DNA of 64,000 bases, from assembly GCA_019637265.1 (NCBI GenBank), contig JAHBVY010000002.1, forward strand, positions 558,001-622,000, in the 5' to 3' direction. This document shows, in pieces, positions 1 through 64,000 of the stretch; position 1 is the stretch's first letter, and every line of letters begins with the position of its first letter. Source of the DNA: Polyangiaceae bacterium (GTDB lineage: Bacteria; Myxococcota_A; Polyangia; Polyangiales; Polyangiaceae). The notes below the pieces were generated by a model. It was not told the origin of the DNA. It did no database searches and saw nothing but the letters and a program-made list of their open reading frames with translations. Made by a program: the position numbers and the translations under genes.

Positions 1-1
1 G

Positions 2-640
2 CAGCTCATGTCAGCTGGGCTGACAGAAGTGTGGGTGCGGCTGCATGGCGGTAGCGTCGCCTCGCACCAGGCCGTCACCCAGGTGCCAGAGTCCTTCGAG
101 CAGACGCTGCTCGGGCTACGGCACCTGCTGGCGCATCGAGCGGGCGCGGTGGTGGGGGTGACGGTCGCGCTCCGTCGCGAGATCACGCGCGAGCTCGATG
201 ACTTGTGGGCGAGGCTCATGACGCTCGGCGTCACGCGAGCGCGGCTGGAGCTGCCCCCGGGCCTCAGCGCCGCCGACCTGGCGCTCACCGGGGCGGGCTC
301 GCTCGAGCTCGAGTGGGTCCACGCGCCCCCCTGTCAGGTCCCGCCGGGGCTCGCGGCGGTGCCCACCCCGCCCACGGTGGAGGCGATCAACTACCAGTCG
401 GAGGCCGCGCGACGCTTCCTCGAGCCACCCCGCGTGCACCAGCCGGCGTGTGAAGCCTGCGCGCATCGCGCTGATTGTGAGGGTTTCTTCGTCGAGCAGG
501 GCCTTCACCCGGGGGGGAGTCGCGAGGGGCAAACAGAGCCCCCGTTGGAGCCAGGCTCCAAGCAGGCCGCCGAGCAGCTCGGCCCCGGGGGCTTGGGGGG
601 CCCCTCACCATCTTGCGCAAGAGCACGGTGGTCAGGCTGA
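2..640 (+). CDS. C-terminal part of a radical SAM protein (5' end outside window)
   Basis: The frame is open from the left edge of the window, so the ATG at 8 is probably internal and the CxxxCxxC radical SAM motif would lie upstream. The visible part aligns by eye with the radical SAM protein at 28220-29338. It shares an LHG motif, then PESFEQTL..GL, then a lone Cys in HAPPCQVPPGL, then the C-terminal CxxCxxxxxCxG (CEACAHRADCEG). These four Cys would be ligands of an auxiliary iron-sulfur cluster, as in SPASM/Twitch-type enzymes. About 45 residues of low-complexity sequence follow the last Cys motif. The paralogs are shorter there, so the tail may be out-of-frame read-through into decayed DNA. 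Substrate unknown. Confidence 0.6.
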   Translation, partial: QLMSAGLTEVWVRLHGGSVASHQAVTQVPESFEQTLLGLRHLLAHRAGAVVGVTVALRREITRELDDLWARLMTLGVTRARLELPPGLSAADLALTGAGSLELEWVHAPPCQVPPGLAAVPTPPTVEAINYQSEAARRFLEPPRVHQPACEACAHRADCEGFFVEQGLHPGGSREGQTEPPLEPGSKQAAEQLGPGGLGGPSPSCARARWSG

Positions 641-815
641 GCACAGCCACGCCCTCAGCAGGCACACTGAACGGGGCGGGGGGTTGGACGAGAGTCCCCA
701 CAGCGAAGAGCGAGCCCACGCTGAGCAGCGCCTCCACGGAGCCGTACAGCCCTGCGCGATGACGCGCAGCCCCGGTGAGCTCGGCGTCGAAGTGAGCCTC
801 GCGCGGTGTTTGAGC
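596..815 (-). pseudogene. Possible remnant of an MFS-type transporter C-terminus
   Basis: On the minus strand, a stretch from about 815 to 596 reads AHFDAELTGAARHRAGLYGS and continues through two hydrophobic segments. This resembles the cytoplasmic loop and following helices of major facilitator (sugar-symporter-like) proteins. A stop lies immediately upstream and the frame degenerates downstream, so it cannot be a whole gene. The match is by eye only and weak. It may be chance. Confidence 0.3.
678..690 (+). repeat. G/T-rich dispersed motif copy
   Basis: Reads GGGGGGTTGGACG. A partial copy of the GGGGGTTGGACGGC form of the window-wide motif, downstream of the radical SAM fragment. Confidence 0.45.
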
Positions 816-882
816 TAGTCAGAGGACCGCGGTAGACTGAACCGTCGGGGCGCGAGCTGGGAGCTCAGGGGGCCCCTTAGCC

Positions 883-2388
883 ATGAGGTCTCTTACGATG
901 ACTGCTACCTTCCTTCGTCACATCAAGCAGGTGGGGCTGCTCTGCGGAGTCGGCGCCAGCGCCACCCTGGCGTGCAGCGTCTACGACAGCTCGCTCTTGG
1001 TGGAGTCCGATGGGGGCGCCGGTATGTCGGGGGCGAGCGGCAACGCCGGCAACGCGGGCTCAGGGGGCACCGCTGGGTCGGGCGGCACCGCAGGCTCGGG
1101 CGGCACCTCGGGCGCCGGCGGCACCGCGGGCACGGGAGGCACCAGCGACGGCCCGTTCTGGCACGACATGGAGGTGGGCGATCCGCCGCTTTGCCCCACG
1201 GAGAGCCGGCCCGACAAGACCATGCGCCCCAGCGGCACGGACACTGACGAGATCGAGCCGTTCTACGTCGCGTGGACGCGCGCCCGCTTCGGCGCGGTCG
1301 CGGGCATCGACGACTTCACGCCCGATCTGAACGCCTGGAAGGACATCGGCTTCAACCTGGACCGCGCCTGCAACAAGGCGACGTGGCCCGAGGGCGTGCT
1401 CTCGGGCGCCGCGGCGAACGACTGTCCTGCCGCGGGCATCAAGACCTGCACCAACGACTTCCAGAACGTGTTCGATGGCAACTACTGCCGCGACAACGCC
1501 ATCGGCAGGCTCTTCGGCCTCGCCGCCGAGTCGCCCATCTTGGGGCAGCCGTTCCGCCTCACGGAGGCCGACTGGAACTGCGCGATGCACCGCGGGTCGA
1601 TGTCGATCATCTTCAAGGTGAGCAACTACAACGGGCAGCTCAACGACGAGAGCGTCCGCTTGGATATGTATTCGTCAGTGGGGGTGACAGAAGCCGCCTC
1701 GTGGAGGTGCCGTGAGGACGAGAGCAGCGCGTCGCAGCTCACCAGCAACTGGCAGGCGCAGGCGCCGCAGCCGCTCACCAAGCGCTGGCAGTTCCCACGT
1801 AGGGATCTCGATCCGGCGGCGCTCGAGCCCGGCGGCACGCACATCAAGAACTCCAAGTGGGCCGACGCCACCGCTTACGTGCGGAACGGCTGGCTCATCG
1901 CGCAGCTGCCGGCCAACTCGGAGCTGTGGTTCAACGGCCTCAACGCCCACACGCGAGGCATCCGCATGGTCATTCAGAACACGGTGATCGCGGCGAAGCT
2001 CGAGCTGCAACCGAGTGAGCGCTGGTCGGTCAAAGAGGGGGTCATTGGCGGCTCCATCAAGCCAGGCGACATGATCACCGGCTTCCGCAACCTCGGGTTC
2101 TGTGAGAACGCGTGCGACTCCTACTCCACCACCATCGGCTACCTGAACCAGACGATGGACATGCTCTCGGCGAGCAATGATCCGGTCCCGAGCGCCACCT
2201 GCGACGCGCTCAGCTTCGGGATCCAGTTCCGCGGGGAAGAGGTGCGTCCAGGCCCCGTGGTGGATGTCCCGCCGCCGGTGGACTGCCCCGAGCCGCCCGA
2301 GAACGAGGACATCGGTCGCCAAGGCTGCATCTGCCCGCCGCCTGGCTCGGGCGGTCGCTGCGAGCTGCCTGATCCCGACGCAGGCTGA
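883..2388 (+). CDS. Secreted lipoprotein with Gly-rich linker, function unknown
   Basis: The N-terminus has a basic start, a hydrophobic stretch and a lipobox-like ...ATLAC at about residue 31, so it is probably an outer-membrane or surface lipoprotein. Residues about 45-88 are a low-complexity Gly/Thr/Ala/Ser linker (GGTAGSGG-type repeats) common in myxobacterial lipoproteins. The globular part (about 90-470) has several Cys and no family I recognise. The tail is Cys/Pro-rich (CICPPPGSGG). A second ATG at 898 has AGG about 10 bp upstream and is an equally good start. It converges with the lipoprotein at 2482-3516 across a strong hairpin. Confidence 0.8.
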   Translation: MRSLTMTATFLRHIKQVGLLCGVGASATLACSVYDSSLLVESDGGAGMSGASGNAGNAGSGGTAGSGGTAGSGGTSGAGGTAGTGGTSDGPFWHDMEVGDPPLCPTESRPDKTMRPSGTDTDEIEPFYVAWTRARFGAVAGIDDFTPDLNAWKDIGFNLDRACNKATWPEGVLSGAAANDCPAAGIKTCTNDFQNVFDGNYCRDNAIGRLFGLAAESPILGQPFRLTEADWNCAMHRGSMSIIFKVSNYNGQLNDESVRLDMYSSVGVTEAASWRCREDESSASQLTSNWQAQAPQPLTKRWQFPRRDLDPAALEPGGTHIKNSKWADATAYVRNGWLIAQLPANSELWFNGLNAHTRGIRMVIQNTVIAAKLELQPSERWSVKEGVIGGSIKPGDMITGFRNLGFCENACDSYSTTIGYLNQTMDMLSASNDPVPSATCDALSFGIQFRGEEVRPGPVVDVPPPVDCPEPPENEDIGRQGCICPPPGSGGRCELPDPDAG

Positions 2389-2457
2389 ATTTCCTCAAGG
2401 CAATTCATGCCGGCTTCGCAGGGCGGGTTTGAAACCAGGCCGAGAGAAGGCCTCCTT

Positions 2458-2477
2458 CTGAGTCCCCTGGGACTCAG
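2458..2477. terminator. Hairpin between convergent lipoprotein genes
   Basis: CTGAGTCCC and GGGACTCAG form a perfect 9-bp inverted repeat around a 2-base centre. It lies between two convergent genes, so it could terminate either. There is no clear U-tract. Confidence 0.5.
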
Positions 2478-2481
2478 CTCT

Positions 2482-3516
2482 TCAAGGGCAGTGGTACGAG
2501 CCCAGGTTGGTCAGATCCAGGCTGGGCCCACCGGGCGGCGACGTCCACTCGACGCCTGGGTTGGCGAAGCCGGCGGGGTTCCCGGAGGTGATGCCGCATT
2601 TGCGGAGCAGCGTCTGGTCCTCCGTCTTCAAGCCGCAGCCTTGCCAGCTCCTGGCCGGAGCGGGCGGACCGATGGTGCCGATCACGTCCACGATGGCGCC
2701 GCCGCACTCGAGCGCGATCGCGTCGTTCCCGTTGTAGGTGATGGAGCCTGACGACTGATTGCACGCCGGGCTGACGCTCGAGTTCAGACACATCACGAAG
2801 GTGGCGCCCGTCTCGAAGGTGCCGCCCGTGAGCGTGATGGAGCTGTTGGGCGAGGTCTGGCCGTTCGGGTAGATGAGCAGCTTGCAAGTCGAACGCGTGA
2901 TGGCTGGCCCCGCGTTGTAGATCTCGACCGCCTTCTTCTGCGCGTCCTCCACGTACTCGCTGAAGAACACCCCCGCGGGCCCCGTGCTCGAGCCAGGGTC
3001 GGTGCACACATCGCCGCCGGTGCCGCCGGTGCCAGCAACGCCGCCCGTGCCACCAACACCGCCGACACCGCCCGTGCCACCGACACCACCGGCGCTGCCC
3101 CCCGTACCGCCAGCCGTGCCGCCCACTCCGCCGGTGCCCGCCGCACCACCACTCCCCGAGACGCCAGCCGCACCGGCCACACCGCCGACACCACCCGCCG
3201 CGCCGGCGCCCGCCGCACCGCTAGCGCCGCCCGTACCACCCGCGCCACCCATCGCGCCGCTCGCTCCGGAGCCCGCCGTCGCGCCCGAGCCGCCCGCGCC
3301 GCTGCCAGCCGTTCCCGCCGCGCCGCCATTCCCCGCGGAACCAGCGGCACCCGCGGTGCCACCACCGCCCACGCCGCCCGGCCCTTGAGGCAGCAGATCG
3401 TCGTTCGTCAGCTCCTGCTCCGCACAGGCGCCGGCCAAGAGCCCGAGCAGGCCCAGGCAGGCGAGGCGCGCGACATTCGATGAAGAGAAGCAAGTTCCAG
3501 TCTTGCGAGAACGCAT
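2482..3516 (-). CDS. Lipoprotein with Gly/Ala-rich linker and lamin-tail-like domain
   Basis: I chose the ATG at 3516, which gives 344 aa, because it directly precedes a signal sequence ending in the lipobox LLAGAC. An upstream ATG at 3570 is possible. Residues about 45-170 are a long GGAGG/GTAGTGG-type linker. The C-terminal ~170 residues begin VFFSEYVEDAQKKAVEIYN, the usual start of a lamin-tail (LTD) domain. It continues as a beta-rich module with paired Cys and ends GLKTEDQTLLRK...F.NPGVEW. LTD modules are found on secreted bacterial proteins, so a surface or adhesive role is plausible but unproven. The glycine-rich linker produces a long Pro-rich open frame on the opposite strand that is not a gene. 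Confidence 0.8.
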   Translation of the reverse strand: MRSRKTGTCFSSSNVARLACLGLLGLLAGACAEQELTNDDLLPQGPGGVGGGGTAGAAGSAGNGGAAGTAGSGAGGSGATAGSGASGAMGGAGGTGGASGAAGAGAAGGVGGVAGAAGVSGSGGAAGTGGVGGTAGGTGGSAGGVGGTGGVGGVGGTGGVAGTGGTGGDVCTDPGSSTGPAGVFFSEYVEDAQKKAVEIYNAGPAITRSTCKLLIYPNGQTSPNSSITLTGGTFETGATFVMCLNSSVSPACNQSSGSITYNGNDAIALECGGAIVDVIGTIGPPAPARSWQGCGLKTEDQTLLRKCGITSGNPAGFANPGVEWTSPPGGPSLDLTNLGSYHCP

Positions 3517-3678
3517 GGCCGCGGAGAATAGCAAGCCCACGCCGCTCGCGCCGTGCCAAACCCATGACAAGCGCGGGTCACCCTCGAGCGCCGGCTAAGT
3601 ACACGGATTCACGACGTTAGGCCGGTGGGCCGATCCATTGGCAAAGCCCAGCGCGCAACTCGGGTGCTCAGCGCGCCG

Positions 3679-4347
3679 ATGGAGACGCCCATGAGCGTCG
3701 AGCGTGCGAGCCTCGCCAAACCCCCGAACCCCACCTCGTCTCCGTCGCCCACCCACGCCGGGTCGCGCCCCGACTTCGCCAGCTCCCTCGCGATTCACGG
3801 CGGGCGCACCCCGATGTCCGGCGGTGAGGCCGCGCGTCACTTGGCAACGGCCTGGCAGCAGGTCACGGGGCAACCACCGAGTGAGCGAACGCTGGGCGCG
3901 CTGTGGGCGCAGTGGGCGCTCGAGACCGGGCGCGGCAAGTCGATGCACGGCTACAACTTTGGAGGCCTGAAGGGCGCCGGACCCGAGGGCGGCAGCGCCG
4001 TGCTTCGCACGCGCGAAGGCTTCGGGAGCAGCGAACAGCAGATCAAATCGCGGTTTCGCACCTATTCCACACCGGAACAAGGCGCGCTCGACTACGTGCG
4101 CACGCTCCATGAGCGTTACCCCGAGGCAACACGCGCCGCCGCCGAGGGCAACGCGACGGGCTTCGTCGCGGGGCTCCGCCAGCGCGGCTACTTCACCGGT
4201 GACCCCGCGAGCTACCAGCGCGCCATCGAGAAGCTCAGCGTCGAGCACGCGCGCGGCGCTGACTTCTCTCAGTTGAAAGATCCTGGCCCCCTCGTGGACG
4301 CGCTGCTCCACACCTTGAGCCGCGCCATCTACCGTCGCCGCGCCTGA
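3679..4347 (+). CDS. Glucosaminidase / lysozyme-like protein
   Basis: The region ALWAQWALETGRG...HGYNFGGLKG resembles the catalytic core of FlgJ/LytG-type glucosaminidases (glycoside hydrolase family 73-like), with the Glu in WALETG as candidate general acid. It is followed by the family's F..Y.TPEQGALDYV and GYFTGDPASYQRAI segments. The product would cleave peptidoglycan glycan strands. No signal peptide is visible from this start. Further starts are GTG 3625 and ATG 3691. The N-terminus contains LAKPPNP, encoded by a copy of the G/T-rich motif in C-rich orientation, so the first ~15 residues may be repeat-derived. Confidence 0.65.
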   Translation: METPMSVERASLAKPPNPTSSPSPTHAGSRPDFASSLAIHGGRTPMSGGEAARHLATAWQQVTGQPPSERTLGALWAQWALETGRGKSMHGYNFGGLKGAGPEGGSAVLRTREGFGSSEQQIKSRFRTYSTPEQGALDYVRTLHERYPEATRAAAEGNATGFVAGLRQRGYFTGDPASYQRAIEKLSVEHARGADFSQLKDPGPLVDALLHTLSRAIYRRRA

Positions 4348-4411
4348 CAATCTGGCCCCCACGCTCGACGCACCGAGCGGAAGCGCCGCGCCATCTGCCG
4401 TCGTCGAGCTC

Positions 4412-4439
4412 GATTGTTTTTTTGGGGGTTGGTACCGCC
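4412..4439 (+). repeat. G/T-rich dispersed motif copy
   Basis: GATTG, then seven T, then GGGGGTTGG and TACCGCC. The same GATTGTTTT...GGTTGG form occurs at 33352-33383. It lies between the glucosaminidase and YkuD-like genes. Confidence 0.6.
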
Positions 4440-4587
4440 GGGCGAAGCCACACGTCGCTACAGTCACTCGCTCACGCGGTGAGGCAGCGCCTGGAGCGCT
4501 CGCCGCGCCCGCGCGGCTCACCGGCACGCTCGAAGAATCCACGCAAGAAACTGGGCCAGCCCGGGCGCGCCATGGCAGCCCGGGGCC

Positions 4588-5928
4588 ATGACTCGACGGG
4601 GCATCACTGGGCGGCGGCGTCTCCTAGGAGCGCTGGGCGCTTCGTGCGCGGCGCTGGTCCTCGCGTGCAGCGGCAACCAAGAGGACGCGCCCAAGCTCTC
4701 CAAGGGCGTGAGCGACGCCATCCCTGACGTCCCGGTCCCCGCGGCGGATGGGCCGAAGCTCGGAGCCGTCAGCTACATTACCCAGGTGCTCGATCGCCCT
4801 TCGAAGGGCGGTGAGCTGCTGGGGGAGCTGCGCGCTGGCTCACTGGTGGCGCGCGCCGGGGAGCCGTACTCGAAGGACGGCTGTGAAGGCGGCTGGTACC
4901 CGGTGCGCCCGCGAGGCTTCGTGTGCGCGACGGAGAACGCCACGATCGATCTCGAGCACCCCACCTTGATCGCGATGGCGCAGCAGCCCGACCGCGAGGC
5001 CCCGCTGCCCTACACCTACGCGCGCACCGGGCAGACGACGCCCATCTACGCGCGGGATCCGAAGAATGACCACGCGGTGGTGGAGGTGGGGAAAATCCGC
5101 GGGCGGAGCGGGCTCGCCATCGTTGGCTCCTGGACGGCCACCGACCCCGAGGGCAACTCACAGCGCCTAGGCATGATGACTGACGGTCGCTTCGTACGCG
5201 CGACTGACTTGAAGAAGGCGGAGCACACGAGTTTCAAGGGCGTGGACCTGACCCAAACCGAGCTGCCCGTCGCCTTCGTCGTCAAGCAAGGGGTGCGCGC
5301 CTGGCAGGTGGAGAAGGGCGAGGCCGAGAAGCAGGGGAAGCTCGAGTACCACCAGACCATCCCGCTCACCGGGAAATTCCGCGACGTGAATGGACTGCGC
5401 TACTGGGCCACCGCCGACGACCGCTACGTGCGGCACCGCGACGTGACGGTGGTGCGCCAGCGCAGCACCTTCCCCGATTTCGCGCAGGGCGAGACGCGCT
5501 GGATCGACATCAGCATCGTGACCGGCACCCTGGTGCTCTACGAGGGCACCAAGCCCGTCTACACCACCCTCGTGAGCGTCGGGCGCAACCGCCTGGATGA
5601 CTCGGGCGACGCCGTCACGCGCCGCGGCACTTTCAAGGTGACGGCCAAGTACATCACGGCGACGCACATCGACCCCACCAAGGTGGAGCAGTATTGGGAC
5701 GTGTACGACACCCCCTGGGTGTTGGAGCTCGACTCCGGGCAGCGCCTCCACGGCGCCTTCTGGCACAGCCGCTTCGGCATCGAGCACACTGGTGGTGACG
5801 TGCACCTCACGCCGGCGGACGCGGCCCACGTGTTCCGCTGGGTGACGGCGGAGGTCCCCGACGGCTGGAACGCGCTGAAGCGCTGGCCCGACGGGGTGGA
5901 TCCGGTGCAGGTCGTGATCCGGAAGTAG
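4588..5928 (+). CDS. Lipoprotein with SH3-like and degenerate L,D-transpeptidase (YkuD) domain
   Basis: The signal sequence contains a twin-Arg stretch and a lipobox ALVLAC near residue 27. Residues about 55-115 look like a bacterial SH3 module (ELRAGSLVARAGEPY...GWYPVRPRGFV). The C-terminal ~150 residues have the YkuD layout: WIDISIVTGTLVLYEG, RRGTFKVTAKY, LHGAFWHSRFG, then TPADAAHVFRW. The canonical catalytic block SHGCVNL reads TGGDVHL here, so the nucleophilic Cys and the motif His are both missing. The fold is therefore probably kept without peptidoglycan transpeptidase activity. Binding of peptidoglycan, or another chemistry, is possible. Length 446 aa, with no frameshift. Confidence 0.85.
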   Translation: MTRRGITGRRRLLGALGASCAALVLACSGNQEDAPKLSKGVSDAIPDVPVPAADGPKLGAVSYITQVLDRPSKGGELLGELRAGSLVARAGEPYSKDGCEGGWYPVRPRGFVCATENATIDLEHPTLIAMAQQPDREAPLPYTYARTGQTTPIYARDPKNDHAVVEVGKIRGRSGLAIVGSWTATDPEGNSQRLGMMTDGRFVRATDLKKAEHTSFKGVDLTQTELPVAFVVKQGVRAWQVEKGEAEKQGKLEYHQTIPLTGKFRDVNGLRYWATADDRYVRHRDVTVVRQRSTFPDFAQGETRWIDISIVTGTLVLYEGTKPVYTTLVSVGRNRLDDSGDAVTRRGTFKVTAKYITATHIDPTKVEQYWDVYDTPWVLELDSGQRLHGAFWHSRFGIEHTGGDVHLTPADAAHVFRWVTAEVPDGWNALKRWPDGVDPVQVVIRK

Positions 5929-5978
5929 GCGCCTTTCCTTAGGGAAAATCCTGGCGGCGCACCTGGCGGCTCGAGCCG

Positions 5979-6857
5979 TCAGTCGCCGCCGGAGCCGCGC
6001 AAGGCGCTCAGGATCTCGGTGGTCGCGGTGCTGCGATTCAGGGTGTAAAAGTGGAGCCCAGGCGCGCCCTCTGCGAGCAGGCGCTCGCACTGCTTGACGG
6101 CGTGCTCCACCCCCACGCGACGCACCGCCTCACGGTCCGCGCCGGCGCGCTCGACGTTCATCAGGAGGTCACCGGGGATGCTGGCGCCGATCATCGCGAT
6201 GAAGCGCTTCACTTGCTCGGCGTTCGTGATCGGCATGATGCCGGGGACGATGGGCACCCCGATGCCCGCCGCGCGGCAGCGCTCCACGAAGTGCAGGTAC
6301 ACGTTGGGGTCGAAGAACAGCTGGGTGACGAGGAAGGACACGCCCGCGTCCACCTTGCGCTTCAGGTGATCCAAGTCGGCCGCGGCGGTGACCGCCTCCG
6401 GGTGCACCTCGGGGTAACAGGCAGCGGCGACGCACAGCTCGCTGAACTCCTCACGGACGAAGGCGACGAGCTCACTCGCGTGCTCGAAGCCGCCCTCGGG
6501 CGCCTCGAACACCGCGGTGCCCTGGGGTGGATCGCCGCGCAGCGCCAGCACGTTCTCGATGCCGCCGACGCGAAGCGCCGTGAGCACTTGAGTCAGCTCC
6601 TCGCGCGGCGCCCCGACGCAGGTGAGGTGCGCCATGGCGTCGATGCCCGTCTCGCGCTGGATGCGCGTGACCAAGTCCACCGTGAGCCGCCGGGTGCTGC
6701 CCCCCGCGCCATACGTCACCGAGACGTAGGCCGGCCGAAACCGCTTGAGCTGCGACACGGTGGCGAACAGCGCATCCACCCCCTCCTCGTTCTTGGGAGG
6801 GAAGAACTCGAACGAGAACACCGGGGCTCCGCTCGCGAGCCGCTCACTGATCTTCAC
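5979..6857 (-). CDS. metF: 5,10-methylenetetrahydrofolate reductase
   Basis: Reduces methylene-THF to methyl-THF for methionine synthesis, a flavoprotein in the cytosol. Family signatures visible are FSFEFFPPK at the N-terminus, AYVSVTYGAGG, DAMAHLTCVGA, NVLALRGDPP, FLVTQLFFD and VPIVPGIMPI. With the GTG at 6857 the protein is 292 aa, the normal size. The frame is open further upstream to 7400, but that part crosses the divergent promoter region and the start of mpl, so it is not used. Monocistronic, convergent with the YkuD-like gene. Confidence 0.93.
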   Translation of the reverse strand: MKISERLASGAPVFSFEFFPPKNEEGVDALFATVSQLKRFRPAYVSVTYGAGGSTRRLTVDLVTRIQRETGIDAMAHLTCVGAPREELTQVLTALRVGGIENVLALRGDPPQGTAVFEAPEGGFEHASELVAFVREEFSELCVAAACYPEVHPEAVTAAADLDHLKRKVDAGVSFLVTQLFFDPNVYLHFVERCRAAGIGVPIVPGIMPITNAEQVKRFIAMIGASIPGDLLMNVERAGADREAVRRVGVEHAVKQCERLLAEGAPGLHFYTLNRSTATTEILSALRGSGGD

Positions 6858-6950
6858 GCCCAGGCACTTACACAGGTTGCGGCGCCGTCGCAACGAGGGC
6901 TGGTCAGCGCCGATGAGCGCGACGCCCACGCGGCCACGACGCGCGGCCAT

Positions 6951-6966
6951 GCCAAACCCCCAACCC
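6951..6966 (-). repeat. G/T-rich dispersed motif copy
   Basis: GCCAAACCCCCAACCC, C-rich strand, in the divergent gap between metF and mpl. Confidence 0.55.
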
Positions 6967-7064
6967 TGCCCTCGGCTGCATGGCGCGAACCAGTCGGAGC
7001 CACGAGCCAAGCGACCGAAGCCACGCGCTGGGCCAGGCGTGGTGCGGCGTGCTAGCGCCGAGCC

Positions 7065-8540
7065 ATGCACGTGCACGTGGTCGCGGCGTCGGGCACTGGG
7101 ATGGGCTCCTTGGCGGGCCTGCTCCGAGAGTTGGGGCATCGGGTGACGGGCAGCGACGTCCGCTTCGATCCGCCCATCGGCCCAGCGCTCGCCGAGTGGG
7201 GCGTGGAGTGCCAAACCGGCTTCGACCCAGCGCACCTCGACCCGCCGCCCGACCTGGTCGTCGTCGGTAACGTCTGTCGCCCTGACAACCCAGAGGCACG
7301 CGCCGCGATCGAGGGGGGGTTGGCGGTGACCCACATCGCCGGCGCGCTGGCGCGCTTCGCGCTCGAAGGCACGCGGCCCTTGGTGGTCGCTGGCACCCAC
7401 GGCAAGACCACCACCACCTCACTCTCCGCGTGGCTCCTCGATCAAGCGGGCCTCGAGCCAGGCTTCCTGGTGGGTGGTGTCCCCAGGAACTTCGGCAAGA
7501 GCTTCCGCGCGGCGCGCCCGCGCCGGAGCTTGCCCCAGGCGGCAGAGGCTGAGCTCACCCCGGTGAGCCAGGAGCGCCGTCCGCCATTCGTCATTGAAGG
7601 TGACGAGTACGACACGGCCTTCTTCGAGAAGACCGCCAAGTTCCTGCATTACCGTGCAGAAATTGCCATCCTCACCTCGATCGAGCACGACCACATCGAC
7701 ATCTACCCCACGCCCGAGGCCTACTTTCAGGCCTTCGAGCAGTTCATCGCGGGGCTACCCGCGGAGGGTCTCTTGGTGGCGAACGCAGCCGACCCGGAGG
7801 TGGTGCGGCTCGCGTCGCGACACGCGCGCTGCCCCGTCGCCTGGTACGCGCTCGAGGGGCAAGACACCCACGGCGTCGCGCCGCACTGGCTCGGCGCGCT
7901 CGCCACCGCGGGCGCGGACGGCACGAGCTTCGACTTGTTCGCTGGCGGCGTAGCGGTCGGCCGCATCGCTTCACCGCTGCCTGGCCTCCACAACCTCGCG
8001 AACACCGTCGCCGCGCTGGGCGCCGCCGCCCAAGGTTACGGCGCGCGCTTCGAGCGCCTGATCCCGGCGCTCGCGGCGTTCCAAGGCATCAAGCGCCGGC
8101 AAGAGCTGCTCGGCAGCCCCGGCGGCCACCCGGTGTACGACGACTTCGCGCATCACCCCACCGCGGTGCGTGAGACGCTGGCGGCGCTCAGGAACAAACA
8201 CCCCAAGGTGCCGCTGATCGCCGTGTTCGAGCCCCGCAGCGCCACCGCCTGCCGCGCGCTGCACCAAGACGCCTACGCCACCTCGTTCGGTGACGCGAGC
8301 CGCGTGATCCTCGCGCCGCTCGGCCGTGATCTGCCGCCCGCCGAGGCGCTGGATACCGTACGCTTGGCAGACGAGCTCACGCGCCGGGGCACCCCAGCGC
8401 ACGCCGCCCAGAGCCTGCCGGAGGTGCTGGAGCTGGTGGAGCGCCACGCCACCGATGGCAGCGTGATCGCGCTGCTCTCCAACGGCGCCTTCGGGGGCCT
8501 CCACGGGCAGGTGCTGGAGGCGCTCGGCGAGGTGCGCTGA
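7065..8540 (+). CDS. mpl: UDP-N-acetylmuramate:L-Ala-gamma-D-Glu-meso-DAP ligase
   Basis: Recycles the murein tripeptide onto UDP-MurNAc. This fits a diderm with meso-DAP peptidoglycan. The Mur-ligase Rossmann start is HVVAASGTGMGSLAGLLRELG, the ATP P-loop is VAGTHGKTTTTSL (about 108-120), and the Mpl-typical central segments are VIEGDEYDTAFFEKTAKFLHY and SIEHDHIDIYP. The C-terminal domain has YDDFAHHPTAVRETL and FEPRSATACR. Length 491 aa, slightly above the usual ~450-460 because of a short insert near residues 150-170. ATG start at 7065. Confidence 0.93.
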   Translation: MHVHVVAASGTGMGSLAGLLRELGHRVTGSDVRFDPPIGPALAEWGVECQTGFDPAHLDPPPDLVVVGNVCRPDNPEARAAIEGGLAVTHIAGALARFALEGTRPLVVAGTHGKTTTTSLSAWLLDQAGLEPGFLVGGVPRNFGKSFRAARPRRSLPQAAEAELTPVSQERRPPFVIEGDEYDTAFFEKTAKFLHYRAEIAILTSIEHDHIDIYPTPEAYFQAFEQFIAGLPAEGLLVANAADPEVVRLASRHARCPVAWYALEGQDTHGVAPHWLGALATAGADGTSFDLFAGGVAVGRIASPLPGLHNLANTVAALGAAAQGYGARFERLIPALAAFQGIKRRQELLGSPGGHPVYDDFAHHPTAVRETLAALRNKHPKVPLIAVFEPRSATACRALHQDAYATSFGDASRVILAPLGRDLPPAEALDTVRLADELTRRGTPAHAAQSLPEVLELVERHATDGSVIALLSNGAFGGLHGQVLEALGEVR

Positions 8541-8621
8541 GGCGCCCCCCTTGCAGCACCGCACAGGTCAGCTGAGCAGACGAACGCCGACGAACGGGGC
8601 ACGCTCAGCGCTAGGCAGCGC

Positions 8622-8635
8622 GGTGCCGTCCAACC
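8622..8635 (-). repeat. Partial copy of the dispersed motif
   Basis: GGTGCCGTCCAACC. It matches the distal half of the 30306-30330 copy but lacks the run of C and A. Confidence 0.4.
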
Positions 8636-8775
8636 GGCTCTTCTGCGCCGCCCAAATGCTGGCGCCGCTCTTCACAGACGCACGGATCCTCTCGTAAGGT
8701 CGAGGACCGTGATCACATCGCCGCTCACGGTCGACCAGCGACAATCGAAGCCACACGTGGGCACCAGGAGGGAGT

Positions 8776-8800
8776 GCACCCCCCCAAAATCTAAACCGGT
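8776..8800 (-). repeat. Diverged dispersed motif copy
   Basis: CACCCCCCCAAAATCTAAACC lies in the 292-bp gap between mpl and the converging lipoprotein gene. I see no gene in this gap. Confidence 0.35.
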
Positions 8801-8832
8801 CGGCGACGCAGAACGCCTATGCAGGCCCCCCC

Positions 8833-9627
8833 TCAGCGCAGACCGGCGCAGGTCTGGCTGGTGATGCCGAGATCCAGGCGTGGCACGCAGATCCCGCTGG
8901 TGGAGCCGGCCGGGATATCGCAGAGACCCGAGGCGCACTGCTCGTGCTCCGTGCAGCTCGCGAAATCCGCAGTACGCGGTGAGCAGGTGCCGGCGTGGCA
9001 GATCAGCGCCTCCTCACAAGGCTCACTGAGGCAAGCCTGGTTGAGCGGCACCCGCGCCACGCAGTTCTGGCCGTTGCAGTAGAAGCCGGCGGCGCACTGA
9101 GCGTCCGCTGCGCTGCAGCGACCGCCGCCCGCCACCTCCACCGGTACTTGACAGGTGGACTGCTCACCGATGCAGCGGAAGCCCTTCAACGTGTCGCAGT
9201 CCTGATGGCTGGCACACGACTGACCTTTGTTGCGCGCCCCCTTGAACAGGCGATCGCACGGCGCGGTGGCCAGCGCGAGCAGCTTCACCTCCGCCAGGGT
9301 GAGCTTGGCGTCGGAGTAGGCCTTCTCCACGGCCTCGATGCAGCCCTCCGCGTGCTCATCGACGTAAGTCTCCCCGACCAAGCCGAGGCAGGTGGCCTCT
9401 TGATTGGCGCGGCAGCCCTCCTTGCCGTCTGGGTTGCCGCAGGAGCTGAGCACCTTCTCGTTACAGGCTGCCTTGGCCCAGGCGCCGCAGAAGCCCTCCC
9501 GCGTCTCGTAAGGGTTCTCAGGATCTTCCGTGCTCGAAGAGCAAGCGCCGAGCGCCACCGCCCCGATGAAGAGCCCCACCCCCAACACGCCCCCGAAAAA
9601 GTCCTTCGCGCCTGGCTTGAAAAGCAT
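8833..9627 (-). CDS. Cys-rich lipoprotein, function unknown
   Basis: The ATG at 9627 begins MLFKPGAKDFFGGVLGVG and leads into the lipobox VALGAC, giving 264 aa. The mature part has more than 20 Cys. After a helical N-terminal half it shows repeated C..D.DC...LKGFRC / C...AQCAAGFYCNGQNC / EQCASGLCD modules, as in the dickkopf/EGF-like Cys-rich secreted proteins of Myxococcota. Probably exported and disulfide-bonded. No enzymatic motif seen. The longer upstream frame to 9804 lacks a signal peptide and overlaps the divergent gene. Confidence 0.8.
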   Translation of the reverse strand: MLFKPGAKDFFGGVLGVGLFIGAVALGACSSSTEDPENPYETREGFCGAWAKAACNEKVLSSCGNPDGKEGCRANQEATCLGLVGETYVDEHAEGCIEAVEKAYSDAKLTLAEVKLLALATAPCDRLFKGARNKGQSCASHQDCDTLKGFRCIGEQSTCQVPVEVAGGGRCSAADAQCAAGFYCNGQNCVARVPLNQACLSEPCEEALICHAGTCSPRTADFASCTEHEQCASGLCDIPAGSTSGICVPRLDLGITSQTCAGLR

Positions 9628-9707
9628 GCTTACCTCGCAGTGATATCGCAGACGATAGCCCAAGCCCCGCCGTCTGCCACCCTGAAGAATAGTCAGCCCA
9701 CCTCGCC

Positions 9708-10646
9708 ATGACCCCGGGGCACCCCCAGAACGGTACGCCGCCTCGCCCGCATCGGGCAGCGCGCGACACACCTGCTCCGCCGGACGTGCCGCCCGATCTG
9801 CCACCGGACCTGCCGCCGATCGCGGCGCGGCTGATGATGGCGGGCGCCACCGTGTTCATGACGGTGGCCGCGATGTTCCTCGGGGTCTCGCTGCTCGGCC
9901 TGGCCGTGATCTTGTCGGGGGTCGACCCGAAGGTCGCGGTGCAGCAGCCGCTGTGGCTCGCGGCAGGGGCCTTCGCGTCCCAGGCATCCGTGTTCTTGGT
10001 CGTGCTGCTCGCTTGGCGCACCTGGCAGCGCTTCCGCGGCATCACGCGGCAACAGGCGCGCGCGGAGCTGTTCCCCATGCGCGTGCCGCAGGCGCTCGAG
10101 CTGTTCGGTGCGCTACTCGTCTCCTTCGGAGTCGCCCCGTTGGCGATCGGCGTCGCGACGTTGGTCGGCGACGCGCTCGGCGTCGAAGCTGGCTCCGCGG
10201 AGGTGGTGCGCCGCGCGGCCAGCGCGCCGACGCTGGTGTTCTGCTTGCTGCTCCTCTGCATCAGCGTGCTGCCGGGCGTGGTGGAGGAGGCGCTGTTTCG
10301 CGGCTTCGTGACGCGCCTCTTCATCGAGTGGCCGTGGCTCGCTTGGGTGCTGCCGAGCCTGCTCTTCGGCTTGGTGCACTTGGACGTGGTGCAGTCCATC
10401 GGCACCGCCATCTTGGGCCTGGGGTTCGGCTGGGTCAGGCTACGGAGCGCCTCGATTGTCCCCGCGATGTTCGCGCACGCGAGCTACAATGGCGCGGTGC
10501 TCGTCACCGCGCGGTTCACGCCGGAGCCTGAAGAGGCCGCGGGCGTCCCTGTCCTGCTGGTAGCCGCTGGCTGTGGCGTGGCGCTGCTGGGCAACTGGCT
10601 GCTCGGGGTGAGCCTCGCGAGGCGCGCGAGCAAGGAACCGATATGA
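9708..10646 (+). CDS. CPBP-family intramembrane metalloprotease
   Basis: An integral membrane protein with about eight hydrophobic segments after a Pro-rich cytoplasmic N-terminus of ~35 residues. The family motifs are in order: EEALFRGFVTR (EExxxR, about 194-204), LLFGLVHLD (FxxxH) and FAHASYNG (HxxxN/D). These form the metal-binding glutamate protease site of the CAAX protease / bacteriocin-processing (Abi) family. Substrate unknown. The stop overlaps the next gene by 4 bp (ATGA), so the two are probably coupled. Confidence 0.88.
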   Translation: MTPGHPQNGTPPRPHRAARDTPAPPDVPPDLPPDLPPIAARLMMAGATVFMTVAAMFLGVSLLGLAVILSGVDPKVAVQQPLWLAAGAFASQASVFLVVLLAWRTWQRFRGITRQQARAELFPMRVPQALELFGALLVSFGVAPLAIGVATLVGDALGVEAGSAEVVRRAASAPTLVFCLLLLCISVLPGVVEEALFRGFVTRLFIEWPWLAWVLPSLLFGLVHLDVVQSIGTAILGLGFGWVRLRSASIVPAMFAHASYNGAVLVTARFTPEPEEAAGVPVLLVAAGCGVALLGNWLLGVSLARRASKEPI

Positions 10647-11332
10647 CTGACCACGACGAAGGCGACGAGCGAACGCTAGAGGGCAGCTCGCCTGATGAGC
10701 CCGCGCGCGACGAGGCAGCGGACAGCTCGCCTGATGAGCCTGCGCGTGATGAGGGTGCGGCGAACGTCGGCTCATCGGACGAGCCCGCGGGCCGTGAGGG
10801 CGCAGGCGTCAGCTCGCCTGATGAGCCCGGCGACACCGGTAAGAACGAGCCAGGGAAGCGCACCTCGCTCAACTGGAAGAGCGCGGCGCTGCCCGTCGCC
10901 ATCACGCTCCTTTTATCGGTGTTCATCGTCTACCCCTACGTGCGGAACATCCAGCTGTTCGGCGCCCAGCAGATCGCCCCAGCGGACGATAAGGGCGTCA
11001 AGCTGACGAATGAAGGAGCCCGCCTGCTCGAAGGCATCCAGGAGGGCGGCACCCTCGAGGGCTTCCAAGTGGAGCACCTCCGGGGTCCCATCCGTGATCG
11101 ACTCGAGGTCGAGCTCGAACGCGGCGGCCAGCGCGTCCGGGTGTTCGTCTCCCGGCAAGATCGCGTCAGCTTCGAGCCCCCCCGCAAGACCCAAATGTAC
11201 GCGGTGCATTACGAGAACGCGAAGCCCAACGCCGACGCGGTGACCAGCGAGGAGTACATCGCGCTGGTGGAGGCCGTGGCCAAGGTGGTGGAGCGGCACG
11301 AGCGCAAGGTGTCGATGCCGAAGGGACTATGA
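10643..11332 (+). CDS. Single-pass membrane protein with acidic repeat region
   Basis: Residues 15-65 contain repeats of SSPDEPARDE type, encoded by near-identical DNA blocks (AGCTCGCCTGATGAGCC and variants). One transmembrane helix follows (ALPVAITLLLSVFIVYPYV, about 87-105), then a ~120-residue alpha/beta domain of unknown type. It overlaps the CPBP protease gene upstream (4 bp) and the esterase gene downstream (4 bp), giving a three-gene operon. A protease substrate or partner role is speculative. Confidence 0.78.
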   Translation: MTDHDEGDERTLEGSSPDEPARDEAADSSPDEPARDEGAANVGSSDEPAGREGAGVSSPDEPGDTGKNEPGKRTSLNWKSAALPVAITLLLSVFIVYPYVRNIQLFGAQQIAPADDKGVKLTNEGARLLEGIQEGGTLEGFQVEHLRGPIRDRLEVELERGGQRVRVFVSRQDRVSFEPPRKTQMYAVHYENAKPNADAVTSEEYIALVEAVAKVVERHERKVSMPKGL

Positions 11333-12234
11333 CCCACCGCCGACACCTGCTGCTCGGCGCGGGCGCGCTCGCCACCTCAGCGCTGCTCGGCGCGCGGCGG
11401 GGCCTCGCTACCACGCCTTCGTCCGATGTACTGACGGCTCACGATCTCATCCTCCCCGGCGATCCAAAGCTCGCGCGACGCACCTTGGTGCTCGTGCCCA
11501 AGCCGACACCCACCCGCCCGGTGCCGGTGCTGGTGCTGCTCCACGGCCTGGGTGAGACGGGCAACGAGCTGCTCGGGATCCACGCCTGGGGCGACAAGTA
11601 TGGCCTCGTCACCAGCTACGAGCGGCTGAAGCGGCTCCCCATCGAGCGCACCATGCCGCGCGCGCGTTACCTCACGGATGAGCACCTCGAGCGGCTCAAC
11701 ACCTCGCTCGTCACGCGGCCGTTCCGTGACCTCATCCTGGTGTGCCCGGTGACGCCCAATCCTTATCGCATGCAGCCTTCGCACCTCACGCTGGATCGCT
11801 ACGCCGCGTGGATCGAAGAGACGCTCTTGCCCAGCGTGCGTGAGCGCTTCCCGGCGACGAAGAGCGCGCTCCACACGGGTCTCGATGGTTGTTCGCTCGG
11901 CGGCTACGTGGGCATGGAGGTGATGCTGCGCCGCCCGCACCTGTTCAGCTCGTTCGGTGGGGTGCAGAGCGCGTTCGGGGTGCCCCAGGGTCAGCTCTAC
12001 GCGCGGCGCTTGGCGACGCTCATCGACGAAGTGGGGCCGCGCGCGCTGCACTTCGAGACCTCCACGGAGGATCCTTACCTCGCCGCCAATCGCGCGCTCT
12101 CGAGCGAGCTCCGGCGCCTGAAGGTGCCCCACACGCTGACGGTGCTGCCGGGGCCGCACAACCAGCCTTGGCTCCGCGAGATAGGCACCTTGGAGCTCGT
12201 CCGCTGGCACGCCGAGCAGCTCGCGCTGAGCTAG
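11329..12234 (+). CDS. Secreted alpha/beta-hydrolase (esterase-like)
   Basis: The N-terminus has RRHLLLGAGALATSALLGA, a Tat-like signal without a perfect RRxFLK. The core is an alpha/beta hydrolase: VPVLVLLHGLGETG (oxyanion strand), the nucleophile elbow GCSLGGYVG (Ser in G-x-S-x-G), a candidate acid in STEDPY and the catalytic His in GPHNQPW. It resembles esterase D / feruloyl-esterase-like enzymes. Substrate not predictable. Third gene of the operon. It ends 13 bp before the convergent nucleotidyltransferase gene. Confidence 0.8.
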   Translation: MTHRRHLLLGAGALATSALLGARRGLATTPSSDVLTAHDLILPGDPKLARRTLVLVPKPTPTRPVPVLVLLHGLGETGNELLGIHAWGDKYGLVTSYERLKRLPIERTMPRARYLTDEHLERLNTSLVTRPFRDLILVCPVTPNPYRMQPSHLTLDRYAAWIEETLLPSVRERFPATKSALHTGLDGCSLGGYVGMEVMLRRPHLFSSFGGVQSAFGVPQGQLYARRLATLIDEVGPRALHFETSTEDPYLAANRALSSELRRLKVPHTLTVLPGPHNQPWLREIGTLELVRWHAEQLALS

Positions 12235-12247
12235 AGCAAGCAGCGGT

Positions 12248-12742
12248 TCATCGTGCGTCCTTCGGGTGAGCCCCGTCCGGATGCGCCTCGAGCCAGGTGA
12301 CATCGGCGAGGTCCTTCGGTCGAGCAGCGGCGCGCTTGTTCGCGAGGAGCGCCTGTCGCCCAATGATCCGAACGTGACGTCCATCGAGGACGATGGTGCA
12401 ATGGTCACGAAGCGCGTCATCGAAATCTATCCCGTCGATCTGCGTGAGGATCTCGATGAGGTTCGGCTTGATCCCCATGCGGTACCCATATCCGGGGCGG
12501 GCGAAGAGCCCCTCTGTCACCTGATGAGCAGCGACAGGTGCACCAAAGGCGACGAGCGCACGGAAGACCCGCCTAGCGTTCTCAGTCGTGGCTCGCACGA
12601 ATATGTCCAGATCGTCAGTGCCACGCACATGACCATAGGCTGCTACCGCGTGGCCCCCGATGATCACAAAGTCCGCGTGAGCGTCGGTCAGCGCGAGGAG
12701 CAGATCGCGATAGTCAGTCGGGAGCGCGTCCGCGTTCAGCAT
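12248..12742 (-). CDS. Nucleotidyltransferase-fold protein (possible TA component)
   Basis: The sequence VIIGGHAVAAYGHVRGTDDLDIFVR carries the GG...DxD signature of the DNA polymerase-beta-like (MNT) nucleotidyltransferase fold. It is followed by a C-terminal helical part (LLANKRAAARPKDLADVTWLE) typical of DUF6036-like and AbiEii-like proteins. 164 aa. It overlaps the 89-aa gene upstream by 29 bp, so the two are probably one transcript. Such small MNT proteins often pair as toxin-antitoxin or phage-defence modules. That role is an inference here. Confidence 0.8.
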   Translation of the reverse strand: MLNADALPTDYRDLLLALTDAHADFVIIGGHAVAAYGHVRGTDDLDIFVRATTENARRVFRALVAFGAPVAAHQVTEGLFARPGYGYRMGIKPNLIEILTQIDGIDFDDALRDHCTIVLDGRHVRIIGRQALLANKRAAARPKDLADVTWLEAHPDGAHPKDAR

Positions 12743-12983
12743 GGATGTCGAACACCTCCCCGGGGAGCTCGTGACGAGGGGTCTCCGTCAGCGTACCGCC
12801 CGCCAAGAGCCAGAGCCGCTTCGTTAGAGGCCAGACGTGCGCGATGCGCTCTTCGAGCGACCTGCCGTCGTGGAGCGGGGGCTTAGGTGCACCCGACGGG
12901 ACGACCTCACCACCCCAGATCGCGCGCCGAAGCGCGGCCCTCATGGCCCGATCACCCGAGCTGTCTCGATCCTCCGCGCTCAC
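12714..12983 (-). CDS. Small protein paired with nucleotidyltransferase
   Basis: 89 aa from a GTG start, with no recognised domain. It has a charged N-terminus, then RSLEERIAHVWPLTKRLWLLAG, and ends in an acidic/basic tail. Its 3' end overlaps the nucleotidyltransferase start by 29 bp. It begins 152 bp from a divergent acyl-CoA synthetase gene. If the pair is a toxin-antitoxin module, this would be the regulator or antitoxin partner. Confidence 0.6.
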   Translation of the reverse strand: MSAEDRDSSGDRAMRAALRRAIWGGEVVPSGAPKPPLHDGRSLEERIAHVWPLTKRLWLLAGGTLTETPRHELPGEVFDIHAERGRAPD

Positions 12984-13032
12984 GTCGGGATCCTAGCACA
13001 CACCTTCGTCTTGGCTGAGGATCCTGCTCCCC

Positions 13033-13054
13033 GGGTTTTGGGGGTTTGGCAGTG
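13033..13054 (+). repeat. G/T-rich dispersed motif copy
   Basis: GGGTTTTGGGGGTTTGGCAG followed by TG. One of the clearest copies, in the divergent gap upstream of the acyl-CoA synthetase gene. Confidence 0.65.
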
Positions 13055-13134
13055 AACCACAAGGCAGCGCTGCGCGGCGCCCCGCGCCCTGAAGTGCGTT
13101 AGGCTCGCGCCGTCCGCCCTCAACCTCCAAGACC

Positions 13135-14691
13135 ATGACCCCCCCCGAACCTAGCCTGCTGCTCCGCCGCTTCTTTGCGGTCGTGCGTGACAGAAGCTCA
13201 CAGCTCGCGATGAGCGATGAGCACGAGCAGGTGACGTTCGCCGAGCTGGGCGCGCGAGTGCGCCGCGTCGCTGCGGCGCTCGAGCGGCGCGGGCTCCGCG
13301 GCAAGCGCCTGGCGCTGCTCCTGCCGCAGGGCTCGGGCTGGGTGGAGGCGTTCTTCGGCGCGCTCGCGAGCGGCGCCACCGTGGTGCCGCTCAGCCACCT
13401 GCACCCAGAGGCCGAACAGCGCGGCTTCATCGCGGCCTCACGCGCGGAGGCGCTGATAAGCTCGCGGTATTTCGCGCAGGGCGAGGCGCTCGCCGACGCG
13501 TTGCCGATGCACACCCTGGAGGAGCTGCGCCTCGGCTCGAGGGGTGAGCCGAACGGCGCCGCGACCACCGAACCATTTCCGCCAGGCAACTCCCTCGCGA
13601 TCATCCTCTACACCAGCGGCACCACCGGCAAGCCCAAGGGAGCGCTCATCCACCACGACCACTTGGGCAGGCTCACCGAGCTCTTGAGCGCCGCCTGGGA
13701 AGTCAACCACACGGACACCCTGCTGCACTGCCTCCCGCTGCACCACCTGCACGGCCTCGGCATCGCCTTGCTCACGGCGCTCACCAGCGGCGCCAGCATC
13801 CGGATGTTCGAGCGCTTCGACGCCGCGCGGCTGTTCAGCGCGATGGAGCGCGCGACGCTCTTCATGGGAGTGCCCACGATGCACAAGCTGCTCTTGAACG
13901 CGCTGGACGACGCCGATGAGGACACGCAGGCAACCTGGCGCCACAACGCCGCCAAGCTGCGCCTGGTGACGAGCGGCTCCGCGGCGCTACCCGTGAGCGT
14001 CGGGGAGCGCTGGCGACAGCTCACGGGCAGCTACCCCCTCGAGCGCTTCGGCATGACCGAGATAGGCGTCGGGCTGACGAATCCGCTCGCGGGGCCGCGG
14101 CGCCCGGGGAGCGTCGGGCTACCTCTGCCCGGGATGCAGATCCGCGTGGTGAACGAGCACGGCGAGGACGCCGCGCCGGGGGAGCCGGGCGAGCTGTGGA
14201 TCGCTGGGCCCACGGTGTTCGCGGGCTACGATGGTGACCCGGGCGCGACCTCCGCGAGCTTCGAGGGCGCTTGGTTCAAGAGCGGCGACACCGCGGCGTG
14301 GGAGGCGGGCGGCTACTGCAAGATCTTGGGGCGCACCAGCGTCGACATCCTGAAGAGCGGTGGCTACAAGCTCTCGGCGTTGGAGCTCGAGGAGCTCTTG
14401 CGCACCCACCCCGACATCGCCGACGCCGCGGTAGTCGGTATCCCTGACGAAACCTGGGGTGAGATCGCCGTCGCCGGCCTGCTGCTGGTGCCTCACGCCA
14501 CCTTGGATGAAGCGAGCCTGCGGGAGTGGGCGAAGGAGCGCGTGGCCGCCTACAAAGTGCCGAGGCGCGCGCTCTCTTTCGATGACTTCCCCCGAAACCC
14601 AGTGGGCAAGGTGATGAAGCCGACGCTCAAACAGTGGATCACCGAGCGACTCGCCAAACCCCAGAATCCCCCTCACCTCGAGGGACCGTAA
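13135..14691 (+). CDS. AMP-forming acyl-CoA synthetase (malonyl-CoA synthetase-like)
   Basis: An ANL-superfamily enzyme that activates a carboxylic acid as its adenylate and transfers it to CoA. Visible motifs are the P-loop YTSGTTGKPKGA (about 158-169), LPLHHLHGL, FGMTEIG, the adenylate-binding WFKSGDTA (about 382), the hinge GRTSVDILKSGGYK and the catalytic Lys region PRNPVGKVMK near the C-terminus. The order and LKSGGYK...E hinge resemble MatB-type malonyl/methylmalonyl-CoA synthetases, but substrate specificity is not certain. Length 518 aa is normal. The last codons (LAKPQNP) contain a copy of the C-rich dispersed motif. Confidence 0.85.
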   Translation: MTPPEPSLLLRRFFAVVRDRSSQLAMSDEHEQVTFAELGARVRRVAAALERRGLRGKRLALLLPQGSGWVEAFFGALASGATVVPLSHLHPEAEQRGFIAASRAEALISSRYFAQGEALADALPMHTLEELRLGSRGEPNGAATTEPFPPGNSLAIILYTSGTTGKPKGALIHHDHLGRLTELLSAAWEVNHTDTLLHCLPLHHLHGLGIALLTALTSGASIRMFERFDAARLFSAMERATLFMGVPTMHKLLLNALDDADEDTQATWRHNAAKLRLVTSGSAALPVSVGERWRQLTGSYPLERFGMTEIGVGLTNPLAGPRRPGSVGLPLPGMQIRVVNEHGEDAAPGEPGELWIAGPTVFAGYDGDPGATSASFEGAWFKSGDTAAWEAGGYCKILGRTSVDILKSGGYKLSALELEELLRTHPDIADAAVVGIPDETWGEIAVAGLLLVPHATLDEASLREWAKERVAAYKVPRRALSFDDFPRNPVGKVMKPTLKQWITERLAKPQNPPHLEGP

Positions 14692-14732
14692 CTCACCTTG
14701 GCTTGCCCCCCGCCGAAGCCCAGCGCAAGCTC

Positions 14733-15923
14733 GTGCGCGTGGCGCGCCCTGGCAGCACTCGTGGAGGCCTCGTCTCAGCCCTCACCCGCTCAGCTGCGGC
14801 GGCGGTGGATCGCGCCGTCACCGTGGCGGCCGCAGCGCAGCTCCGGCGTGGCAAGCCCTCACGCACCGAGCGGCTCTCGCTGGACGAACGGCTCGCCGCG
14901 CTGGACGCGATCGCCCAGAGCTACCCCGAGGCCGAACGCTATTTCCGCTCGGCGAGGAGCATCCAGCCCGCGCTGCGCGAGGTCCGCGCGCTCCCGGCGG
15001 ACTGGGCACCGCGCGGCGCCACGAGTCTCTCCAGCGGCTCGGCTAGCGGCTCCGCGCGCGCGGCGAGCGCAGCACCTGGTCAGGTGCTCGACCTAGCTTG
15101 GCCGAGCGACTACACCTGCTACCTGCCGGCGCTGGACGAGCGCTACGCCCGCGCGCGAGAGAACCACACCGCCTCGGCGCGGCTGTTCCGTCACGTGGGC
15201 GCGCCGCGCCCAGCAGCCGTGCTGATCCACGGCTACCTCGGCGGTCATTTCCCCACGGAGGAGCGCGTGTGGCCGGTGCGCTGGCTGTTCCGCAAGGGCC
15301 TGAACGTGGCGCTGTTCGTGCTCCCTTTCCACGGGGTGAGGCGCGCGGCCGAGCGGCGCGGGCCACCTCCCTTCCCCGGCTCCGACCCGCGCATGACCAA
15401 CGAGGGCTTCCGCCAGGGCATGGCTGACGCGCGCGATCTGATCGGCTGGCTCCGCGGCGGCGCGGGCGCTGCCGACGCTCCCCAAGGACCGGCGTCCGCG
15501 CCAGTGGGCGTGATGGGCATGAGCCTGGGCGGCTACTCCACCGCGCTGCTCGCGACGCTCGAGCCGGAGCTCGCCTTCGCCGTGCCGCTGATCCCGCTCG
15601 CCTCCCTGGCCGATTTCGCCCGCGATCAAGGCCGCCTCGGCGGCACCGAGGCCGAGCGGCGCCTGCAACACGCGGCGCTCGCGCGCGCCGGTCGCGTGGT
15701 GAGCCCACTCGAGCGGCGCCTGGTGATGCCCCGCGAGCGCGTGCTGGTGATCGGCGCCGAGGCGGACCGCATCACCCCCATCGCCCACGCCGAGCAGCTG
15801 GCGCGTCACTTCGACGCTCCCCTCGAGAGCTGGCCCGGCGGCCACCTGCTCCAGCTCGGCCGCTCCGAAGCCTTCCGCAGCGTAGGCAGGCTCCTTGACG
15901 AGCTGGGCGTGACGCACAGCTGA
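14733..15923 (+). CDS. Alpha/beta-hydrolase (ABHD18-like)
   Basis: The core has AAVLIHGYLGGHFPTEE, VALFVLPFHGVRR, the nucleophile elbow GMSLGGYSTALLA, and a late Asp (GAEADRITP) and His (PGGHLLQ) completing a triad. The HGYLGG...PFHG pattern resembles the ABHD18/DUF2048-type hydrolases. Function unknown. The start is uncertain. An ATG at 14634 lies inside the upstream gene, so I place it at GTG 14733 (14739 is equally possible), shortly after the synthetase stop and suggesting co-transcription. Confidence 0.75.
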   Translation: MRVARPGSTRGGLVSALTRSAAAAVDRAVTVAAAAQLRRGKPSRTERLSLDERLAALDAIAQSYPEAERYFRSARSIQPALREVRALPADWAPRGATSLSSGSASGSARAASAAPGQVLDLAWPSDYTCYLPALDERYARARENHTASARLFRHVGAPRPAAVLIHGYLGGHFPTEERVWPVRWLFRKGLNVALFVLPFHGVRRAAERRGPPPFPGSDPRMTNEGFRQGMADARDLIGWLRGGAGAADAPQGPASAPVGVMGMSLGGYSTALLATLEPELAFAVPLIPLASLADFARDQGRLGGTEAERRLQHAALARAGRVVSPLERRLVMPRERVLVIGAEADRITPIAHAEQLARHFDAPLESWPGGHLLQLGRSEAFRSVGRLLDELGVTHS

Positions 15924-15944
15924 CGCACCAACGTCAGCCTATTT

Positions 15945-16055
15945 ACCTAGGCTCTGCCCGCGCCACCTAGTCTTCGCACGCTACACGCGCGCCACCCTGG
16001 TTCGCGATGCGGAGCTCACCTGGGCTCTGCCCACACCACGTAGTCCTCGCCGCTC
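15945..16055. repeat. Imperfect direct duplication of a gene 3' end
   Basis: 15945-15981 (ACCTAGGCTCTGCCCGCG...) repeats 16018-16055 (ACCTGGGCTCTGCCCACA...) with scattered mismatches. The second copy is the last codons and stop of the methyltransferase gene. The first lies just beyond it, between convergent genes. Confidence 0.6.
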
Positions 16056-16771
16056 CGGAGCCCTCCCCGGCGCTCACACAGCGCCATCGCCTCACCCCGG
16101 GTGCGCTCGATGTGCGTGAGCAGCGCGTCGGCGAAGGCGCGATCGCTGAGCCGCTCGGCGCGCGCCTTGGCCATGTTCAGCTGCCCTTGAATGAAGGCGG
16201 GGCCGAAACGGATCGGGAAGCGGCGCTCCTGCACCACCCGCATGCCGCACTGCTCGAGCTGCCGCCGCACCCAGCTGAGCGGGTACTCACGATAGGGCCT
16301 CTCACCAGCCAAGAGCAGGCACGCGTCGCGTAGCCGACCGATGGCGCTCACCACCTGACCGCTCATATCCGTGGGCAAATAGGGCACGTAGGGCTCGAGC
16401 CCGATCAGGTACAAGCGGCCTCCCACCAGCTCGCGCAGCCGCGGAAACAGCTGGTCTTGAAAGTAAGGCGCGAAGCCCTCCACCGCGCCGAGCAGGTAGT
16501 CAGCTATCACGACATCATAGCGCTCACCCGCGAGCAGCGTCGGGTCCTCCCAGTTGCCCACGATGAGCCGGTCCACCTCGCGAACACGGATCCCCGCCGC
16601 GCGGATCTGCGCTGCCATCGACTCGGCGCCCGTGACCGCGTCCCAACGCTCCGTCGGCAGCTCGCTGAGCCACTTGAGCGAGCTTGTGCCGGTGCCCGCG
16701 TCGAGCACGCGCCCCCACCGCGCGCCCGCGTGAAGCTCCTCCAAGGTGCGATACAGCGCCGAGACGACCAT
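16016..16771 (-). CDS. SAM-dependent methyltransferase-like protein
   Basis: ATG at 16771, 251 aa. Motif I is WGRVLDAGTGTSSLKWL near the N-terminus, followed by an acidic loop and YDVVIADYLLGAVEGFAPYF, the post-motif region of class I methyltransferases. The second half (LYLIGLEPYVPYLP..., REYPLSWVRRQLEQCGMRVV) suggests a small-molecule or lipid substrate. No closer family assigned. Upstream frame to 16924 is open but reaches into a G/T-rich motif, so the shorter start is preferred. Confidence 0.72.
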   Translation of the reverse strand: MVVSALYRTLEELHAGARWGRVLDAGTGTSSLKWLSELPTERWDAVTGAESMAAQIRAAGIRVREVDRLIVGNWEDPTLLAGERYDVVIADYLLGAVEGFAPYFQDQLFPRLRELVGGRLYLIGLEPYVPYLPTDMSGQVVSAIGRLRDACLLLAGERPYREYPLSWVRRQLEQCGMRVVQERRFPIRFGPAFIQGQLNMAKARAERLSDRAFADALLTHIERTRGEAMALCERRGGLRSGEDYVVWAEPR

Positions 16772-16842
16772 GCGCCGTACTATCGCACGCCTTGGACGCG
16801 CGGCAGCTTCAAGCGCTCCTCGCAGGGACGTGAGGCGACTCT

Positions 16843-16863
16843 CGTCCAACCCCCCCAAAACCC
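16843..16863 (-). repeat. G/T-rich dispersed motif copy
   Basis: CGTCCAACCCCCCCAAAACC plus one C, C-rich strand. It lies in the same divergent gap as an oppositely oriented copy at 16951-16970. Confidence 0.6.
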
Positions 16864-16950
16864 ATGAAGAGCTACGCAGCGCCAATGAACAGGTATGCGC
16901 ACTATCATCAGGCCACGGCCCCATCCCTGCGTCGCGACCTGACTTTGGAT

Positions 16951-16970
16951 CGGGTGGGGGTTTGGCAAGG
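16951..16970 (+). repeat. G/T-rich dispersed motif copy
   Basis: CGGGTGGGGGTTTGGCAAGG, inverted relative to the copy at 16843-16863 and 26 bp before the YggS-family start. Confidence 0.6.
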
Positions 16971-16995
16971 CGCTGCGCCGGCGCTACACCGCGCC

Positions 16996-17763
16996 ATGCG
17001 AGCGCTCACGCCGGAGGACATCGCGCGCTTCGGGGAAGACCCCACGGCGCGCTTCAAGGCCAACCTGGACGCTGTCGAGGCGCGTATCTCCGCCGCCTGC
17101 CGCCGCGCCGGCAGGCCGCGCGCTGAAGTGCGCCTGCTCCCCATCACCAAGACGGTGCCGGTGCCCGTGCTCGAGCGCGCCATCCTGGCTGGCGTCACCA
17201 CGTTGGGCGAGAACCGCGTGCAAGAGCTGGAGCAGAAGCACGCGGCGCTCCACGCGCCGGGCCTCCGCTGGTGCCTGGTGGGCCACCTCCAAGGAAACAA
17301 AGTGAAGCAGGCGGTGCGCATCGCTGACGAGTTCCATGCCCTCGACAGCCTGCGCCTGGCGGCGCGCCTCGACGCGGCGCTCGAGGCGCTGGGCCGCGAG
17401 CTCGACGTCACCATCCAGGTGAATACATCAGGTGAACAGACTAAATTCGGGATCGCCCCGAGTGAGGTCATGGCCTTCGCCGACGCGCTCGGCGCCTACC
17501 CGCGCCTGCGCCCGCGAGGCCTGATGACCTTGGCGATGTTGAGCGCCGACCTCGCCGAGGTGAGACCCTGCTTCGAGCGCCTGCGCGCACTGCGCGATCA
17601 GGTGATCCGTCAGCATCCCTCACTCACGGAGCTCTCCATGGGCATGTCCGGCGACTTCGAGGCCGCCATCGAAGAAGGCGCCACCATCGTCCGCGTCGGC
17701 CAAGCCCTGTTCGGCGCCCGCCCCACGAGAGACAGCGACTACTGGCCAGGCCTCGCGCCGTGA
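16996..17763 (+). CDS. YggS/PLPBP-family pyridoxal phosphate homeostasis protein
   Basis: A PLP-binding protein of the Alr-N fold that buffers PLP in the cytosol. Family signatures are LLPITKTVPV (PLP Lys in the K of ITKT), LGENRVQELEQK, WCLVGHLQGNKVKQA, FHALDSL, VNTSGEQTKFG, RPRGLMTLAML, LSMGMSGDFEAAIEEGAT and VRVGQALFG. The usual Ser in VNxSxE is preceded by Thr here (NTSGEQ). ATG 16996 gives 255 aa, normal for the family. The longer frame to 16864 runs through the repeat motif. Confidence 0.92.
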   Translation: MRALTPEDIARFGEDPTARFKANLDAVEARISAACRRAGRPRAEVRLLPITKTVPVPVLERAILAGVTTLGENRVQELEQKHAALHAPGLRWCLVGHLQGNKVKQAVRIADEFHALDSLRLAARLDAALEALGRELDVTIQVNTSGEQTKFGIAPSEVMAFADALGAYPRLRPRGLMTLAMLSADLAEVRPCFERLRALRDQVIRQHPSLTELSMGMSGDFEAAIEEGATIVRVGQALFGARPTRDSDYWPGLAP

Positions 17764-17961
17764 CGAGACATCATGCCGCATGCCGCGGCCTCATGATCAG
17801 GTAGGCTAACGGTGGGAGCTTGCCCCAAAGGCTCGCTTCTCTGATGATCAGCGGAGCGGCGGTCTTGTGATCCGCTCCTAGGTACGGAACGCGAGTGGTC
17901 CCACTCGGAGGGGGCGGTAGCCTGAAGCCGTCCTCCTCCCATTGACGGAGGGTGAAGCGAG

Positions 17962-19686
17962 ATGTCACAGAGAAGGCTGTCCTGGTTCGGTCTCAGTTTG
18001 GTTTGCTTTGGATGCACCAGCGAGCCCATCGCCGAGCCCTCCACCGCTACGCCTGTCGACGAGCATCCCGCTGAGGCAACGCGACATGAGCCCACAGCTC
18101 ACGCAGAGCGAGCTGAAGCGGAAGGTTGCACCTGGGCGAGGGGCGCCCCGCCCGGGCCGTCGTTCGACCCACACCAAGAGCCACGGGTAGAGCAGGACAA
18201 CCTCGTCCTTGTCGTCGACAACCCCATCTCGAACACCACGCCACGGCTCATGGTTGCATTCCAGCAGAGCGGCCGCGTACAGATTCACGACATCCACTCG
18301 GCTCCCAAGGCTCGCTCACCTCGCGAGGTTCACGTGCCACTGGACGAGTTCCTTCAGCGTGAAGCGGGGATCGCCACCCTCGCGGTTCAGTTCGCCGCGG
18401 GGGATCAGTCGACCTGGAGCGACGCTGTCCAGGTTATTCATCGTGAACGCAGGTGGGAAATCTTGCCTCCGGATGTCGGCGCGACGGTCAGGGTATCGGA
18501 GCCAACCGAGGACGACAACGGGGAGCTTCCGTGGGATGGCCACACCCGCGCCTTCGAGTTCCCCGGGCGAACGCCTCAAGAGGTCATTCAGTCAGCGAGA
18601 TGGGGAACACCACTGCAACCTTCTGAGGTCCTACCCGCAGTCCAGAGCCCTAGAGCGCTCACCACAGTTTGTTTTAAGCAAGTCGTGCTCCAGACGGGAG
18701 CAGGTGTGGGAGAGGATGTTTTCAGCGCGAATGTCGGCCAGTACCGCTCATCCAAGATGATGGTCCACATGCCAGGCTACTACTTTGGCATACTCGACGC
18801 CAACGGGTGCACATCGCCACTGGATCTCCCTGGCGGCGACATTTCAATCACCGCATTCCCGTTCTACGTAACCAATTCACGAGTCGCGTTCGTCGAGACA
18901 TGGCAGGAGCCGTCTCCCAATTGGCCCCTCATTTTCACCGCGAACATCCCCGCCGGAGGAACATACGAACTCCTGTTCTGGCCGATCTCACGCCAACCGG
19001 AGTTTAATATTGGATTATTCGCGATCACTGGATTACAGCGATGGCCTGGACCCAACTCCGGTGAGTATCATTTCCTGGCCAGAGCTCCTGAAGACAAGAA
19101 CGCAGGTGGCTCCATTCATATCAAGAGCCACTTGGACAAGACCCTCGTCGGCCACGAGCTCGGTCACGCCTTCTTCAGCCGCAACACCTCAGTCAGCTTT
19201 GCTGCGAGCGATTACAGTATCGCGGACGCTTGGCCATGCAATGCGGGAGGCGTTGGCGGTCATGACATCGACAGTACGGAATATGCCCAATCCACGTTCA
19301 CCGAAGCAGTCGCGACGTACTATGCAGCTGTCTCATGGAACTACCGTGACCAGGACGGCGACTGCTGGCTGTACCACCCAGGGTACCCAACAGGCGTCAA
19401 CTGCGACGGCGGTCAAACGGCCCTACCGTTGGCGTTCATGAAGAACAAGTGCTCCCCATGGACAGGGAGAGGCGTCGAGATCGACTGGCTCAGGGCGCTC
19501 TGGAACATCCGCACCAGCGGGGCCAAGACCAGCGACAACAGCCTGTTGAATTGGATTGACGCAGCACCGAATGCGTACACCCTGACAAACACCTACAGCA
19601 ACCTTGACGCGGCAGCAAACACGATGGGCGGTGCCCTCAACACGAACTGGGATACCACCAAAGTCACGAACGGACTGAACCCATGA
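17962..19686 (+). CDS. Lipoprotein with HExxH metalloprotease-like motif
   Basis: The signal sequence LSWFGLSLVCFGC ends in a lipobox. A middle beta-rich region (residues 60-350) is unassigned. Residues ~394-402 read LVGHELGHAFF, an HExxH zinc-binding motif. The downstream STFTEAVATYY may supply the third ligand, as in gluzincin-like proteases. Codon usage is less GC-biased than in neighbouring genes, so the pair may be recently acquired. It overlaps the following lipoprotein gene by 4 bp. Protease activity is likely but the family is unidentified. Confidence 0.75.
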   Translation: MSQRRLSWFGLSLVCFGCTSEPIAEPSTATPVDEHPAEATRHEPTAHAERAEAEGCTWARGAPPGPSFDPHQEPRVEQDNLVLVVDNPISNTTPRLMVAFQQSGRVQIHDIHSAPKARSPREVHVPLDEFLQREAGIATLAVQFAAGDQSTWSDAVQVIHRERRWEILPPDVGATVRVSEPTEDDNGELPWDGHTRAFEFPGRTPQEVIQSARWGTPLQPSEVLPAVQSPRALTTVCFKQVVLQTGAGVGEDVFSANVGQYRSSKMMVHMPGYYFGILDANGCTSPLDLPGGDISITAFPFYVTNSRVAFVETWQEPSPNWPLIFTANIPAGGTYELLFWPISRQPEFNIGLFAITGLQRWPGPNSGEYHFLARAPEDKNAGGSIHIKSHLDKTLVGHELGHAFFSRNTSVSFAASDYSIADAWPCNAGGVGGHDIDSTEYAQSTFTEAVATYYAAVSWNYRDQDGDCWLYHPGYPTGVNCDGGQTALPLAFMKNKCSPWTGRGVEIDWLRALWNIRTSGAKTSDNSLLNWIDAAPNAYTLTNTYSNLDAAANTMGGALNTNWDTTKVTNGLNP

Positions 19687-20375
19687 CGCTCCAAACCGTG
19701 AAAATCTTTAGAGGGTGGGTGCTTGCGCTGAGCTGCCTCACGTTCGGCTGTGGCGGCTCCACTCATGAGGTGGCCCCCGATGCATCGGTTACCATACCTG
19801 ACGGGGCGACAGACGCCGCAGATGGCTCGACTGAGGTCCCAGAGGCTTCGGTGGGGATGCCTGGCGACTGCGACGCCGCCGCGTTCTACGACCCCTATGA
19901 TGTGGCCGAATCCGCCACGCCCACCAATTTGGTTGCCTGCTTTTCTGGCTCGAATGCCCTAGCTGTCCGAGTCGATCTTGTGGGGAGCCCCGTCACTGGG
20001 AGGCTCGACGAGCCCTGCGTCCCAGGGCTGCCTAGGCAAGGCGAATGTCGCGACCGATGCCGTTCGGAGGCCGACTGCGGACCAGGCGCACTGTGCACCG
20101 GAGTACAGTATGTCTATCGCACGGATAATAGAGTGCTTGCTGCTTCTCGCCATGGCAACGAATGCCTCGAAGCGCAATGCACGTCTCCCGCAGATTGTGG
20201 CGGCCGTGCCTGCGGGGTGAGCCGCTACTCATGTGGAGGAGTCCACGGCTTCTACTGCCGTACAGAAGAGGATGAGTGTCGCTCGGATGACGACTGCGGC
20301 GGCTTCCTTGTAGGTCATTGCAGCTACATCAAAGGGCGCTTTCGCTGTGAACAGTGGCCATCGAGCTGCAACTAA
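19683..20375 (+). CDS. Cys-rich lipoprotein coupled to the metalloprotease-like gene
   Basis: The N-terminal signal reads WVLALSCLTFGC (lipobox). An acidic Asp/Ala/Gly linker (~30-60) leads to a Cys-rich C-terminal half with C.S.ADCGPGALC / C.SPADCGGRAC / C.SDDDCGGF repeats, typical of secreted myxobacterial proteins. The ATGA overlap with the upstream gene suggests translational coupling. Function unknown. Confidence 0.75.
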   Translation: MTLQTVKIFRGWVLALSCLTFGCGGSTHEVAPDASVTIPDGATDAADGSTEVPEASVGMPGDCDAAAFYDPYDVAESATPTNLVACFSGSNALAVRVDLVGSPVTGRLDEPCVPGLPRQGECRDRCRSEADCGPGALCTGVQYVYRTDNRVLAASRHGNECLEAQCTSPADCGGRACGVSRYSCGGVHGFYCRTEEDECRSDDDCGGFLVGHCSYIKGRFRCEQWPSSCN

Positions 20376-20514
20376 ACCCTAGGTCACTCAGATGATGTGC
20401 CAAACCGTGAGGAGCCCCAGACGGAGTGTGCTTGCGCCGGGGCCTCTCGCGTTTCGCTAGTGGTGCCTCCATGGTATCAGTCACGACTCTCCTAAAGACA
20501 GTTAAAATGACACT

Positions 20515-22077
20515 CTAGAAGAACGACGCGTTCCACCGCGCCGGCAGCCACGCGGGTGACTTGGCCTCGAACCGGATGACCTCCGAGGTGAGGCTGGGGC
20601 CGAGGTAGAGGTGGGAGCCGTCGAACACGGCGCCGAAGAAGCCGACGCCGTGGGGCGCGACCGTGCTCACGTCGAACACGGACCATGAGGCCGCGTCGTC
20701 GAGCGCGCCCAGGGTGTCGAAGCGCGCCAAGCGGCCGTGGTACGCGGTGCCGTTGTAGAAGGGGATCAGGTAGACGTGGCGACCGTCGAACGCCGCGCCT
20801 TGGTAACCCGTGGCCTCCGCGTCGAGCGTGCTCACGTCGAACGTGGACCAGGCGGAGACCGCGCTGAAGTCAGCCTGGGTGTCGAAGCGCGCGATGCGCC
20901 CGTGGCGAGCCTCATGGCGATGGGGCGCGAAGTAGAGGTAGCGGCCATCGAACGCCGTGCCTTGGTAACCCCGCGCGTCGGCGTGCACGCTCGTCAGATC
21001 GAACGTCGACCATGACGAGGCCGCGCTGAAGTCAGCCTGGGTGTCGAAGCGCGCCACCAGCCCGTGGTAGGCGCCATGGAAGTAGGGCGCGAAGTACACG
21101 TAGCGACCATCGAAGCTCGTCCCCTCGAAGCCGCGCGCGTCTGGGTTCACGGTCGTCAGATCGAACGTGGACCATGACGAGGTCGCGATCAAGTCAGCTC
21201 GAGTGTCGAAGCGGAGCACCCGCCCATGTGATGATCCGTTGTTGCGCGGCGACAGGTACAAGTAGCGACCATCGAAGCTCGCGCCGCTGAAGCCCTTCGC
21301 GTCCTCGTGGACACCCTCCAAGTCGAACGCCTGCCAGGAGCTCGCTTGGTCGAACGGCGCGCGCGTGTCGTAGCGCGTGATGGTGCCCCGCGGCTCGCTG
21401 CCGCGCGCCGGGATCAAGTAGAGGTAGGTCCCGTCGAACGCCGCGTTCTGGAAGCCAACGGCCGCCGGATCGAGGGTGGCTACGTCGAACGTGGACCACG
21501 CCTCAGCCGCGTCGAAGCTCGCCCCGGTGTCGTACCGGAGGACCAGGCCATGGTTCTCGTCTCGGGTGTGCGGGACGAAGTACACGTGGCGCCCATCGAA
21601 CCCGGCGCCGCGATAGCCGATGACCTCGGGGCCGAGCGCGCCCAGCTCGAAGACGCTGAAGCCCGCCGCCTCGAGCGGCGCATAGGTGGTGACGGGTGTG
21701 GTGCAGCCGCTGGTGATGAGCGTGCAGGTGGGTGAGCAGGCGAGCGAGCCAACCCAACCTTCGGCGACTTCGGTCGCGCAGGTCGCTCCCCCGAAGTCGC
21801 TGCCATCGCAGTCCTCGTCAGTGTCACGCACTTCATCGCCGCAGCCTTCGACGGGCGCGGCGTCCGCGTCGGCGCCGCTGTCCTGCGGTGGGCTGGCGTC
21901 ACCACCTGCGTCTGGCCCGCCGATGCTGCCCTTCGAGGAGTCCGAGCTGCAGGCCACTACGCTGAGGAGCGCGGCGATCAGGGTGGTGGACAGGGGCACC
22001 TGGCTGACACAGCGAAGGCGGCGAACGCGCGGTGCGCCAGCGGACAGCTCGCGAACACGGGAGGATGACTCGGACAT
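20515..22077 (-). CDS. Lipoprotein with seven ~54-residue repeats (beta-propeller-like)
   Basis: The signal ends LLSVVACSSD. A Ser/Asp linker and a short Cys module (CGDEVRDTDEDCDG) precede seven consecutive repeats from about residue 145 to 510. Each contains ..SWSTFDL..V...A.GY.G..FDGRYLYF.P......HGR..RFDT. The seven-fold count and the short strands suggest a seven-bladed beta-propeller on the cell surface. Underlying DNA repeats are very similar, pointing to internal duplication. Ligand unknown. Confidence 0.82.
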   Translation of the reverse strand: MSESSSRVRELSAGAPRVRRLRCVSQVPLSTTLIAALLSVVACSSDSSKGSIGGPDAGGDASPPQDSGADADAAPVEGCGDEVRDTDEDCDGSDFGGATCATEVAEGWVGSLACSPTCTLITSGCTTPVTTYAPLEAAGFSVFELGALGPEVIGYRGAGFDGRHVYFVPHTRDENHGLVLRYDTGASFDAAEAWSTFDVATLDPAAVGFQNAAFDGTYLYLIPARGSEPRGTITRYDTRAPFDQASSWQAFDLEGVHEDAKGFSGASFDGRYLYLSPRNNGSSHGRVLRFDTRADLIATSSWSTFDLTTVNPDARGFEGTSFDGRYVYFAPYFHGAYHGLVARFDTQADFSAASSWSTFDLTSVHADARGYQGTAFDGRYLYFAPHRHEARHGRIARFDTQADFSAVSAWSTFDVSTLDAEATGYQGAAFDGRHVYLIPFYNGTAYHGRLARFDTLGALDDAASWSVFDVSTVAPHGVGFFGAVFDGSHLYLGPSLTSEVIRFEAKSPAWLPARWNASFF

Positions 22078-22307
22078 GGGCTACCTTTCAGGTGACGAGG
22101 GCAGCGGCGTCAAGCGCCACGCCGAGCCCCCGGCTGCGCCCGTCATACGTCGGGTGGTGTCAAAGTCTTCTCCACGTCGAAACCGCCTGACGGCGACGCG
22201 ATCCGCACGTCGTCCGGCCCACGGGTCGCTCGAGCGCCTCGCCCAGGACGACCAACGGCTCACCGTTCGCCGCCCTCGATCAGAGCTCGAGCGGCGCATG
22301 CCTCACT

Positions 22308-23591
22308 CTAGTCGAGCGCCTCCGCCACCTTGACCGTCTTCCCCACCACCTCCGAGACCACCATTCCCTTGACGACCTCACCCGCGACGACCAGCGCCGC
22401 CGGTCCCCCCACCGGAGCCAGGAAGCCGCTCGCCGCCGCCGAGACCACCTCCATCGAGATGGCTTGGGCCATGTCGTAGAACACACCTTCATCTTCTGCG
22501 CACTCATTGAACAAATCGACGTAGTGGTTGATGGCTTCAGGGGCTGCCTTGGCTGCCTCCCTCACGGCCAGCGCGTGCACGCTCATCTCGTCCGGGTCGA
22601 TGGGAGCGCGGCTGAGCAGCTTTTGGTACGCCTCAATCGCCCGCGTGTAGCGATCGATGGCCGTCACCGCGGCGGCGTACGCGCTACGCGCTGCCTCCAG
22701 CCGCGCCGAGTGCATCCCGCGGCCCATCTCATACGTCCCCTGGAACTGCTTCCACAGGCTCTTGGCTGGCGCGAGGTTGCCATCCAGCGCGTGCCCCAGT
22801 GCCCCTGGCAGCTGAGCTGGCATCACCAGGTGCGACCCGACGGCCATCCCCACCTCCAGCCCACGGGAGAGCTTCGGAAGCACCGCGAAGTGACGTGCCA
22901 GGCTCTCCTTGATCCCGACCACTGCGGCGTGCTCCGCCTTCAAGATCTTCATCACCGCCGCGACCTGAGTTGGTATCGCGGGCATAGCTTTAGCCATCGG
23001 CGTCGCGCGGCTCGCGCTGCGCGCCGTGAGCACCTCGTTGATGGCCGCTTGCAGCGGCTTAGTCTTCACGAGCTCGGTCACCCGCTGGAGCTGAGCGCCC
23101 TTGAGACCATTCAGTTGGTTCGCTAGCCTGACGCCCGCGTTGTAGAGGCTGGCTCCGCTTTGCCCCACCGTCGCCTGCTGCACCAAGGCGCGCACTCCGG
23201 GCGGCATGTGCTTCAGGTGCATGTCCTCCAAGAAGCGACCACCCAACGATGGGTTGGACTTCAGCGCGGCTTGAACGAACTGCTGCGTCGCCTTCAAGCG
23301 AACCGACGCCGCGCTGCCGCTATGACTGGCCAACGCGCTGGCGATCCGCTGCACGTCGACGCCCGCATCCGGGTAGCGACCCTGAAGTCCCGTTAGGGTC
23401 GCTGACGTAGTCCTGCGGCTCGAGCTCTGCTGAGCGAGCAGCGCGGCCCCGCGAGGAGCGTCCGCCTCCTCCGCGCCGCTCGGCTTGGAGCCGGGTTTGG
23501 CGGCGCCCGCCTTGGTAGCGCCCTGCGGCGCGCTCGTTGCCTCGGGGTTGTCTTCAAAACGGCGCGCGGCGCCTCCGGTGATGGGCTGCAT
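22308..23591 (-). CDS. Unrecognised helical protein
   Basis: Mostly alpha-helical. Residues 1-80 are Ala/Gly/Pro-rich and low-complexity. A helical core follows, with PPGVRALVQQATV, a hydrophobic patch in the middle (GLEVGMAVGSHLVM) and a hydrophobic C-terminus (ASGFLAPVGGPAALVVAGEVVKGMVVSEVVG) that could insert in a membrane. No family recognised. I use ATG 23591 because the longer start (23678) would translate through a copy of the G/T-rich intergenic motif. The next minus-strand gene lies 39 bp beyond that longer start, so the two may be co-transcribed. Confidence 0.6.
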   Translation of the reverse strand: MQPITGGAARRFEDNPEATSAPQGATKAGAAKPGSKPSGAEEADAPRGAALLAQQSSSRRTTSATLTGLQGRYPDAGVDVQRIASALASHSGSAASVRLKATQQFVQAALKSNPSLGGRFLEDMHLKHMPPGVRALVQQATVGQSGASLYNAGVRLANQLNGLKGAQLQRVTELVKTKPLQAAINEVLTARSASRATPMAKAMPAIPTQVAAVMKILKAEHAAVVGIKESLARHFAVLPKLSRGLEVGMAVGSHLVMPAQLPGALGHALDGNLAPAKSLWKQFQGTYEMGRGMHSARLEAARSAYAAAVTAIDRYTRAIEAYQKLLSRAPIDPDEMSVHALAVREAAKAAPEAINHYVDLFNECAEDEGVFYDMAQAISMEVVSAAASGFLAPVGGPAALVVAGEVVKGMVVSEVVGKTVKVAEALD

Positions 23592-23662
23592 GGGGCCATG
23601 GTCGGAGGACGCGCCGGCGAGTTGCTTGGAAGATGCTCCAGCGCGCAGCCGCGCGATGACTA

Positions 23663-23681
23663 CCCGTCCAACCCCCAAAAA
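23663..23681 (-). repeat. G/T-rich dispersed motif copy
   Basis: CCCGTCCAACCCCCAAAAA, C-rich strand, between two minus-strand genes. Confidence 0.6.
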
Positions 23682-23716
23682 CTCAAGCGCTCATCGCTGA
23701 AGGCGCGCGGCGAACG

Positions 23717-24781
23717 CTACGCGTAGGTCGCCCACAAGAGGAGCCCCTGCCCTGCGAGCTCCGCGTTGTCGTCGATGCGCACGCCTGCCCCGTCGTCCTC
23801 TGAACAGGTGGTGACGAGCGGCTCGCCCTCGACGCTACCATCCTCCCACGTTGCATCTGCAGGGAAGATACTGGCAACTGTCCACCCTGCGGACGCCAAG
23901 AACACACCGGCTTCGTCGTCGAGCGCACCGCCGTGCTCCTCCACCAGCTCCCACAACTCAGTCGGGATGCGCTCGAGCGCGCTCGCGGAGAGGGCCTCGT
24001 GCGCGAGAACAGCAGGCTCCCGGTTACCACCCTCGCCATCCATCCAGGCGGTGACCAGCCCGATCACCACAGATCCATAGTCCGTCTGGTCCGCCTCGGC
24101 GTCTTCCCCCGACTCCCCCATGTACACCGCCGCGAGCGGGAGGCCCGTCGATACCGCCAAATCAGCCACGGCCTGCCGAAGCGCGCGCACCACCCCCACC
24201 GTGAAATCGCCCTGCAGGCGGCGCCCCGCGATCACCACCGCGTAGTTGTTCCCATCTAGGAACACTGGGGGCCCACCCGCGTCACCGCCCGGCGCGGCGC
24301 TGGGCGCTGTCCCCGAGATCCGCGTCACCTCGGCGACCACGAAGTCCACGATGGAACCGGCCAGCTTGGTAACGCCCTGCTCCGTCACCTGATACACACA
24401 GGCCTCATCGCTCGTCGGCGAAACCACCAGCACGTCCCCCGCCGGCGGCCGCAGGCTGATCGCCTTACCCTGCGCGAGCACCTCACGCTCCGCGTCCGAC
24501 GCCGCCCGCTTCGTCAGCTCAGCTGCCTTAGGCAGCGCGGCGGCTTTGACGACCTGCCCCGCCACGGGGACGCCCTGCTCCTGGCACGAGAAGGCCTCCA
24601 GCCAAGACCCGCTGAAGGCCGGGAAGGACTCCCGCATCAGCTCCCAATCCAGATCGGCCATGACGCGCTGGAGGTGCTTGAGTGGGCCATCTTTAGCCTT
24701 CGATTTGGGGGCATCGAAGCCATACTCAATGGCCCCGTAGAGGTGCTCGAACGCCTGATTGATCGCTTGATGTGAGCTCAT
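23717..24781 (-). CDS. Unrecognised acidic protein
   Basis: 354 aa from ATG 24781, strongly acidic, with no signal peptide and no domain I recognise. Features: an N-terminal helical part (INQAFEHLYGAIEYGF), then a mixed alpha/beta region with VLVVSPTSDEACVYQVTEQG, and an Ala/Asp/Glu-rich C-terminal half. Same strand as, and directly upstream of, the helical protein at 22308, so the two may act together. No transmembrane segment. Confidence 0.6.
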   Translation of the reverse strand: MSSHQAINQAFEHLYGAIEYGFDAPKSKAKDGPLKHLQRVMADLDWELMRESFPAFSGSWLEAFSCQEQGVPVAGQVVKAAALPKAAELTKRAASDAEREVLAQGKAISLRPPAGDVLVVSPTSDEACVYQVTEQGVTKLAGSIVDFVVAEVTRISGTAPSAAPGGDAGGPPVFLDGNNYAVVIAGRRLQGDFTVGVVRALRQAVADLAVSTGLPLAAVYMGESGEDAEADQTDYGSVVIGLVTAWMDGEGGNREPAVLAHEALSASALERIPTELWELVEEHGGALDDEAGVFLASAGWTVASIFPADATWEDGSVEGEPLVTTCSEDDGAGVRIDDNAELAGQGLLLWATYA

Positions 24782-24883
24782 GTCAGTGCTTATTACTAAA
24801 AGGGCAGGGCTTCATACACCCCGAAACTTGGGCCACTGTTCGTATCTGCCGTCATCCACGGCGTCAAGGGCGCCTCTCGACGT

Positions 24884-25234
24884 TCACGCTGCATCAGCTG
24901 ACGCGCCACCTCTTGGAGCGCGACAAAGCGACGCAGGGTAACCCTCTTCGAGGCATCTACCGAATGGGGCATCCCGGCGCGACCGGCCAGCCGATGGGAG
25001 CGTCTGCTCGTGTCGTGCCCACGTCACCCACACTTGGATGACGAGCGAGGGCAGGGGGGGGTTGGACGGGTAGTCATCGCTCAGCAGCGCGAGGCAGAGC
25101 ACCTCGCGTGCTATTTCGTCAGTCCATCTGAGATCAAAGTGTCGGCTCATCTGACCGTACACCTCCAAGGCAATTAGCCCAGCCAGCACACGCCGCCGAC
25201 AGGCAAGAGACCGCTCGGGCAACGCTGGGTGCAC
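24884..25234 (-). CDS. Possible small protein or gene remnant
   Basis: 116 codons from GTG 25234. The central part (LAGLIALEVYGQMSRHFDLR and following) looks protein-like with balanced composition. The C-terminal third crosses a G/T-rich motif copy and reads as low-complexity Arg/Ala/Gly. It may be the end of a decayed gene rather than an expressed one. Confidence 0.35.
   Translation of the reverse strand: MHPALPERSLACRRRVLAGLIALEVYGQMSRHFDLRWTDEIAREVLCLALLSDDYPSNPPLPSLVIQVWVTWARHEQTLPSAGRSRRDAPFGRCLEEGYPASLCRAPRGGASADAA
25054..25070 (+). repeat. G/T-rich dispersed motif copy
   Basis: GGGGGGGG, then TTGGACGGG, inside the doubtful frame at 24884-25234. Confidence 0.5.
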
Positions 25235-25449
25235 TGACCGCTCAGCGGATCATGGGGGTGAGACAGCGCCGCGATCAGCGCGCGGCGATGAGGAGCTGAT
25301 CGCGATCGCGTCGACGCGCCACCCTGTAACGCCGTGATCGACCTCGAGCTGGTGCACCTCAGCTCCCTCTGCGCCGGTCACAACTGCGCCCCCGACCTCG
25401 CGCCGCCCTACCCACCGCCGCTCGTCGCGACCCGCTGAGAGCCACTCAC
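25235..25449. other. Gap with no recognisable feature
   Basis: Part of the 844-bp gap between the genes ending at 24781 and 25626. The six frames give only short, low-complexity reading frames here. No RNA gene or hairpin with a T-tract is visible. Confidence 0.4.
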
Positions 25450-25621
25450 GTCCTGACAAAGCGTCTCAGCGCACTACCCGGCGCATTCATCAGCTAACCT
25501 GACAAGGCGCCTCAGCGCACCGCCACACGTCTTCATCAGCTCCCCTGACGCCACGTCGTGCGGCGCTCCAACGCCTCCACGCGCCTTCGTCAGCTCTCCT
25601 GACGCCTCGTCGCGCGGCGCC
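25450..25621. repeat. Degenerate tandem repeats downstream of a radical SAM gene
   Basis: Four units of about 45-55 bp, each containing CCTGAC(A/G), a CTCAGCGCAC or CGGCGC block, and TTCRTCAGCT. Unit starts are near 25451, 25497, 25542 and 25597. The TCAGCT..CCTGA part is weakly palindromic. The array abuts the stop codon of the radical SAM gene at 25626. Confidence 0.6.
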
Positions 25622-25625
25622 CCCC

Positions 25626-27992
25626 TCACCCCACGCTGACAGCGCGCTTCTTCACCAAGTCCTCCGGCGCCACCAGCCAAGGCGGCTCGGGCACCGTATC
25701 CAGCTCGTAGAAGCCGCCGCAGAACACCGCGCGTGAGCACGGCTCGCACTCGGGCTTCCGCACGCGGCGCTCCGCGAGGTAAGCCGCGAGGTTCACGTCC
25801 TCGTTGTTCACGAAGATCATGTGCCGCGCGAGCTTCAAGAGGTCCCCCTCCAGGTGCTCCTCGTAGCCCTTCATGTAGCAAAACGGGAGGTTGATGATCT
25901 GCACCTTCAGGCGCCCGCGCCAACGGTCGATCACCCCGCGCGTCACCTCCGCGGCGTACTCGGTGTCCGGCGCGATCATGCGCGTGGCGCGGCCGAACGG
26001 CGTGAGGAACTGGATGTTGATCCAGCGGAGCCCCAAGTCCCACGTGAGCTGCGCCAGCTCCTCGAGCCTCACCGTGTTGCTCTTCGTCAGGGTGACGTTC
26101 ATGCCCAGCTCCACCCCCTCCGGAGCGAACTTCACGCAGTTGCGGATCCCCTGAGTGGTCTGCTCGAAGGCCTCCGCCACCCCCACCTGCTGCGCGTGAG
26201 AGCGCGCGTCCGGCCCGTGCACGGAGAACAAGAGCGTGGTCAGCCCCGAGCGCACGAGCTTCCGCGCGAACGGCTCATAGTAAGCCAGCCGCCCATTCGT
26301 CGTGACGTTGATGCGCTCGTAGCCGATCTGGCGCGCGTAACGCACGGTGCCGATCAAATCCGGGTGGAGCGTGGGCTCGCCGCCGTCGAAGTCCACCATC
26401 GTCACGCCGCGCGCGCGGTACTCCCGGAGGTGCTCACGCTGGCTCTCCGTGTGGCCGTGAAACTGCGTGCGCGTGCCCACCGCGCAAAAGGTGCAGTGGT
26501 TGTTGCAGGCGTAGGTCAGGTTCATGATGACCTTCTCCGGCCCGCTGGAGGCGTTGAGCCGCCGATCCACCGTCCACGCGAAGTCCGAGAGCACCTCACG
26601 CGCTACGCCGCGCGCCGCGCCTTCGTCAGGTGGAATGAGCACTGGGTAGAGCCGCAGCCTATCCCAGCGGTCCATCGCCAACGCCAGGCGCTGATTGATC
26701 GCCTCCGCGCTGTCCCCCGGCGCGCCGACGGGCAGCTCCACCTCGAGCGCCACCCCCGCGCGCTTCGCGGCCTCCGCCGCAGCCTCGAATTCTGATGACT
26801 CCCTGACGATGGGCGCCAAGCGAAGCGGCGCGAACGAAGCGCGAAACCCGATCCGGAGCGGAGCGCCAGTGCCCTGTCCCGCAACGTCGTTCCCGACTGG
26901 TTTTTTGGGGGTTTGGCAGTGCGCTCCAGCCACCTGCGCCAGTCCCCGGGAGGGGCCCTGTGCGCGCTCTGAAGCCAAGCCCCCCGAAGGGAACTGCGCG
27001 GCGGTGAGCGCCTCTGACGATACCCCGCCCGGCAGCTCGAACCACAGCTCACCCTGCTGCTCGCGCGTCAGCGACACCCACTCCTCACGCGCCTGCTCGA
27101 AGCGCCTGAGCCAAGCATCGAGCTCCGAGGCCGACCAGCACCGCGAGTCGTCCGTCACCCAGAGCCTGAGCGCGCCTTGGTAGCGCCGCGCGAGGTCAGC
27201 CAGGCTCACCCCAACCCCCCCTGCCCGAACTGGCAAGGTGAGCCCTGGGAACCCAACGATGCTTCCGCGCGGCACCGGACCGCGATCGAAGCCCGCGCCG
27301 TAGCGAAGCCCCGCGGACACCTCGGCCTCCTCCACCAAGAGCTGCGCCAACTGCGCAGACACGGCCTGATAGCGCGTGATATCGACGGCCTCCCACGCGG
27401 GCTCCGCGGTGTCAGCATCACTGACTTGCTCACCCTTGGTGGAGGTAGGCGCCGCGTCATCAGTGTCACTGACTTGCCCGGTGACTTGACCGGCCTCCGA
27501 GGAGGCGTACCAACGCCGCGCTTCCGCCCAACCCAACGCCACTCGCCGAGCCTCCGGGTAACACGCCTCGAGCGCTGTCCGCGACGCCTGCGCCTGAGCT
27601 GCCTCGAGGCCCCCAGCGCCCGTCACCAAGAGCCACGGCGCGGCCCCCCGCGCGACCAGGCCAGCCAACAGCTGCGCCACCTCCGGCCTGCGCTCCCCCG
27701 CGAGCGCCGCCGTCAGCACACCGTACGCCACACTGACGACCACCTGGCCGCTGGGCAGCTCCGCCAAGAGCTCCTCCGCCAAGCACCCCAGGCTGAGGCC
27801 CGCGGCGTCACGCGTGACCCGACTGCCGGGCTGCGCCAACGCGTGCCGCAGCAGCGTGAGCTCACCGCGCGCGCGGAGCCAACCGGCGAGCTCGAGCGCC
27901 TCCAGATCACCGAAACCGCCCCGACCCCCCACGCCCTGGAGCGCCGACCGCGCGGGCAGCGTCGTGGGGGCGATCAGGATCACGGAGCCCAT
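25626..27992 (-). CDS. Radical SAM protein with long N-terminal domain
   Basis: About 788 aa from ATG 27992 (a TTG at 28001 is possible). Residues 1-480 are an unassigned domain with a Thr/Asp/Ala insert and a segment QTPKKP encoded by an embedded G/T-motif copy. The radical SAM core starts near residue 490, with CNNHCTFC (CxxxCxxC for the SAM-binding 4Fe-4S cluster), then DFDGGEPTLHPDL (GGE) and INVTTNGR. A lone Cys (LPFC) and the C-terminal CEPCSRAVFCGGF would ligate an auxiliary cluster, as in the neighbouring paralogs. Divergent from 28220. Substrate unknown. Confidence 0.82.
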   Translation of the reverse strand: MGSVILIAPTTLPARSALQGVGGRGGFGDLEALELAGWLRARGELTLLRHALAQPGSRVTRDAAGLSLGCLAEELLAELPSGQVVVSVAYGVLTAALAGERRPEVAQLLAGLVARGAAPWLLVTGAGGLEAAQAQASRTALEACYPEARRVALGWAEARRWYASSEAGQVTGQVSDTDDAAPTSTKGEQVSDADTAEPAWEAVDITRYQAVSAQLAQLLVEEAEVSAGLRYGAGFDRGPVPRGSIVGFPGLTLPVRAGGVGVSLADLARRYQGALRLWVTDDSRCWSASELDAWLRRFEQAREEWVSLTREQQGELWFELPGGVSSEALTAAQFPSGGLASERAQGPSRGLAQVAGAHCQTPKKPVGNDVAGQGTGAPLRIGFRASFAPLRLAPIVRESSEFEAAAEAAKRAGVALEVELPVGAPGDSAEAINQRLALAMDRWDRLRLYPVLIPPDEGAARGVAREVLSDFAWTVDRRLNASSGPEKVIMNLTYACNNHCTFCAVGTRTQFHGHTESQREHLREYRARGVTMVDFDGGEPTLHPDLIGTVRYARQIGYERINVTTNGRLAYYEPFARKLVRSGLTTLLFSVHGPDARSHAQQVGVAEAFEQTTQGIRNCVKFAPEGVELGMNVTLTKSNTVRLEELAQLTWDLGLRWINIQFLTPFGRATRMIAPDTEYAAEVTRGVIDRWRGRLKVQIINLPFCYMKGYEEHLEGDLLKLARHMIFVNNEDVNLAAYLAERRVRKPECEPCSRAVFCGGFYELDTVPEPPWLVAPEDLVKKRAVSVG
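26899..26922 (+). repeat. G/T-rich dispersed motif inside a coding region
   Basis: GG, six T, then GGGGGTTTGGCAGTGC. The best-conserved copy apart from 13033, yet it lies in frame within the radical SAM gene at 25626-27992. Confidence 0.65.
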
Positions 27993-28080
27993 GAGCCGCA
28001 ACTATCCCCCAAAAAGCCGCGTGATGCGAGCGCTCAATAGCCTTCACGAAGCGCGCTCGAGCCTTCACGAAGCGGCATCC

Positions 28081-28160
28081 TTCGCCTACCGCTTCGCGGC
28101 CTTCGCCTACCGCTTCGCGGCCTTCGCCTACCGCTTCGCGCCTTTGCCTACCGCTTCACG
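28081..28160. repeat. 21-bp tandem repeat between divergent radical SAM genes
   Basis: Four copies of TTCGCCTACCGCTTCGCGGC(C) begin at 28081, 28102, 28123 and 28144 (the last diverged). Just upstream (28038-28074) is a second duplicated unit, AGCCTTCACGAAGCG. In the plus-strand frame beginning at ATG 28024 the repeats read FAYRFAA and SLHEA. Confidence 0.75.
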
Positions 28161-28219
28161 CACCGCCTCCCAGCTGGGCCTCCCTGAACGGATCGCCGCT
28201 CGCGTGATACGCTTGGCGG

Positions 28220-29338
28220 GTGAGCCTCGCCGATGCCCAGGGCCGTGCCGCCGCCCCCCAGAGCGCAGCGCCGCTCGCGCCGTGCGCGCGGGAGGACGCA
28301 GGGGCCGAGATGACCCGGGGTGGCGAGCTCGAGGAGCGGATTGAGCAGCGCATCGCCACGCGCGACGAGCGAGTGCACATCCTCACCGGCGCCATCTGCA
28401 ACAACAACTGCGTCTTCTGCATGGAGGAGGACCGCGACGGGCGCTACGAGACGAACAGTAAAACTGACGATGCCCTGGTGCGCTTCATCCTGGAGCAGAA
28501 GCAGGGCGCGGAGGAGGTCTGCTTCACCTCCGGGGAGCCCACCACCAACCCGCGGCTCCCCCACTGGGTGAAGTGGGCGAAGGAGGCGGGGGTGCGCCGC
28601 GTCAGCGTGATGACCAACGGGCGCGCGCTGTCTTACGAGAAGTACGCGCGGGCGCTGATCGCCGCGGGGATGAACCGCTTCTACATCAGCATCCACGGGC
28701 ACACGAAGCGCCTGCACGAGGGCCTCACGCGCACGCCGGAGAGCTTCGAGCAGACGCTGGCGGGGCTGGACGTGGTGGCCAAGTACGCGCGCTATGGCGT
28801 GGAGCTCCACACCAGCACCGTGCTCACGCGGCGCAACCTACCATTCCTTGCGGAAATTTATGAGTTCTTGCGCGCGCACGGGGTAGACCAAGTGGTGTTC
28901 AACGTGATGCAGGCGAACGGCCGCGCGGACACCTACTTCGAGCATATTTTCCCGACGTACACCGAGACGGCGGGGCACATGGCGCGCTTCCTCGAGGCGG
29001 CTTCGCTGCGCGAGGAGCGCGTCCAGGCTTTCCTGGTGGATATCCCGCTGTGCACCACCACGACACTGCCCGATTTCAACCGCGGCTACGTGGAGTCCTA
29101 CGTGCACTTCGAGCCAGCGGTGAACGGAGAGGGGCTCATCCCAGCGGAGACGCTGCTGCGCCGCAAAACGGAGCTCGATGGACGCGAGCTGGTGGCCATC
29201 GCGCGCTCGGATTTGGATGGCGCGGAGCGCTCGAAGCGCGAGGAGTGCAAGCAGTGTCGCTATGACGCGCAGTGCGAGGGGGTGTGGAACAACTACCTGC
29301 GCCGGCACGGCTGGGACGAGTTCATCCCGGTGAGCTAG
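28220..29338 (+). CDS. Radical SAM protein
   Basis: 372 aa from GTG 28220. ATG 28310 is an alternative closer to the core. The SAM-cluster motif is CNNNCVFC near residue 60, followed by CFTSGEPTTNP (the GGE-equivalent SGEP), VSVMTNGR and FYISIHGHTKRLHEGLTR. The auxiliary-cluster set is IPLC...CKQCRYDAQCEG. The C-terminus is HGWDEFIPVS. It closely resembles the fragment at 2-640. Followed after 9 bp by a third radical SAM gene, so likely one operon. Confidence 0.85.
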   Translation: MSLADAQGRAAAPQSAAPLAPCAREDAGAEMTRGGELEERIEQRIATRDERVHILTGAICNNNCVFCMEEDRDGRYETNSKTDDALVRFILEQKQGAEEVCFTSGEPTTNPRLPHWVKWAKEAGVRRVSVMTNGRALSYEKYARALIAAGMNRFYISIHGHTKRLHEGLTRTPESFEQTLAGLDVVAKYARYGVELHTSTVLTRRNLPFLAEIYEFLRAHGVDQVVFNVMQANGRADTYFEHIFPTYTETAGHMARFLEAASLREERVQAFLVDIPLCTTTTLPDFNRGYVESYVHFEPAVNGEGLIPAETLLRRKTELDGRELVAIARSDLDGAERSKREECKQCRYDAQCEGVWNNYLRRHGWDEFIPVS

Positions 29339-29347
29339 CGGAGACTC

Positions 29348-30268
29348 GTGGCGACGGCGCGGCTCAAGTGGCTCGAGATCAGCGCGGATTACCGCTGCAA
29401 CAATCGCTGCCTCGGCTGCTTCAGCCTGGGGGACTCCGCCGCGAGCATGACGGGGGAAGAGCAGCTCCGCGCGCTCCTGAGCGCCAGGCAGCGAGGGGCG
29501 GACAGCCTGTGGCTCGGCGGGGGTGAGCCCACCTTACGATCTGATCTATTGGGGGTCGTGCGCGCCGCGCGGCGCCTTCAGTACCGCCGCATCCTGCTCC
29601 AGACGAACGGCATGCGCCTCGCCTACCCCGCCTTCGCGCGGCAGCTGTTCGAAGCGGGGGTGAACACGGTGAGCTTCTCCATCAAGGGCGCCAGCGCCGC
29701 GACCCACGACGCGCTCGCTCAGACGCCCGGCTGCCACGAGCTGATGCTCCGCGCCTTCGAGGCCTGCCGCGAGCACGGGGTGCGCATCGAGGCAGATTTG
29801 CTCATTTACCGGCGCAACACCGCGGAGCTGCCCGCCATGGTGAAGCGCTACGCAGAGCTTGGCGCCGAGCACTTCAAGGTGTGGCTGTTCACGGCGGCGG
29901 CGAGCGGCCAAGGGGGAGAAGCGCTCCGCCACGAGGTGCCCCAAATCCGCGAGGTGATGCCGCAGATCATGGCCGCGATGGACCTCGGCTTGGGCCCACG
30001 GGAGGGCTTCATCACCTCGCTCCACACGCCGCCCTGCACCATCCCCGAAGGCTACGAGGGCTGCCGTTTCCACGCGGCATCGCTCGGCCTCTTGGTAGCG
30101 AACCCCGGGGGTCACCAGTTCATGCTGGAGGACTCCGCCATCGAGGGCGGCGTCTACCTAGAGCGCTGCGAGCGCTGCGCCCTGCGGAGCCGCTGCGGAG
30201 GGATCCGCGCGGAGTACCTGACGCTGTTCGGCGACGAGGAGTTTCAGCCTATTTTGGCGGACGCGTAA
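29348..30268 (+). CDS. Radical SAM protein
   Basis: 306 aa from GTG 29348. The SAM-cluster motif CNNRCLGC is near residue 17. LWLGGGEPTLRSDL holds the GGE motif, ILLQTNGMRL follows, and SFSIKGASAATHDAL is the substrate strand. The C-terminal part has HTPPCTIPEGYEGC and CERCALRSRCGG, the same auxiliary Cys arrangement as its neighbours. It is 9 bp downstream of the previous radical SAM gene. No precursor peptide, methyltransferase or transporter that would name a pathway lies immediately downstream. Confidence 0.85.
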   Translation: MATARLKWLEISADYRCNNRCLGCFSLGDSAASMTGEEQLRALLSARQRGADSLWLGGGEPTLRSDLLGVVRAARRLQYRRILLQTNGMRLAYPAFARQLFEAGVNTVSFSIKGASAATHDALAQTPGCHELMLRAFEACREHGVRIEADLLIYRRNTAELPAMVKRYAELGAEHFKVWLFTAAASGQGGEALRHEVPQIREVMPQIMAAMDLGLGPREGFITSLHTPPCTIPEGYEGCRFHAASLGLLVANPGGHQFMLEDSAIEGGVYLERCERCALRSRCGGIRAEYLTLFGDEEFQPILADA

Positions 30269-30305
30269 AACGCGAAGGGGCAGGCACACGGCGCCTGCAC
30301 AGTGC

Positions 30306-30330
30306 GGTGCCGTCTAACCCCCAAAACCCC
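30306..30330 (-). repeat. G/T-rich dispersed motif copy
   Basis: GGTGCCGTCTAACCCCCAAA then ACCCC. C-rich strand, between convergent genes. It shows the GGTGCCGTC extension also seen at 8622 and 33352. Confidence 0.6.
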
Positions 30331-31208
30331 TACGGCAAGATGCGGTCGGGGTTACCCAGGAACTCGAAGTGCATGGTGTCTTCGAGCTTGTCGCGGCCTA
30401 GCCAGTAGAAGCCGTATTTCTCGAAGGAGTCGATCCAGCAGCGGGTGAGGGCGGTGCGCTCGTAGACGGAGGCGCTCTTCTTTTTGCAGAGCGGGTGGTT
30501 CGGCCAAGGGTCCACGCAGCCGCAGCAGGGGTTACGGCCGCTGTCGATGTCGATGGCGATGCCGAACAGGTGGTTCGAGATTTCACCGCCGCGGTAGGTG
30601 TTGCCCACGCGGAGGCCGCCGATGCCGTTGGCTTTGTACTTGTCCTTCTCGTGCTTCGAGCACTGCTGCTTGATGCGGTTCTCCACGCAGATGAGCGCGG
30701 GCTCCACCCGCTCGTGGATCTGGATGGGGAGCCCCATGAAGCGCGCGCTCACGACTTGCTCGCCGACGGTGCCGGCGCTGTAAGCGTCCAGGTTGAAGCC
30801 GGGCAGGATGCCATACTTTTCCGCGCGGTATTTCACGGCGCGCTGGTGCGCCGCCGGCTGCAGCTGGCCGTTCTTCAGGAAGTTGCCGCGGACGAGGAAG
30901 GACTGCGGCGCTTGGAAGCGGCAGCCGCGGTACTTCTTGGCGTTCTTCCAGTCCTTCAAGCGCTTCTGGTACTTGGCGCGCTCGGCTTCGAACTTCTTGC
31001 GCTTCTCCGGATCCACCTTGCGCCGTGGCTGCGGCTTGGGCGCCTCCTTGGGCGCGCTCTTGTCCTCGGCCTCGTCGTGGTGATGATCGGCGCTGGCCTC
31101 CTGGGCAGGCGGATCGGCCGACTCGTTCGCCGCGCGCGCGATGGCCACTGTGCTCGCGAGGGCGAGGGCGGTGACCGCGATGACGGAGAGGGGGCTCGGC
31201 AGCTTCAT
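30330..31208 (-). CDS. M15-family D,D/L,D-carboxypeptidase-like protein
   Basis: The ATG at 31208 starts a signal peptide (VIAVTALALASTVAIARAA), giving 292 aa exported to the periplasm. A charged Lys/Glu/His region follows (30-100). The C-terminal domain has NHLFGIAIDIDSGRNP (HxxGxAxD zinc motif of VanY/M15 peptidases) and the terminal MHFEF (HxE...zinc ligand). It probably trims peptidoglycan peptides. The cysteine pair CCGC next to the active site is unusual. Confidence 0.82.
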   Translation of the reverse strand: MKLPSPLSVIAVTALALASTVAIARAANESADPPAQEASADHHHDEAEDKSAPKEAPKPQPRRKVDPEKRKKFEAERAKYQKRLKDWKNAKKYRGCRFQAPQSFLVRGNFLKNGQLQPAAHQRAVKYRAEKYGILPGFNLDAYSAGTVGEQVVSARFMGLPIQIHERVEPALICVENRIKQQCSKHEKDKYKANGIGGLRVGNTYRGGEISNHLFGIAIDIDSGRNPCCGCVDPWPNHPLCKKKSASVYERTALTRCWIDSFEKYGFYWLGRDKLEDTMHFEFLGNPDRILP

Positions 31209-31372
31209 GACGGCGTCAGCCCACCGGCTTAGCTCATGCGACCGCGGCTTGCCGCATTTGTTGGCCAAGTGGGGGATCCTCGCGGATGGTCGTGGCACCG
31301 TCGCCCGGCGCGGGTCACGATCCTTCGTGGTTTACGCCGCGCGCCGTGAGCTGCGCGGCCCTGAGACGCAAC

Positions 31373-31804
31373 GTGGAAAACACGAGTTATTTCGAGCAGT
31401 TAGGCGGCGAGGCCGGGCTCCGCGCGGTGATCGACCGCTTCATCGACCGCGTGTTCGACGACGTGATGATCGGCTTCTTCTTCGCGCGCGCGAGCCGCGC
31501 TCGGGTGAAGGAGAAGGAGTATGAGCTGGCCGCGCGACACCTCGGCGCAGACATCCCTTACACCGGGCGCCCGCTGGATGAGGCGCATGGCCGTCACCCG
31601 ATCATGGGCGGGCAGTTCATGCGGCGCCTCAAGATCCTCGAGGAGGTGCTGATCGAGGCCGGCGCGCCGGAGGCGGTGCGGCGACACTGGCTGGCGCACG
31701 ATGAGAGTCAGCGCCACCTGGTGACGCGCGACGCTGGCGGGCGTTGCGATCCGAATGTGGCCGCGGCGCGCGCGCGGGCAGCGCGCGAGGGGAAGCTATC
31801 GTGA
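31373..31804 (+). CDS. Truncated haemoglobin-like protein
   Basis: 143 aa from GTG 31373. YFEQLGGEAGLRAVIDRFIDRVFDD is the typical start of bacterial 2/2 globins. The proximal His is probably the one in GRHPIMGGQFM, followed by the G/H helices (WLAHDESQRHLV). Oxygen or NO handling is the usual role. An upstream ATG at 31286 is open but adds no globin sequence. The stop overlaps the next GTG start by 4 bp. Confidence 0.82.
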   Translation: MENTSYFEQLGGEAGLRAVIDRFIDRVFDDVMIGFFFARASRARVKEKEYELAARHLGADIPYTGRPLDEAHGRHPIMGGQFMRRLKILEEVLIEAGAPEAVRRHWLAHDESQRHLVTRDAGGRCDPNVAAARARAAREGKLS

Positions 31805-32694
31805 GATATACTGACTTAAACCACCGCTCCACCTGGAGCCGGCTGTCGCGACTGCCGCTCTCGCTGCTCTTGATCACGCCCGTGGCCTGCGCGACCGCGG
31901 GGAGCGCTTGGATGGAAGAGCCGCTCATCCCTGGGGATGGCGACCTGAGCGGCGCGCCGCCCGAGCCTCATCAGAGCACTCCTTCGCCGCCGCCGCGCGG
32001 CGTCAGCGCGCGCACCTTGGGCGCGCCCGAGCAGCGTCAACCGGGGGACCCGGTGGATGTGTCCAAGCTCGAAGGGCGCGTGCTCGGCACCTTCCGCAAC
32101 ACCTACTACGACTTCCCCAGTGAGGCTGACTACAAGGGGGACGCGGTGGCGCTGAAGGACGCTCAGTGTCGCACCATCGCGAACGTGCCCAAGGAGTTTC
32201 ACGATCGGGTGTGCGTGCAAGGCAGCGGCACCCTGCTCAGCGGCCAAACCGTGAGCTTCAATCGCCGCGACTGTGAGTGTGCCTCCGTGTGCCCGCGCAC
32301 GAACCAGAAGATCTGCTTCGACGCGCTGAGCTCCCAAGAATTTCCGTGGGGAAGAGGCGCGACCGGCGGCCCCATCAGCCCGCTGCTCACCATCGCCGCG
32401 GACACCTCCGTGCTGCCGTTCGGTACCAGCGTTTATGTGCCAGAGTACGAGGGCATGCCCGTCGACGAACAAGGCACGCGCCACGACGGCTGCTTCTTGG
32501 TGCAAGATCGCGGCTCCCAAGTGAAGGGCAAGCACATCGACGTGTTCACCGGGCAAGAGGCGGTGACGCGCGAGTGGAACTCGCTTGTGCCAAGCAACCA
32601 AGGCGTGACGGTGGTGCTCGACAGCCCCAAGTGCCAGCGAGCCGCGGTGCCAGTGCTGCCCGCACCCGAGCGCCGCGATCGGCGCGGTGACTGA
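31801..32694 (+). CDS. Lipoprotein with 3D (MltA-like) domain
   Basis: GTG at 31801 overlaps the globin stop (GTGA). The signal LSLLLITPVACATAG carries a lipobox. The C-terminal ~90 residues contain IAADTSVLPFGTSVYVPEYEG and HDGCFLVQDRGSQVKGKHIDVFTG, the 3D domain of MltA-type lytic transglycosylases with its Asp residues. The MltA barrel domain is not evident, so this is a 3D-only cell-wall protein. A Pro-rich linker (~40-70) follows the lipid anchor. Confidence 0.82.
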   Translation: MRYTDLNHRSTWSRLSRLPLSLLLITPVACATAGSAWMEEPLIPGDGDLSGAPPEPHQSTPSPPPRGVSARTLGAPEQRQPGDPVDVSKLEGRVLGTFRNTYYDFPSEADYKGDAVALKDAQCRTIANVPKEFHDRVCVQGSGTLLSGQTVSFNRRDCECASVCPRTNQKICFDALSSQEFPWGRGATGGPISPLLTIAADTSVLPFGTSVYVPEYEGMPVDEQGTRHDGCFLVQDRGSQVKGKHIDVFTGQEAVTREWNSLVPSNQGVTVVLDSPKCQRAAVPVLPAPERRDRRGD

Positions 32695-32699
32695 ACTGC

Positions 32700-33218
32700 C
32701 TAGGAAGGCGCGCTCGCGAGGAGCTCCATGGTGATGCCTCGCGCGCCCAAGGCGCGCTCCAGCGCCATGAGCTGTGATTGCGACAGGTGCTGGCCCGTGA
32801 CTCGAAACCCTCGGCCATCGGTGTTACGCACTTGAATGACGCCCACGGTGAAATAGGATGATCTGCCGTCGCTGCTGCGACGTGACTCGCGCCAGTGGCG
32901 CACGGTAGCCAGCCGCGCGATGGGGATCGACGTCAACACCACGTAGGGGCCGAAGAGCCGCGTCCTCTTGGTGTAGTACATGCCCTCGGTGGTGAGCAGC
33001 AGCCTCCAACCGTAGCCCAGGAACAGCGCGACGAGGAGGGCGGCTGCGGCGCTGACGACCACGGCGACGACCGTGCCCTCGGTCGACCCGTACGCAAAGA
33101 ACCAAAGCGCAGCGACAAGAGCCACTGAGACACCGACGACGATGAATCGCACCCGGCGGTCGTCCACTGTGGCGGCCACTTCGCCGCACACCTGCTCGGG
33201 CTCAGTGTCCAACATCAT
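32700..33218 (-). CDS. Two-helix membrane protein, function unknown
   Basis: 172 aa from ATG 33218. Two transmembrane segments (FIVVGVSVALVAALWFFAYG and VVAVVVSAAAALLVALFLGY) are followed by a cytoplasmic domain beginning LLTTEGMYYTKRTRLFGPYVV, with a DGRSSYFTVGVIQVRN strand, resembling PH-like folds (bPH2-type). The longer frame to 33701 is not coding because it lies outside this gene's start. The start lies 54 bp from the left island repeat. Confidence 0.7.
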   Translation of the reverse strand: MMLDTEPEQVCGEVAATVDDRRVRFIVVGVSVALVAALWFFAYGSTEGTVVAVVVSAAAALLVALFLGYGWRLLLTTEGMYYTKRTRLFGPYVVLTSIPIARLATVRHWRESRRSSDGRSSYFTVGVIQVRNTDGRGFRVTGQHLSQSQLMALERALGARGITMELLASAPS

Positions 33219-33271
33219 GCGCGATTTATCCACCCCTCGAGAGCGCGTCAAAGCGCGGGCCCGCGCGGCAG

Positions 33272-33305
33272 CCGCCAGCGACTGCCGCTCAGCGCAAGGA
33301 TACCC
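33272..33305 (+). repeat. Left 34-bp direct repeat of the defence island (candidate attL)
   Basis: Ends in CTCAGCGCAAGGATACCC and matches 53989-54022 at 33 of 34 positions in the same orientation. It sits between the membrane-protein start and drmC. The two copies bracket the whole defence gene block. No third copy noticed in the window. Confidence 0.7.
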
Positions 33306-33351
33306 ATAGCGCGGAGCGACTGGGGTGCGCCACGACCGCGCCGCAGAGGTA

Positions 33352-33383
33352 GATTGTTTTCTTGGGAGGGGTTGGACGGCACC
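33352..33383 (+). repeat. G/T-rich dispersed motif copy (inside left island edge)
   Basis: GATTGTTTTCTTGGGAGGGG then TTGGACGGCACC. The longest form, matching 4412-4439 at its start and the reverse of 30306-30330 at its end. Confidence 0.6.
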
Positions 33384-33481
33384 ACGGTGTGAAGCGCTGG
33401 GTGTTCGCGCCTTTGCGCTGGCTAGGAGCGCCCGCCGTGAGCGCACCGCCTCGTAGAGCCGGTGTGACGGCGACCAAGGGC

Positions 33482-34246
33482 TCAGACGTGCTGGAGGACC
33501 CTCACCTCGATCAGCGCGCGCAGGTGGTCGCTCAGGCTCTTCGGCACCGGGCCGCCATGGATGAGGACGCCGGCCTCCATGTTCTTCTCGAGGGCGTGGC
33601 CGGTGAGGTTCGCGCTGGTGATGAACGCGCGCGTGCCGTCCACCACCGCCACCTTCGCGTGGACCTTGCCGTCGATGAAGGGCTCGGGCTTGTCCTTCCA
33701 AGTGAAGAGCTCGGCTGAAGGGACGTGGGACCGCACGATGGCAGCCGGATCGTAGTTCAGGCTGCCACCGTGACTCATGGATGCCTCGAGCAGGATCCGC
33801 AGGAGCACACCGCGATTCGCAGCCTCATTGAGGGCCGTGACGACGCTCGACACATCATAGGCAACGAAACTGACTAAAAAGATGTCCCTCATCGCGCTGG
33901 CGATGAGATCGAGCAGCACCTGCTCGGTGCGTCGTGTGGGGACGAAGCGCGTGGTCGGACCGGTCCACACTAGCTCGACGCTCAGCTCACGTTCCACACG
34001 AAGCCGGGCTTCCGCCGCACCGAGGAGCATGCCCGCGACCTCATCACCGCTGACCTGCACCTGTCCCCAGGCTATGACGACGCGCGTGACGGCCGCGCGT
34101 GCGGCAGGCGTATCAGCCAGAGTATTCGCGTTCGGAGCAGCGCTGGGGCTCGTGAGTCCACGCAGCGCCGACGCGACGACACGCACTCTCGCTGGGGAGA
34201 CGAGCGCTACCAGGTCGACGACCGCATCGAGGAGCGTCTGCATCAA
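33482..34246 (-). CDS. drmC: DISARM phospholipase D-fold protein DrmC
   Basis: 254 aa. A single PLD HKD-type motif is visible (VHAKVAVVDGTRAFITSANLTGHALEKNME), preceded by a helical N-terminal half. Its position as the last of the drmA-drmB-drmC unit matches DISARM, where DrmC is the PLD component. It shares a 4-bp overlap with drmB (ATG 34246, drmB stop at 34243). Confidence 0.88.
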   Translation of the reverse strand: MMQTLLDAVVDLVALVSPARVRVVASALRGLTSPSAAPNANTLADTPAARAAVTRVVIAWGQVQVSGDEVAGMLLGAAEARLRVERELSVELVWTGPTTRFVPTRRTEQVLLDLIASAMRDIFLVSFVAYDVSSVVTALNEAANRGVLLRILLEASMSHGGSLNYDPAAIVRSHVPSAELFTWKDKPEPFIDGKVHAKVAVVDGTRAFITSANLTGHALEKNMEAGVLIHGGPVPKSLSDHLRALIEVRVLQHV

Positions 34247-36084
34247 CGCTCCGCAAAGAAGGCTGCATCACTGACTTGCAGCGTGGGGATGACGAGCGCG
34301 CGGTCGAGGTAGCGATTGCCGCACTCGCAGGATGTCTCCGCGACGAACGAGCACGCGTGGCAGGAGGCGGCGTGCAGAGAGGAGTCCTTCCGTGGGTTGT
34401 GCTCCGCGCAGAGCGGATCGGACGCGCAGACCTTCGCGCGGTCGAGCGCCTGCCGCAGCAAACGCCCGAGGTTCTCGGGCTTACCGAGATCGACGAGGCC
34501 GCCGAGCGTGCCGTCGGCGTCGGCCGCTGCCGTGTAAATCAGGATACCTGCCTGCGCCTTCCCGCCTTCGGTGTCAGCGTAGACGCGCTCCCGAATGCTC
34601 GCCGCGTTATAGCCGCAGTCGAGCGCGAGCTCACGAATAAGCAAGTGCGCGACCGTGTGGAGCAAGGCGTAGCGGACGCCAGGGAAGCCGCCGTCGGGGT
34701 CGAGCCGACGGGGAGCACGCCAACCCCGATGCCCGCGGCGTAGCTCGGCTTCCTGGATGCGCACCCCTTCGGTCGACTCCCACCCTGCGATCGCATCCTC
34801 AGAAAACTGTAGGAAGATCCCCTCACCGTGGACCTGGGTGGCTGGCACCCAGCTCGGCGCTCCACGACCCATGGACGCCCGCGGCGCGCGCTCCGCAGGA
34901 CCACCCTCGTTGGGTGACTCCACGCGCGTGAAGCCGAGCAGCGCGTTCACTTCACGCAGTCGCTCGAGGAGCAACACCCGGGACAGGTACCTCTCCAACC
35001 CCTTGGGGACGTCCACCCGCTTGCTCATGAAATGTGGGTAGTCAGTTGGAGGTACATCTGACGTGAGCACATCCCACTCGGGGCTCTTCAGGTCGGGCTC
35101 CTCGTCACCCACCGTTCCGCTACGATGAACCTGAATGGCCTCCCACACCTGATCGCCCGTGAAGGCGTCGATGCCAGGCAACTGAGCTGACTTCTTGAGC
35201 GTCTTCACGACGATGGCAGCTGCTTCGGAGCTCTCTACGTCCTCGAAGAACGCCCAGCCATCTGCGACGAGCTGCGCCAGCGGGCTCCCCGTCTGTGGGA
35301 TGGCGAGCACCGAGAGCGTCACCGGGAACCACCCGTTCGTCGCGCCGAGCAGGATGGCGCGTGGCTCGTCGGCGCAGCCCTCTTCGAACTTGTTGAGGTG
35401 CGGGTGTCGCCCGCGGCAACCCGGCAAGTTGCGCCGTCCAGCCTGCCCGAAGGCTTGAGCCATGCTCTTGGCAGCGCCACACGAGTCGCAGCGCACCCAC
35501 AGGTTCTCGGTTTGGAGTGAGGCTCCGCTCTCGAAGAAGCGCAGCGTGCCCCTGCAACCACTCGACCCTGCGTGGACGAACCAGTGCCAAGGGAAATCAT
35601 CGAGGTGGCCCTGACGGCAAGCGAGTAGGAAGCGGGCAGGCACCGCGTCCGCATCACGCGGCTTCTGCTCACCACGTGAGCCGGTGCAACCCTTGTGGAC
35701 GAAGCACGTCTTCTCGGGACGATAGCGATTCGCCTTCAGCTCGAAGAGGCCCGCATCGAACGGCGAGAGCAACCCGCACTTCACGCAGCGCATCCAGCGC
35801 GGGAATGGCTTCACCGGCACACCAACGAGCGCCTCGGCCGAGAATGGATCGATGACCTCACCTTCTGTCAGCGGCGGCATGCGCAGCGACTCGACCTGAT
35901 CGCCGAGCACACGACGCACGTTCGTAAGCAGCCGCGCCTCTTGGATCGGCTGACAGCGGCCGATCTCCCAGCGGTCGATGCCCATGGTGACGACGGAGAG
36001 GTTCGGGAGATCGATCAGCGCCCCAGGCCCGAACGTCCACAAGAGCTGACTCGGGCGGACCTCGCCCACTGGAGTCCTACTCAT
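34243..36084 (-). CDS. drmB: DISARM DUF1998 protein DrmB
   Basis: 613 aa. The central part contains CRQGHLDDFPWHWFVH, a DUF1998-type feature, with several CxxC pairs (CVKCGLLSPF, WVRCDSCG). The C-terminus has a dense Cys cluster (CASDPLCAEH...CHACSFVAETSCECG) around residues 553-590, probably zinc-binding. DrmB acts with the DrmA helicase in recognising incoming phage DNA in DISARM systems. 4-bp overlaps link it to drmA and drmC. Confidence 0.9.
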   Translation of the reverse strand: MSRTPVGEVRPSQLLWTFGPGALIDLPNLSVVTMGIDRWEIGRCQPIQEARLLTNVRRVLGDQVESLRMPPLTEGEVIDPFSAEALVGVPVKPFPRWMRCVKCGLLSPFDAGLFELKANRYRPEKTCFVHKGCTGSRGEQKPRDADAVPARFLLACRQGHLDDFPWHWFVHAGSSGCRGTLRFFESGASLQTENLWVRCDSCGAAKSMAQAFGQAGRRNLPGCRGRHPHLNKFEEGCADEPRAILLGATNGWFPVTLSVLAIPQTGSPLAQLVADGWAFFEDVESSEAAAIVVKTLKKSAQLPGIDAFTGDQVWEAIQVHRSGTVGDEEPDLKSPEWDVLTSDVPPTDYPHFMSKRVDVPKGLERYLSRVLLLERLREVNALLGFTRVESPNEGGPAERAPRASMGRGAPSWVPATQVHGEGIFLQFSEDAIAGWESTEGVRIQEAELRRGHRGWRAPRRLDPDGGFPGVRYALLHTVAHLLIRELALDCGYNAASIRERVYADTEGGKAQAGILIYTAAADADGTLGGLVDLGKPENLGRLLRQALDRAKVCASDPLCAEHNPRKDSSLHAASCHACSFVAETSCECGNRYLDRALVIPTLQVSDAAFFAER

Positions 36085-39000
36085 GGCGACTCCTCCACAT
36101 CGGTGGCTTCCCCCTCGACCGGCCTTGGGAGCCAGAGCGGGTCCTGGTTCGAACGGTCGTCCTCCATCACGAGGTTCACGCCAGGCTCCACTTCACGCAT
36201 CGACATGGGCACGGTCCAAGTAGACCAGGGTCTCGCCCCCGGCGCTTCGAGCAGCCCGTAGGCCGTCGAACCCGCACCACGCCGCTGGTAGACGAGGGTA
36301 CGACCAGGCACCGCCGCCTCCTTCACCCACTCATCGGCGCGACTCTTCAGCTCGGCTGTTGCCAGGTTCTTCTTTGCGGCGTCCTCCGTGACCTCCCAAG
36401 CGCGCTCGGTGATGGAATCGACAGTCGAGACCACCTCCGGGCGGCTGGGGCTGGTCAGCACACCCGCTCCAGCGTTCGGCGCCAACGGCTCGAAGCGGTT
36501 CCGCATCATCGCGAGCATCGCGCCGGTCAGGCCACGGTCCATCGCGCGAGGCGAGAACGGCGTGACCGACTGCGCCTCCACGTGTTGATAGAAGGTCGCG
36601 TGATAGTGCTCGAAGGTCTCGTAGTGCGAGAGATCGCGAGGCCGCGCCCAGGTGAGTACGGCTGCGACGAGACCGGGGAACGCGCGCCCGACGCGGCTCG
36701 TGGCCTGAATGTACTCGGCGGTCCCTTTGGGTTGTCCGTTCACGACCATGATGCCGAGACGGTTCACGTCCACGCCAACGGAGAGCATGTTCGTGGCGAG
36801 CACGACGTCGATGGGGCGAGGCACGCTCGGCCGCCCGCTACCCGTGCCAGATGGTGGCGCCAGCGTCGGCCGCACGAACTTACCCAGGTCGGGGTCGAAG
36901 CTGCCGTCGAAGGGGATCTCGAGTTGGTCCAGGTACTTCGGGATGTCCGCGTTACTCACACGAGAGGTGAGCTCGGCGATGATCTTGACGTTCCGCTGCT
37001 CGAGACCAGGGCGCTCGACAAGGCTCATTTTCACACGGAAAACACGTGTCTGGACGTCGTCTTCGGCCAGGCGCTTCATGCCGCCGAGCTCACGCAGTGA
37101 GTTGAAGTAGCCCACGAGCGTCATGTATGGATCGGCAATCTGACCGAAAGCGTCGAAGAGCCCTTGCGCCGCCGCGAGGAACGCGGTGTAGGTGCGGATG
37201 AGGACGGCGGGGCGTGAGCTGCCCGGGGAACAGATGCCCATATAGCGCCGCCCCGGTTTGCTCTCGACCGAGCGCTGCACCGAGAAGAAGTCGTCTTCGA
37301 CGTCGAGGGCCTTGGGCGGGAAGATGGCGGGGCGTCGCATGAAGACGTTGCGCACCTGGTCGGCTGCGCGCCGCACCGTCGCCGTCGACGCCACCACCTT
37401 CGGGCGCACCTTCGTCTTCCCGATTCGCCACGAGCACAAGTCATCGACGGCGGTCTCGTAGAGGCCAACCATCGTGCCGAGCGGACCGCTGATGAGATGA
37501 AATTCGTCCTGGATGATGAGATCCGGCGGGCGCACGCCGGGCACCACCTTCACTTTTGCGGCAGGGTGAGGCTTCTTCGCGTTGTGACCGCCACCGCAGT
37601 CGTGACCCGGCCACAGGAGCCCGTGGCGCTCGCACTCCTCGCGCACGTTACCGAAGAGCGTCCGCACCTCGACGCGCCACGCCATCATCGCGAACTTGTC
37701 GACGGTGGCGATCATCATCGTCGGAGGTCGGTGGTAGATCTCCTCGTCGACGAGCTTCACCGGCAGACCCGGGTGGGCGTTGGTGCTCGACTTCGCCTTG
37801 CTGAACTCGCACTGCGAGAGTTTATCGCCGCAGTAGATGGCGGTGCGTCCAGCGGCCTTGTCGACCTCGATGTCGCGTCCTGGTTGAATCTCGGTTCCAC
37901 ACCAGGGGCAGCTCGTGAGCTGCGCAGGTGAGGCGATGCCGGCGCGGTTGCGGTCCCTGTCACGGATGGCCTCGATGGCCCCGTGAGAGGCTTCTGTGGT
38001 TCCTGGCGTGACCTTGTTCCCGACCCACAGGCCAAGCGTGAACGGCTCCGCGCCCCATTTGGTCACGTCGTTCTTGCGGATGATCTCCATCGCGCAGAGC
38101 AGCGTCGCCGCGCGCTGGAACTGTTGCAGCGTCAGCAGGCGCAGCGTGTAGCGCATGATGACGGTGAGCCCGCGTCCGCCGTCGAGGTCCTCGACGACGC
38201 CCTGCAAGCGGCGGACACCCATCGCGAAGGCCGCCACGCCCAAGTAGGCCTCGGTCTTGCCACCGCCCGTGGGGAACCAGAGCAGGTCAGCGAAGGCCTC
38301 CGCAGGGCTCGTGCGGTCGGGGTGCTTTGGGTCGGCGAGTGACGGGATGGACAAGAGCAAGAACGCGAGCTGGAACGGGCGCCATGAGCGATTCTTCGGT
38401 ACATTAACCGAGTCGATCGTTAGCTCCTCGCCGCGTCGGCGCCGGAGCGCGTAGGTGCCTCGCACGCGCTGACGGGCCATGGCGCGGTTGGCGAAGCGAA
38501 ACGCCTCCAGCGCCTTCGCGTCGGCGAGCAGCACCGAGAGGCCTGCGCGCAGACGCTCGAGCGTCATCGCGCAGCGATCGAGCGCTTCCTTCGCGGGAGC
38601 GTCATACCCCGTGATCTCCGCGCCGACGCGAGCGCGCTGTTCGTCGATCCACGTGGCGTAGTCGTCGACGAGCGTCTTCAGCGCCTCTTCGAGTTCGGCC
38701 TCGTCGAGGTCGGCGAGCGACAGCATGTCGAGCCATCCTCGCTCGACCATCTTCTGCATCGCAGGACGGTCGTCGGGATCGAGGCCGGGCGTCTCGGTGA
38801 CGGGCACCTCGAAGCTCGGGATGACCTCCGTGCGCACCTCGGTTGCGCGCGTCGGATCGTCCTCGGCCGTCTCGGCATGAACGGCCACGCCATGACCCAC
38901 CGCGAACTCGACCTTGCGCCGATAGATGAGGCTGAGGTGGTCACGTTCGGCGTCATCGACGACGACGTCATTGCTTGGACGCCGTAGGAACACAGGGCTC

Positions 39001-40091
39001 CCCGCCGCATCATCCGCACCCTTCACGCTCAGCTCAGGTTGAAACAGCCAAGCACTGTCGCGGTTCGTCTTGGGTTCAAGCTGCACGTTGACCAGGAAGA
39101 GCGTGACGAGACGCTCCCCTTGGATGTTGGTGCGAATTGCACCCTGAACCCGAACGTCGTCATGCTCACTGTCAGGCGCGAACGGCTCGATGGGGCCATC
39201 CTTGAGGGCGAGCGTGACGTGACCACCGCACGGCGTGCGGCGCCAGACCTTCACCTTGGTCTCGTGGACCTCGTTCGTCTCGCGGTTCTTGCTCCTCCTC
39301 GTGTACTCATGCTCGTCGTTCGGAACTCGGGAGTAGCTTCCCCAACGAGCCGTGACGTCGAGGGCCTTCACGCCAGGCCCGACGCAGAACGTGAGGCCCA
39401 AGCTTGAGGGCACGAGCGACTGATTGTTGGTGGTGTCGATCTCGTCGAGGGCGTCGTCCTCGGGTTCGACCCGCCCGCTCACGCGGTGAAACTCTGCACC
39501 AGGCTCGTGTGTGGGAGCCTTCCGCTCATCGACCGAATCATCCTCCTCATCGGCTCCCGCTGAGGGCTCGACCTCACTCGTCTCCGCTACATCGCGCGGC
39601 TGATATGGTGCCAGCTTGCCGACGAGGTAGCGGTCACGAACGCTCATGTCGATGACGAGCTCCTCGGGGCCGTTGGCCGGCCCGAGCAAATCGTCGCGCA
39701 CCGCCAGCTCGAGCAGCTCCCGCACGTAGGCCGCGTCTTGGATGAGAGGGAGTTCGTCTGGATACCTGACACCATCGCGTGCGAGCATTGCCGAGAGGTC
39801 TTCGGGGCGTAGACGCGTGACGAGTCCCTGCGGCAGCGTGAGCCCCAGGTCGACGAGCGAGCCTGCCTTCTTCACGACGTGCAGCTTGTCGAGGTAGAGG
39901 GTCGTCGACTCAAGGCCCATGCGGATGCGGAGGATGCGACCCAGACGCTTCAGGGTTCCGCTTGAGTCCACGACGACGACCCAGTGGCCAGACGCGAGCG
40001 CACTGAAGCCAACGCGATCACCGTCGAGCCGAACGAGGAAGGGGCTAAGCGGCGTCGCCTCCTTGGTGAGCCATGCCTGCGTGGTCGTCAT
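36081..40091 (-). CDS. drmA: DISARM helicase DrmA
   Basis: 1336 aa, the family's usual size. Walker A is LWFPTGGGKTEAYLG (about 605-618), motif II is IIQDEFHLIS (about 857), and motifs V/VI are LATNMLSVGVDVNR and YIQATSRVGRAFPG (about 1095-1130). A zinc-like pair, CPWCGTEI...YCGDKLSQCEF, lies between the RecA lobes near residue 730. The N-terminal ~590 residues are the DISARM-specific part. The ATG overlaps the stop of the preceding small gene by 4 bp, so translation is probably coupled to the operon upstream. Confidence 0.92.
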   Translation of the reverse strand: MTTTQAWLTKEATPLSPFLVRLDGDRVGFSALASGHWVVVVDSSGTLKRLGRILRIRMGLESTTLYLDKLHVVKKAGSLVDLGLTLPQGLVTRLRPEDLSAMLARDGVRYPDELPLIQDAAYVRELLELAVRDDLLGPANGPEELVIDMSVRDRYLVGKLAPYQPRDVAETSEVEPSAGADEEDDSVDERKAPTHEPGAEFHRVSGRVEPEDDALDEIDTTNNQSLVPSSLGLTFCVGPGVKALDVTARWGSYSRVPNDEHEYTRRSKNRETNEVHETKVKVWRRTPCGGHVTLALKDGPIEPFAPDSEHDDVRVQGAIRTNIQGERLVTLFLVNVQLEPKTNRDSAWLFQPELSVKGADDAAGSPVFLRRPSNDVVVDDAERDHLSLIYRRKVEFAVGHGVAVHAETAEDDPTRATEVRTEVIPSFEVPVTETPGLDPDDRPAMQKMVERGWLDMLSLADLDEAELEEALKTLVDDYATWIDEQRARVGAEITGYDAPAKEALDRCAMTLERLRAGLSVLLADAKALEAFRFANRAMARQRVRGTYALRRRRGEELTIDSVNVPKNRSWRPFQLAFLLLSIPSLADPKHPDRTSPAEAFADLLWFPTGGGKTEAYLGVAAFAMGVRRLQGVVEDLDGGRGLTVIMRYTLRLLTLQQFQRAATLLCAMEIIRKNDVTKWGAEPFTLGLWVGNKVTPGTTEASHGAIEAIRDRDRNRAGIASPAQLTSCPWCGTEIQPGRDIEVDKAAGRTAIYCGDKLSQCEFSKAKSSTNAHPGLPVKLVDEEIYHRPPTMMIATVDKFAMMAWRVEVRTLFGNVREECERHGLLWPGHDCGGGHNAKKPHPAAKVKVVPGVRPPDLIIQDEFHLISGPLGTMVGLYETAVDDLCSWRIGKTKVRPKVVASTATVRRAADQVRNVFMRRPAIFPPKALDVEDDFFSVQRSVESKPGRRYMGICSPGSSRPAVLIRTYTAFLAAAQGLFDAFGQIADPYMTLVGYFNSLRELGGMKRLAEDDVQTRVFRVKMSLVERPGLEQRNVKIIAELTSRVSNADIPKYLDQLEIPFDGSFDPDLGKFVRPTLAPPSGTGSGRPSVPRPIDVVLATNMLSVGVDVNRLGIMVVNGQPKGTAEYIQATSRVGRAFPGLVAAVLTWARPRDLSHYETFEHYHATFYQHVEAQSVTPFSPRAMDRGLTGAMLAMMRNRFEPLAPNAGAGVLTSPSRPEVVSTVDSITERAWEVTEDAAKKNLATAELKSRADEWVKEAAVPGRTLVYQRRGAGSTAYGLLEAPGARPWSTWTVPMSMREVEPGVNLVMEDDRSNQDPLWLPRPVEGEATDVEESP

Positions 40092-40485
40092 GGGGTGCCT
40101 CCGGAGCGCTTGATGCGTTCGCCAAGAGCGATGAGCCGATAGCGCTGCAAGCGGCTCCTTGGCTTGTCGGGAAGTGTCATCTCGATGAGACCTGCGGCCA
40201 GGGCCGGTTGGAGATGGTTGGCAGTGAAGTGATCGCGGAGCAGCCCACCACCTCTTGACGTTCGCTCCGACCTACTCCTCCATGAAGCACCCGGGCGAGG
40301 CTTGTGACATGCCCGGTGACATGTTCGGTGACATGGTGAGTCATTAGCGGAGGCGACCTGCGACCTACCGTGTACATAACGGTATCGAAAACCGATTCCG
40401 GAGGCGCATGATGCGCCCTTCTGACCTCGACGCCGTTCCATTCACCGCGGCGGTGGAGGTCGCCGAGAAACGGCTGGCTCGTCAT
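40088..40485 (-). pseudogene. Small winged-helix protein gene with one frameshift
   Basis: ATG 40485 overlaps the AbiJ-like stop (ATGA) and the terminal TGA overlaps the drmA ATG (ATGA), so the gene sits exactly in operon register. The first frame ends with HHVTEHVTGHVTS, the linker repeat seen in AlbA_2/RecG-like winged-helix regulators. The second frame resumes at LLRDHFTANHLQPALAAGLI and reaches DKPRSRLQRYRL, the winged-helix recognition part of that family. Near 40250 one base must be gained or lost to join them. This could be real decay or a sequence error. Confidence 0.65.
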
Positions 40486-41294
40486 ATTGTTCCCCCTACG
40501 CGGGTTGTCTGCCTCTTTACGAGGTACGTCACAACGGCTGCACAGACCGCTGTTACTAGTTCGGCATCCTCGGCCGACGGTTCTCGGCCCTCCTGAAGAT
40601 GCCGACCAACCTCGGATGCGTAGCCCCACGCCTTCTCGACTGCTGAATCCAAAGGTCGTGGAATCGCAAGGGTGGTTCTGTAGTTCTTCAGCAGTGCACC
40701 CAGCGTCTGCTTTGGGTCCCCGCTGATATCGCGTGCGACGCACTCGAGGGCCGCCATTGAGTGTTGGATAGCACCCGTTCGATCTGGCGTTGGCCGGCGC
40801 GACAGGTCGCGCAGCGCCTCTTCAATCTCACTCTGTGCAGCCGAGCGACCCGCGCGCTGGAGCACCTGGTGCGCAGACTTGACGGCATGCTCGAAGGGCT
40901 GATCGCCTCGGTAGACAATCAGTCCGTGTTCCATTTTCCAGCCAATCCCCTGCTCGTAGAGAACGTCGTTCAGCTTACTCTCAAAGCTGCCACCCCTGCC
41001 GGCCCGTGCGACCTCCACATAGAATGTTTCCGAGATATCGTAGACGCGATACCACGTGCAAGTGGTGATCCGGTCTTCCACCTCGCTCGCGACGTTGGGC
41101 TCAGACCAATTGCTTCCGTCGGGAAACACTCGTAGCGTGCGACAGATGATGGTCCGCTGTGCAGACGGCTCGGAGAGACCTTCCTCGGCCGCGATCTGCA
41201 CGACAGCGTGTCTCAGTGCCTCGGGCGCCTCCTCACGCACTGTGATGGGTGCTACTTGGCCAGAGTACCCGTAGCGTCGGCTGAACGAAGTCAT
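40482..41294 (-). CDS. AbiJ-NTD4-like abortive-infection protein
   Basis: 270 aa. The N-terminus matches the AbiJ N-terminal domain 4 pattern: RYGYSGQVAPITVREEAPEA, IICRTLRVFPDGSNWSE, then CTWYRVYDISETFYVEV. The C-terminal half is helical (DLSRRPTPDRTGAIQHSMAA, then LECVARDISG). Such proteins are abortive-infection or defence-associated, often fused to effector domains. Located between the drmMI/HEPN block and drmA, an unusual place for DISARM cargo. A VTPQVTGQ-type repeat lies just upstream in its frame. Confidence 0.7.
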   Translation of the reverse strand: MTSFSRRYGYSGQVAPITVREEAPEALRHAVVQIAAEEGLSEPSAQRTIICRTLRVFPDGSNWSEPNVASEVEDRITTCTWYRVYDISETFYVEVARAGRGGSFESKLNDVLYEQGIGWKMEHGLIVYRGDQPFEHAVKSAHQVLQRAGRSAAQSEIEEALRDLSRRPTPDRTGAIQHSMAALECVARDISGDPKQTLGALLKNYRTTLAIPRPLDSAVEKAWGYASEVGRHLQEGREPSAEDAELVTAVCAAVVTYLVKRQTTRVGGTI

Positions 41295-41555
41295 CGGATG
41301 TTCCTTCCCGTGTTGGCCTTGCCCGGTGACTTGAGGGGTGACGTGGGGCGAACATGTTCGGCGACGCGTGGGGCCGTTGGCGGGAAGACTGGTCCCGTGG
41401 CGCCTTCGTCGATGGACAGCGTCATCAGAGGGCTGCGCGATCTCGAAACGAGATGTCCGAGGTCATCATGGATCACCAAGGAAGTGCCCAGCAAGCGCGG
41501 TTCACACCCTGCTCGGCCCAGTACGGCGAATCCGCGAGCACAAAGGTGGTGACGG
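41295..41555. other. Gap with VT-repeat remnant
   Basis: No complete gene. Minus-strand frames show APRVAEHV in one frame and HVTPQVTGQ in the next, i.e. a frame-shifted copy of the Val-Thr linker found downstream at ~40310-40345. Likely a second, more decayed copy of the winged-helix module. Confidence 0.45.
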
Positions 41556-41910
41556 TCAGTTCCCATCTTCACGTTTCAGCGCGCCAGCCCCAACATTCAC
41601 CATGGACAGTGCCTTCCCGTCATCGCTGTCATGTTTGGTAAACCCAGTGGTCTGCTGGCCGAATATGCTATCAGCCGCTTTGGCCAGAATGATGTCACGG
41701 TTTACAGCGTCGCCAGCCGCCTCAACGAGCGCGCGATAGGTGACAAGACTATTCTGGCGATGCTTATTGACAATGGCATTGTGGCGGTGAGCCATGTAGT
41801 TACGCGCTGCCAGGATGAGGAAATACGCCATGCTCGCGAACACGAGCATCTTCCCGATGCCGAACTGAAGGGCCTCAACGGAAGAACTTGGGGCGATCCA
41901 CGGGAGCTTA

Positions 41911-43040
41911 CTCCTAACTGCGGAAGAAACGCCTCGACTTTCGCGTAGTACACTGTATGCTCAACCTCGTGAAAAAGCGTGACGGTCGGAGCCTTGACCA
42001 CGCGACGCTCGAAGAGCTGCGTCGGCTTGCGGTGGCGCGTGTGCTTGAGGGCGAATCGCAGTCGGACGTTGCACGCGCTCTGCAGATGGATCGGACAACT
42101 GTCGTGCGATGGATGATGGCGTACCGCGCTGGCGGTGAGGCCGCGCTCGTGGCGAAGCCTGTTCCGGGCCGCCCATCGACCCTGACGGACAAGCAGAAGG
42201 CGGAGCTGCGCACGATTATCCTCGGGAAGGATCCGAGGCAGCTCGGGTTCGGCATGGCGCTCTGGACGGTGCGGCTCGTCGCCCAGGTGATCGAGCGTGA
42301 GTTCGGCGTTGTGCTCCACGAGACCACGGTTTCGCGGATGCTGCACGCGATGGGGCTCGTACCGCGCAAGCCGGTCAAGCGTGCGTTCTCGCGCGACGAC
42401 GACGAGTGCAATGCGTGGGCGGAGGAGGTTTTCCCGAAGATCGTCCGGCACGTGAAGCGGAAGCAGGCGACGCTGCTTTTCCTGGACGAGAGCGGTGTTC
42501 ACGAGGACGCGCCGATCGGCACGACGTGGAGCGAGCGCGGCAAGCGCCCGGTGGTGCGCGTGAAGGGCACGCGCGGGCGCACGAACGTCATCTCGGCGAT
42601 CGCGCCTCACGGACGCCTGTGGTTCCGCTGCTTTCAGAAGAACCTCAACTCGGCACTTTTCATCGAGTACCTGGACGCGCTCCTGCACGACCTGCGCGGT
42701 CACATCGTGCTCGTGATGGACAAGCATCCTGCGCACATCTCGGCGGCGACCCGGCGCCACATGAACGCGCGCTCGGACCGCCTCACCGTGCACTTCCTGC
42801 CTGGCTACGCACCTGACATGAACCCCGATGAGCACGTCTGGTCGTACCTCAAAGGCCTGTTTCGCTCCTCGCCGCTGATGCAGGATGAGAAGATCGGGCC
42901 AGTCGTCCAAGCGACCATGCAGGAGATCGCGAAGGACGCTCGACTCGTTCGCTCGTTCTTCGATCATCCCGAGGTCGCCTACGTAAAGACCGCGCTCAAA
43001 TGGTGAACGGATGTCGATCCACAACCAACGCATTCAGGAG
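41911..43040 (+). mobile_element. IS630-family insertion sequence
   Basis: 1130 bp flanked by TA on each side (41909-41910 and 43041-43042), the IS630 target duplication. Imperfect terminal inverted repeats start CTCCTaActGCG (left) and CTCCTgAatGCG (right, read inward). Carries one transposase gene and nothing else. Confidence 0.88.
41957..43006 (+). CDS. IS630-family transposase
   Basis: 349 aa. An N-terminal HTH (ARVLEGESQSDVARALQMDR) and a second HTH (TVSRMLHAMGLVPRKP) precede the DDE domain: LLFLDESGVHED (first D), VLVMDKHPAH (second D) and MNPDEHVWSYLKG (third acidic). Complete and apparently intact. It is opposite in direction to the operon it interrupts. Confidence 0.95.
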   Translation: MLNLVKKRDGRSLDHATLEELRRLAVARVLEGESQSDVARALQMDRTTVVRWMMAYRAGGEAALVAKPVPGRPSTLTDKQKAELRTIILGKDPRQLGFGMALWTVRLVAQVIEREFGVVLHETTVSRMLHAMGLVPRKPVKRAFSRDDDECNAWAEEVFPKIVRHVKRKQATLLFLDESGVHEDAPIGTTWSERGKRPVVRVKGTRGRTNVISAIAPHGRLWFRCFQKNLNSALFIEYLDALLHDLRGHIVLVMDKHPAHISAATRRHMNARSDRLTVHFLPGYAPDMNPDEHVWSYLKGLFRSSPLMQDEKIGPVVQATMQEIAKDARLVRSFFDHPEVAYVKTALKW

Positions 43041-43706
43041 TATGGAGCACAAGTGTCGAAGAGGCGAAGAGCCCCAGGAAGATGGTGAGATTCCGCGTGC
43101 GAGCCAGCCAGACCGTTGCCTCCTTAGCGTGCGCCTCCGACTCTTCCTTGAAGTACAATGCCTGCTGAGAGACACCTTGCTCGGCAGCCACCTTTCGGAT
43201 GGCATCAAGCGCCTGCTCTGCCTCGTCTTGGCGAGCCTTCAATTCTGCTTCGACCACCTTCGTGCGATCCTCGATAGACTGAATCGCCGCCCGCGCCTCG
43301 CGCTCCAGACGTGCAAAGTCAGTGTTCCGACGCACCGAATAGGCGATCGATGGCCAGAGCTGCTCAAAATAGTTGTCGTACCCATTAACAAGCTGAGAAA
43401 TGAGGCCGTCGCGAGTCTGCTTAGGATTGGCGGACCCTGCTGTGAAGTTCAGAATCTGCTGAATTACGCTAAAAAGTGCATCCGCTTGCTGCTTGATATT
43501 CTCGCGGCGCTTCTGACTCATGCCCTCCAATACGTCAGGTGACACCTCGAGAAAAAGGGCAAGCGTCCTCCGAAGGGGCGGAATTCCGTCGGCGAAATTC
43601 AGCTCATCCCCCAAGCTATCGCGACGACCGATGCTGTCAGCATCAAATTTCTGGATACGCTCGAGTGACGCCCTGGCTTCCTCGACGTTCTGGTCCTGCT
43701 CAAGCG

Positions 43707-45086
43707 TCATGGGCCCGTCCTTCCTCCGGCATCGTCGTTCTCCACGAATACACTCTTCTGAAACTCAACATATTCATCGGAACACGGCCACACCGCAGCA
43801 TCTGGAATCGACAACTTTCGGCCGAATCGCTCACAGTACAATTTTGCCACTTCTCCATACTCAGTCCGCGCGCGCCTTCTCCATAGAACTTGCTCGTTTG
43901 CCATGCTGATATCAATAAATTCACCATACCTCAACTCACGCCACTCCCCAACAAATGGCTCCACCAAGTGCCGATACCGCGCGTCGGCCACACTAAAACT
44001 CTCGCTCGCCCCATAAAGCTCAATGCCCAATCGGTGCACATCGTCCGCAAGGCGATCGCTCGAAACACAGCACTTCATCAGGTACACTACACCCTGCACA
44101 TCAACACTACAATTGACCGGTCCAGCCTTGACCCGTTCAAGTGCCGCACTAAGGTGCGCGCCAATATCCGGTGATAAGAAAGTTGCGTAACACCAGCGCC
44201 CCAGATCATCGCCTATCCATCCACTGATCGCAACTTGCGCATCAACACCCAAGGCCTGGAATACTCCGTGCGTCTCGGCACAGAACACAACAAGCATATG
44301 AAGCAGATGCGAGTTCGCCGATATACGCGAGTAGTAGCCCTGCTCTGCATGAATCAATGCTGGGGGGCGCTGCGAGATACGCTCGCCCACCACTGATAGC
44401 GCCATAAAGTTGATACCTCGATTTATGTCGCAATCATCATTTTCTGTTAGAAACACAAGCTTCCAGAGACTGCGAAAGAGCCGCTCCAGGTGGGTCGATG
44501 ACATGTGCTTGAGGAATCTTGACCTCAGAAACTGCGCAACGTCGTCCTTCGTCCTCAGAAATGTCGAGTATCCTGCAAGATCCTCAAGCACACGAATGTC
44601 AAGCGATGACGTGGCAGTTGCTGGCACCGTGAGTAGCTTCTCAAGCACGAGTCTCAGCTTCGCACGGACCTCATCACGGCTGGGCGTCGCGAGTTCGCCG
44701 GCAGCGCTGATCACGGGGTGGGCCGCAAGATGCCGCTGGTGCTGCAGGTTCTTCAAGAGGTCGCGCGTCGGAATGTCGATCCACCCCACGCGCGCCTGGG
44801 CTACCTCGACGAGACGCGTCTCCCACTCGGATGACTTAGGATTCGTACGGTTCATTTGCGCCAGGTCATCAAGCACCTCCGAGGCCACTTTGTCTGCAAA
44901 AAGGTCGCGCAGGTGGCATAGCTTCGCGTGCAGATCAAAGACGGCCACCGACCACAAACCGACGATCGCCGCACGATAGTTCCCATTGTTGAAGCTCGAG
45001 TAGACCTCGCGGAAGTACTCCTTCGAGTGGGACGAGACGATGCCGTCCACGAGATCATCCAAGGGAATGTCATTCGCGACGCTCAT
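43707..45086 (-). CDS. HEPN-like protein embedded in DISARM operon
   Basis: 459 aa, less GC-rich than flanking genes. The N-terminal helical region (NYRAAIVGLWSVAVFDLHAK) and the motif QRHLAAHP at residues 117-124 (R118-x4-H123) look like a HEPN domain, whose Rx4-6H motif is the catalytic centre of HEPN ribonucleases. The remaining ~300 residues are unassigned and helical. It overlaps drmMI (ATG 45086 / stop 45083) and the membrane-protein gene (4 bp each). The HEPN assignment rests on one motif and helical context. Confidence 0.6.
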   Translation of the reverse strand: MSVANDIPLDDLVDGIVSSHSKEYFREVYSSFNNGNYRAAIVGLWSVAVFDLHAKLCHLRDLFADKVASEVLDDLAQMNRTNPKSSEWETRLVEVAQARVGWIDIPTRDLLKNLQHQRHLAAHPVISAAGELATPSRDEVRAKLRLVLEKLLTVPATATSSLDIRVLEDLAGYSTFLRTKDDVAQFLRSRFLKHMSSTHLERLFRSLWKLVFLTENDDCDINRGINFMALSVVGERISQRPPALIHAEQGYYSRISANSHLLHMLVVFCAETHGVFQALGVDAQVAISGWIGDDLGRWCYATFLSPDIGAHLSAALERVKAGPVNCSVDVQGVVYLMKCCVSSDRLADDVHRLGIELYGASESFSVADARYRHLVEPFVGEWRELRYGEFIDISMANEQVLWRRRARTEYGEVAKLYCERFGRKLSIPDAAVWPCSDEYVEFQKSVFVENDDAGGRTGP

Positions 45087-48000
45087 CGGCCGCCCCTCCT
45101 GGTTGCCTTCTTCGCAGGCCCGGTGGCCTTGGTCTTGGCAGCCTTCGCGGCGGGCTCGGGAGCGTCGACGAGGGCGAGCGCACCTTGGCCAGTAGGCACC
45201 GCCTTTGCGCGGCCCTTCGACGTGCGAGGCTTCGCGACGGGCGCGGCAGCTTGCTCCTCCTCGTACCGCTGGCGATTCAGCTCGGCGAAGCGACGCAGCA
45301 CCTCGACACGAGCAGCATCCGAGATCGTGAAGCGGATGCGGTCTTTCTCGGCAAGGTTCGGCTGCTCGTGGTAGCCGTGGCCAAGGTCAAGGTCGTCCCA
45401 GCCGTAGGCGCACATGACGGCGGCATCGATCTCGCGGTGCATCTCGCGGAGGCGCATGATGCGCGCGTCGACGTCGGTCTGGTTGTGGAAGCGGTTGTAG
45501 AGCTTCGTGAGGCCGATCGGGTTCACCGCATCGATCATGACCTCGCGGCGGGCCTTCAGGTACGCGCGGCCAAACGCCTCGAATCCGGCAAGCACCTCGG
45601 GTTGTGGGAATGGGAATGTTCCGATGGAATCAGATGGTGCGAACCTGAGCGCCGTGCCAAAGGTTGATGACTGCTTGCGCACCCAAGCATCCGTCAGACT
45701 TGAATTCAAAATCGCTGCGAAAGAGTACGGCAACGGAACAGAAACCACCACACACTGATCACTAAAAATCGCATCGTTGATGACCACAGATGGGGCGAAG
45801 TACTTACCGACACGAGCCGTGACAAGCACATCAGCAGGCGGAGCAATACTCGAATCCCATCCCCTAGGGTGACGACTGAACGCATGACCGCGTCCAATCG
45901 CGTGATAGACCTCGGTACGGGCTCTCCAATGCAACCACCACATTGACAGGATGTTCCGATATGACTTGTCCTTGCTTTTCTCGATCCTCTCAGGGTATAC
46001 TCTACCCCTGATCCATGAGTACGGCAGCGTATACTCCTTGGCCCTACTCTCTGGCCAGTCCCAAAAGTTGATGACCCACCGATGGGCCTTTTGACCGGGA
46101 CCAGAGTTTATATCATCGCCGTTAACATACGGCAACACAACGTCAGCGTTCCTGGGACTTGCTCGCAGCATTGCTTGGGCCTCATCTTCTGTCAGCACAA
46201 AGCCCATCCCGTTCACAAAGGAGCCAATGAACGCCATGCCAGCGTTGGCCGCCAGCTGCTTAGGTGTCCATTCATTGACCGCGGATAAGAAGGGTGAGAT
46301 AAACGGGACATCAAGTCCACTGAGGCGACGAGTCCCTAGCCAATTTCCTTTGCGGATATGGATACAGCTCGTTACAACGGCCGCTTGTCCCGGCCACGGC
46401 TCGTTTGGATATGCCGAATGGATCGTTGCGCCGTGTTTGCTCATCCATTCAATGCCACCTTGCCGGGTGTCGCCTTCGGCGATCGTGTTGACCGCCAGAA
46501 GACCGAACCCACTCACGTCTCGAAGTAGGTCAAAGGCACGCCTAAAGAAGTGGGCAACCAGATCAGTGTTCTTGTTCGCCGGAGGATGAGCAGTGGCTAA
46601 GTAGCCATTGTATACCCAGCCAAGGACAGTACCAATGCGCTTTCCCCCTAAAAATGGAGGATTGCCCACGATGGCGTCGAACCCCAGCGTAGCCCCATGG
46701 AAGACATCGGGGAACTCAAGCGGCCAGTGAAAAGGACGTCGCGGGCTCCCGCTTGGCGAGTCCTTCGCGAGGTCCTTGGCCGCGCGCCTCGCCAGCGTAT
46801 CGGTCGGGTGCTCCTCGCCCTTCAGAACGCGGTCGGCATCTACAGCAAGCACGGCGAGCCGCGCCTCTACGTCCGCACCCTCTGCCGCGAACACGATGCC
46901 AATGAAGGCATCGGCGAGCAGCTCCGCCGCCTCAAGCTTCCTGCGCACATCGGCGTCGAGCGCCGCCATCGCCTCGACGTCGCGAATATCGCGGATGGCG
47001 ATCTCGCGCAACTTACGACGCAGCTCAACAGCCTCGGCCACCGCCCTCTCGATGTCCTTGCCGAACAAGCGCCCCTGTCGCGCAGCCTTCGCATCAAGCG
47101 ACAGCTCCGTGAGCTGCTCCAACCGGCTGATGCCCAGCAGGCTGTCACCATGACGGAGGTTGTGATCGAGGAACCCAAAGGGCCGCCCCTTCGACAACGT
47201 CACCAGCCACAGCGAGAGCTTCGCTAGCTCGACGGCGAGCGGGTTCAGGTCGACGCCGTAGAGGCAGCGCTCGGCTACAAGGCGCCGCGCGTGCTCGGCG
47301 CGAACTTCGGCACCGGGCGGCATCACCTCGACGCTGCTCCGCGGCTCGTGCACTTGGCCGGTGATGTCCACGACGCGACCAGCGGCTTCTTCGATGTCCC
47401 ACGCCTCGACGAGGCGCGCGCTCAGGAAGCGGCACGCCTGCACCAGGAACGCACCCGAGCCCATCGCCGGGTCGCAGACCTTCAGGTCGAGGAGTAGCGA
47501 AGGCGTCTTCAGCTTCCACTCGGCGCGCGGCGCTCCCTTCGAAGGGCCATCGTAGACGATGGGTGTGAGCGTCTCCTCGACGATGCGCTCGGTGAGGCTC
47601 TTTGGGGTGTAGTGCGTGCCGGTCTCGCGGCGGTCGGCACCGAGTACGACGACGAACGCGCCCTTCGGGTGGACCAGCGGATAGCCCCACGGGTCGCTGC
47701 GTAATAGCCGCATGTAGGGCGCGAGTCGATCGCGCAGCTCCAGATCGCCCCGACACGCCGAGAGCAGGCGCGCGCTCTGCTGGGGCTCTATCTCGGCGGC
47801 GATCGCCTTGCCGATAGCCGACTTAGAGCGCTTCGTTCGCTTCACGAACAGCTCCACGACGGCCGCCTTGCCATCGAGGCGCGCCGACTCCAGCTCACCT
47901 AGCGTGACGCGTGCGTCCTTTGCGGAGGCGCCCGCTTCCAGTTCCAGGGTCACGTCGTCGACGCGCGAGACGGTGCGCTCGAGCAGGCCTTCGTAGACGT

Positions 48001-49243
48001 GGCCGATCTGTTCGACGTCGAGCGCACGGTAGGAGAGCGTGCGCCCCTCGAAGGTCTGGATGGCCTCGAGCAGCAGCAGCGCCGTGCGATCGTCGATGGG
48101 CAGCGGCTCGGCGCGGTGCTGGCGCCACGACGTGCCCTTCAGCCGTCCTTCGAGGAACGGGAAGCGGTCGGGATCGAAGAGCGAGCCGCCCATTGCGGGC
48201 AGGCGCAGCGTCGGGTGATCGATGCCGCCGAAGACGGCGCGGAACACCGCGAGCAGCCGCGACCACGCAGCGCGCCGACGTTCGAGGATCTCGTCGCTCT
48301 CGGCTCGGAGCTGCATGCGCAGCGTGGAGACCGCGTAGAACGAGTCGTAGCGGGGCTCACCCAAGAGCAGGAGCCCGCGCTCCTCCGCGGCGAGCAGGAA
48401 CACGAGCCGCATCATCACCGTGAGCCCGGCCTCGTACAGCTCCTGCGGCTTCACGTCGCGGAGCAGTTCGCGGTTGCGATCTTGATCGGCGCGGTCGAGC
48501 GCCTGCACCAGCACCTCGATGGCGCGTCGAACCTGATCACCGAGGGCGTCGGTGACCTCATCCTGGTGCTTCAGCGAACGCTCGAACAGCGCAGGGAGCT
48601 GATCTTGCTCAGGACCGAACAAGCGGCGCACACCGAGCAGCGACCCGAACGCGCGCAAGGTGTCGGGCTCCTGGGCCCAGATGCGTGCGTACCAGCTCGC
48701 GAAGCTCGCCACCTGGCCCGTGGGTGCGTGGACCAGCATCCAGCCCTCACCATTGGTGACGAGCCCGAACGGCTTGTTCAGCGCGCGCAAATGCAGCGCC
48801 ATGCGATCCCCGGGTGAACACGACAGGCCATCGAACTTCATCGAAGCCGAGAGGTCAGTGTCCGGCGGGAAGACGTGGATGGGCGCGAGGACGGCCCCAC
48901 CCTTCGTCGGGTCAACGAAGACGAACTCCGGTGCGATGGACGTGTCGTGCTCAGGCAACGTGACGACCGACGCGGGAACGTCCTTCCCAACCTTCAGCAA
49001 CTGATCGTCCGCCTCGAGCGCGGTGCTCAGCACCTCGTCGATCCAGGCGGCGTGCAGCCTGTCGCGGTCGAGGTCGTCGCCATCGACCGCATCACGCCAC
49101 TCCTCGTAGGCGCTACGAAGCCGCTTGGCGCGCTGCGCATCAAGCTCCTCGAGCCCCTGCGGGAACACCTCGCGCAGCACCGGCACCGCGAGGAACGGGC
49201 CCGAGACCTCGAGCAGGTTCAGCCACTCGTGCTTAGAGCTCAT
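45083..49243 (-). CDS. drmMI: DISARM N6-adenine DNA methyltransferase DrmMI
   Basis: 1386 aa. SAM-binding motif I is KVCDPAMGSGAFLVQACRF and the catalytic NPPF motif is in FDAIVGNPPFLGGKR (about residue 860). Length and layout are those of PglX-like/DrmMI enzymes that methylate host DNA in class 1 DISARM. The C-terminus is a Lys/Ala-rich basic tail. Residues about 860-1215 (45600-46650) are encoded by DNA visibly poorer in G+C than the rest of the gene. That part should hold the target-recognition region, suggesting exchange of specificity. 4-bp overlap with drmD. Confidence 0.9.
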   Translation of the reverse strand: MSSKHEWLNLLEVSGPFLAVPVLREVFPQGLEELDAQRAKRLRSAYEEWRDAVDGDDLDRDRLHAAWIDEVLSTALEADDQLLKVGKDVPASVVTLPEHDTSIAPEFVFVDPTKGGAVLAPIHVFPPDTDLSASMKFDGLSCSPGDRMALHLRALNKPFGLVTNGEGWMLVHAPTGQVASFASWYARIWAQEPDTLRAFGSLLGVRRLFGPEQDQLPALFERSLKHQDEVTDALGDQVRRAIEVLVQALDRADQDRNRELLRDVKPQELYEAGLTVMMRLVFLLAAEERGLLLLGEPRYDSFYAVSTLRMQLRAESDEILERRRAAWSRLLAVFRAVFGGIDHPTLRLPAMGGSLFDPDRFPFLEGRLKGTSWRQHRAEPLPIDDRTALLLLEAIQTFEGRTLSYRALDVEQIGHVYEGLLERTVSRVDDVTLELEAGASAKDARVTLGELESARLDGKAAVVELFVKRTKRSKSAIGKAIAAEIEPQQSARLLSACRGDLELRDRLAPYMRLLRSDPWGYPLVHPKGAFVVVLGADRRETGTHYTPKSLTERIVEETLTPIVYDGPSKGAPRAEWKLKTPSLLLDLKVCDPAMGSGAFLVQACRFLSARLVEAWDIEEAAGRVVDITGQVHEPRSSVEVMPPGAEVRAEHARRLVAERCLYGVDLNPLAVELAKLSLWLVTLSKGRPFGFLDHNLRHGDSLLGISRLEQLTELSLDAKAARQGRLFGKDIERAVAEAVELRRKLREIAIRDIRDVEAMAALDADVRRKLEAAELLADAFIGIVFAAEGADVEARLAVLAVDADRVLKGEEHPTDTLARRAAKDLAKDSPSGSPRRPFHWPLEFPDVFHGATLGFDAIVGNPPFLGGKRIGTVLGWVYNGYLATAHPPANKNTDLVAHFFRRAFDLLRDVSGFGLLAVNTIAEGDTRQGGIEWMSKHGATIHSAYPNEPWPGQAAVVTSCIHIRKGNWLGTRRLSGLDVPFISPFLSAVNEWTPKQLAANAGMAFIGSFVNGMGFVLTEDEAQAMLRASPRNADVVLPYVNGDDINSGPGQKAHRWVINFWDWPESRAKEYTLPYSWIRGRVYPERIEKSKDKSYRNILSMWWLHWRARTEVYHAIGRGHAFSRHPRGWDSSIAPPADVLVTARVGKYFAPSVVINDAIFSDQCVVVSVPLPYSFAAILNSSLTDAWVRKQSSTFGTALRFAPSDSIGTFPFPQPEVLAGFEAFGRAYLKARREVMIDAVNPIGLTKLYNRFHNQTDVDARIMRLREMHREIDAAVMCAYGWDDLDLGHGYHEQPNLAEKDRIRFTISDAARVEVLRRFAELNRQRYEEEQAAAPVAKPRTSKGRAKAVPTGQGALALVDAPEPAAKAAKTKATGPAKKATRRGGR

Positions 49244-52200
49244 GACTTCCCCCGCGTGGCGAGAGACTCAGGCACCAGGAGGACGACCGCGATGGGGAAG
49301 GTGTGGTCGACGAGCCCCGTGTGGCGCGCTTCGATGGCGCCGCGCTCCCGCTCGAGTTCGTCAGGGATGCGACTCAAACGCGCCTCGAGCGCCAGCTTGT
49401 CGCGTCGGAGCTGTGTGCGCTCGTCCTCGGAGAAGAGCGAGAGCTGCTTCGGGTCGTCCTTCTTCAGCTCGGCTTCGAGGTTCTTGGCCAGGTCGCCGAG
49501 GAGCTGGGTCATCTCTTCCATCTCCTGGCGCTTGTGCCGTTCGATCGTACTGCCGAGGCCCTTCAGACGGTCCTTCGAGCGTACGCCGACGGCGCCGACG
49601 ATGGCCTCGGTGTGCTTCTGGAACCGCGCGCGCAGAGCGCTAAAGAGGGAGCCAGGGATCTCGCCTGGCTCGGAGGTATCGAGCCAGGAGCGCAGCTCAC
49701 CGATGCGGTCTTCGCGCCTGAAGGCCGCATCACGCAAGTAGCCGCCCGCCTCCGTCAGCTCTTCGTGGAGGCGGTGATGGTTGCCCCCGGTGACGACGAG
49801 ACGCGAGACCACGAGGGCGGCGGGGCCCTCGAGCATCGCGTCGGGCAACGTGCGCACCGTCACGCGATTTAGCTTCTTCACGTCGTCACGCGCCCAAACC
49901 TCGGCGCGCAAGAGCCGCAAGCTCATCTGAACGAGCGGGTGGTTCAGGTGGACGAGCACCACATCGTCGCGCCCTTTGGCCACGTCGTGATCGAAGGTGA
50001 TGGGGCGGATACGCTTCGTGAAAGGGTCTTCAAGCCCATCGAGACAGCGCGACCAGGAACCCGCCAGCGCGGGCATCTGGAACACGCGAGCGTCCGGCAG
50101 GTTAGCCAGCTTCGCTGGTGTGAGATCGGGCTTGTCGGTCAGCGACAAGGCGACACGCACCACGCGCTCGATGCGTTCGGGGGTGAGGTGCTGCTCGCTG
50201 CGCGTCGTCATCAGCCGCTCGTGCAACTTCGCGACGCGCTCACGCACGGCACGCTCCGCCTTCACGAACTGACGCGCGCGCGCGTGCCGTGAATCTTTGG
50301 GCTCGAACCTACCATCAGGGAGCTCCCGAAGGCCCGTCTCGAGATCTCGGCGGCGGCCTTCGAGCAGCGCTGGTAGCTGCGGTGCGATGACCGGGTTCAC
50401 GCTGCCCATGTCGGCGCGCATCGCGTCGAGCTTGCGGAGCGCGCGAAGGATGTCTTCACCGCGGCCACCCCCTGCATCCACGGGGTGCCAGATGACGACC
50501 TCGCTCTGCTTCTGCCCGTGGCGGTCGACGCGGCCGTTCCGCTGCTCCATCACGTTGGGGTTGTAGGGGATCTCGATGTGGACCAGCAGGTTGCAGTGGT
50601 TCTGCAGGTCGATGCCCTCCGAGGCCGCGTCGGTCGCGAGCAGGATGCGCACTGGTGACTCACGCGGGTCCGCTTGGAACGCAGCCTTGATGGCTTCGCG
50701 CTCCTTCGGATCCATGCCGCCGAAGAGCAGCGCGAGGCGGTCAGCGCCGAGGCCGTGGCTGGCCAGGATTTCCTGTAGCCACTTCTGCGTCGCACGGTAC
50801 TCCGTGAAGAGGATGACGCGCGCGTCCGTCCACTGGCCCTTGGGACGCAGGTTCGCTTCGAGCCAGCGCAGCAGCGCCTCCGCCTTCGAGTCAGGCTTGT
50901 GGCTGGCTTGCTCAGCCCACGAGCGCAGCTGCCCGAGGAGTTCCTGCTCGTCAGCCGAGAGCGGGCGCAACCGACGGCTCGCCTCTTCGATGGCCTCGGC
51001 CTCCGCGGACTCGCGCGTGTCGTCGTCGGCGTAGTCCTCTTCGGTCTTCGCGATCGCGCGCCGGAGGATGCGGTCATCGAGGCGTGACGAGCGCTTCGCT
51101 TCGCCTCGGCCCTCAAGGGTCGCTGTGTGCCGCGCGAGCGTCGCCATGAACGCTGCGGGAGACGACGCGAGGCGCTTGCGCAGGAGCTGATGCACGAAAT
51201 GCGAGGCGGCCCCCTCTCGCTCGTCCTGCTTCTCACGGCTCGCGATGTACTGCTCGAGGAGCTGACGAGCCTGGCGCTCGTCCGCCGTGTACTCCACGTT
51301 CAGCGCCTCGAGGCGGCGCGTTGGGTAGAGCTTCTTGCCCTTGGCGTCGACGAGGTCGCTCTTGAGCCGGCGCACCATCACGCGCGCGAGCTGGTCCTCC
51401 GAAGGCAGGACATTGCGCGAGAAGCGCTGGTCGTCGAGCAGCTCTAGCAGCGCCGTGAATGACTCCGTGTAGCCATCGTGCGGCGTCGCCGTGAGGAAGA
51501 GCTTGTGCTGGAAGTGCGGCGCGAGCAGCCGCACGAGGCGGGTACGCAGGCTCTCCACTGCATACTTGCCGACGGTGGGCGCGACGTTGTGAGCCTCATC
51601 CATGACGAGCACGTCGAAGCGACGCGGGAAGGTGGGCTGCGATGGGAGCACGTCGCGCAGGAGGCGGATGCCTTCGCCTTGCTTCGCCCAGTCGATGGAG
51701 GCGATCAGCCTCGGGAACGAAGTCCAGGGATTGGCGTGTAGCCCACGCTCACGGCGCAGGCTCTTCACGGCGCTGGTGTCGACGATGCGAAACTCGAGAC
51801 CAAACTTCTCGGCCATCTCGCTGCGCCACTTCTCTTGGAGCGATGCGGGGCAGAGCACCAAGACGGTCCGCGCGCGGTGGCGCAGGAGCATCTCCTGGAT
51901 GACGAGCCCGGCCTCGATGGTCTTGCCGAGGCCGACGTCATCGGCGATGAGTAGGTTCGTGCGCGCCATATCGATCGCGCGCACGAGGGGATCGAGCTGG
52001 TAGTCCTCGATGCTCGCGCCGCTACGGAACGGCGCTTGGAGGTAACCGCGGTCGGCGTTGGTCGCCGCGCCCCAACGCACGGCGTCCAGGAAGGCTTCAA
52101 GCCGAGCGGGGTCATCGAGTCCCGCGAGTGTTGGTAGACCCGCGCGCTCGATGACATGCGCGCCCGGCTCGAGCTCCCACAAGACCTCGATCTCCTCGCC

Positions 52201-52371
52201 GAGCGCGTCCTCATCGATCGAAGCGAGCTTGACGACGTGCTGCTTCGGCAGCTCAGGCGAGACCGCGGCGGCATCGACGTCGGAGACGATCCATTGGCGG
52301 CGCCGCACTTCGACGAGCTGCCCTGGCTCTGGGCTCGCCTGCGACAGCACCAAGTTCTCATTCCTGCTCAT
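49240..52371 (-). CDS. drmD: DISARM SNF2-family helicase DrmD
   Basis: 1043 aa from ATG 52371 (MSRNENLVLSQASPEPGQLV). A longer frame to 52563 lies inside the vsr gene and lacks homology. Walker A is DDVGLGKTIEAGLV (about 140), motif II is VLVMDEAHNVAP (about 255). The C-terminal lobe has TDAASEGIDLQ and EQRNGRVDRHGQ (about 605). The SNF2 helicase is the marker of class 1 DISARM. The start overlaps the vsr stop by 4 bp. Confidence 0.92.
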   Translation of the reverse strand: MSRNENLVLSQASPEPGQLVEVRRRQWIVSDVDAAAVSPELPKQHVVKLASIDEDALGEEIEVLWELEPGAHVIERAGLPTLAGLDDPARLEAFLDAVRWGAATNADRGYLQAPFRSGASIEDYQLDPLVRAIDMARTNLLIADDVGLGKTIEAGLVIQEMLLRHRARTVLVLCPASLQEKWRSEMAEKFGLEFRIVDTSAVKSLRRERGLHANPWTSFPRLIASIDWAKQGEGIRLLRDVLPSQPTFPRRFDVLVMDEAHNVAPTVGKYAVESLRTRLVRLLAPHFQHKLFLTATPHDGYTESFTALLELLDDQRFSRNVLPSEDQLARVMVRRLKSDLVDAKGKKLYPTRRLEALNVEYTADERQARQLLEQYIASREKQDEREGAASHFVHQLLRKRLASSPAAFMATLARHTATLEGRGEAKRSSRLDDRILRRAIAKTEEDYADDDTRESAEAEAIEEASRRLRPLSADEQELLGQLRSWAEQASHKPDSKAEALLRWLEANLRPKGQWTDARVILFTEYRATQKWLQEILASHGLGADRLALLFGGMDPKEREAIKAAFQADPRESPVRILLATDAASEGIDLQNHCNLLVHIEIPYNPNVMEQRNGRVDRHGQKQSEVVIWHPVDAGGGRGEDILRALRKLDAMRADMGSVNPVIAPQLPALLEGRRRDLETGLRELPDGRFEPKDSRHARARQFVKAERAVRERVAKLHERLMTTRSEQHLTPERIERVVRVALSLTDKPDLTPAKLANLPDARVFQMPALAGSWSRCLDGLEDPFTKRIRPITFDHDVAKGRDDVVLVHLNHPLVQMSLRLLRAEVWARDDVKKLNRVTVRTLPDAMLEGPAALVVSRLVVTGGNHHRLHEELTEAGGYLRDAAFRREDRIGELRSWLDTSEPGEIPGSLFSALRARFQKHTEAIVGAVGVRSKDRLKGLGSTIERHKRQEMEEMTQLLGDLAKNLEAELKKDDPKQLSLFSEDERTQLRRDKLALEARLSRIPDELERERGAIEARHTGLVDHTFPIAVVLLVPESLATRGKS

Positions 52372-52811
52372 CGCCGCACCTTCGCCGTGAGGCGCGCCTC
52401 GATGACGCGAGCGATGCGGTCCGCCGCCACCTTCGGCTCTTCGTGGGCCCACACGCGTATGACGCACCAACCCTCTGCGCACAGACGTGCATTGGTGTCG
52501 CCATCGCGTGCGACGTTGGCTTCGATCTTCGCACGCCAAAAGTCTGCGTTCTTCTTGGGCCACGTCGCGTGTTGGGGACAGCCATGCCAGAAGCAGCCGT
52601 CGACGAAGACGGCCACACGCGGGCCACTGAAAACGACATCAGCGACCCGACGCGGCTTGGTCAACAGCGGGACCTGAAGCCGGTAGCGGAGACCCCGAGC
52701 ATGCAGCTCGCGACGCAGCGCAGCCTCGCAAGCGGTGTTCTTCTGCCGAACACGCTGCATGCGGCGTCGAGCTTCAGGCGAACTCGGCGCTACTCTCGTA
52801 CTCACGACCAT
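52368..52811 (-). CDS. vsr: Vsr-like mismatch endonuclease
   Basis: 147 aa. The Vsr signature RVADVVFSGPRVAVFVDGCF and WHGCPQH is present, then KKNADFWRAKIEANVARD and GWCVIRVWAHE. The Asp in ADVVF is the expected catalytic residue. Vsr enzymes nick at T:G mismatches produced by deamination of 5-methylcytosine, so pairing with the adjacent C5 methyltransferase makes sense. It overlaps that gene by 38 bp and drmD by 4 bp. Confidence 0.9.
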   Translation of the reverse strand: MVVSTRVAPSSPEARRRMQRVRQKNTACEAALRRELHARGLRYRLQVPLLTKPRRVADVVFSGPRVAVFVDGCFWHGCPQHATWPKKNADFWRAKIEANVARDGDTNARLCAEGWCVIRVWAHEEPKVAADRIARVIEARLTAKVRR

Positions 52812-53970
52812 CGGTCCCCCTTCGCTGTTTCGCCGACGAGGAGGACTGGTCGACGTTCTTGGTGAAGCTGTGACGGTGCTGCTTCACGTGCCCAATGATG
52901 CTCTCGCCGATTGCGCGCCCGAGGTCGACGGGCACCGCGTTGCCGATCATGCGGCCGAGCGCCTTGAATCGAATCGGCTGGCCTTCGGGGATGAAGGAGT
53001 AACCCTCCGGAAAGCCTTGGAGCAACGCCCCCTCACGTAGTGAGAGCCCCCGCGCCTGCGTGGGATGCCCAAAGCGGCCGTTGCCGAACCCGTAGAACTG
53101 AGTGGTCAGCGTCGGCGCGGGCTCGTCGTACTTCATGCGGCCGTAGACCGCGGGGTACTTCCGCCCGGTACCCTTCTTGTGGCACTCGGCGACGAGGTGC
53201 TCCGGCCAGTCGCGCCAGGTGCCGCCGGGCTTCGAGTGCCGAATGCGCTCGTAGTTCAGCTCGGAGAGCCTCGAGGCAGTGTGCAAGCGATCTTTTTTGT
53301 TGGTAGCTCCATGCTCGAGGCGCGGGAGCCCCCCGAGCGCGTCTCGAGCCGTGCGCGCCTCGGACGCGATGGGCGCGCGCAGCTCGATCTCACCATGAAG
53401 TGAAGCGAGCAGCACCGTGCGATGACGACGCTGCGGCAACCCGTACTCGGCGCAGTCGACGATATCCACCCACACGTGATACCCGAATCGCTCGAGCGTC
53501 CGCTCGAAGTTCGCGAAGACCGCGTGCTTCGTCACCGTGGGGACGTTCTCCATCGTGACGACGTCGGGCAAGAGCTGCTGGGCGAGCCTCCCGAAGTGGT
53601 CGAGCAAGCTCCAACGTTCATCCGCCTCGACAGGGCCATCCTTCTGGTACCGCAGCGCGTAGTTGGAAAATGGCTGGCACGGCGCACAGCCCGCGAGCAC
53701 GCGGACGCGCGCACCGCCGAACCACTGCTCCACCGTCGCGGCTTCGAGCTCCGCGACGTCAGCGCGATGAAAGACGATGCCCTCGTGGTTCGCCTCGTAG
53801 GGGTACCGGCAGGCCTCTTCGAAGTCGACCCCTGCCCTGACTTTCAGGCCCGCCTCGATGAGCCCGTGCGTGAGCCCGCCGGCGCCGCAGAAGAGGTCCA
53901 CGCACACCACGTCCCGCTCGGGTGCCCCGGTCCGTGCTCTCGCCGTCGTGGTGCCTACCTTCCTCGCCAT
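52774..53970 (-). CDS. C5-cytosine DNA methyltransferase
   Basis: 398 aa. Motif I VDLFCGAGGLTHGL (~25-38), motif IV GCAPCQPFSNY with the catalytic Cys (~97), motif VI TMENVPTV (~140), motif VIII YGLPQRRHRTVLLA, and motifs IX/X PAPTLTTQFYGFGNGRFGHP and LREGALLQGFPE. It is the first gene of the island operon, starting 19 bp inside the right-hand repeat. In DISARM nomenclature a C5 enzyme is DrmMII, typical of class 2. Here it leads a class 1 locus. Confidence 0.9.
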   Translation of the reverse strand: MARKVGTTTARARTGAPERDVVCVDLFCGAGGLTHGLIEAGLKVRAGVDFEEACRYPYEANHEGIVFHRADVAELEAATVEQWFGGARVRVLAGCAPCQPFSNYALRYQKDGPVEADERWSLLDHFGRLAQQLLPDVVTMENVPTVTKHAVFANFERTLERFGYHVWVDIVDCAEYGLPQRRHRTVLLASLHGEIELRAPIASEARTARDALGGLPRLEHGATNKKDRLHTASRLSELNYERIRHSKPGGTWRDWPEHLVAECHKKGTGRKYPAVYGRMKYDEPAPTLTTQFYGFGNGRFGHPTQARGLSLREGALLQGFPEGYSFIPEGQPIRFKALGRMIGNAVPVDLGRAIGESIIGHVKQHRHSFTKNVDQSSSSAKQRRGTDGREYESSAEFA

Positions 53971-53988
53971 CCAATCCTCGAAGCTCCT

Positions 53989-54022
53989 CCGCCAGCGCCT
54001 GCCGCTCAGCGCAAGGATACCC
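53989..54022 (+). repeat. Right 34-bp direct repeat of the defence island (candidate attR)
   Basis: Same orientation and 33/34 identity with 33272-33305. The single mismatch is an A/C at the tenth base. It overlaps the likely promoter region of the C5 methyltransferase operon. Confidence 0.7.
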
Positions 54023-54100
54023 CACGCGAGGCCCCGAGATCACGGACTCCATCGACGCCCGCTCGATCTAGTCAGGTCGCGCTGCTCCAAAGCCCCAACC

Positions 54101-55144
54101 TCACCTCGCCCCCCGAAGCCTCCCTGGGCTCTCGATATCCGCCGCCTCACAGTCTGCGGGGGCCACCCGGGGGTTGCAGCGGGAGGGGGTGCCTCCGGGG
54201 ATGTTCACGACGTAGTCTGTTCCGCTGACGGGTGCGGGGTAGTCGGTGCTGATGACCTGGGCGCCGCTCTCGAGCGCGGCTTCGAGCTGCTCGGTGCTGC
54301 CTGCTTCGCTGACGAGGAGGCCCGAGTCGGCGCGGGTGCGCACGATGTAGCCGGCGTCCACCGCCGCGCGGATCGCCGAGCCGCGCTCGAGTGGATCGTT
54401 CAAGATGACGAAGCCGGCGTAAGGATCGCCCGGTGAGGCCTCGGCGAACATCAGGCGCCCGGCGAGGCTCGTGTGCTCGCGGGTGTACGCCGCGCGAAAC
54501 GGGCCGCTGTCATTCAGGAAGAACACGATTTTACCGCGGCTCTCGCCGAGGCTCGGCCAGCCTCTGCCGCGCACCGCCTGGTCCAACGTCTCGTCGTTGC
54601 CTTGCACATCGTCAGGTGTGATGACGCGCTCGCGCGGCCACGCCATCAGCACCTGCGCCTCGAAATCTTCGAAGAACGCCTCCCCGAGCCACGACGGGAA
54701 GCGCCCCTTCGGCTCGATCTGCACGAACAGCGGCTGGTGCCCCGGGTGCCGCTCGGACCACGCCCACAGCTCCTTCAGGCAATCGACGAAGCGCCGGCAG
54801 TGTGTGCCCTCGTCCACCAGGATGATGTGGAACACCTCGAACTCGCCGCTCGCGTCGTGATAGTTCACGTCGAGCTCCAGCGCGCGCACGCCTTGCTCGG
54901 TGAGCTGCACCGTGAGCGGCTCGAAGCTGTACGCCAGCTCGGCGACGGGCGGTGGGTCCTGCGCCACGTGGTAGCTGTTGTGCGTGCCCTTGCTCTGCAG
55001 CTGGTTCATGCGGAGCTCGCCATCCCTCGGGTAAGGCGACACCGTGGGGCCCTCACCATCGCCGCAGCCCAGCGCGCCCAGCGCGATCCCACAAGCAAAC
55101 AGCGCCCTCGAGAAGACACCACGCGGCACGAGCGTCGATCGCAT
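54101..55144 (-). CDS. Phosphatidylinositol-PLC-like lipoprotein
   Basis: 347 aa. The lipoprotein signal ends GIALGALGC. The core has LRMNQLQSKGTHNSYHV (TIM-barrel PLC start with the first catalytic His region HNSYH), RALELDVNYHDASGEFEVFH, and PLFVQIEPKG, consistent with the Ca2+-dependent PI-PLC-like family of bacterial secreted proteins. C-terminal ...VISTDYPAP... is also typical. Activity on a phosphodiester is likely. Substrate unknown. Confidence 0.8.
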   Translation of the reverse strand: MRSTLVPRGVFSRALFACGIALGALGCGDGEGPTVSPYPRDGELRMNQLQSKGTHNSYHVAQDPPPVAELAYSFEPLTVQLTEQGVRALELDVNYHDASGEFEVFHIILVDEGTHCRRFVDCLKELWAWSERHPGHQPLFVQIEPKGRFPSWLGEAFFEDFEAQVLMAWPRERVITPDDVQGNDETLDQAVRGRGWPSLGESRGKIVFFLNDSGPFRAAYTREHTSLAGRLMFAEASPGDPYAGFVILNDPLERGSAIRAAVDAGYIVRTRADSGLLVSEAGSTEQLEAALESGAQVISTDYPAPVSGTDYVVNIPGGTPSRCNPRVAPADCEAADIESPGRLRGAR

Positions 55145-55197
55145 CGCGTGAGTATGTCACAGCGCCCCCGCCAAGTGACCTCCAAGCGGCTCGCAGC

Positions 55198-55214
55198 GCA
55201 CTGCCAAACCCCCC
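55198..55214 (-). repeat. G/T-rich dispersed motif copy
   Basis: GCACTGCCAAACCCCCC, between two minus-strand genes. Confidence 0.55.
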
Positions 55215-55284
55215 GCCCCCACCCTTCACAGAGCGGCCAAAGCCCTGACGCCGCGATCAGCGCCTCACGCCGCCTGCGGCCAAG

Positions 55285-56109
55285 CTACGCCGACAGCACG
55301 CTGAGCAACTCCGCGTGGATCCGCCCGTTGGTCGCCAGGACGTGGCCCTGCTCGAGCTTCACGGGGCCGCCGGACAGCGCCGTGAGCTCACCGCCCGCAC
55401 CGAGGTGCACCGCCGCCGCCGCTGCCAAATCCCACACGCAAACGCGCCGCTCCCAGTAGCCATCGTACGTCCCGTCGGCGACGAAGCACAGATCGAGCGC
55501 CGCCGAGCCGCAGCGCCGCACCGCGCGCGCCCGGCGCTTCACCCGCTCGAAGCTCGCGAAGTTGTTGTCCGGCGCCCGCTCTCGATCCGGCGGGAAGCCC
55601 GTCGCGATCAGCGCCTGCCCAAGCTCCTGCGTCGCGCTCACTCGCACCGGCTCACCACTTCGGAGCGCCGGCCCACCCACGTAGCCGCGCCAATCGGTCG
55701 CCAAGGTCGGCGCCGCCACCGCGCCCACGAGCGGCGCGCCGCCCTGCATGAGCCCGATGCTCACGCACCAGATGGGGTGACCGTGCGCGAAGTTGGTGGT
55801 GCCATCGATCGGATCGCACACCCAAGTGGGACCAGAACGGTCAGCTGTACTGTCAGCTGGACCATCAGCCATGCTGCCCATCAGCCCACCCTCCTCACCC
55901 AGCACCGGGAACGGCGCCCGCGCGCCCAGGCGCTCCACGATCAGCGCCTCGCTCCGGAGATCCCACTCGGTGACCAAGTCCTTCGGGTGCTTCAGCCGCA
56001 CGTCGGGCCGCGAGCGCCACCCGGTGAGCACCAGCGCCGCCGCCTCACGCGCCACCTCGGCCGCCACCTCGCTCAGCTCCCGGAGCTCCACCGTGGACAG
56101 ACCGCTCAC
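55285..56109 (-). CDS. Inositol monophosphatase-family protein
   Basis: 274 aa from GTG 56109, which has GGAG six bases upstream. The frame continues open to 56274. Metal-site motifs are VLGEEGG (with the Glu pair), WVCDPIDGTTNFAHG and the C-terminal CVWDLAAAAAVHLGAGG. These three blocks define the Mg2+-dependent IMPase/SuhB family. A short Ala/Asp/Ser insert near residues 75-90 (MADGPADSTADRSG) is unusual and encoded by a TCAG-rich repeat. Substrate could be inositol-1-phosphate or a related sugar phosphate. Confidence 0.88.
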   Translation of the reverse strand: MSGLSTVELRELSEVAAEVAREAAALVLTGWRSRPDVRLKHPKDLVTEWDLRSEALIVERLGARAPFPVLGEEGGLMGSMADGPADSTADRSGPTWVCDPIDGTTNFAHGHPIWCVSIGLMQGGAPLVGAVAAPTLATDWRGYVGGPALRSGEPVRVSATQELGQALIATGFPPDRERAPDNNFASFERVKRRARAVRRCGSAALDLCFVADGTYDGYWERRVCVWDLAAAAAVHLGAGGELTALSGGPVKLEQGHVLATNGRIHAELLSVLSA

Positions 56110-56243
56110 CTTTGGCTCCACATAGGACGCGCGTCGTAGCACGAGCGCGCGCCGCAGCATCCACGCGCCCAGCGATTCCCGCTCACCCAGAGGGGCACAC
56201 GGAGGGTTACGGAACGCGAGGAAATCAGGGACACTCTGCGCCC

Positions 56244-57050
56244 ATGGCAGGCCGCGTCGTCTCACCCCGCTCACGCCTCACGCACCATCGCTGCACGCGC
56301 GCCGCGTGGCGTCCCCTCCTGGTCTGCGTGGTGGGCTGCACCGCGCTCCTCGTCAGTGCCTGTGACGATCCACCCGCCGCCGTCGGCCCCACCCCGAGCG
56401 CCGCGCCGGAGCCCGTGCTCACCGCGATACCGAAGCCCGAGGGCCCGCCGGAGCTCAGCATCGACGACCTGGGCCCCAAGGTGGGGTGGACGCGGGTGCT
56501 GCTGGAGAAGAAGGAGGGCCCCGCGGAGCTCGCGAAGGAGCTCGGCGAGGTGAAGGAGCACCTGAGCGGCAAGGACGCTTTGCTCAAGGTGGATCGCAAG
56601 GCCAAGCTCGACTGGGTGATGGCCATGTTCGCTGAGCTGGAGAAGCAGGGCGTCAGCACCATCCGCGTCGCGACGGATAGCCGCACGGAATTCCCGAAGG
56701 AGCTCAAGTTCATCCCGCAGGGCAAGCGCAAAGATGCGAAGGAGTGCAGCCTGGTCGCCACCGTGCTGGAAGATCGCGGCACCGCCGTGTGGAAACTCTC
56801 GGGCGGCGCCGCCATCAAGCGCCGCAAGGGCTTCGCCGGGCCGGATCTGACCACCACCGGCGAGACCATCGAGCAGCGCAAGGCCACCTGCCCCGACGCG
56901 CCCGATCTCTTCCTCACCGCCTCCGAAGGCATCGAGTGGGGTTTGGTGTACGATTTGGGCGCCTCCACCAGCGTGCTCAAGAAGGCCAGCTTCGACGGCT
57001 TCGTCTTGCTCCTGGAGCGCCCCGTCGCAGGCCGCAAAGTGGACCTCTAG
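56244..57050 (+). CDS. ExbD-like lipoprotein
   Basis: ATG 56244, 268 aa. The signal RPLLVCVVGCTALLVSACDD ends in a lipobox. The following ~130 residues (DDLGPKVGWTRVLLEKK..., then ALLKVDRKAKLDWVMAMFAE and VSTIRVAT) resemble the periplasmic domain of ExbD/TolR biopolymer-transport proteins. There is no transmembrane anchor, only the lipid. The C-terminal part is charged and unassigned. No exbB neighbour is visible. Confidence 0.68.
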   Translation: MAGRVVSPRSRLTHHRCTRAAWRPLLVCVVGCTALLVSACDDPPAAVGPTPSAAPEPVLTAIPKPEGPPELSIDDLGPKVGWTRVLLEKKEGPAELAKELGEVKEHLSGKDALLKVDRKAKLDWVMAMFAELEKQGVSTIRVATDSRTEFPKELKFIPQGKRKDAKECSLVATVLEDRGTAVWKLSGGAAIKRRKGFAGPDLTTTGETIEQRKATCPDAPDLFLTASEGIEWGLVYDLGASTSVLKKASFDGFVLLLERPVAGRKVDL

Positions 57051-57074
57051 GAACCCATCCGGGAAACGCCTCGA

Positions 57075-57094
57075 GGTTTTTGGGGGGTTGGGGG
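57075..57094 (+). repeat. G/T-rich dispersed motif copy
   Basis: GGTTTTTGGGGGGTTGGGGG, in the 227-bp gap after the ExbD-like gene. Confidence 0.5.
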
Positions 57095-57277
57095 TCACCC
57101 CACGGCGCCGCGCGCACCGGAGCTGACCGCGCTCGCTCGAAGGCTCCGCCTGAATCCCACGTCGCCGCGCGACGCAGCGCACAGCTGAAGTCGCCGCCTG
57201 CCGGCGCGCGCGGCGCCCACGAGCGCATTCAAGAAACAACGCGGCCGAGCGTTACGCGCTGCGCTATAGTCGCGCCC

Positions 57278-57886
57278 GTGACTTTCCGGACCCTCCTCCT
57301 CGGCCACCACGACGAAGAACACACCAAGCCGCGCATCACCGAGGCGCTCGACCGGCTGGACCACACGACGCGCCTCTTGATGGTGCAAGCGGCCACGCCC
57401 GCCGATCAGAAGGCGCTGTGGGATTTGTACGAGGGCGACGAAGCGGACGCGGAGCACTTCGTCCCGAGCAGCGTGGACCCGCTGGTCGAGGTGATTCACC
57501 ACGGCAAGAACACCCTGCCCGCGCACAACTTCTTCCAGAAGCGCTTCTGCCGGGCCGACGACGAGTCCGGGGAGCTTTGGGGCTACAACCACCAGAGCCT
57601 CTCCTGGATCACCGGCCCCGGCTACTACGTGGCGCACGAAGTGGACCGAGAAGCTGACAAAGAGGCGCCGAGCGCCTACGTCATCAACTACACGCGCATC
57701 CCACCACGCAAGCCCGAAGGCTGGCCCGAGATCATCCCGAACCAAGCCAAGCTGGGCCGCTTCGTGTACGCCGGCATGAAGGACTACATGCGCAAGATCA
57801 GCGAGCACGTGTCCGTGGGCCGCGCCTACAAAGGCAAGGTGACGGACAACTTCTTCATGCTGTGCCGCGAGGACAAGGAGAGCTGA
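57278..57886 (+). CDS. Conserved-looking protein of unknown function
   Basis: 202 aa from GTG 57278. The composition is ordinary and soluble with no signal peptide. Recognisable segments are TFRTLLLGHHDEEHTKPRIT, HFVPSSVDPLVEVIHHGKN, FFQKRFCRADDES, WGYNHQSLSWITGPGYYVAH. No family could be named. The long frame upstream (to 56744) is out-of-frame sequence of the previous gene and is rejected. Confidence 0.75.
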   Translation: MTFRTLLLGHHDEEHTKPRITEALDRLDHTTRLLMVQAATPADQKALWDLYEGDEADAEHFVPSSVDPLVEVIHHGKNTLPAHNFFQKRFCRADDESGELWGYNHQSLSWITGPGYYVAHEVDREADKEAPSAYVINYTRIPPRKPEGWPEIIPNQAKLGRFVYAGMKDYMRKISEHVSVGRAYKGKVTDNFFMLCREDKES

Positions 57887-57912
57887 GCTCCCTGGTTGCT
57901 GGCGCGGCCAAA

Positions 57913-58044
57913 CAGCGCCTCACGGCGCGGGCGCTTCACTGACCAGCGCCTGCACCGCCTCGATGTCCGCACGCCTCACGGCGTATCCGAGCAGCGCCTC
58001 ACGGCGCGGGCGCTTCACTGACCAGCGCCTGCACCGCCTCGATG
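57913..58044. repeat. 53-bp perfect direct duplication of a gene 3' end
   Basis: 57913-57965 and 57992-58044 are identical (start CAGCGCCTCACGGCGCGG). The second copy contains the last codons and stop of the beta-lactamase-fold gene. The first lies just beyond it. Confidence 0.85.
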
Positions 58045-59366
58045 AAGTCGGGGAAATCCGCTGGATCGCCCGCCTGACGCACCTGAGGCGCGCGGCGCAG
58101 GCGCACGGCGATCAGCGCGTCCTGTGGTAGCACCACCAGGTACTGCCCCAAGCTCCCGGCAGCGTAGCTGCCCACTTGGGGCCCAAAGCGATAAGCCGCC
58201 TCCGGGAGCCCCGCGCGCCACACGTCCGCCCGCCACGCGCGCTCCTCCACCCCATCGGGCCTGAAGGCGAGCAGCGCCACGCGCAGCGCCTCCACCGACG
58301 GGAAGCGCTCGTTCTCGAGGGCCTTGCTCCGCTCCACCAGCGCGCTCGGCGCCCCCGCGCGCCCCCACGCCGCGAGCGTCGCCCGCGTGAGCCACACCTG
58401 GGTCCACTCGGGCACCGCCCACCACAGCCACGCGGCGCGCTTGTGCGGCGGCTGAGGGTGACTGAGTGAGGTCAAGGCGCGGGTGACGAGCGGCTCCGAG
58501 ATCAAGCGCTCACCCGCTTCGGACAGCGCACCTGACTCATCCGGGGCGCGGCCCAAACCGAGCACGAGCTGTCCCAAGCGGAGCAAGCCATCGGCGTTCA
58601 TGTGGAGCCCCGCCAGCCCGTGCGCGTTGTTCGCGCGATCGAGGCTCCACCACCAGCGCGTGATCCCGAGCGGCTTGAACAGCTGCGCCGCCACGTAGCG
58701 ATCCGCCCGTTGCGAAGCGGCCTGAGCGACCACCCCAGCCAGTAAGTTACTCGCACTATTGCCGTAGACGAAGCGCTCTCCGGGGCGCGCCGTGAGCTCC
58801 GAGTCGAGCGCGAAGCGCACGAAATCGCGCTGCTGATAGATCGCCGAGGTGGCGGGCGGCTCCTTCAGCCCGCTCGTGTGCGTGAGCAGGTGCGAGACGA
58901 GCACCGCCCCCTTGTCACCCGCTCGCCACTCGGGGAAGTGCGCCGACACCGGCGCTTCGAGCTTCAGCCGCCCCGCCTCCACCAGCCGCAGCGCCGCCAA
59001 GGCGAGCACGCTCTTGGTGATCGACATCGTCTGGATCGGCGCGCCGCGCGCGTCGATCGCCGCCAGCTCTTCACCGCCTTGCCAGATCACCAGCTGATCG
59101 GTGCCGAGCGATCGCGCCCTCGCCACCAACGCTTGGAGCCGCGCGCGGTCGACCGGGCGCGCCGCACGAGGCGCGGGCTGAGCGTCCGGCGCGGCGTCCC
59201 CCGCACCAGGCCCTGCATCCGACGCGAGCGAAGGCGACGGCGCGGGCGCTGATGAGGTGAGCGGCGCGGGCGCCCGCTGCGGCTCACCGCGCGGCGCCGC
59301 CTGGCAACCGCCGAGCGCCCAGGCGCCGAGCACGAGCCACCCGAGGCGCTCCGTGCGTCGCTTCAT
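57999..59366 (-). CDS. Serine beta-lactamase-fold lipoprotein
   Basis: 455 aa from ATG 59366. The signal WLVLGAWALGGC is a lipobox, then an Ala/Pro/Ser linker of ~60 residues. The class C-like beta-lactamase/DD-peptidase core has IQTMSITKS (catalytic SxxK) and FVYGNSASNLLAG (YxN equivalent), followed by FKPLGITRWWW and GLHMNADGLLRLGQ. It is a surface serine hydrolase, probably a D,D-peptidase or esterase rather than a lactamase. The stop lies within a duplicated 53-bp block. Confidence 0.85.
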   Translation of the reverse strand: MKRRTERLGWLVLGAWALGGCQAAPRGEPQRAPAPLTSSAPAPSPSLASDAGPGAGDAAPDAQPAPRAARPVDRARLQALVARARSLGTDQLVIWQGGEELAAIDARGAPIQTMSITKSVLALAALRLVEAGRLKLEAPVSAHFPEWRAGDKGAVLVSHLLTHTSGLKEPPATSAIYQQRDFVRFALDSELTARPGERFVYGNSASNLLAGVVAQAASQRADRYVAAQLFKPLGITRWWWSLDRANNAHGLAGLHMNADGLLRLGQLVLGLGRAPDESGALSEAGERLISEPLVTRALTSLSHPQPPHKRAAWLWWAVPEWTQVWLTRATLAAWGRAGAPSALVERSKALENERFPSVEALRVALLAFRPDGVEERAWRADVWRAGLPEAAYRFGPQVGSYAAGSLGQYLVVLPQDALIAVRLRRAPQVRQAGDPADFPDFIEAVQALVSEAPAP

Positions 59367-59451
59367 CCCGAGTGGGTCAAGCACGCGCGGCGCGGCGCCG
59401 CAAGCCGCCGGCCGTTGCCTGGTGCGGGCTCTCGGTGTAGCACCCGCCGCC

Positions 59452-59907
59452 ATGGCTGGCTCCGCCCCTGTGCTCGTCGTGCTCGCCGCGGTCGCGGTGG
59501 GGCTCATGGTGCCTGCCCAGGCGGGCATCAACGCCGAGCTCCGCCGTCACCTCGGCAGCCCGATCGTCGTCTCGGCAGTCAGCTTCGTGATTGGTCTGGT
59601 GCTGCTGATCGGCGCCAGCGCCGCCACGCGCGCGGAGGTGCCTTCGCTCGCGAAGCTCTCGAGCGCACCGTGGTGGTCGTACCTCGGCGGCACCATGGGC
59701 GCGGCCTTCGTGCTCACCGGCGTGATCGCCGCGCCGCGGCTCGGCGCCGCGCTCCTGGTAGCCAGCATGGTCGCGGGTCAGCTGATCGGCAGCGTGGTGA
59801 TCGATCACTTCGGCTGGCTCGGCTTCGTGGAGCGCCCCATCTCCCTCGGGCGCATCGCCGGCGTGTTGCTGCTCGCCGGCGGTGTGTTCTTGCTCCAGCG
59901 CAGCTGA
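59452..59907 (+). CDS. DMT-superfamily YdcZ-like membrane protein
   Basis: 151 aa, five hydrophobic segments. Characteristic pattern MVPAQAGINAELRRHLGSPIVVSAVSFVIG, WWSYLGGTMGAAFV, GAALLVASMVAGQLIGSVVIDHFGWLG and a C-terminal helix ending LLQRS. These match the YdcZ/DUF606 transporter family. ATG 59452. Substrate unknown. Confidence 0.82.
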   Translation: MAGSAPVLVVLAAVAVGLMVPAQAGINAELRRHLGSPIVVSAVSFVIGLVLLIGASAATRAEVPSLAKLSSAPWWSYLGGTMGAAFVLTGVIAAPRLGAALLVASMVAGQLIGSVVIDHFGWLGFVERPISLGRIAGVLLLAGGVFLLQRS

Positions 59908-59993
59908 CCTAGCATCGGCCGCGCTTGACCTGACCGCGGGCCCGTAACAGCCTCGGGGGCCGGCGCGCTCGGTAGCGCCCTCAAACTGGGTGG

Positions 59994-60009
59994 GCGGGTC
60001 GAAACCCGC
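59994..60009. promoter_or_regulatory. Hairpin upstream of the sigma-factor gene
   Basis: GCGGGTCGAAACCCGC, a 6-bp perfect stem with a tetraloop CGAA, 23 bp before the TTG start. It could be a 5' UTR regulatory or termination structure. Confidence 0.4.
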
Positions 60010-60032
60010 TCCTACGTGGCCGAAGGACTCCA

Positions 60033-61142
60033 TTGGCAGCCAAGAAGAAAGCTCCGAAGCGGGCGCGAGGCACCCGCGCTCACGATCCGAACGACGAGCG
60101 CGACGACGAGTCGATGGAAGACGGCGAGCCCATGGGGGACGGTGAGGACGAGCTGGGCGAGCCCAGCGACTCGGACGACGAGCTCGACGACGCCGCGGCG
60201 GAGGCCGGGGACGAGGAGGACGACGAGCCAGTGGACGACCGCGCGCTGGCGCGCGTCGCGCGGCCGCGCAAGGCGCAGGAGACGGCGCTCAGCACCCTCG
60301 ACCCGCTCGCGGTCTACATGCGCGAGGTGCAGCGCCACCCGGTGCTCAGCGCGGATGACCAACGCGAGCTGGCGGTGAAGTACACCCAGACGGGGGACGT
60401 GGAGGCCGCCGCGAAGCTGGTCACCACCAACCTGCGCCTGGTGGTCAAGCTGGCTTACGAATACCGCCGCGCCTACCGCAACATGATGGACCTCATCCAA
60501 GAGGGGAACATCGGGCTGATGCAGGCGGTGAAGCGCTACGACCCTTACCGCGGCGTCAAGCTCTCGAGCTACGCCGCGTGGTGGATCCGCGCTTACATGC
60601 TGCGGTTCATCCTCAACAACTGGCGGCTCGTCAAAATCGGCACCACGCAGGCGCAGCGGAAGCTATTCTTCAACCTGAACAAAGAGAAGCAGCGCCTCGC
60701 CTCGATGGGCATCGAGCCGACTCACGAGGAGCTCGCCAAGCGCCTCGACGTCGATCAGAAGGACGTGGTGATGATGGAGCGCCGCCTCGCGCGCGGCGAC
60801 GCCTCCTTGGACGCCCCGGTGGGCGACTCCGAGGGCCGCCAGACGAGCCGCTTGGATCTGATGCCGAGCGAGCGCCAGGGGCCCGACAGCATGACCGAGA
60901 GCGCGGAGCTCTCCGACCTGGTGCGGCAGCACCTCATGCGCTTCCGCGAGACGCTCGAAGGCAAGGAGGCGGTCATCTTCGACCTTCGCACGGTGGCGGA
61001 GGATCCGCTCACCTTGCAGGAGCTGGGCACGGAGTTCGGCGTCTCCCGCGAGCGCGTGCGGCAGCTGGAGGCGCGCATGATCGGCCGCCTCCGCAGCTAC
61101 CTCCGGGAGCAGCTCGGCGACGCCGTCGAGGTCGATGCCTGA
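60033..61142 (+). CDS. RpoH-like (sigma-32 type) RNA polymerase sigma factor
   Basis: 369 aa from TTG 60033. A very acidic N-terminal extension (residues ~10-70, [20 protein letters not shown] and similar) precedes the sigma-70 domains: region 2 ([51 protein letters not shown]) and region 4 ([20 protein letters not shown], an HTH for -35 recognition). The WWIRAYML and [10 protein letters not shown] segments are those of sigma-32. It overlaps rsmI by 8 bp. Heat- or stress-response control is a plausible role. Confidence 0.88.
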
Positions 61143-62160
61143 AGGCGAGCGCGGCGACGCGGAGTCACAGCCGAGCGAGCAGTCGTCAAGTGATCTGACG
61201 GGTAAGCGCGCTGAGCAGCGACTCGACGAAGGCGAAACGCACCGCACGGATGAGTCAGGTTCTCTGACGGGTGAGCGCGCTGAGCAGCGACCCGACGAAG
61301 CCCAAGCCACGCAGGGCGCGACGAAGCATTCGTCAGGTAAGCTGTTCGTTGTCGGGACCCCGATCGGCAACTTGGAAGACTTGAGCCCGCGCGCCGCCCG
61401 GGTGCTGCGTGAGGTGGCCACCGTCGCTGCGGAGGACACGCGGCACACGCGCGGCCTCTTGAGCCACCTGGGGATCCACAAGAAGCCGCTCGTCAGCGTC
61501 GAGAGCCATCAACCGGAGGCGCGCCTGCGAGGGCTGGTGGAGCGGATGGTGAGCGGCGAGGCGCTGGCCTTGGTGACGGACGCCGGCATGCCCGGCGTGA
61601 GCGACCCGGGTGGTCAGCTGGTGCGCCTCGCGCGCCAAGCGGGGGTGCGGGTGGAGAGCGTGCCAGGGCCGAGCGCCGTGACCACGGCGGTGGCTTGCTC
61701 GGGGCTCGTGGAGGGGCCGTTTCGCTTCGTCGGCTTCTTGCCGCGCAAGGGCTCGGCGAGGCGTGCTGCGCTGCGGCGCGTGTTCGAGACAGAGGAACCT
61801 GTGGTGCTCTTCGAGGCGCCGAGCCGCGCGGCGGCCACGCTCGCAGAGCTGGCGAGCGAGCAACCAGAGCGGCGCGGGAGCGTCGGGCGGGAGCTCACCA
61901 AGCTGCACGAGGAGTTCGTGGACGGCACCCTCGCGGAGCTCGCCCTGCGCGAGTCGTGGCGGGGGGAGCTCACGCTGGTGCTGGGGGCCTACGCCAGGAC
62001 CGCCTCGCCCGCCGCAGGCGAGGCGATCGACGCGCTGATCGAGGAGCGCCTGGCGCAGGGCGCGCGCGCCAAGGAGCTCGCGAACGAGCTCGCGGAGCTG
62101 AGCGGCACCTCGCGGCGCGACCTCTACCAGCGCATCTTGGAGCTGAGTCGGCGCCGCTGA
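61135..62160 (+). CDS. rsmI: 16S rRNA 2'-O-ribose C1402 methyltransferase
   Basis: 341 aa, about 60 longer than typical RsmI. The catalytic domain starts near residue 64 with KLFVVGTPIGNLEDLSPRA and includes AEDTRHTRGLLSHLGI, LVTDAGMPGVSDPGG, VPGPSAVTTAVACSG and FVGFLPRKG. The N-terminal 60 residues hold two copies of an (S/D)LTG(K/E)RAEQR(L/P)DE unit encoded by a near-identical 69-bp repeat (61196 and 61265). That addition is probably a repeat expansion, not part of the enzyme. The start overlaps the sigma gene stop by 8 bp. Confidence 0.9.
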   Translation: MPEGERGDAESQPSEQSSSDLTGKRAEQRLDEGETHRTDESGSLTGERAEQRPDEAQATQGATKHSSGKLFVVGTPIGNLEDLSPRAARVLREVATVAAEDTRHTRGLLSHLGIHKKPLVSVESHQPEARLRGLVERMVSGEALALVTDAGMPGVSDPGGQLVRLARQAGVRVESVPGPSAVTTAVACSGLVEGPFRFVGFLPRKGSARRAALRRVFETEEPVVLFEAPSRAAATLAELASEQPERRGSVGRELTKLHEEFVDGTLAELALRESWRGELTLVLGAYARTASPAAGEAIDALIEERLAQGARAKELANELAELSGTSRRDLYQRILELSRRR

Positions 62161-62190
62161 GGGCACTCAGAGCCGTGTGGCGGGCGCCTC

Positions 62191-62206
62191 CCAGCCCCCC
62201 AAACCC
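62191..62206 (-). repeat. G/T-rich dispersed motif copy
   Basis: CCAGCCCCCCAAACCC, C-rich strand, between convergent genes. Confidence 0.5.
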
Positions 62207-62243
62207 GATCGAACAGCAGCCCCACGGACTTCTACGTTGACGT

Positions 62244-62268
62244 GTGGGCGGCCACGGGGGGCCGCCCC
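62244..62268. terminator. GC-rich hairpin between convergent genes
   Basis: GGGCGGCC...GGCCGCCC, an 8-bp perfect stem around ACGGGG, in the gap between rsmI (+) and the lipoprotein gene (-). A bidirectional terminator is plausible. No T-tract on either side. Confidence 0.5.
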
Positions 62269-62290
62269 TACAAATCATACGATAGGCTGA

Positions 62291-63352
62291 CTAGTCGACC
62301 GTCAGCACCAGGGCCGTCACCAGGGACCGCCCGGATGCCTGGGCGCAGTCCACCTTCAGGTTCAAGGCGCCGGGGGTGCGCGCTTGGTAGCCGAGCATCG
62401 CGATGGCGCCGGGGTCTGCGTCGCGCTCCACGACGCGGCCCGCTGGATCCAGCAGCGCCAGGTTGATGTCGCGGCTGTCTTGGTCACCTGAGCTCAAGAT
62501 GATGTGGGTGCCGGCGAAGCGGATGTTGGAGATGTCCATCGAGCCGCCGGGCGGCATCACCATGCCGTAGAGCGCCCAGTCTCCTTCCGCGTGGAAACGC
62601 AGGGTGCTGCCGATGCCACGCTCGATGACGCCCTTGGAGACGTGCGCAGCGCGCCCGATGGTGCCATGCACCGAGGTGCGGAAGCGGTCCGCTGGGATGG
62701 TGACGCCGCCTTCGCGCAAAGCGGCGATGGTAACGAAGGTGGCCTGAGCGTCGTCCATGGCCACGACGCTCAGCTGGTACATGCCACTGACGGTGGGCGT
62801 GAAGTCCACCACCGCCTCGCCGGTTTGCGTCGGGATGGTGCGGATGGGGCTGTTCGACGGATCGCGCACCACGTAGCCGATGGAGGTGGAGCGGGCGCTC
62901 GACGCGACGAAGGCGTAGTGCACGCCCGCCTGCAGGTGACGGCGCGTGTGCACCGCCTCCCCCGGCATCAAGAAGGCGCCCAGCAGCACCACGTTCTCTC
63001 CCTCGTAGCCGAAGGAGGTCTCGTCCACGATCCGCTGCGCGCCCACGAGGACTTGGTCGAGGGTGTCCGACATGTTCTTGCCGGGCATCCACTCCGACAC
63101 CGAAGAGGGGCTGCCCGCTGGCGTGGAGGCAGGCTTCGCGGTGCCGTCACCATCGAGCCGCGACAGGAGCGAGTCGACCTCGGCCACCGCCGCCTCGCTG
63201 AGGCGCGGTACGTCACCCGCTTCAGCCGACTCGGGCTTTGGATCCGGCGCAGAGGGCGCGTTGGGCGCTTGCGACGAGCCCCCGCACCCGGCCCACGCCA
63301 ACGACACACTGAGCACCCCGACCCACCAAGACCGCCCCACTACTTCGCGCAT
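62291..63352 (-). CDS. Lipoprotein of unknown function
   Basis: 353 aa from ATG 63352. The signal VLSVSLAWAGC carries a lipobox. A Pro/Ala/Ser linker follows, then a ~70-residue helical part with DSLLSRLDGDG. The rest is beta-rich with EWMPGKNMSDTLDQVLVGAQ and two similar ~100-residue segments (...GVHYAFVASSARSTSIGYVVR... and ...GIGSTLRFHAEGDWALYGMV). No catalytic motif seen. Frame upstream to 63637 is out of the signal and not used. Confidence 0.78.
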   Translation of the reverse strand: MREVVGRSWWVGVLSVSLAWAGCGGSSQAPNAPSAPDPKPESAEAGDVPRLSEAAVAEVDSLLSRLDGDGTAKPASTPAGSPSSVSEWMPGKNMSDTLDQVLVGAQRIVDETSFGYEGENVVLLGAFLMPGEAVHTRRHLQAGVHYAFVASSARSTSIGYVVRDPSNSPIRTIPTQTGEAVVDFTPTVSGMYQLSVVAMDDAQATFVTIAALREGGVTIPADRFRTSVHGTIGRAAHVSKGVIERGIGSTLRFHAEGDWALYGMVMPPGGSMDISNIRFAGTHIILSSGDQDSRDINLALLDPAGRVVERDADPGAIAMLGYQARTPGALNLKVDCAQASGRSLVTALVLTVD

Positions 63353-63692
63353 GGCCTCTCTCCGAGAAAAACCGCAGACAGGAGGCAGGATCGAGCAAAT
63401 GCCAGCCGGGATCAATCTTTTCCCGCAAGCCTCGATGTCGCAGGGGTCGCGGCCCTGTTCAGCGGAGCGGCACTGCTCACGGCGCAGCCTGCTCAGACGC
63501 AGGTCGTTCGGCGGCGCAGGGACCGCTGCAGCGCGTGGGCCGGCCGACGCAAGCGATTGGGCTCGAGCAGCTCGGTCGCGGCAGGGCTCGATGCCCGGGG
63601 TTTGGGGGTTTGGCGAGGCCACGCCCGGCGGTTTCATGAGGCGGGCGGGAGTGATTGCGCGGCCCCGCTCCCCACACTAAAGACGGGGCGCC
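63353..63692. other. Divergent promoter gap, lipoprotein / ffh
   Basis: 340 bp without a gene. It contains the G/T-rich motif at 63597-63616 and must hold the promoters for both flanking genes. No tRNA or riboswitch-like structure recognised. Confidence 0.5.
63597..63616 (+). repeat. G/T-rich dispersed motif copy
   Basis: GGGGTTTGGGGGTTTGGCGA, in the divergent gap upstream of ffh. Confidence 0.6.
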
Positions 63693-64000
63693 GTGTTCGA
63701 CGCGCTCAAAAAGGGATTCAAGGAAGCTCAGAACCGCCTCGCCGGGCTGGCTGAGCTGAACGAGAAGAACATCCAGGCCGCCTTGCAGGAGGTGCGCCGG
63801 TCGCTGCTCGAGGCGGACGTCGAGCTGGGGGTGGTGAAGCGCTTCCTGGCGCGCGTGGAGGAGAAGGCGCTCGGCAGCACCGTGGCCGTGCGGGTGAAGC
63901 ACAAGGGCCAGAGCCAGAGCGTCTCCGCGGGCGACCAGTTCATCAAGATTTGCCACGACGAGCTGGTGGCGATGATGGACTTCGAGGGGGAGCGCATCCG
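63693..64000 (+). CDS. ffh: Signal recognition particle protein Ffh, N-terminal part
   Basis: From GTG 63693, cut by the window end. FDALKKGFKEAQNRLAGLAE, then AALQEVRRSLLEADVELGVV, is the N domain of SRP54/Ffh. The GTPase G domain lies outside the window. It binds 4.5S RNA and targets nascent membrane proteins. Confidence 0.9.
   Translation, partial: MFDALKKGFKEAQNRLAGLAELNEKNIQAALQEVRRSLLEADVELGVVKRFLARVEEKALGSTVAVRVKHKGQSQSVSAGDQFIKICHDELVAMMDFEGERI

What the first reader, a model, noticed from the sequence alone, without database searches (positions are those of the whole stretch)
4588..5928. L,D-transpeptidase-fold lipoprotein lacking the catalytic Cys and His
The YkuD block aligns through LHGAFWHSRFG and TPADA, but SHGCVNL has become TGGDVHL. 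The gene is otherwise full length and undamaged, so it is a pseudoenzyme or has a changed chemistry. An Asp at the Cys position and the preserved distal His make an altered hydrolase conceivable.
Basis: seen in the sequence. Interest (0 to 1): 0.55.

Follow-up and report, generated by a model that had tools for sequence, protein, structure and literature searches.

The report
Conserved dead cell-wall transpeptidase lipoprotein
This gene encodes an intact, probably lipid-anchored protein with the fold of a cell-wall cross-linking enzyme but without its catalytic residues, and related myxobacteria keep it that way, so it probably works by binding rather than by chemistry.

Summary
The 446-aa ORF at 4588-5928 is intact, carries a Pfam YkuD domain above cut-off, and has TGGD (residues 401-404) where active L,D-transpeptidases have SHGC. 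It is not a local mutation. In 30 of 30 readable clade-A members (the window gene and its orthologs) the Cys and adjacent His are gone; in a sister clade B the Cys is gone in 27 of 27. The genome's 12 other YkuD genes all keep (S)xGC. With the motif columns left out, A+B form one clade nested among active paralogs. In the genomes sampled both occur only in the window's family (probably Polyangiaceae), never together. Clade A is under purifying selection and is predicted to fold as YkuD (pLDDT 92, Z 15.7 to a solved L,D-transpeptidase).

The "altered Asp hydrolase" reading fails: Asp is in only 7 of 30 clade-A members, and the former catalytic positions 402 and 404 are among the most variable sites, while the loop around them stays conserved. 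Best reading: a non-catalytic YkuD-fold lipoprotein that binds peptidoglycan or an active L,D-transpeptidase, like the degenerate LytM lipoproteins NlpD and ActS in logic. The partner is inferred, not shown. Closest precedent: the Cys-less second YkuD domain of Pseudomonas LdtPae1.

The parts
4588..5928 (+). gene for the Cys-less YkuD-fold lipoprotein, 446 aa (clade A)
   Evidence: ORF and translation; YkuD domain; 31 clade-A genomes
4588..4668 (+). signal peptide and lipobox-like LVLAC ending at Cys27
   Evidence: read from sequence; Cys in all 28 of 29 aligned clade-A members that reach this far and in 10 of 10 aligned clade-B members
4756..4926 (+). first small beta domain, SH3-like by inference, with conserved Cys99 and Cys113 (possible disulfide)
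   Evidence: strands in the model; C113 invariant, C99 at 90% or more in clade A; Pfam SH3_3 weakly hits 7 of 35 aligned members, best E 0.01, not this protein
5014..5217 (+). second small beta domain (model residues 117-184)
   Evidence: DSSP of the model; fold not identified
5269..5454 (+). third small beta domain (model residues 202-263)
   Evidence: DSSP of the model; fold not identified
5479..5925 (+). YkuD-fold domain
   Evidence: Pfam residues 304-420; model residues 272-420 align to 4xvo_A, Z 15.7, rmsd 2.3, 122 residues
5749..5751 (+). H388, the upstream His of the active family (kept here, lost in 11 of 30 readable clade-A members)
5764..5799 (+). loop HSRFGIEHTGGD: conserved rim (H393, R395, F396, G397, E399, G403) around degenerate positions 402 and 404
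   Evidence: per-site conservation
5788..5799 (+). TGGD at the place of the catalytic SHGC motif

Best explanation
It is a YkuD-fold pseudoenzyme, probably an outer-membrane lipoprotein. An ancestor in the window's family was an active SHGC L,D-transpeptidase that lost the nucleophile before clades A and B parted; the product was kept. The fold and the loop around the dead pocket are maintained for binding. Most likely role: a non-catalytic periplasmic adaptor, anchored by its lipid, with small beta domains as spacer, whose YkuD domain holds a peptidoglycan stem peptide and/or an active L,D-transpeptidase paralog and so regulates or positions cross-linking. Shown here: intact gene, conserved loss of catalytic residues, one-clade origin, purifying selection, confident fold prediction. 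Inferred: lipidation, location, absence of activity, ligand or partner, regulatory effect.
For: Cys lost in 30/30 readable clade-A and 27/27 clade-B members, kept in 22/22 readable active relatives and in the 12 other YkuD genes of the genome. A+B one clade with motif columns excluded, support 100/99; splitting A from B rejected, AU p 8.8e-5 and 7.2e-4. dN/dS of the YkuD domain 0.03-0.29 in 7 clade-A pairs (three of them share members) and 0.06-0.13 in 4 clade-B pairs. pLDDT 92.3, Z up to 15.7 to L,D-transpeptidases. Positions 402 and 404 at the 91st and 87th percentile of variability; 393, 395-397, 399 and 403 among the most conserved fifth or so. A Cys-bearing L002-type paralog was read in 26 of the 28 clade-A genomes of the family sample, so a candidate active partner is usually present. 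Precedents in print: dead second YkuD domain of LdtPae1; LdtJ C390S still supports growth and shape; NlpD and ActS.
Against: No ligand, partner or activity was measured. No dedicated partner gene sits beside it: recurrent neighbours are housekeeping genes, mpl in 9 and metF in 7 of 18 clade-A loci. 43 of 98 sampled genomes of the family have neither A nor B at the thresholds used, including complete ones, and G077 lacks B while five genus-mates have it, so the gene is dispensable. The L002-type paralog also occurs in genomes without A, so its co-occurrence is weak evidence. Pocket geometry was not examined (no model coordinates). The clade-B model was poor.
Confidence: 0.6

Rival explanations
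1. Altered hydrolase: Asp404 with the retained upstream His carries out a new hydrolytic reaction.
For: In this protein D404 and H388 are both present, and its genus-mate has TNGD with the same His.
Against: Asp in only 7 of 30 readable clade-A members, Asn 11, the rest mixed; H388 lost in 11 of 30; positions 402 and 404 are among the most variable sites.
Confidence: 0.04
2. Different chemistry from other conserved polar residues near the loop (H393, R395, E399, D411, H428 in clade A).
For: H393 28/30, R395 29/30, E399 27/30, D411 30/30, H428 27/30 in clade A; E399 is specific to clade A.
Against: H393, D411 and H428 are also conserved in the active relatives (100%, 95%, 82%), so they need no new role; clade B has H393 in only 2 of 27 and does not conserve R395.
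Confidence: 0.12
3. Local mutation, assembly error or decaying pseudogene.
For: Loss of a catalytic motif is what decay would give.
Against: Same loss in 30/30 readable clade-A members; no stops inside any listed match; dN/dS well under 1.
Confidence: 0.01
4. Purely structural: a lipoprotein whose dead YkuD and small beta domains tether the outer membrane to peptidoglycan non-covalently, without regulating any enzyme.
For: Lipobox and small beta domains; retained fold; peptidoglycan binding was suggested for LdtPae1's dead domain.
Against: Patchy presence in the family; nothing here separates it from the regulator reading.
Confidence: 0.23

Closest known systems
YkuD-family L,D-transpeptidases (Pfam PF03734), e.g. 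LdtMt1/LdtMt2
   Same: Domain above the Pfam cut-off; predicted fold matches solved L,D-transpeptidases, Z 12-16 in the 50 rows shown
   Different: No (S/T)xGC motif, no Cys nucleophile; upstream His not conserved across the clade
LdtPae1 second YkuD domain (LdtPae11), Pseudomonas aeruginosa
   Same: [quoted passage not shown] authors suggest peptidoglycan binding (PMC10434034: passages, and section 14 in full)
   Different: There the dead domain follows an active one in the same protein; here it is a stand-alone lipoprotein and a conserved clade
DpaA / LdtF (YafK), Escherichia coli
   Same: Divergent YkuD protein once proposed to stimulate LdtD and LdtE (PMC6428754, passages)
   Different: DpaA keeps the Cys and proved to be an amidase that detaches Lpp (PMC8263019, passages)
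Degenerate LytM lipoproteins NlpD and ActS, Escherichia coli
   Same: Logic: outer-membrane lipoprotein with a dead peptidoglycan-enzyme fold that activates active enzymes (PMC8360153, passages)
   Different: Unrelated fold; activation of an enzyme has not been tested for the window protein

Membership tests
YkuD fold family (PF03734) | profile match over the curated cut-off | tested here: met
   43.9 bits against 23.4
YkuD fold family (PF03734) | YkuD fold | tested here: met
   model pLDDT 92.3; Z 15.7, rmsd 2.3 over 122 residues to 4xvo_A; a prediction, not a solved structure
L,D-transpeptidase (active enzyme) | (S/T)xGC motif with Cys nucleophile | tested here: not met
   TGGD; Cys in 0 of 30 readable clade-A members
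L,D-transpeptidase (active enzyme) | conserved upstream His (role as catalytic base recalled) | tested here: inconclusive
   H388 present in the window protein, but in only 19 of 30 readable clade-A and 1 of 27 clade-B members
L,D-transpeptidase (active enzyme) | 3-3 cross-linking, carboxypeptidase or protein-anchoring activity | not testable with these tools
   needs purified protein and muropeptide analysis
LdtPae1-type tandem YkuD protein | active YkuD domain followed by a dead one | tested here: not met
   one YkuD match only in this protein
Outer-membrane lipoprotein regulator (NlpD/ActS-like role) | lipidated, outer-membrane located | tested here: inconclusive
   lipobox-like sequence with conserved Cys; location not testable
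Outer-membrane lipoprotein regulator (NlpD/ActS-like role) | stimulates an active peptidoglycan enzyme | not testable with these tools
   no partner known

The most novel reading that the evidence does not exclude
A dead L,D-transpeptidase lipoprotein lineage arose in this bacterial family and split into two forms, each with its own remodelled pocket signature (A: WHDRFG[IV]EHGxG; B: GEAxxFH[ADN], with a His invariant in 27 of 27), acting as dedicated regulators of active L,D-transpeptidases: the transpeptidase counterpart of degenerate LytM activators.
Probability: 0.3. Interest if true: 0.65.

Novelty: new variant of a known kind. Interest (0 to 1): 0.42.

Why it matters
Dead-enzyme regulators are known for peptidoglycan amidases but, in the literature searched here, not for L,D-transpeptidases, where the only natural Cys-less case met was a tandem domain of undetermined role. 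A stand-alone, conserved, dead L,D-transpeptidase lipoprotein beside 12 Cys-bearing paralogs in one genome gives a natural test of what the fold does without catalysis, a question also raised by the C390S mutant of Acinetobacter LdtJ, which still supports growth and shape.

Tried and rejected
Asp hydrolase: rejected, because neither Asp404 nor H388 is conserved. Decay or sequencing error: rejected by the orthologs, open frames and dN/dS.

Independent losses in A and B: disfavoured, since trees that split A from B are rejected. But loss of the Cys is not unique to A+B: one L002-type paralog in another genome (L172, G052) reads PDGS with Ser at the Cys position; I did not follow it, and it may be an error of a draft genome.

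Same locus for A and B: not supported. Of 12 clade-B genomes searched, 11 gave mpl, always on another contig or megabases from the B gene (on drafts another contig does not prove distance). Relocation, or ancient duplication with reciprocal loss, remain open.

N-terminal domains as internal repeats: hhalign of three sub-alignments gave probabilities of 7% or less, so SH3-like is an inference. No sequence match to solved structures by phmmer or profile. Foldseek's first row was not an L,D-transpeptidase but an integrative model of YrvJ-YacD with TM-score 0.16; the other 49 rows shown are L,D-transpeptidases or YkuD. The clade-B model is unusable (pLDDT 52). NCBIfam gave nothing for this protein up to E 1. 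misread minus-strand loci and was replaced; its results are not used.

Dropped rows: L014, L020 and L021 (same contigs as L011, L013 and L012), L083 (same gene as L042), L007 (same gene as L002); L033 and L132 are cut off before the motif and were not counted as readable.

The draft also said that all of clade B lacks the adjacent His; one of 27 has His at position 402, now mended.

The not-in-print statement rests on searches of the open PMC library only; subscription papers and preprints were not searched.

Full report
What is there. The ORF at 4588-5928 on the + strand encodes 446 residues with no internal stop. Pfam finds YkuD at residues 304-420, 43.9 bits against a cut-off of 23.4. The sequence has a signal peptide and a lipobox-like LVLAC, and TGGD at residues 401-404 where active members have SHGC. 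Small correction: H388 (LHG), the other conserved His of the family, is still there in this protein.

Is it local? No. In a sample of 98 genomes of the window's family, 27 have a homolog at E 2.4e-86 or better, and one more (G018) has a partial copy whose motif region is clade-A like. An order-wide search of 183 genomes added three (G168-G170), so 31 clade-A genomes were seen, the window's own included. The site can be read in 30; the copy in G036 (L033) runs off its contig. In 30 of 30 the Cys is absent: Asn 11, Asp 7, Gln 3, Ala 3, Thr 2, and Ser, Gly, Arg, His one each. The His of SHGC is absent in all 30; the upstream His is kept in 19. The nearest neighbour, from the same genus, reads TNGD at 73-75% protein identity.

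A second Cys-less group. The next-best hits in other genera of the family also lack the Cys: in place of SHGC they have [GTNSMQ][FYH]H[ADN], with His at position 403 in 27 of 27; one of the 27 also has His at 402. I call this clade B. It was found in 27 of the 98 genomes (G069 partial), and all 27 were read. No sampled genome had both A (28) and B (27); 43 had neither at these thresholds. To check this, the best clade-B-query hits in the clade-A genomes were read: they are L002-type genes with Cys, not clade B, except G062, whose copy is cut off before the motif, and G022, which had no hit at 1e-75. Searches of 317 genomes of the class found A and B only in the window's family (in one search the hit in the window's own genome is the active L002 gene), and a sample of 377 genomes of the phylum found A only there. 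These searches had strict thresholds and scored only the best few candidates per genome, so more distant Cys-less proteins elsewhere are not excluded. The family is probably Polyangiaceae: a contig of one member has the same length and match as a record titled Polyangiaceae bacterium; this naming is an inference.

Active relatives. The window's genome has 13 YkuD genes over the Pfam cut-off. The 12 others all keep the Cys: seven SHGC, two SGGC, three SAGC. Of 23 active relatives in the comparison 22 have the site readable, and all 22 have Cys. Of 34 further relatives read at the end, 33 are readable and 32 have Cys; the exception, L172 in G052, has PDGS. So Cys loss also occurs once outside A+B in what I read, as an isolated case.

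Origin. A tree of 59 proteins (29 A, 13 B, 17 active), with the motif and upstream-His columns left out and rooted on the SGGC/SAGC paralogs, makes A one clade (100/100), B one clade (99/94) and A+B one clade (100/99), nested among SHGC paralogs. Trees that put B or A with the neighbouring active group are rejected (AU p 8.8e-5 and 7.2e-4). One loss before A and B parted is the simplest reading.

Selection and fold. Pairwise Nei-Gojobori dN/dS of the YkuD domain is 0.03-0.29 in seven clade-A pairs (not all independent) and 0.06-0.13 in four clade-B pairs, against 0.10 in one active pair. AlphaFold2 with 35 aligned homologs gives pLDDT 92.3 and pTM 0.89. Model residues 272-420 match solved L,D-transpeptidases, best 4xvo_A, Z 15.7, rmsd 2.3, 122 residues. 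Foldseek's rows 2-50 are L,D-transpeptidases or YkuD; its row 1 is an unrelated integrative model with TM-score 0.16. Upstream lie three small beta domains by strand pattern; SH3-like is an inference (weak SH3_3 hits in 7 of 35 members, not this one), and a test for internal repeats found none.

What the sites say. Within clade A the former catalytic positions drift: 402 is at the 91st and 404 at the 87th percentile of variability in the domain, 406 at the 70th, 388 at the 58th. The loop that carries them is conserved: H393 (17th), R395, F396 and G397 (10th), E399 (22nd), G403 (14th). A catalytic replacement at 404 should be conserved; it is not. A binding or structural loop would look like this. 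In clade B the pattern differs (G397 and H403 invariant, E398 26 of 27), so the two clades remodelled the dead site in different ways.

Context. In 18 clade-A loci, a Mur-ligase gene that fits mpl best (below that model's own cut-off) lies within the fetched stretch in 9, and metF in 7 (an eighth metF row, L052, overlaps mpl on the other strand and was not counted). Other recurrent neighbours, named from one representative each, are PrmC, a prepilin peptidase, a phosphomannomutase-type enzyme and a Clp ATPase. This is housekeeping synteny, evidence of vertical inheritance rather than of a partner. The glucosaminidase gene just upstream in the window (3625-4347) recurs in 1 of the 18. A Cys-bearing L002-type paralog was read in 26 of the 28 clade-A genomes of the sample; it also occurs in genomes without A, so this names a candidate partner and no more.

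How it probably works. Non-catalytic adaptor: lipid anchor, small beta domains, and a YkuD domain that binds without reacting. Shown: intact, conserved, selected, folded (predicted), no catalytic Cys. Inferred: location, inactivity, ligand, effect. Precedents: the dead second YkuD domain of LdtPae1 (section 14 of PMC10434034); LdtF/YafK once proposed to stimulate LdtD and LdtE (passages of PMC6428754), later shown to be an amidase with its Cys (passages of PMC8263019); a C390S LdtJ that still supports growth and shape (passages of PMC12548408); NlpD and ActS (passages of PMC8360153). Of a 2025 review of L,D-transpeptidases I saw 12 of 19 matching passages, and these mention no naturally dead L,D-transpeptidase (PMC12729407).

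Verdict. A real, conserved YkuD-fold pseudoenzyme group confined, as far as sampled, to one bacterial family. It belongs to the YkuD fold family but should not be called an L,D-transpeptidase. The altered-hydrolase idea is not supported. Interest is moderate: dead-enzyme cell-wall regulators are known in principle, but a stand-alone dead L,D-transpeptidase lineage was not found in the literature searched.

Noticed in passing
G000 loci L009, L010, L067, L068, L069: Five of the genome's YkuD paralogs keep the Cys but have SGGC or SAGC instead of SHGC; they group together in the tree and were used to root it.
   Followed up: partly
L041 and 26 other clade-B members: Sister Cys-less clade with a His invariant at the Gly position of SHGC and a Glu just after the loop Gly; possible new ligand site.
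   Followed up: partly
L172, genome G052: An L002-type paralog reads PDGS in place of SHGC, with Ser at the Cys position: a possible separate loss, or a draft-genome error.
   Followed up: no
window 2482-3570 (-) and 883-2388 (+): Two secreted-looking proteins with Gly/Ala/Ser-rich low-complexity stretches after a hydrophobic N-terminus.
   Followed up: no
window 7065-8540 (+): Mur ligase near the gene; best NCBIfam hit is mpl (333.3 bits), below that model's cut-off of 388.7.
   Followed up: no

Follow-up and report, generated by a model that had tools for sequence, protein, structure and literature searches.

A class 1 DISARM operon of a Polyangiaceae bacterium with a probable slot for single-gene defence cassettes between drmMI and drmA

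Results

The window, i.e., the whole analysed stretch of 64,000 nucleotides from contig JAHBVY010000002.1 of a Polyangiaceae bacterium, carries a DISARM operon on the minus strand, in the order of drmMII-like, vsr, drmD, drmMI, about 5 kb of non-core genes, drmA, drmB and drmC. PADLOC profiles were matched by the core genes, namely those for a drmMII-like cytosine methyltransferase (52774-53970), the drmD SNF2 helicase (49240..52563), the drmMI MmeI/PglX-like adenine methyltransferase (45083..49243), the drmA helicase (36081..40091), drmB (34243..36084) and the drmC PLD nuclease (33482..34246), and also by the gene for a Vsr-like endonuclease (52368-52811). The drmD profile begins at residue 73, and thus the true start of drmD probably lies near 52350. 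As drmD, drmMI, drmA, drmB and drmC were all found, the operon was assigned to class 1 DISARM. The genes bordered by drmMI upstream and by drmA downstream are not standard DISARM parts, as had been stated in an earlier note on this DNA.

The first of these genes, designated as gene 1 (43707..45086, minus strand, 459 aa), overlaps drmMI by 4 bp, and the next open reading frame, which starts at 43710, overlaps gene 1 by 4 bp in turn, both as noted earlier. Gene 1 is a member of the known single-gene defence family PD-T7-3: the PADLOC profile PDLC04108 was matched with an E-value of 5e-104 and 346.8 bits, with positions 5-417 of the 432-position profile aligned to residues 8-422 of the protein. 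The 'Dandelion' structures 9wxf and 9wx2 of the PDB were retrieved by sequence (9wxf with a phmmer E-value of 5e-44), and gene 1 is 27% identical to PD-T7-3/'Dandelion'. ORF1 of P2-EC30 scored 558 bits against the same profile and was identical to 9wxf over 455 aligned residues, while the entry 9wx2 carries the name 'Dandelion-hepn'; no paper on these entries was found by a literature text search. PD-T7-3 itself was discovered when E. coli isolates were screened functionally, and its protection is strongest against T-even phages (PMC9519451). In viral contigs, relatives of gene 1 numbered 0 with a single-sequence query and 17 with an alignment query.

The domains of gene 1 are a HEPN domain at about residues 14-160, with R118, H123 and P124, and a helical, repeat-like C-terminal part. 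The structure-prediction check proposed in the earlier note was run on the full-length protein and on residues 1-160 alone, with a pLDDT of 90 for each model. By structural comparison, the N-terminal model was closest to 2hsb (Z 11.2) and to 2q00 (Z 11.0), the latter listed as a HEPN structure (PMC3710099), followed by the HEPN toxins of MNT-HEPN pairs (Z 10.3-8.0; HpeT toxin, 10.3), sacsin HEPN (9.8), Csm6' (8.9) and AbiV (8.3); essentially all of the top rows were HEPN proteins and most unrelated rows had Z values below 7. As modelled, the N-terminus of gene 1 is the helical bundle of the HEPN superfamily, and together with the name of 9wx2 this upholds the earlier HEPN call. By Foldseek, HEPN chains led the list for the N-terminal domain model, but all with E-values above 0.05, and the full-length model gave no match at E of 0.001 or less, its list consisting of HEAT-like and designed repeats. 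Many structures of the HEAT/ARM type are similar to the C-terminal part. No HEPN family was reported by Pfam for gene 1 or for 57 HEPN-domain members, and thus the HEPN domain of the PD-T7-3 family is invisible to Pfam.

The Rx4H motif named in the earlier note is present as R118-H-L-x-A-H123-P. R118, H119, H123, P124, D51 and K55 were all invariant across 67 aligned relatives, an invariance that was partly selected, since of the two patterns used for searching one included an RHxxAHP-type motif; in the plasmid and whole-genome relatives, which tblastn or a profile retrieved independently of that pattern, R, H and P were kept. An invariant RHxxAHP in a HEPN N-terminus followed by a helical C-terminal part is also the architecture of PD-T7-3. 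According to the published definition, active HEPN proteins have Rx4-6H, where R is followed by a polar residue, and in addition an acidic site of the form Ex3[KR] (PMC3710099); the counterparts in gene 1 are R118-H119...H123 and D51xxxK55, with D replacing E. Gene 1 is therefore predicted to be a metal-independent RNase, in which R118 and H123 are probably catalytic and D51xxxK55 supporting.

Gene 2 was described in the earlier note as one reading frame for a coiled coil with two C-terminal transmembrane helices. Both features were recovered across the empty insertion site; an intact frame from 43710 to 41556 was not, the gene being split by an IS630-type element. The 5' two thirds (43043..43710, minus strand) encode the N-terminus, the coiled coil and the first transmembrane segment, and the distal third (41556..41908, minus strand) encodes the second transmembrane segment and the C-terminal tail. 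Between the two segments lies the IS630-type element (41909..43042, plus strand; 1,134 bp with the two TA copies counted), with the termini TACTCCT.../...AGGAGTA, a TA duplication, short terminal inverted repeats and a DDE_3 transposase gene (41957-43006, plus strand); a second, partial copy lies elsewhere in the genome (94% over 438 bp). The broken frame ends at 42979 and gives 243 aa with one transmembrane-like segment and 20 IS-encoded residues, and gene 2 is presumably inactive in this strain. The rejoined gene ends at 41556 and encodes 340 aa with a coiled coil and two transmembrane segments, which was taken as the ancestral form since uninterrupted full-length relatives are of 333-344 aa.

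The gene 2 family is without a PADLOC or Pfam name. An assignment to DUF6161 was rejected, with 14.8 bits for the best relative against the Pfam gathering cut-off of 27; the PDC-M64C profile was matched by the coiled coil only (E 2.5e-4) and not at all by one relative; and no structure was found in the PDB by sequence. Relatives in viral contigs numbered 0 with a single-sequence query and 4 with an alignment query. Other relatives stand alone beside prophage genes (L209-L212), follow methylase genes in a restriction-modification-like cluster (L112), or lie in a Vibrio plasmid array (L109) with repeats of about 120 bp, mostly 70-91% alike, as spacers. Gene 2 would thus have originated as a stand-alone membrane protein gene, presumably with a function of its own.

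The third cargo gene (40482-41294, minus strand) encodes an AbiJ_NTD4 protein of 270 aa, which matched positions 7-281 of the 285-position PADLOC profile PDC-S32 (E 7e-32) and Pfam AbiJ_NTD4 (68.8 bits vs the cut-off of 34). PDC-S32 is a PADLOC candidate single-gene family, and relatives of the third gene were found on many plasmids; no structure was found in the PDB by sequence. Between this gene and drmA lies a gene remnant whose C-terminal domain is Fic-like (40088-40441, minus strand; PF21247, E 1.7e-15); it overlaps the start of drmA by 4 bp and was probably left behind by a former cargo gene. An origin from an AlbA-type cargo gene like that of the operon L244 was considered, and no similarity was found. 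The AbiJ_NTD4 gene, the Fic-like remnant and the IS630-type element had all been absent from the earlier account.

The relation of gene 1 to gene 2 was examined at other loci, as the earlier note had read the two as a toxin-like RNase with its membrane partner. Relatives of gene 2 lay beside none of the PD-T7-3-family genes at 101 other loci on plasmids, genomes and viral contigs, 82 of which extend for 1.5 kb or more downstream, and no PD-T7-3-family gene was found beside gene 2 relatives in the loci examined. Absence of the pair from other defence loci had been named in the earlier note as a refuting result; the pair recurred at none of the loci examined, and here gene 2 is not intact; the reading as a two-gene module was therefore abandoned. 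None of the 101 loci was found to contain the DISARM core set, and most are lone genes, some of them in P2-like prophage DNA, on plasmids or at other sites. At 19 of these loci an SNF2-type helicase gene lies nearby upstream; where ORFs had been called, it mostly adjoins the family member on the upstream side, with an overlap of about 4 bp. In one such locus that was examined, IetAS is followed by a methylase gene, then by the gene of a BrxHI/HmaA-like helicase and finally by the PD-T7-3-family gene. At another locus (L047) the family member closes a type I restriction-modification operon. As members of both families mostly stand alone, both look like separate portable genes.

For the survey of insertion sites, every junction was measured in the collected class 1 DISARM loci, mostly from the window's own phylum, with at least 600 bp as the threshold of an insert. 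The first sample gave inserts in 23/34 drmMI-drmA, 8/50 drmD-drmMI, 0/30 drmA-drmB and 1/18 drmB-drmC junctions (Fisher p of 3e-9 for drmMI-drmA vs drmA-drmB, and of 2e-6 vs drmD-drmMI). The second, DrmA-anchored sample of the same family gave 11/12, 1/8, 0/20 and 0/18, respectively, so that drmA-drmB had inserts in 0/50 junctions of both samples together. Inserts are thus enriched at drmMI-drmA of class 1 DISARM.

In the nearest DISARM operon (L158, genome G111), DNA identity to the window was 81% before and 84% after the cargo, and the cargo itself, a REase_II-type GHKL protein gene, was non-homologous to the window's between 45107 and 40087. The slot is occupied in other operons by genes for a PifA-type KAP and a GHKL protein (L147), GmrSD (L163), a GHKL protein with Methyltransf_35 and PDC-M65B (L159), the Fic protein PDC-S72 (L161), PtuA- and PtuB-like, i.e., Septu-like, proteins (L247, L181 and L235), the kinase PDC-S65 (L194) or an OLD-type ATPase (L166); Microvirga DISARM has two unrelated genes at drmMI-drmA and Deinococcus DISARM has none. 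Many first inserts are co-directional with drmMI and directly abut it. Some inserts consist of small or uncertain ORFs or lie on the opposite strand, and not every insert is therefore operon cargo; ORF calling is rough in GC-rich DNA, so the gap counts are more reliable than the contents read from individual inserts. Neither text searches of the freely accessible literature nor the papers PMC12458937 and PMC12839542 yielded a description of such a slot in DISARM.

Discussion

The locus is quite likely explained by a cargo slot between drmMI and drmA, which in this operon is filled with three single-gene defence cassettes, independent of one another, that ride on DISARM transcription and form no toxin-partner pair. 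The first cassette would be a PD-T7-3-family HEPN RNase restrained by its C-terminal part of helical repeats; upon phage sensing, the C-terminal part may release the HEPN domain for RNA cleavage and thereby for abortive infection. The second would be a formerly stand-alone membrane protein with a coiled coil and two transmembrane segments, inactivated by the IS630-type insertion, and the third the AbiJ_NTD4 protein. Through the start-stop overlaps of 4 bp the cargo may use the transcription of the DISARM operon, and it may broaden or back up DISARM. It speaks against this explanation that PD-T7-3 has been reported as lying outside defence islands (PMC10799925), so the placement in DISARM could be a rare accident.

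A further step, which we put forward tentatively, is that a dedicated and fixed slot swaps modules, often suicidal ones, under operon transcription. DISARM would then be a docking platform, PD-T7-3-family genes placed after helicases elsewhere would be docked likewise, and gene 2 would represent an undescribed stand-alone defence family.

Passive carriage is a serious rival to both readings and a real possibility. It holds that the junction is tolerated and perhaps recombination-prone, and that the cargo has no functional coupling to DISARM beyond the ride and perhaps the promoter. It is favoured by the extreme variety of the slot contents, by the turnover that the IS element and the Fic-like remnant reveal, and by the inserts on the opposite strand. 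Against passive carriage stand the many co-directional first inserts that abut drmMI, and several independent operons that end with an SNF2 helicase gene followed by a PD-T7-3-family gene, which hints at a methylase-helicase coupling.

Some HEPN domains are non-catalytic, and the HEPN domain of gene 1 might be an RNA-binding sensor, with the phage blocked by another activity of the C-terminal part, whose modelled HEAT/ARM-like shape could bind nucleic acid or protein. This is unlikely, as a complete set of R, H and acidic site that is invariant in 67 diverse sequences is typical of catalysis and the motif has been lost from several groups of HEPN proteins regarded as inactive (PMC3710099). Very improbable is the single two-gene abortive back-up that fires when DISARM fails: the overlap of gene 1 and gene 2, the HEPN fold and motif, and the HEPN back-up effectors proposed inside BREX-type loci (PMC12839542) agree with it, but gene 2 is split, the pair recurs in none of the loci examined, and PD-T7-3 and BxaP protect E. 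coli on their own, without DISARM or BREX (PMC9519451, PMC10799925), so that there is no need to assume that the cargo depends on a failure of DISARM.

The HEPN call names an already known family, and the interesting part of the locus is the swappable slot. If the cargo slot is true, the alignment of DISARM operons and the reading of their differences would be a simple hunt for unknown defence genes, the idea of layered defence, so far one of BREX, would extend to DISARM, and it could be tested directly whether suicide genes of the HEPN type work on their own or after the restriction system that hosts them. With the membrane protein family of gene 2, a candidate new single-gene defence is already at hand.

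Compared with known systems, the operon has the standard class 1 DISARM order of drmD, drmMI, drmA, drmB and drmC, plus drmMII and Vsr, and differs by the non-core genes between drmMI and drmA. The inserted element resembles IS630-family insertion sequences in its DDE_3 transposase with several HTH domains, its TA duplication and its short inverted repeats, and stands without assignment to a named IS; the repeat spacers of the Vibrio plasmid array resemble those of integron cassettes. Gene 1 shares with PD-T7-3 (Vassallo et al. 2022, PMC9519451; PDB 9WXF/9WX2/9WWZ) full-length homology, the HEPN N-terminus, the RHLxAHPV motif and the helical C-terminus, whereas PD-T7-3 stands alone in the DNA of a P2-like prophage and gene 1 lies within class 1 DISARM and overlaps drmMI.

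A parallel of placement is BxaP, encoded in BREX type 3 with pglXI on one side and brxHII on the other; it is active even when BREX is absent, and its action seems to be abortive (PMC10799925). It likewise is an extra gene, flanked by one for a PglX-type methylase and by the core gene that comes next, has a PD-T7-3-like fold according to its authors' own comparison, and needs its N-terminal proline P121, which may correspond to P124 of gene 1; its host is BREX and not DISARM. BrxU, a GmrSD enzyme, lies between brxC and pglX in the BREX of pEFER (PMC8565348), and a 2026 survey of BREX-type loci, in which DISARM is not mentioned, describes their auxiliary and back-up effectors (PMC12839542). The auxiliary effectors of BREX (PMC12839542, PMC8565348) are alike as extra nucleases (HEPN, GmrSD, OLD, PIN and others) in a methylase-centred operon; they were described without a DISARM cargo slot, and the inserts of DISARM differ in being concentrated at one junction.

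Variation within the DISARM operon

Near the 3' end of drmMI (window 45279-46702), DNA identity to the nearest related DISARM operon (L158) was lost over ~1.4 kb and was resumed ahead of the stop codon. The divergent segment is probably the target-recognition region, and, because identity was lost and then regained within the gene, the sequence comparison suggests that specificity was exchanged independently of the cargo at the drmMI-drmA junction. At window 40088-40441, touching the drmA start, lies a short ORF whose C-terminal domain is Fic-like and which is apparently left over from an earlier cargo gene; at the corresponding position of another DISARM locus (L161), the slot is occupied by a Fic gene. 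For the IS630-type element (window 41909-43042) splitting the cargo gene for a coiled-coil membrane protein (gene 2), one more copy, a partial one, was detected in the same genome at G000:C2:112253-112690 (94% over 438 bp).

Relatives of the cargo genes at other loci

A gene 2 relative was located in a cassette array on Vibrio tubiashii plasmid pFP31 (L109:9487-21684), where ~120-bp repeats serve as spacers, together with other likely defence genes (AbiH, HEPN-associated and GIY-YIG). PD-T7-3-family genes were found as the last genes of other operons. In L043, L037 and ~15 similar loci, such a gene follows an SNF2 helicase that resembles BrxHI/HmaA, and the L043 operon additionally carries IetAS and a 1,087-aa methylase. 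Another closes a type I R-M operon (L047:1575-11257) in which hsdS and hsdR flank a GmrSD-like gene. ORF1 of P2-EC30 (Z-region, L008), annotated as hypothetical, was identified as PD-T7-3/Dandelion.
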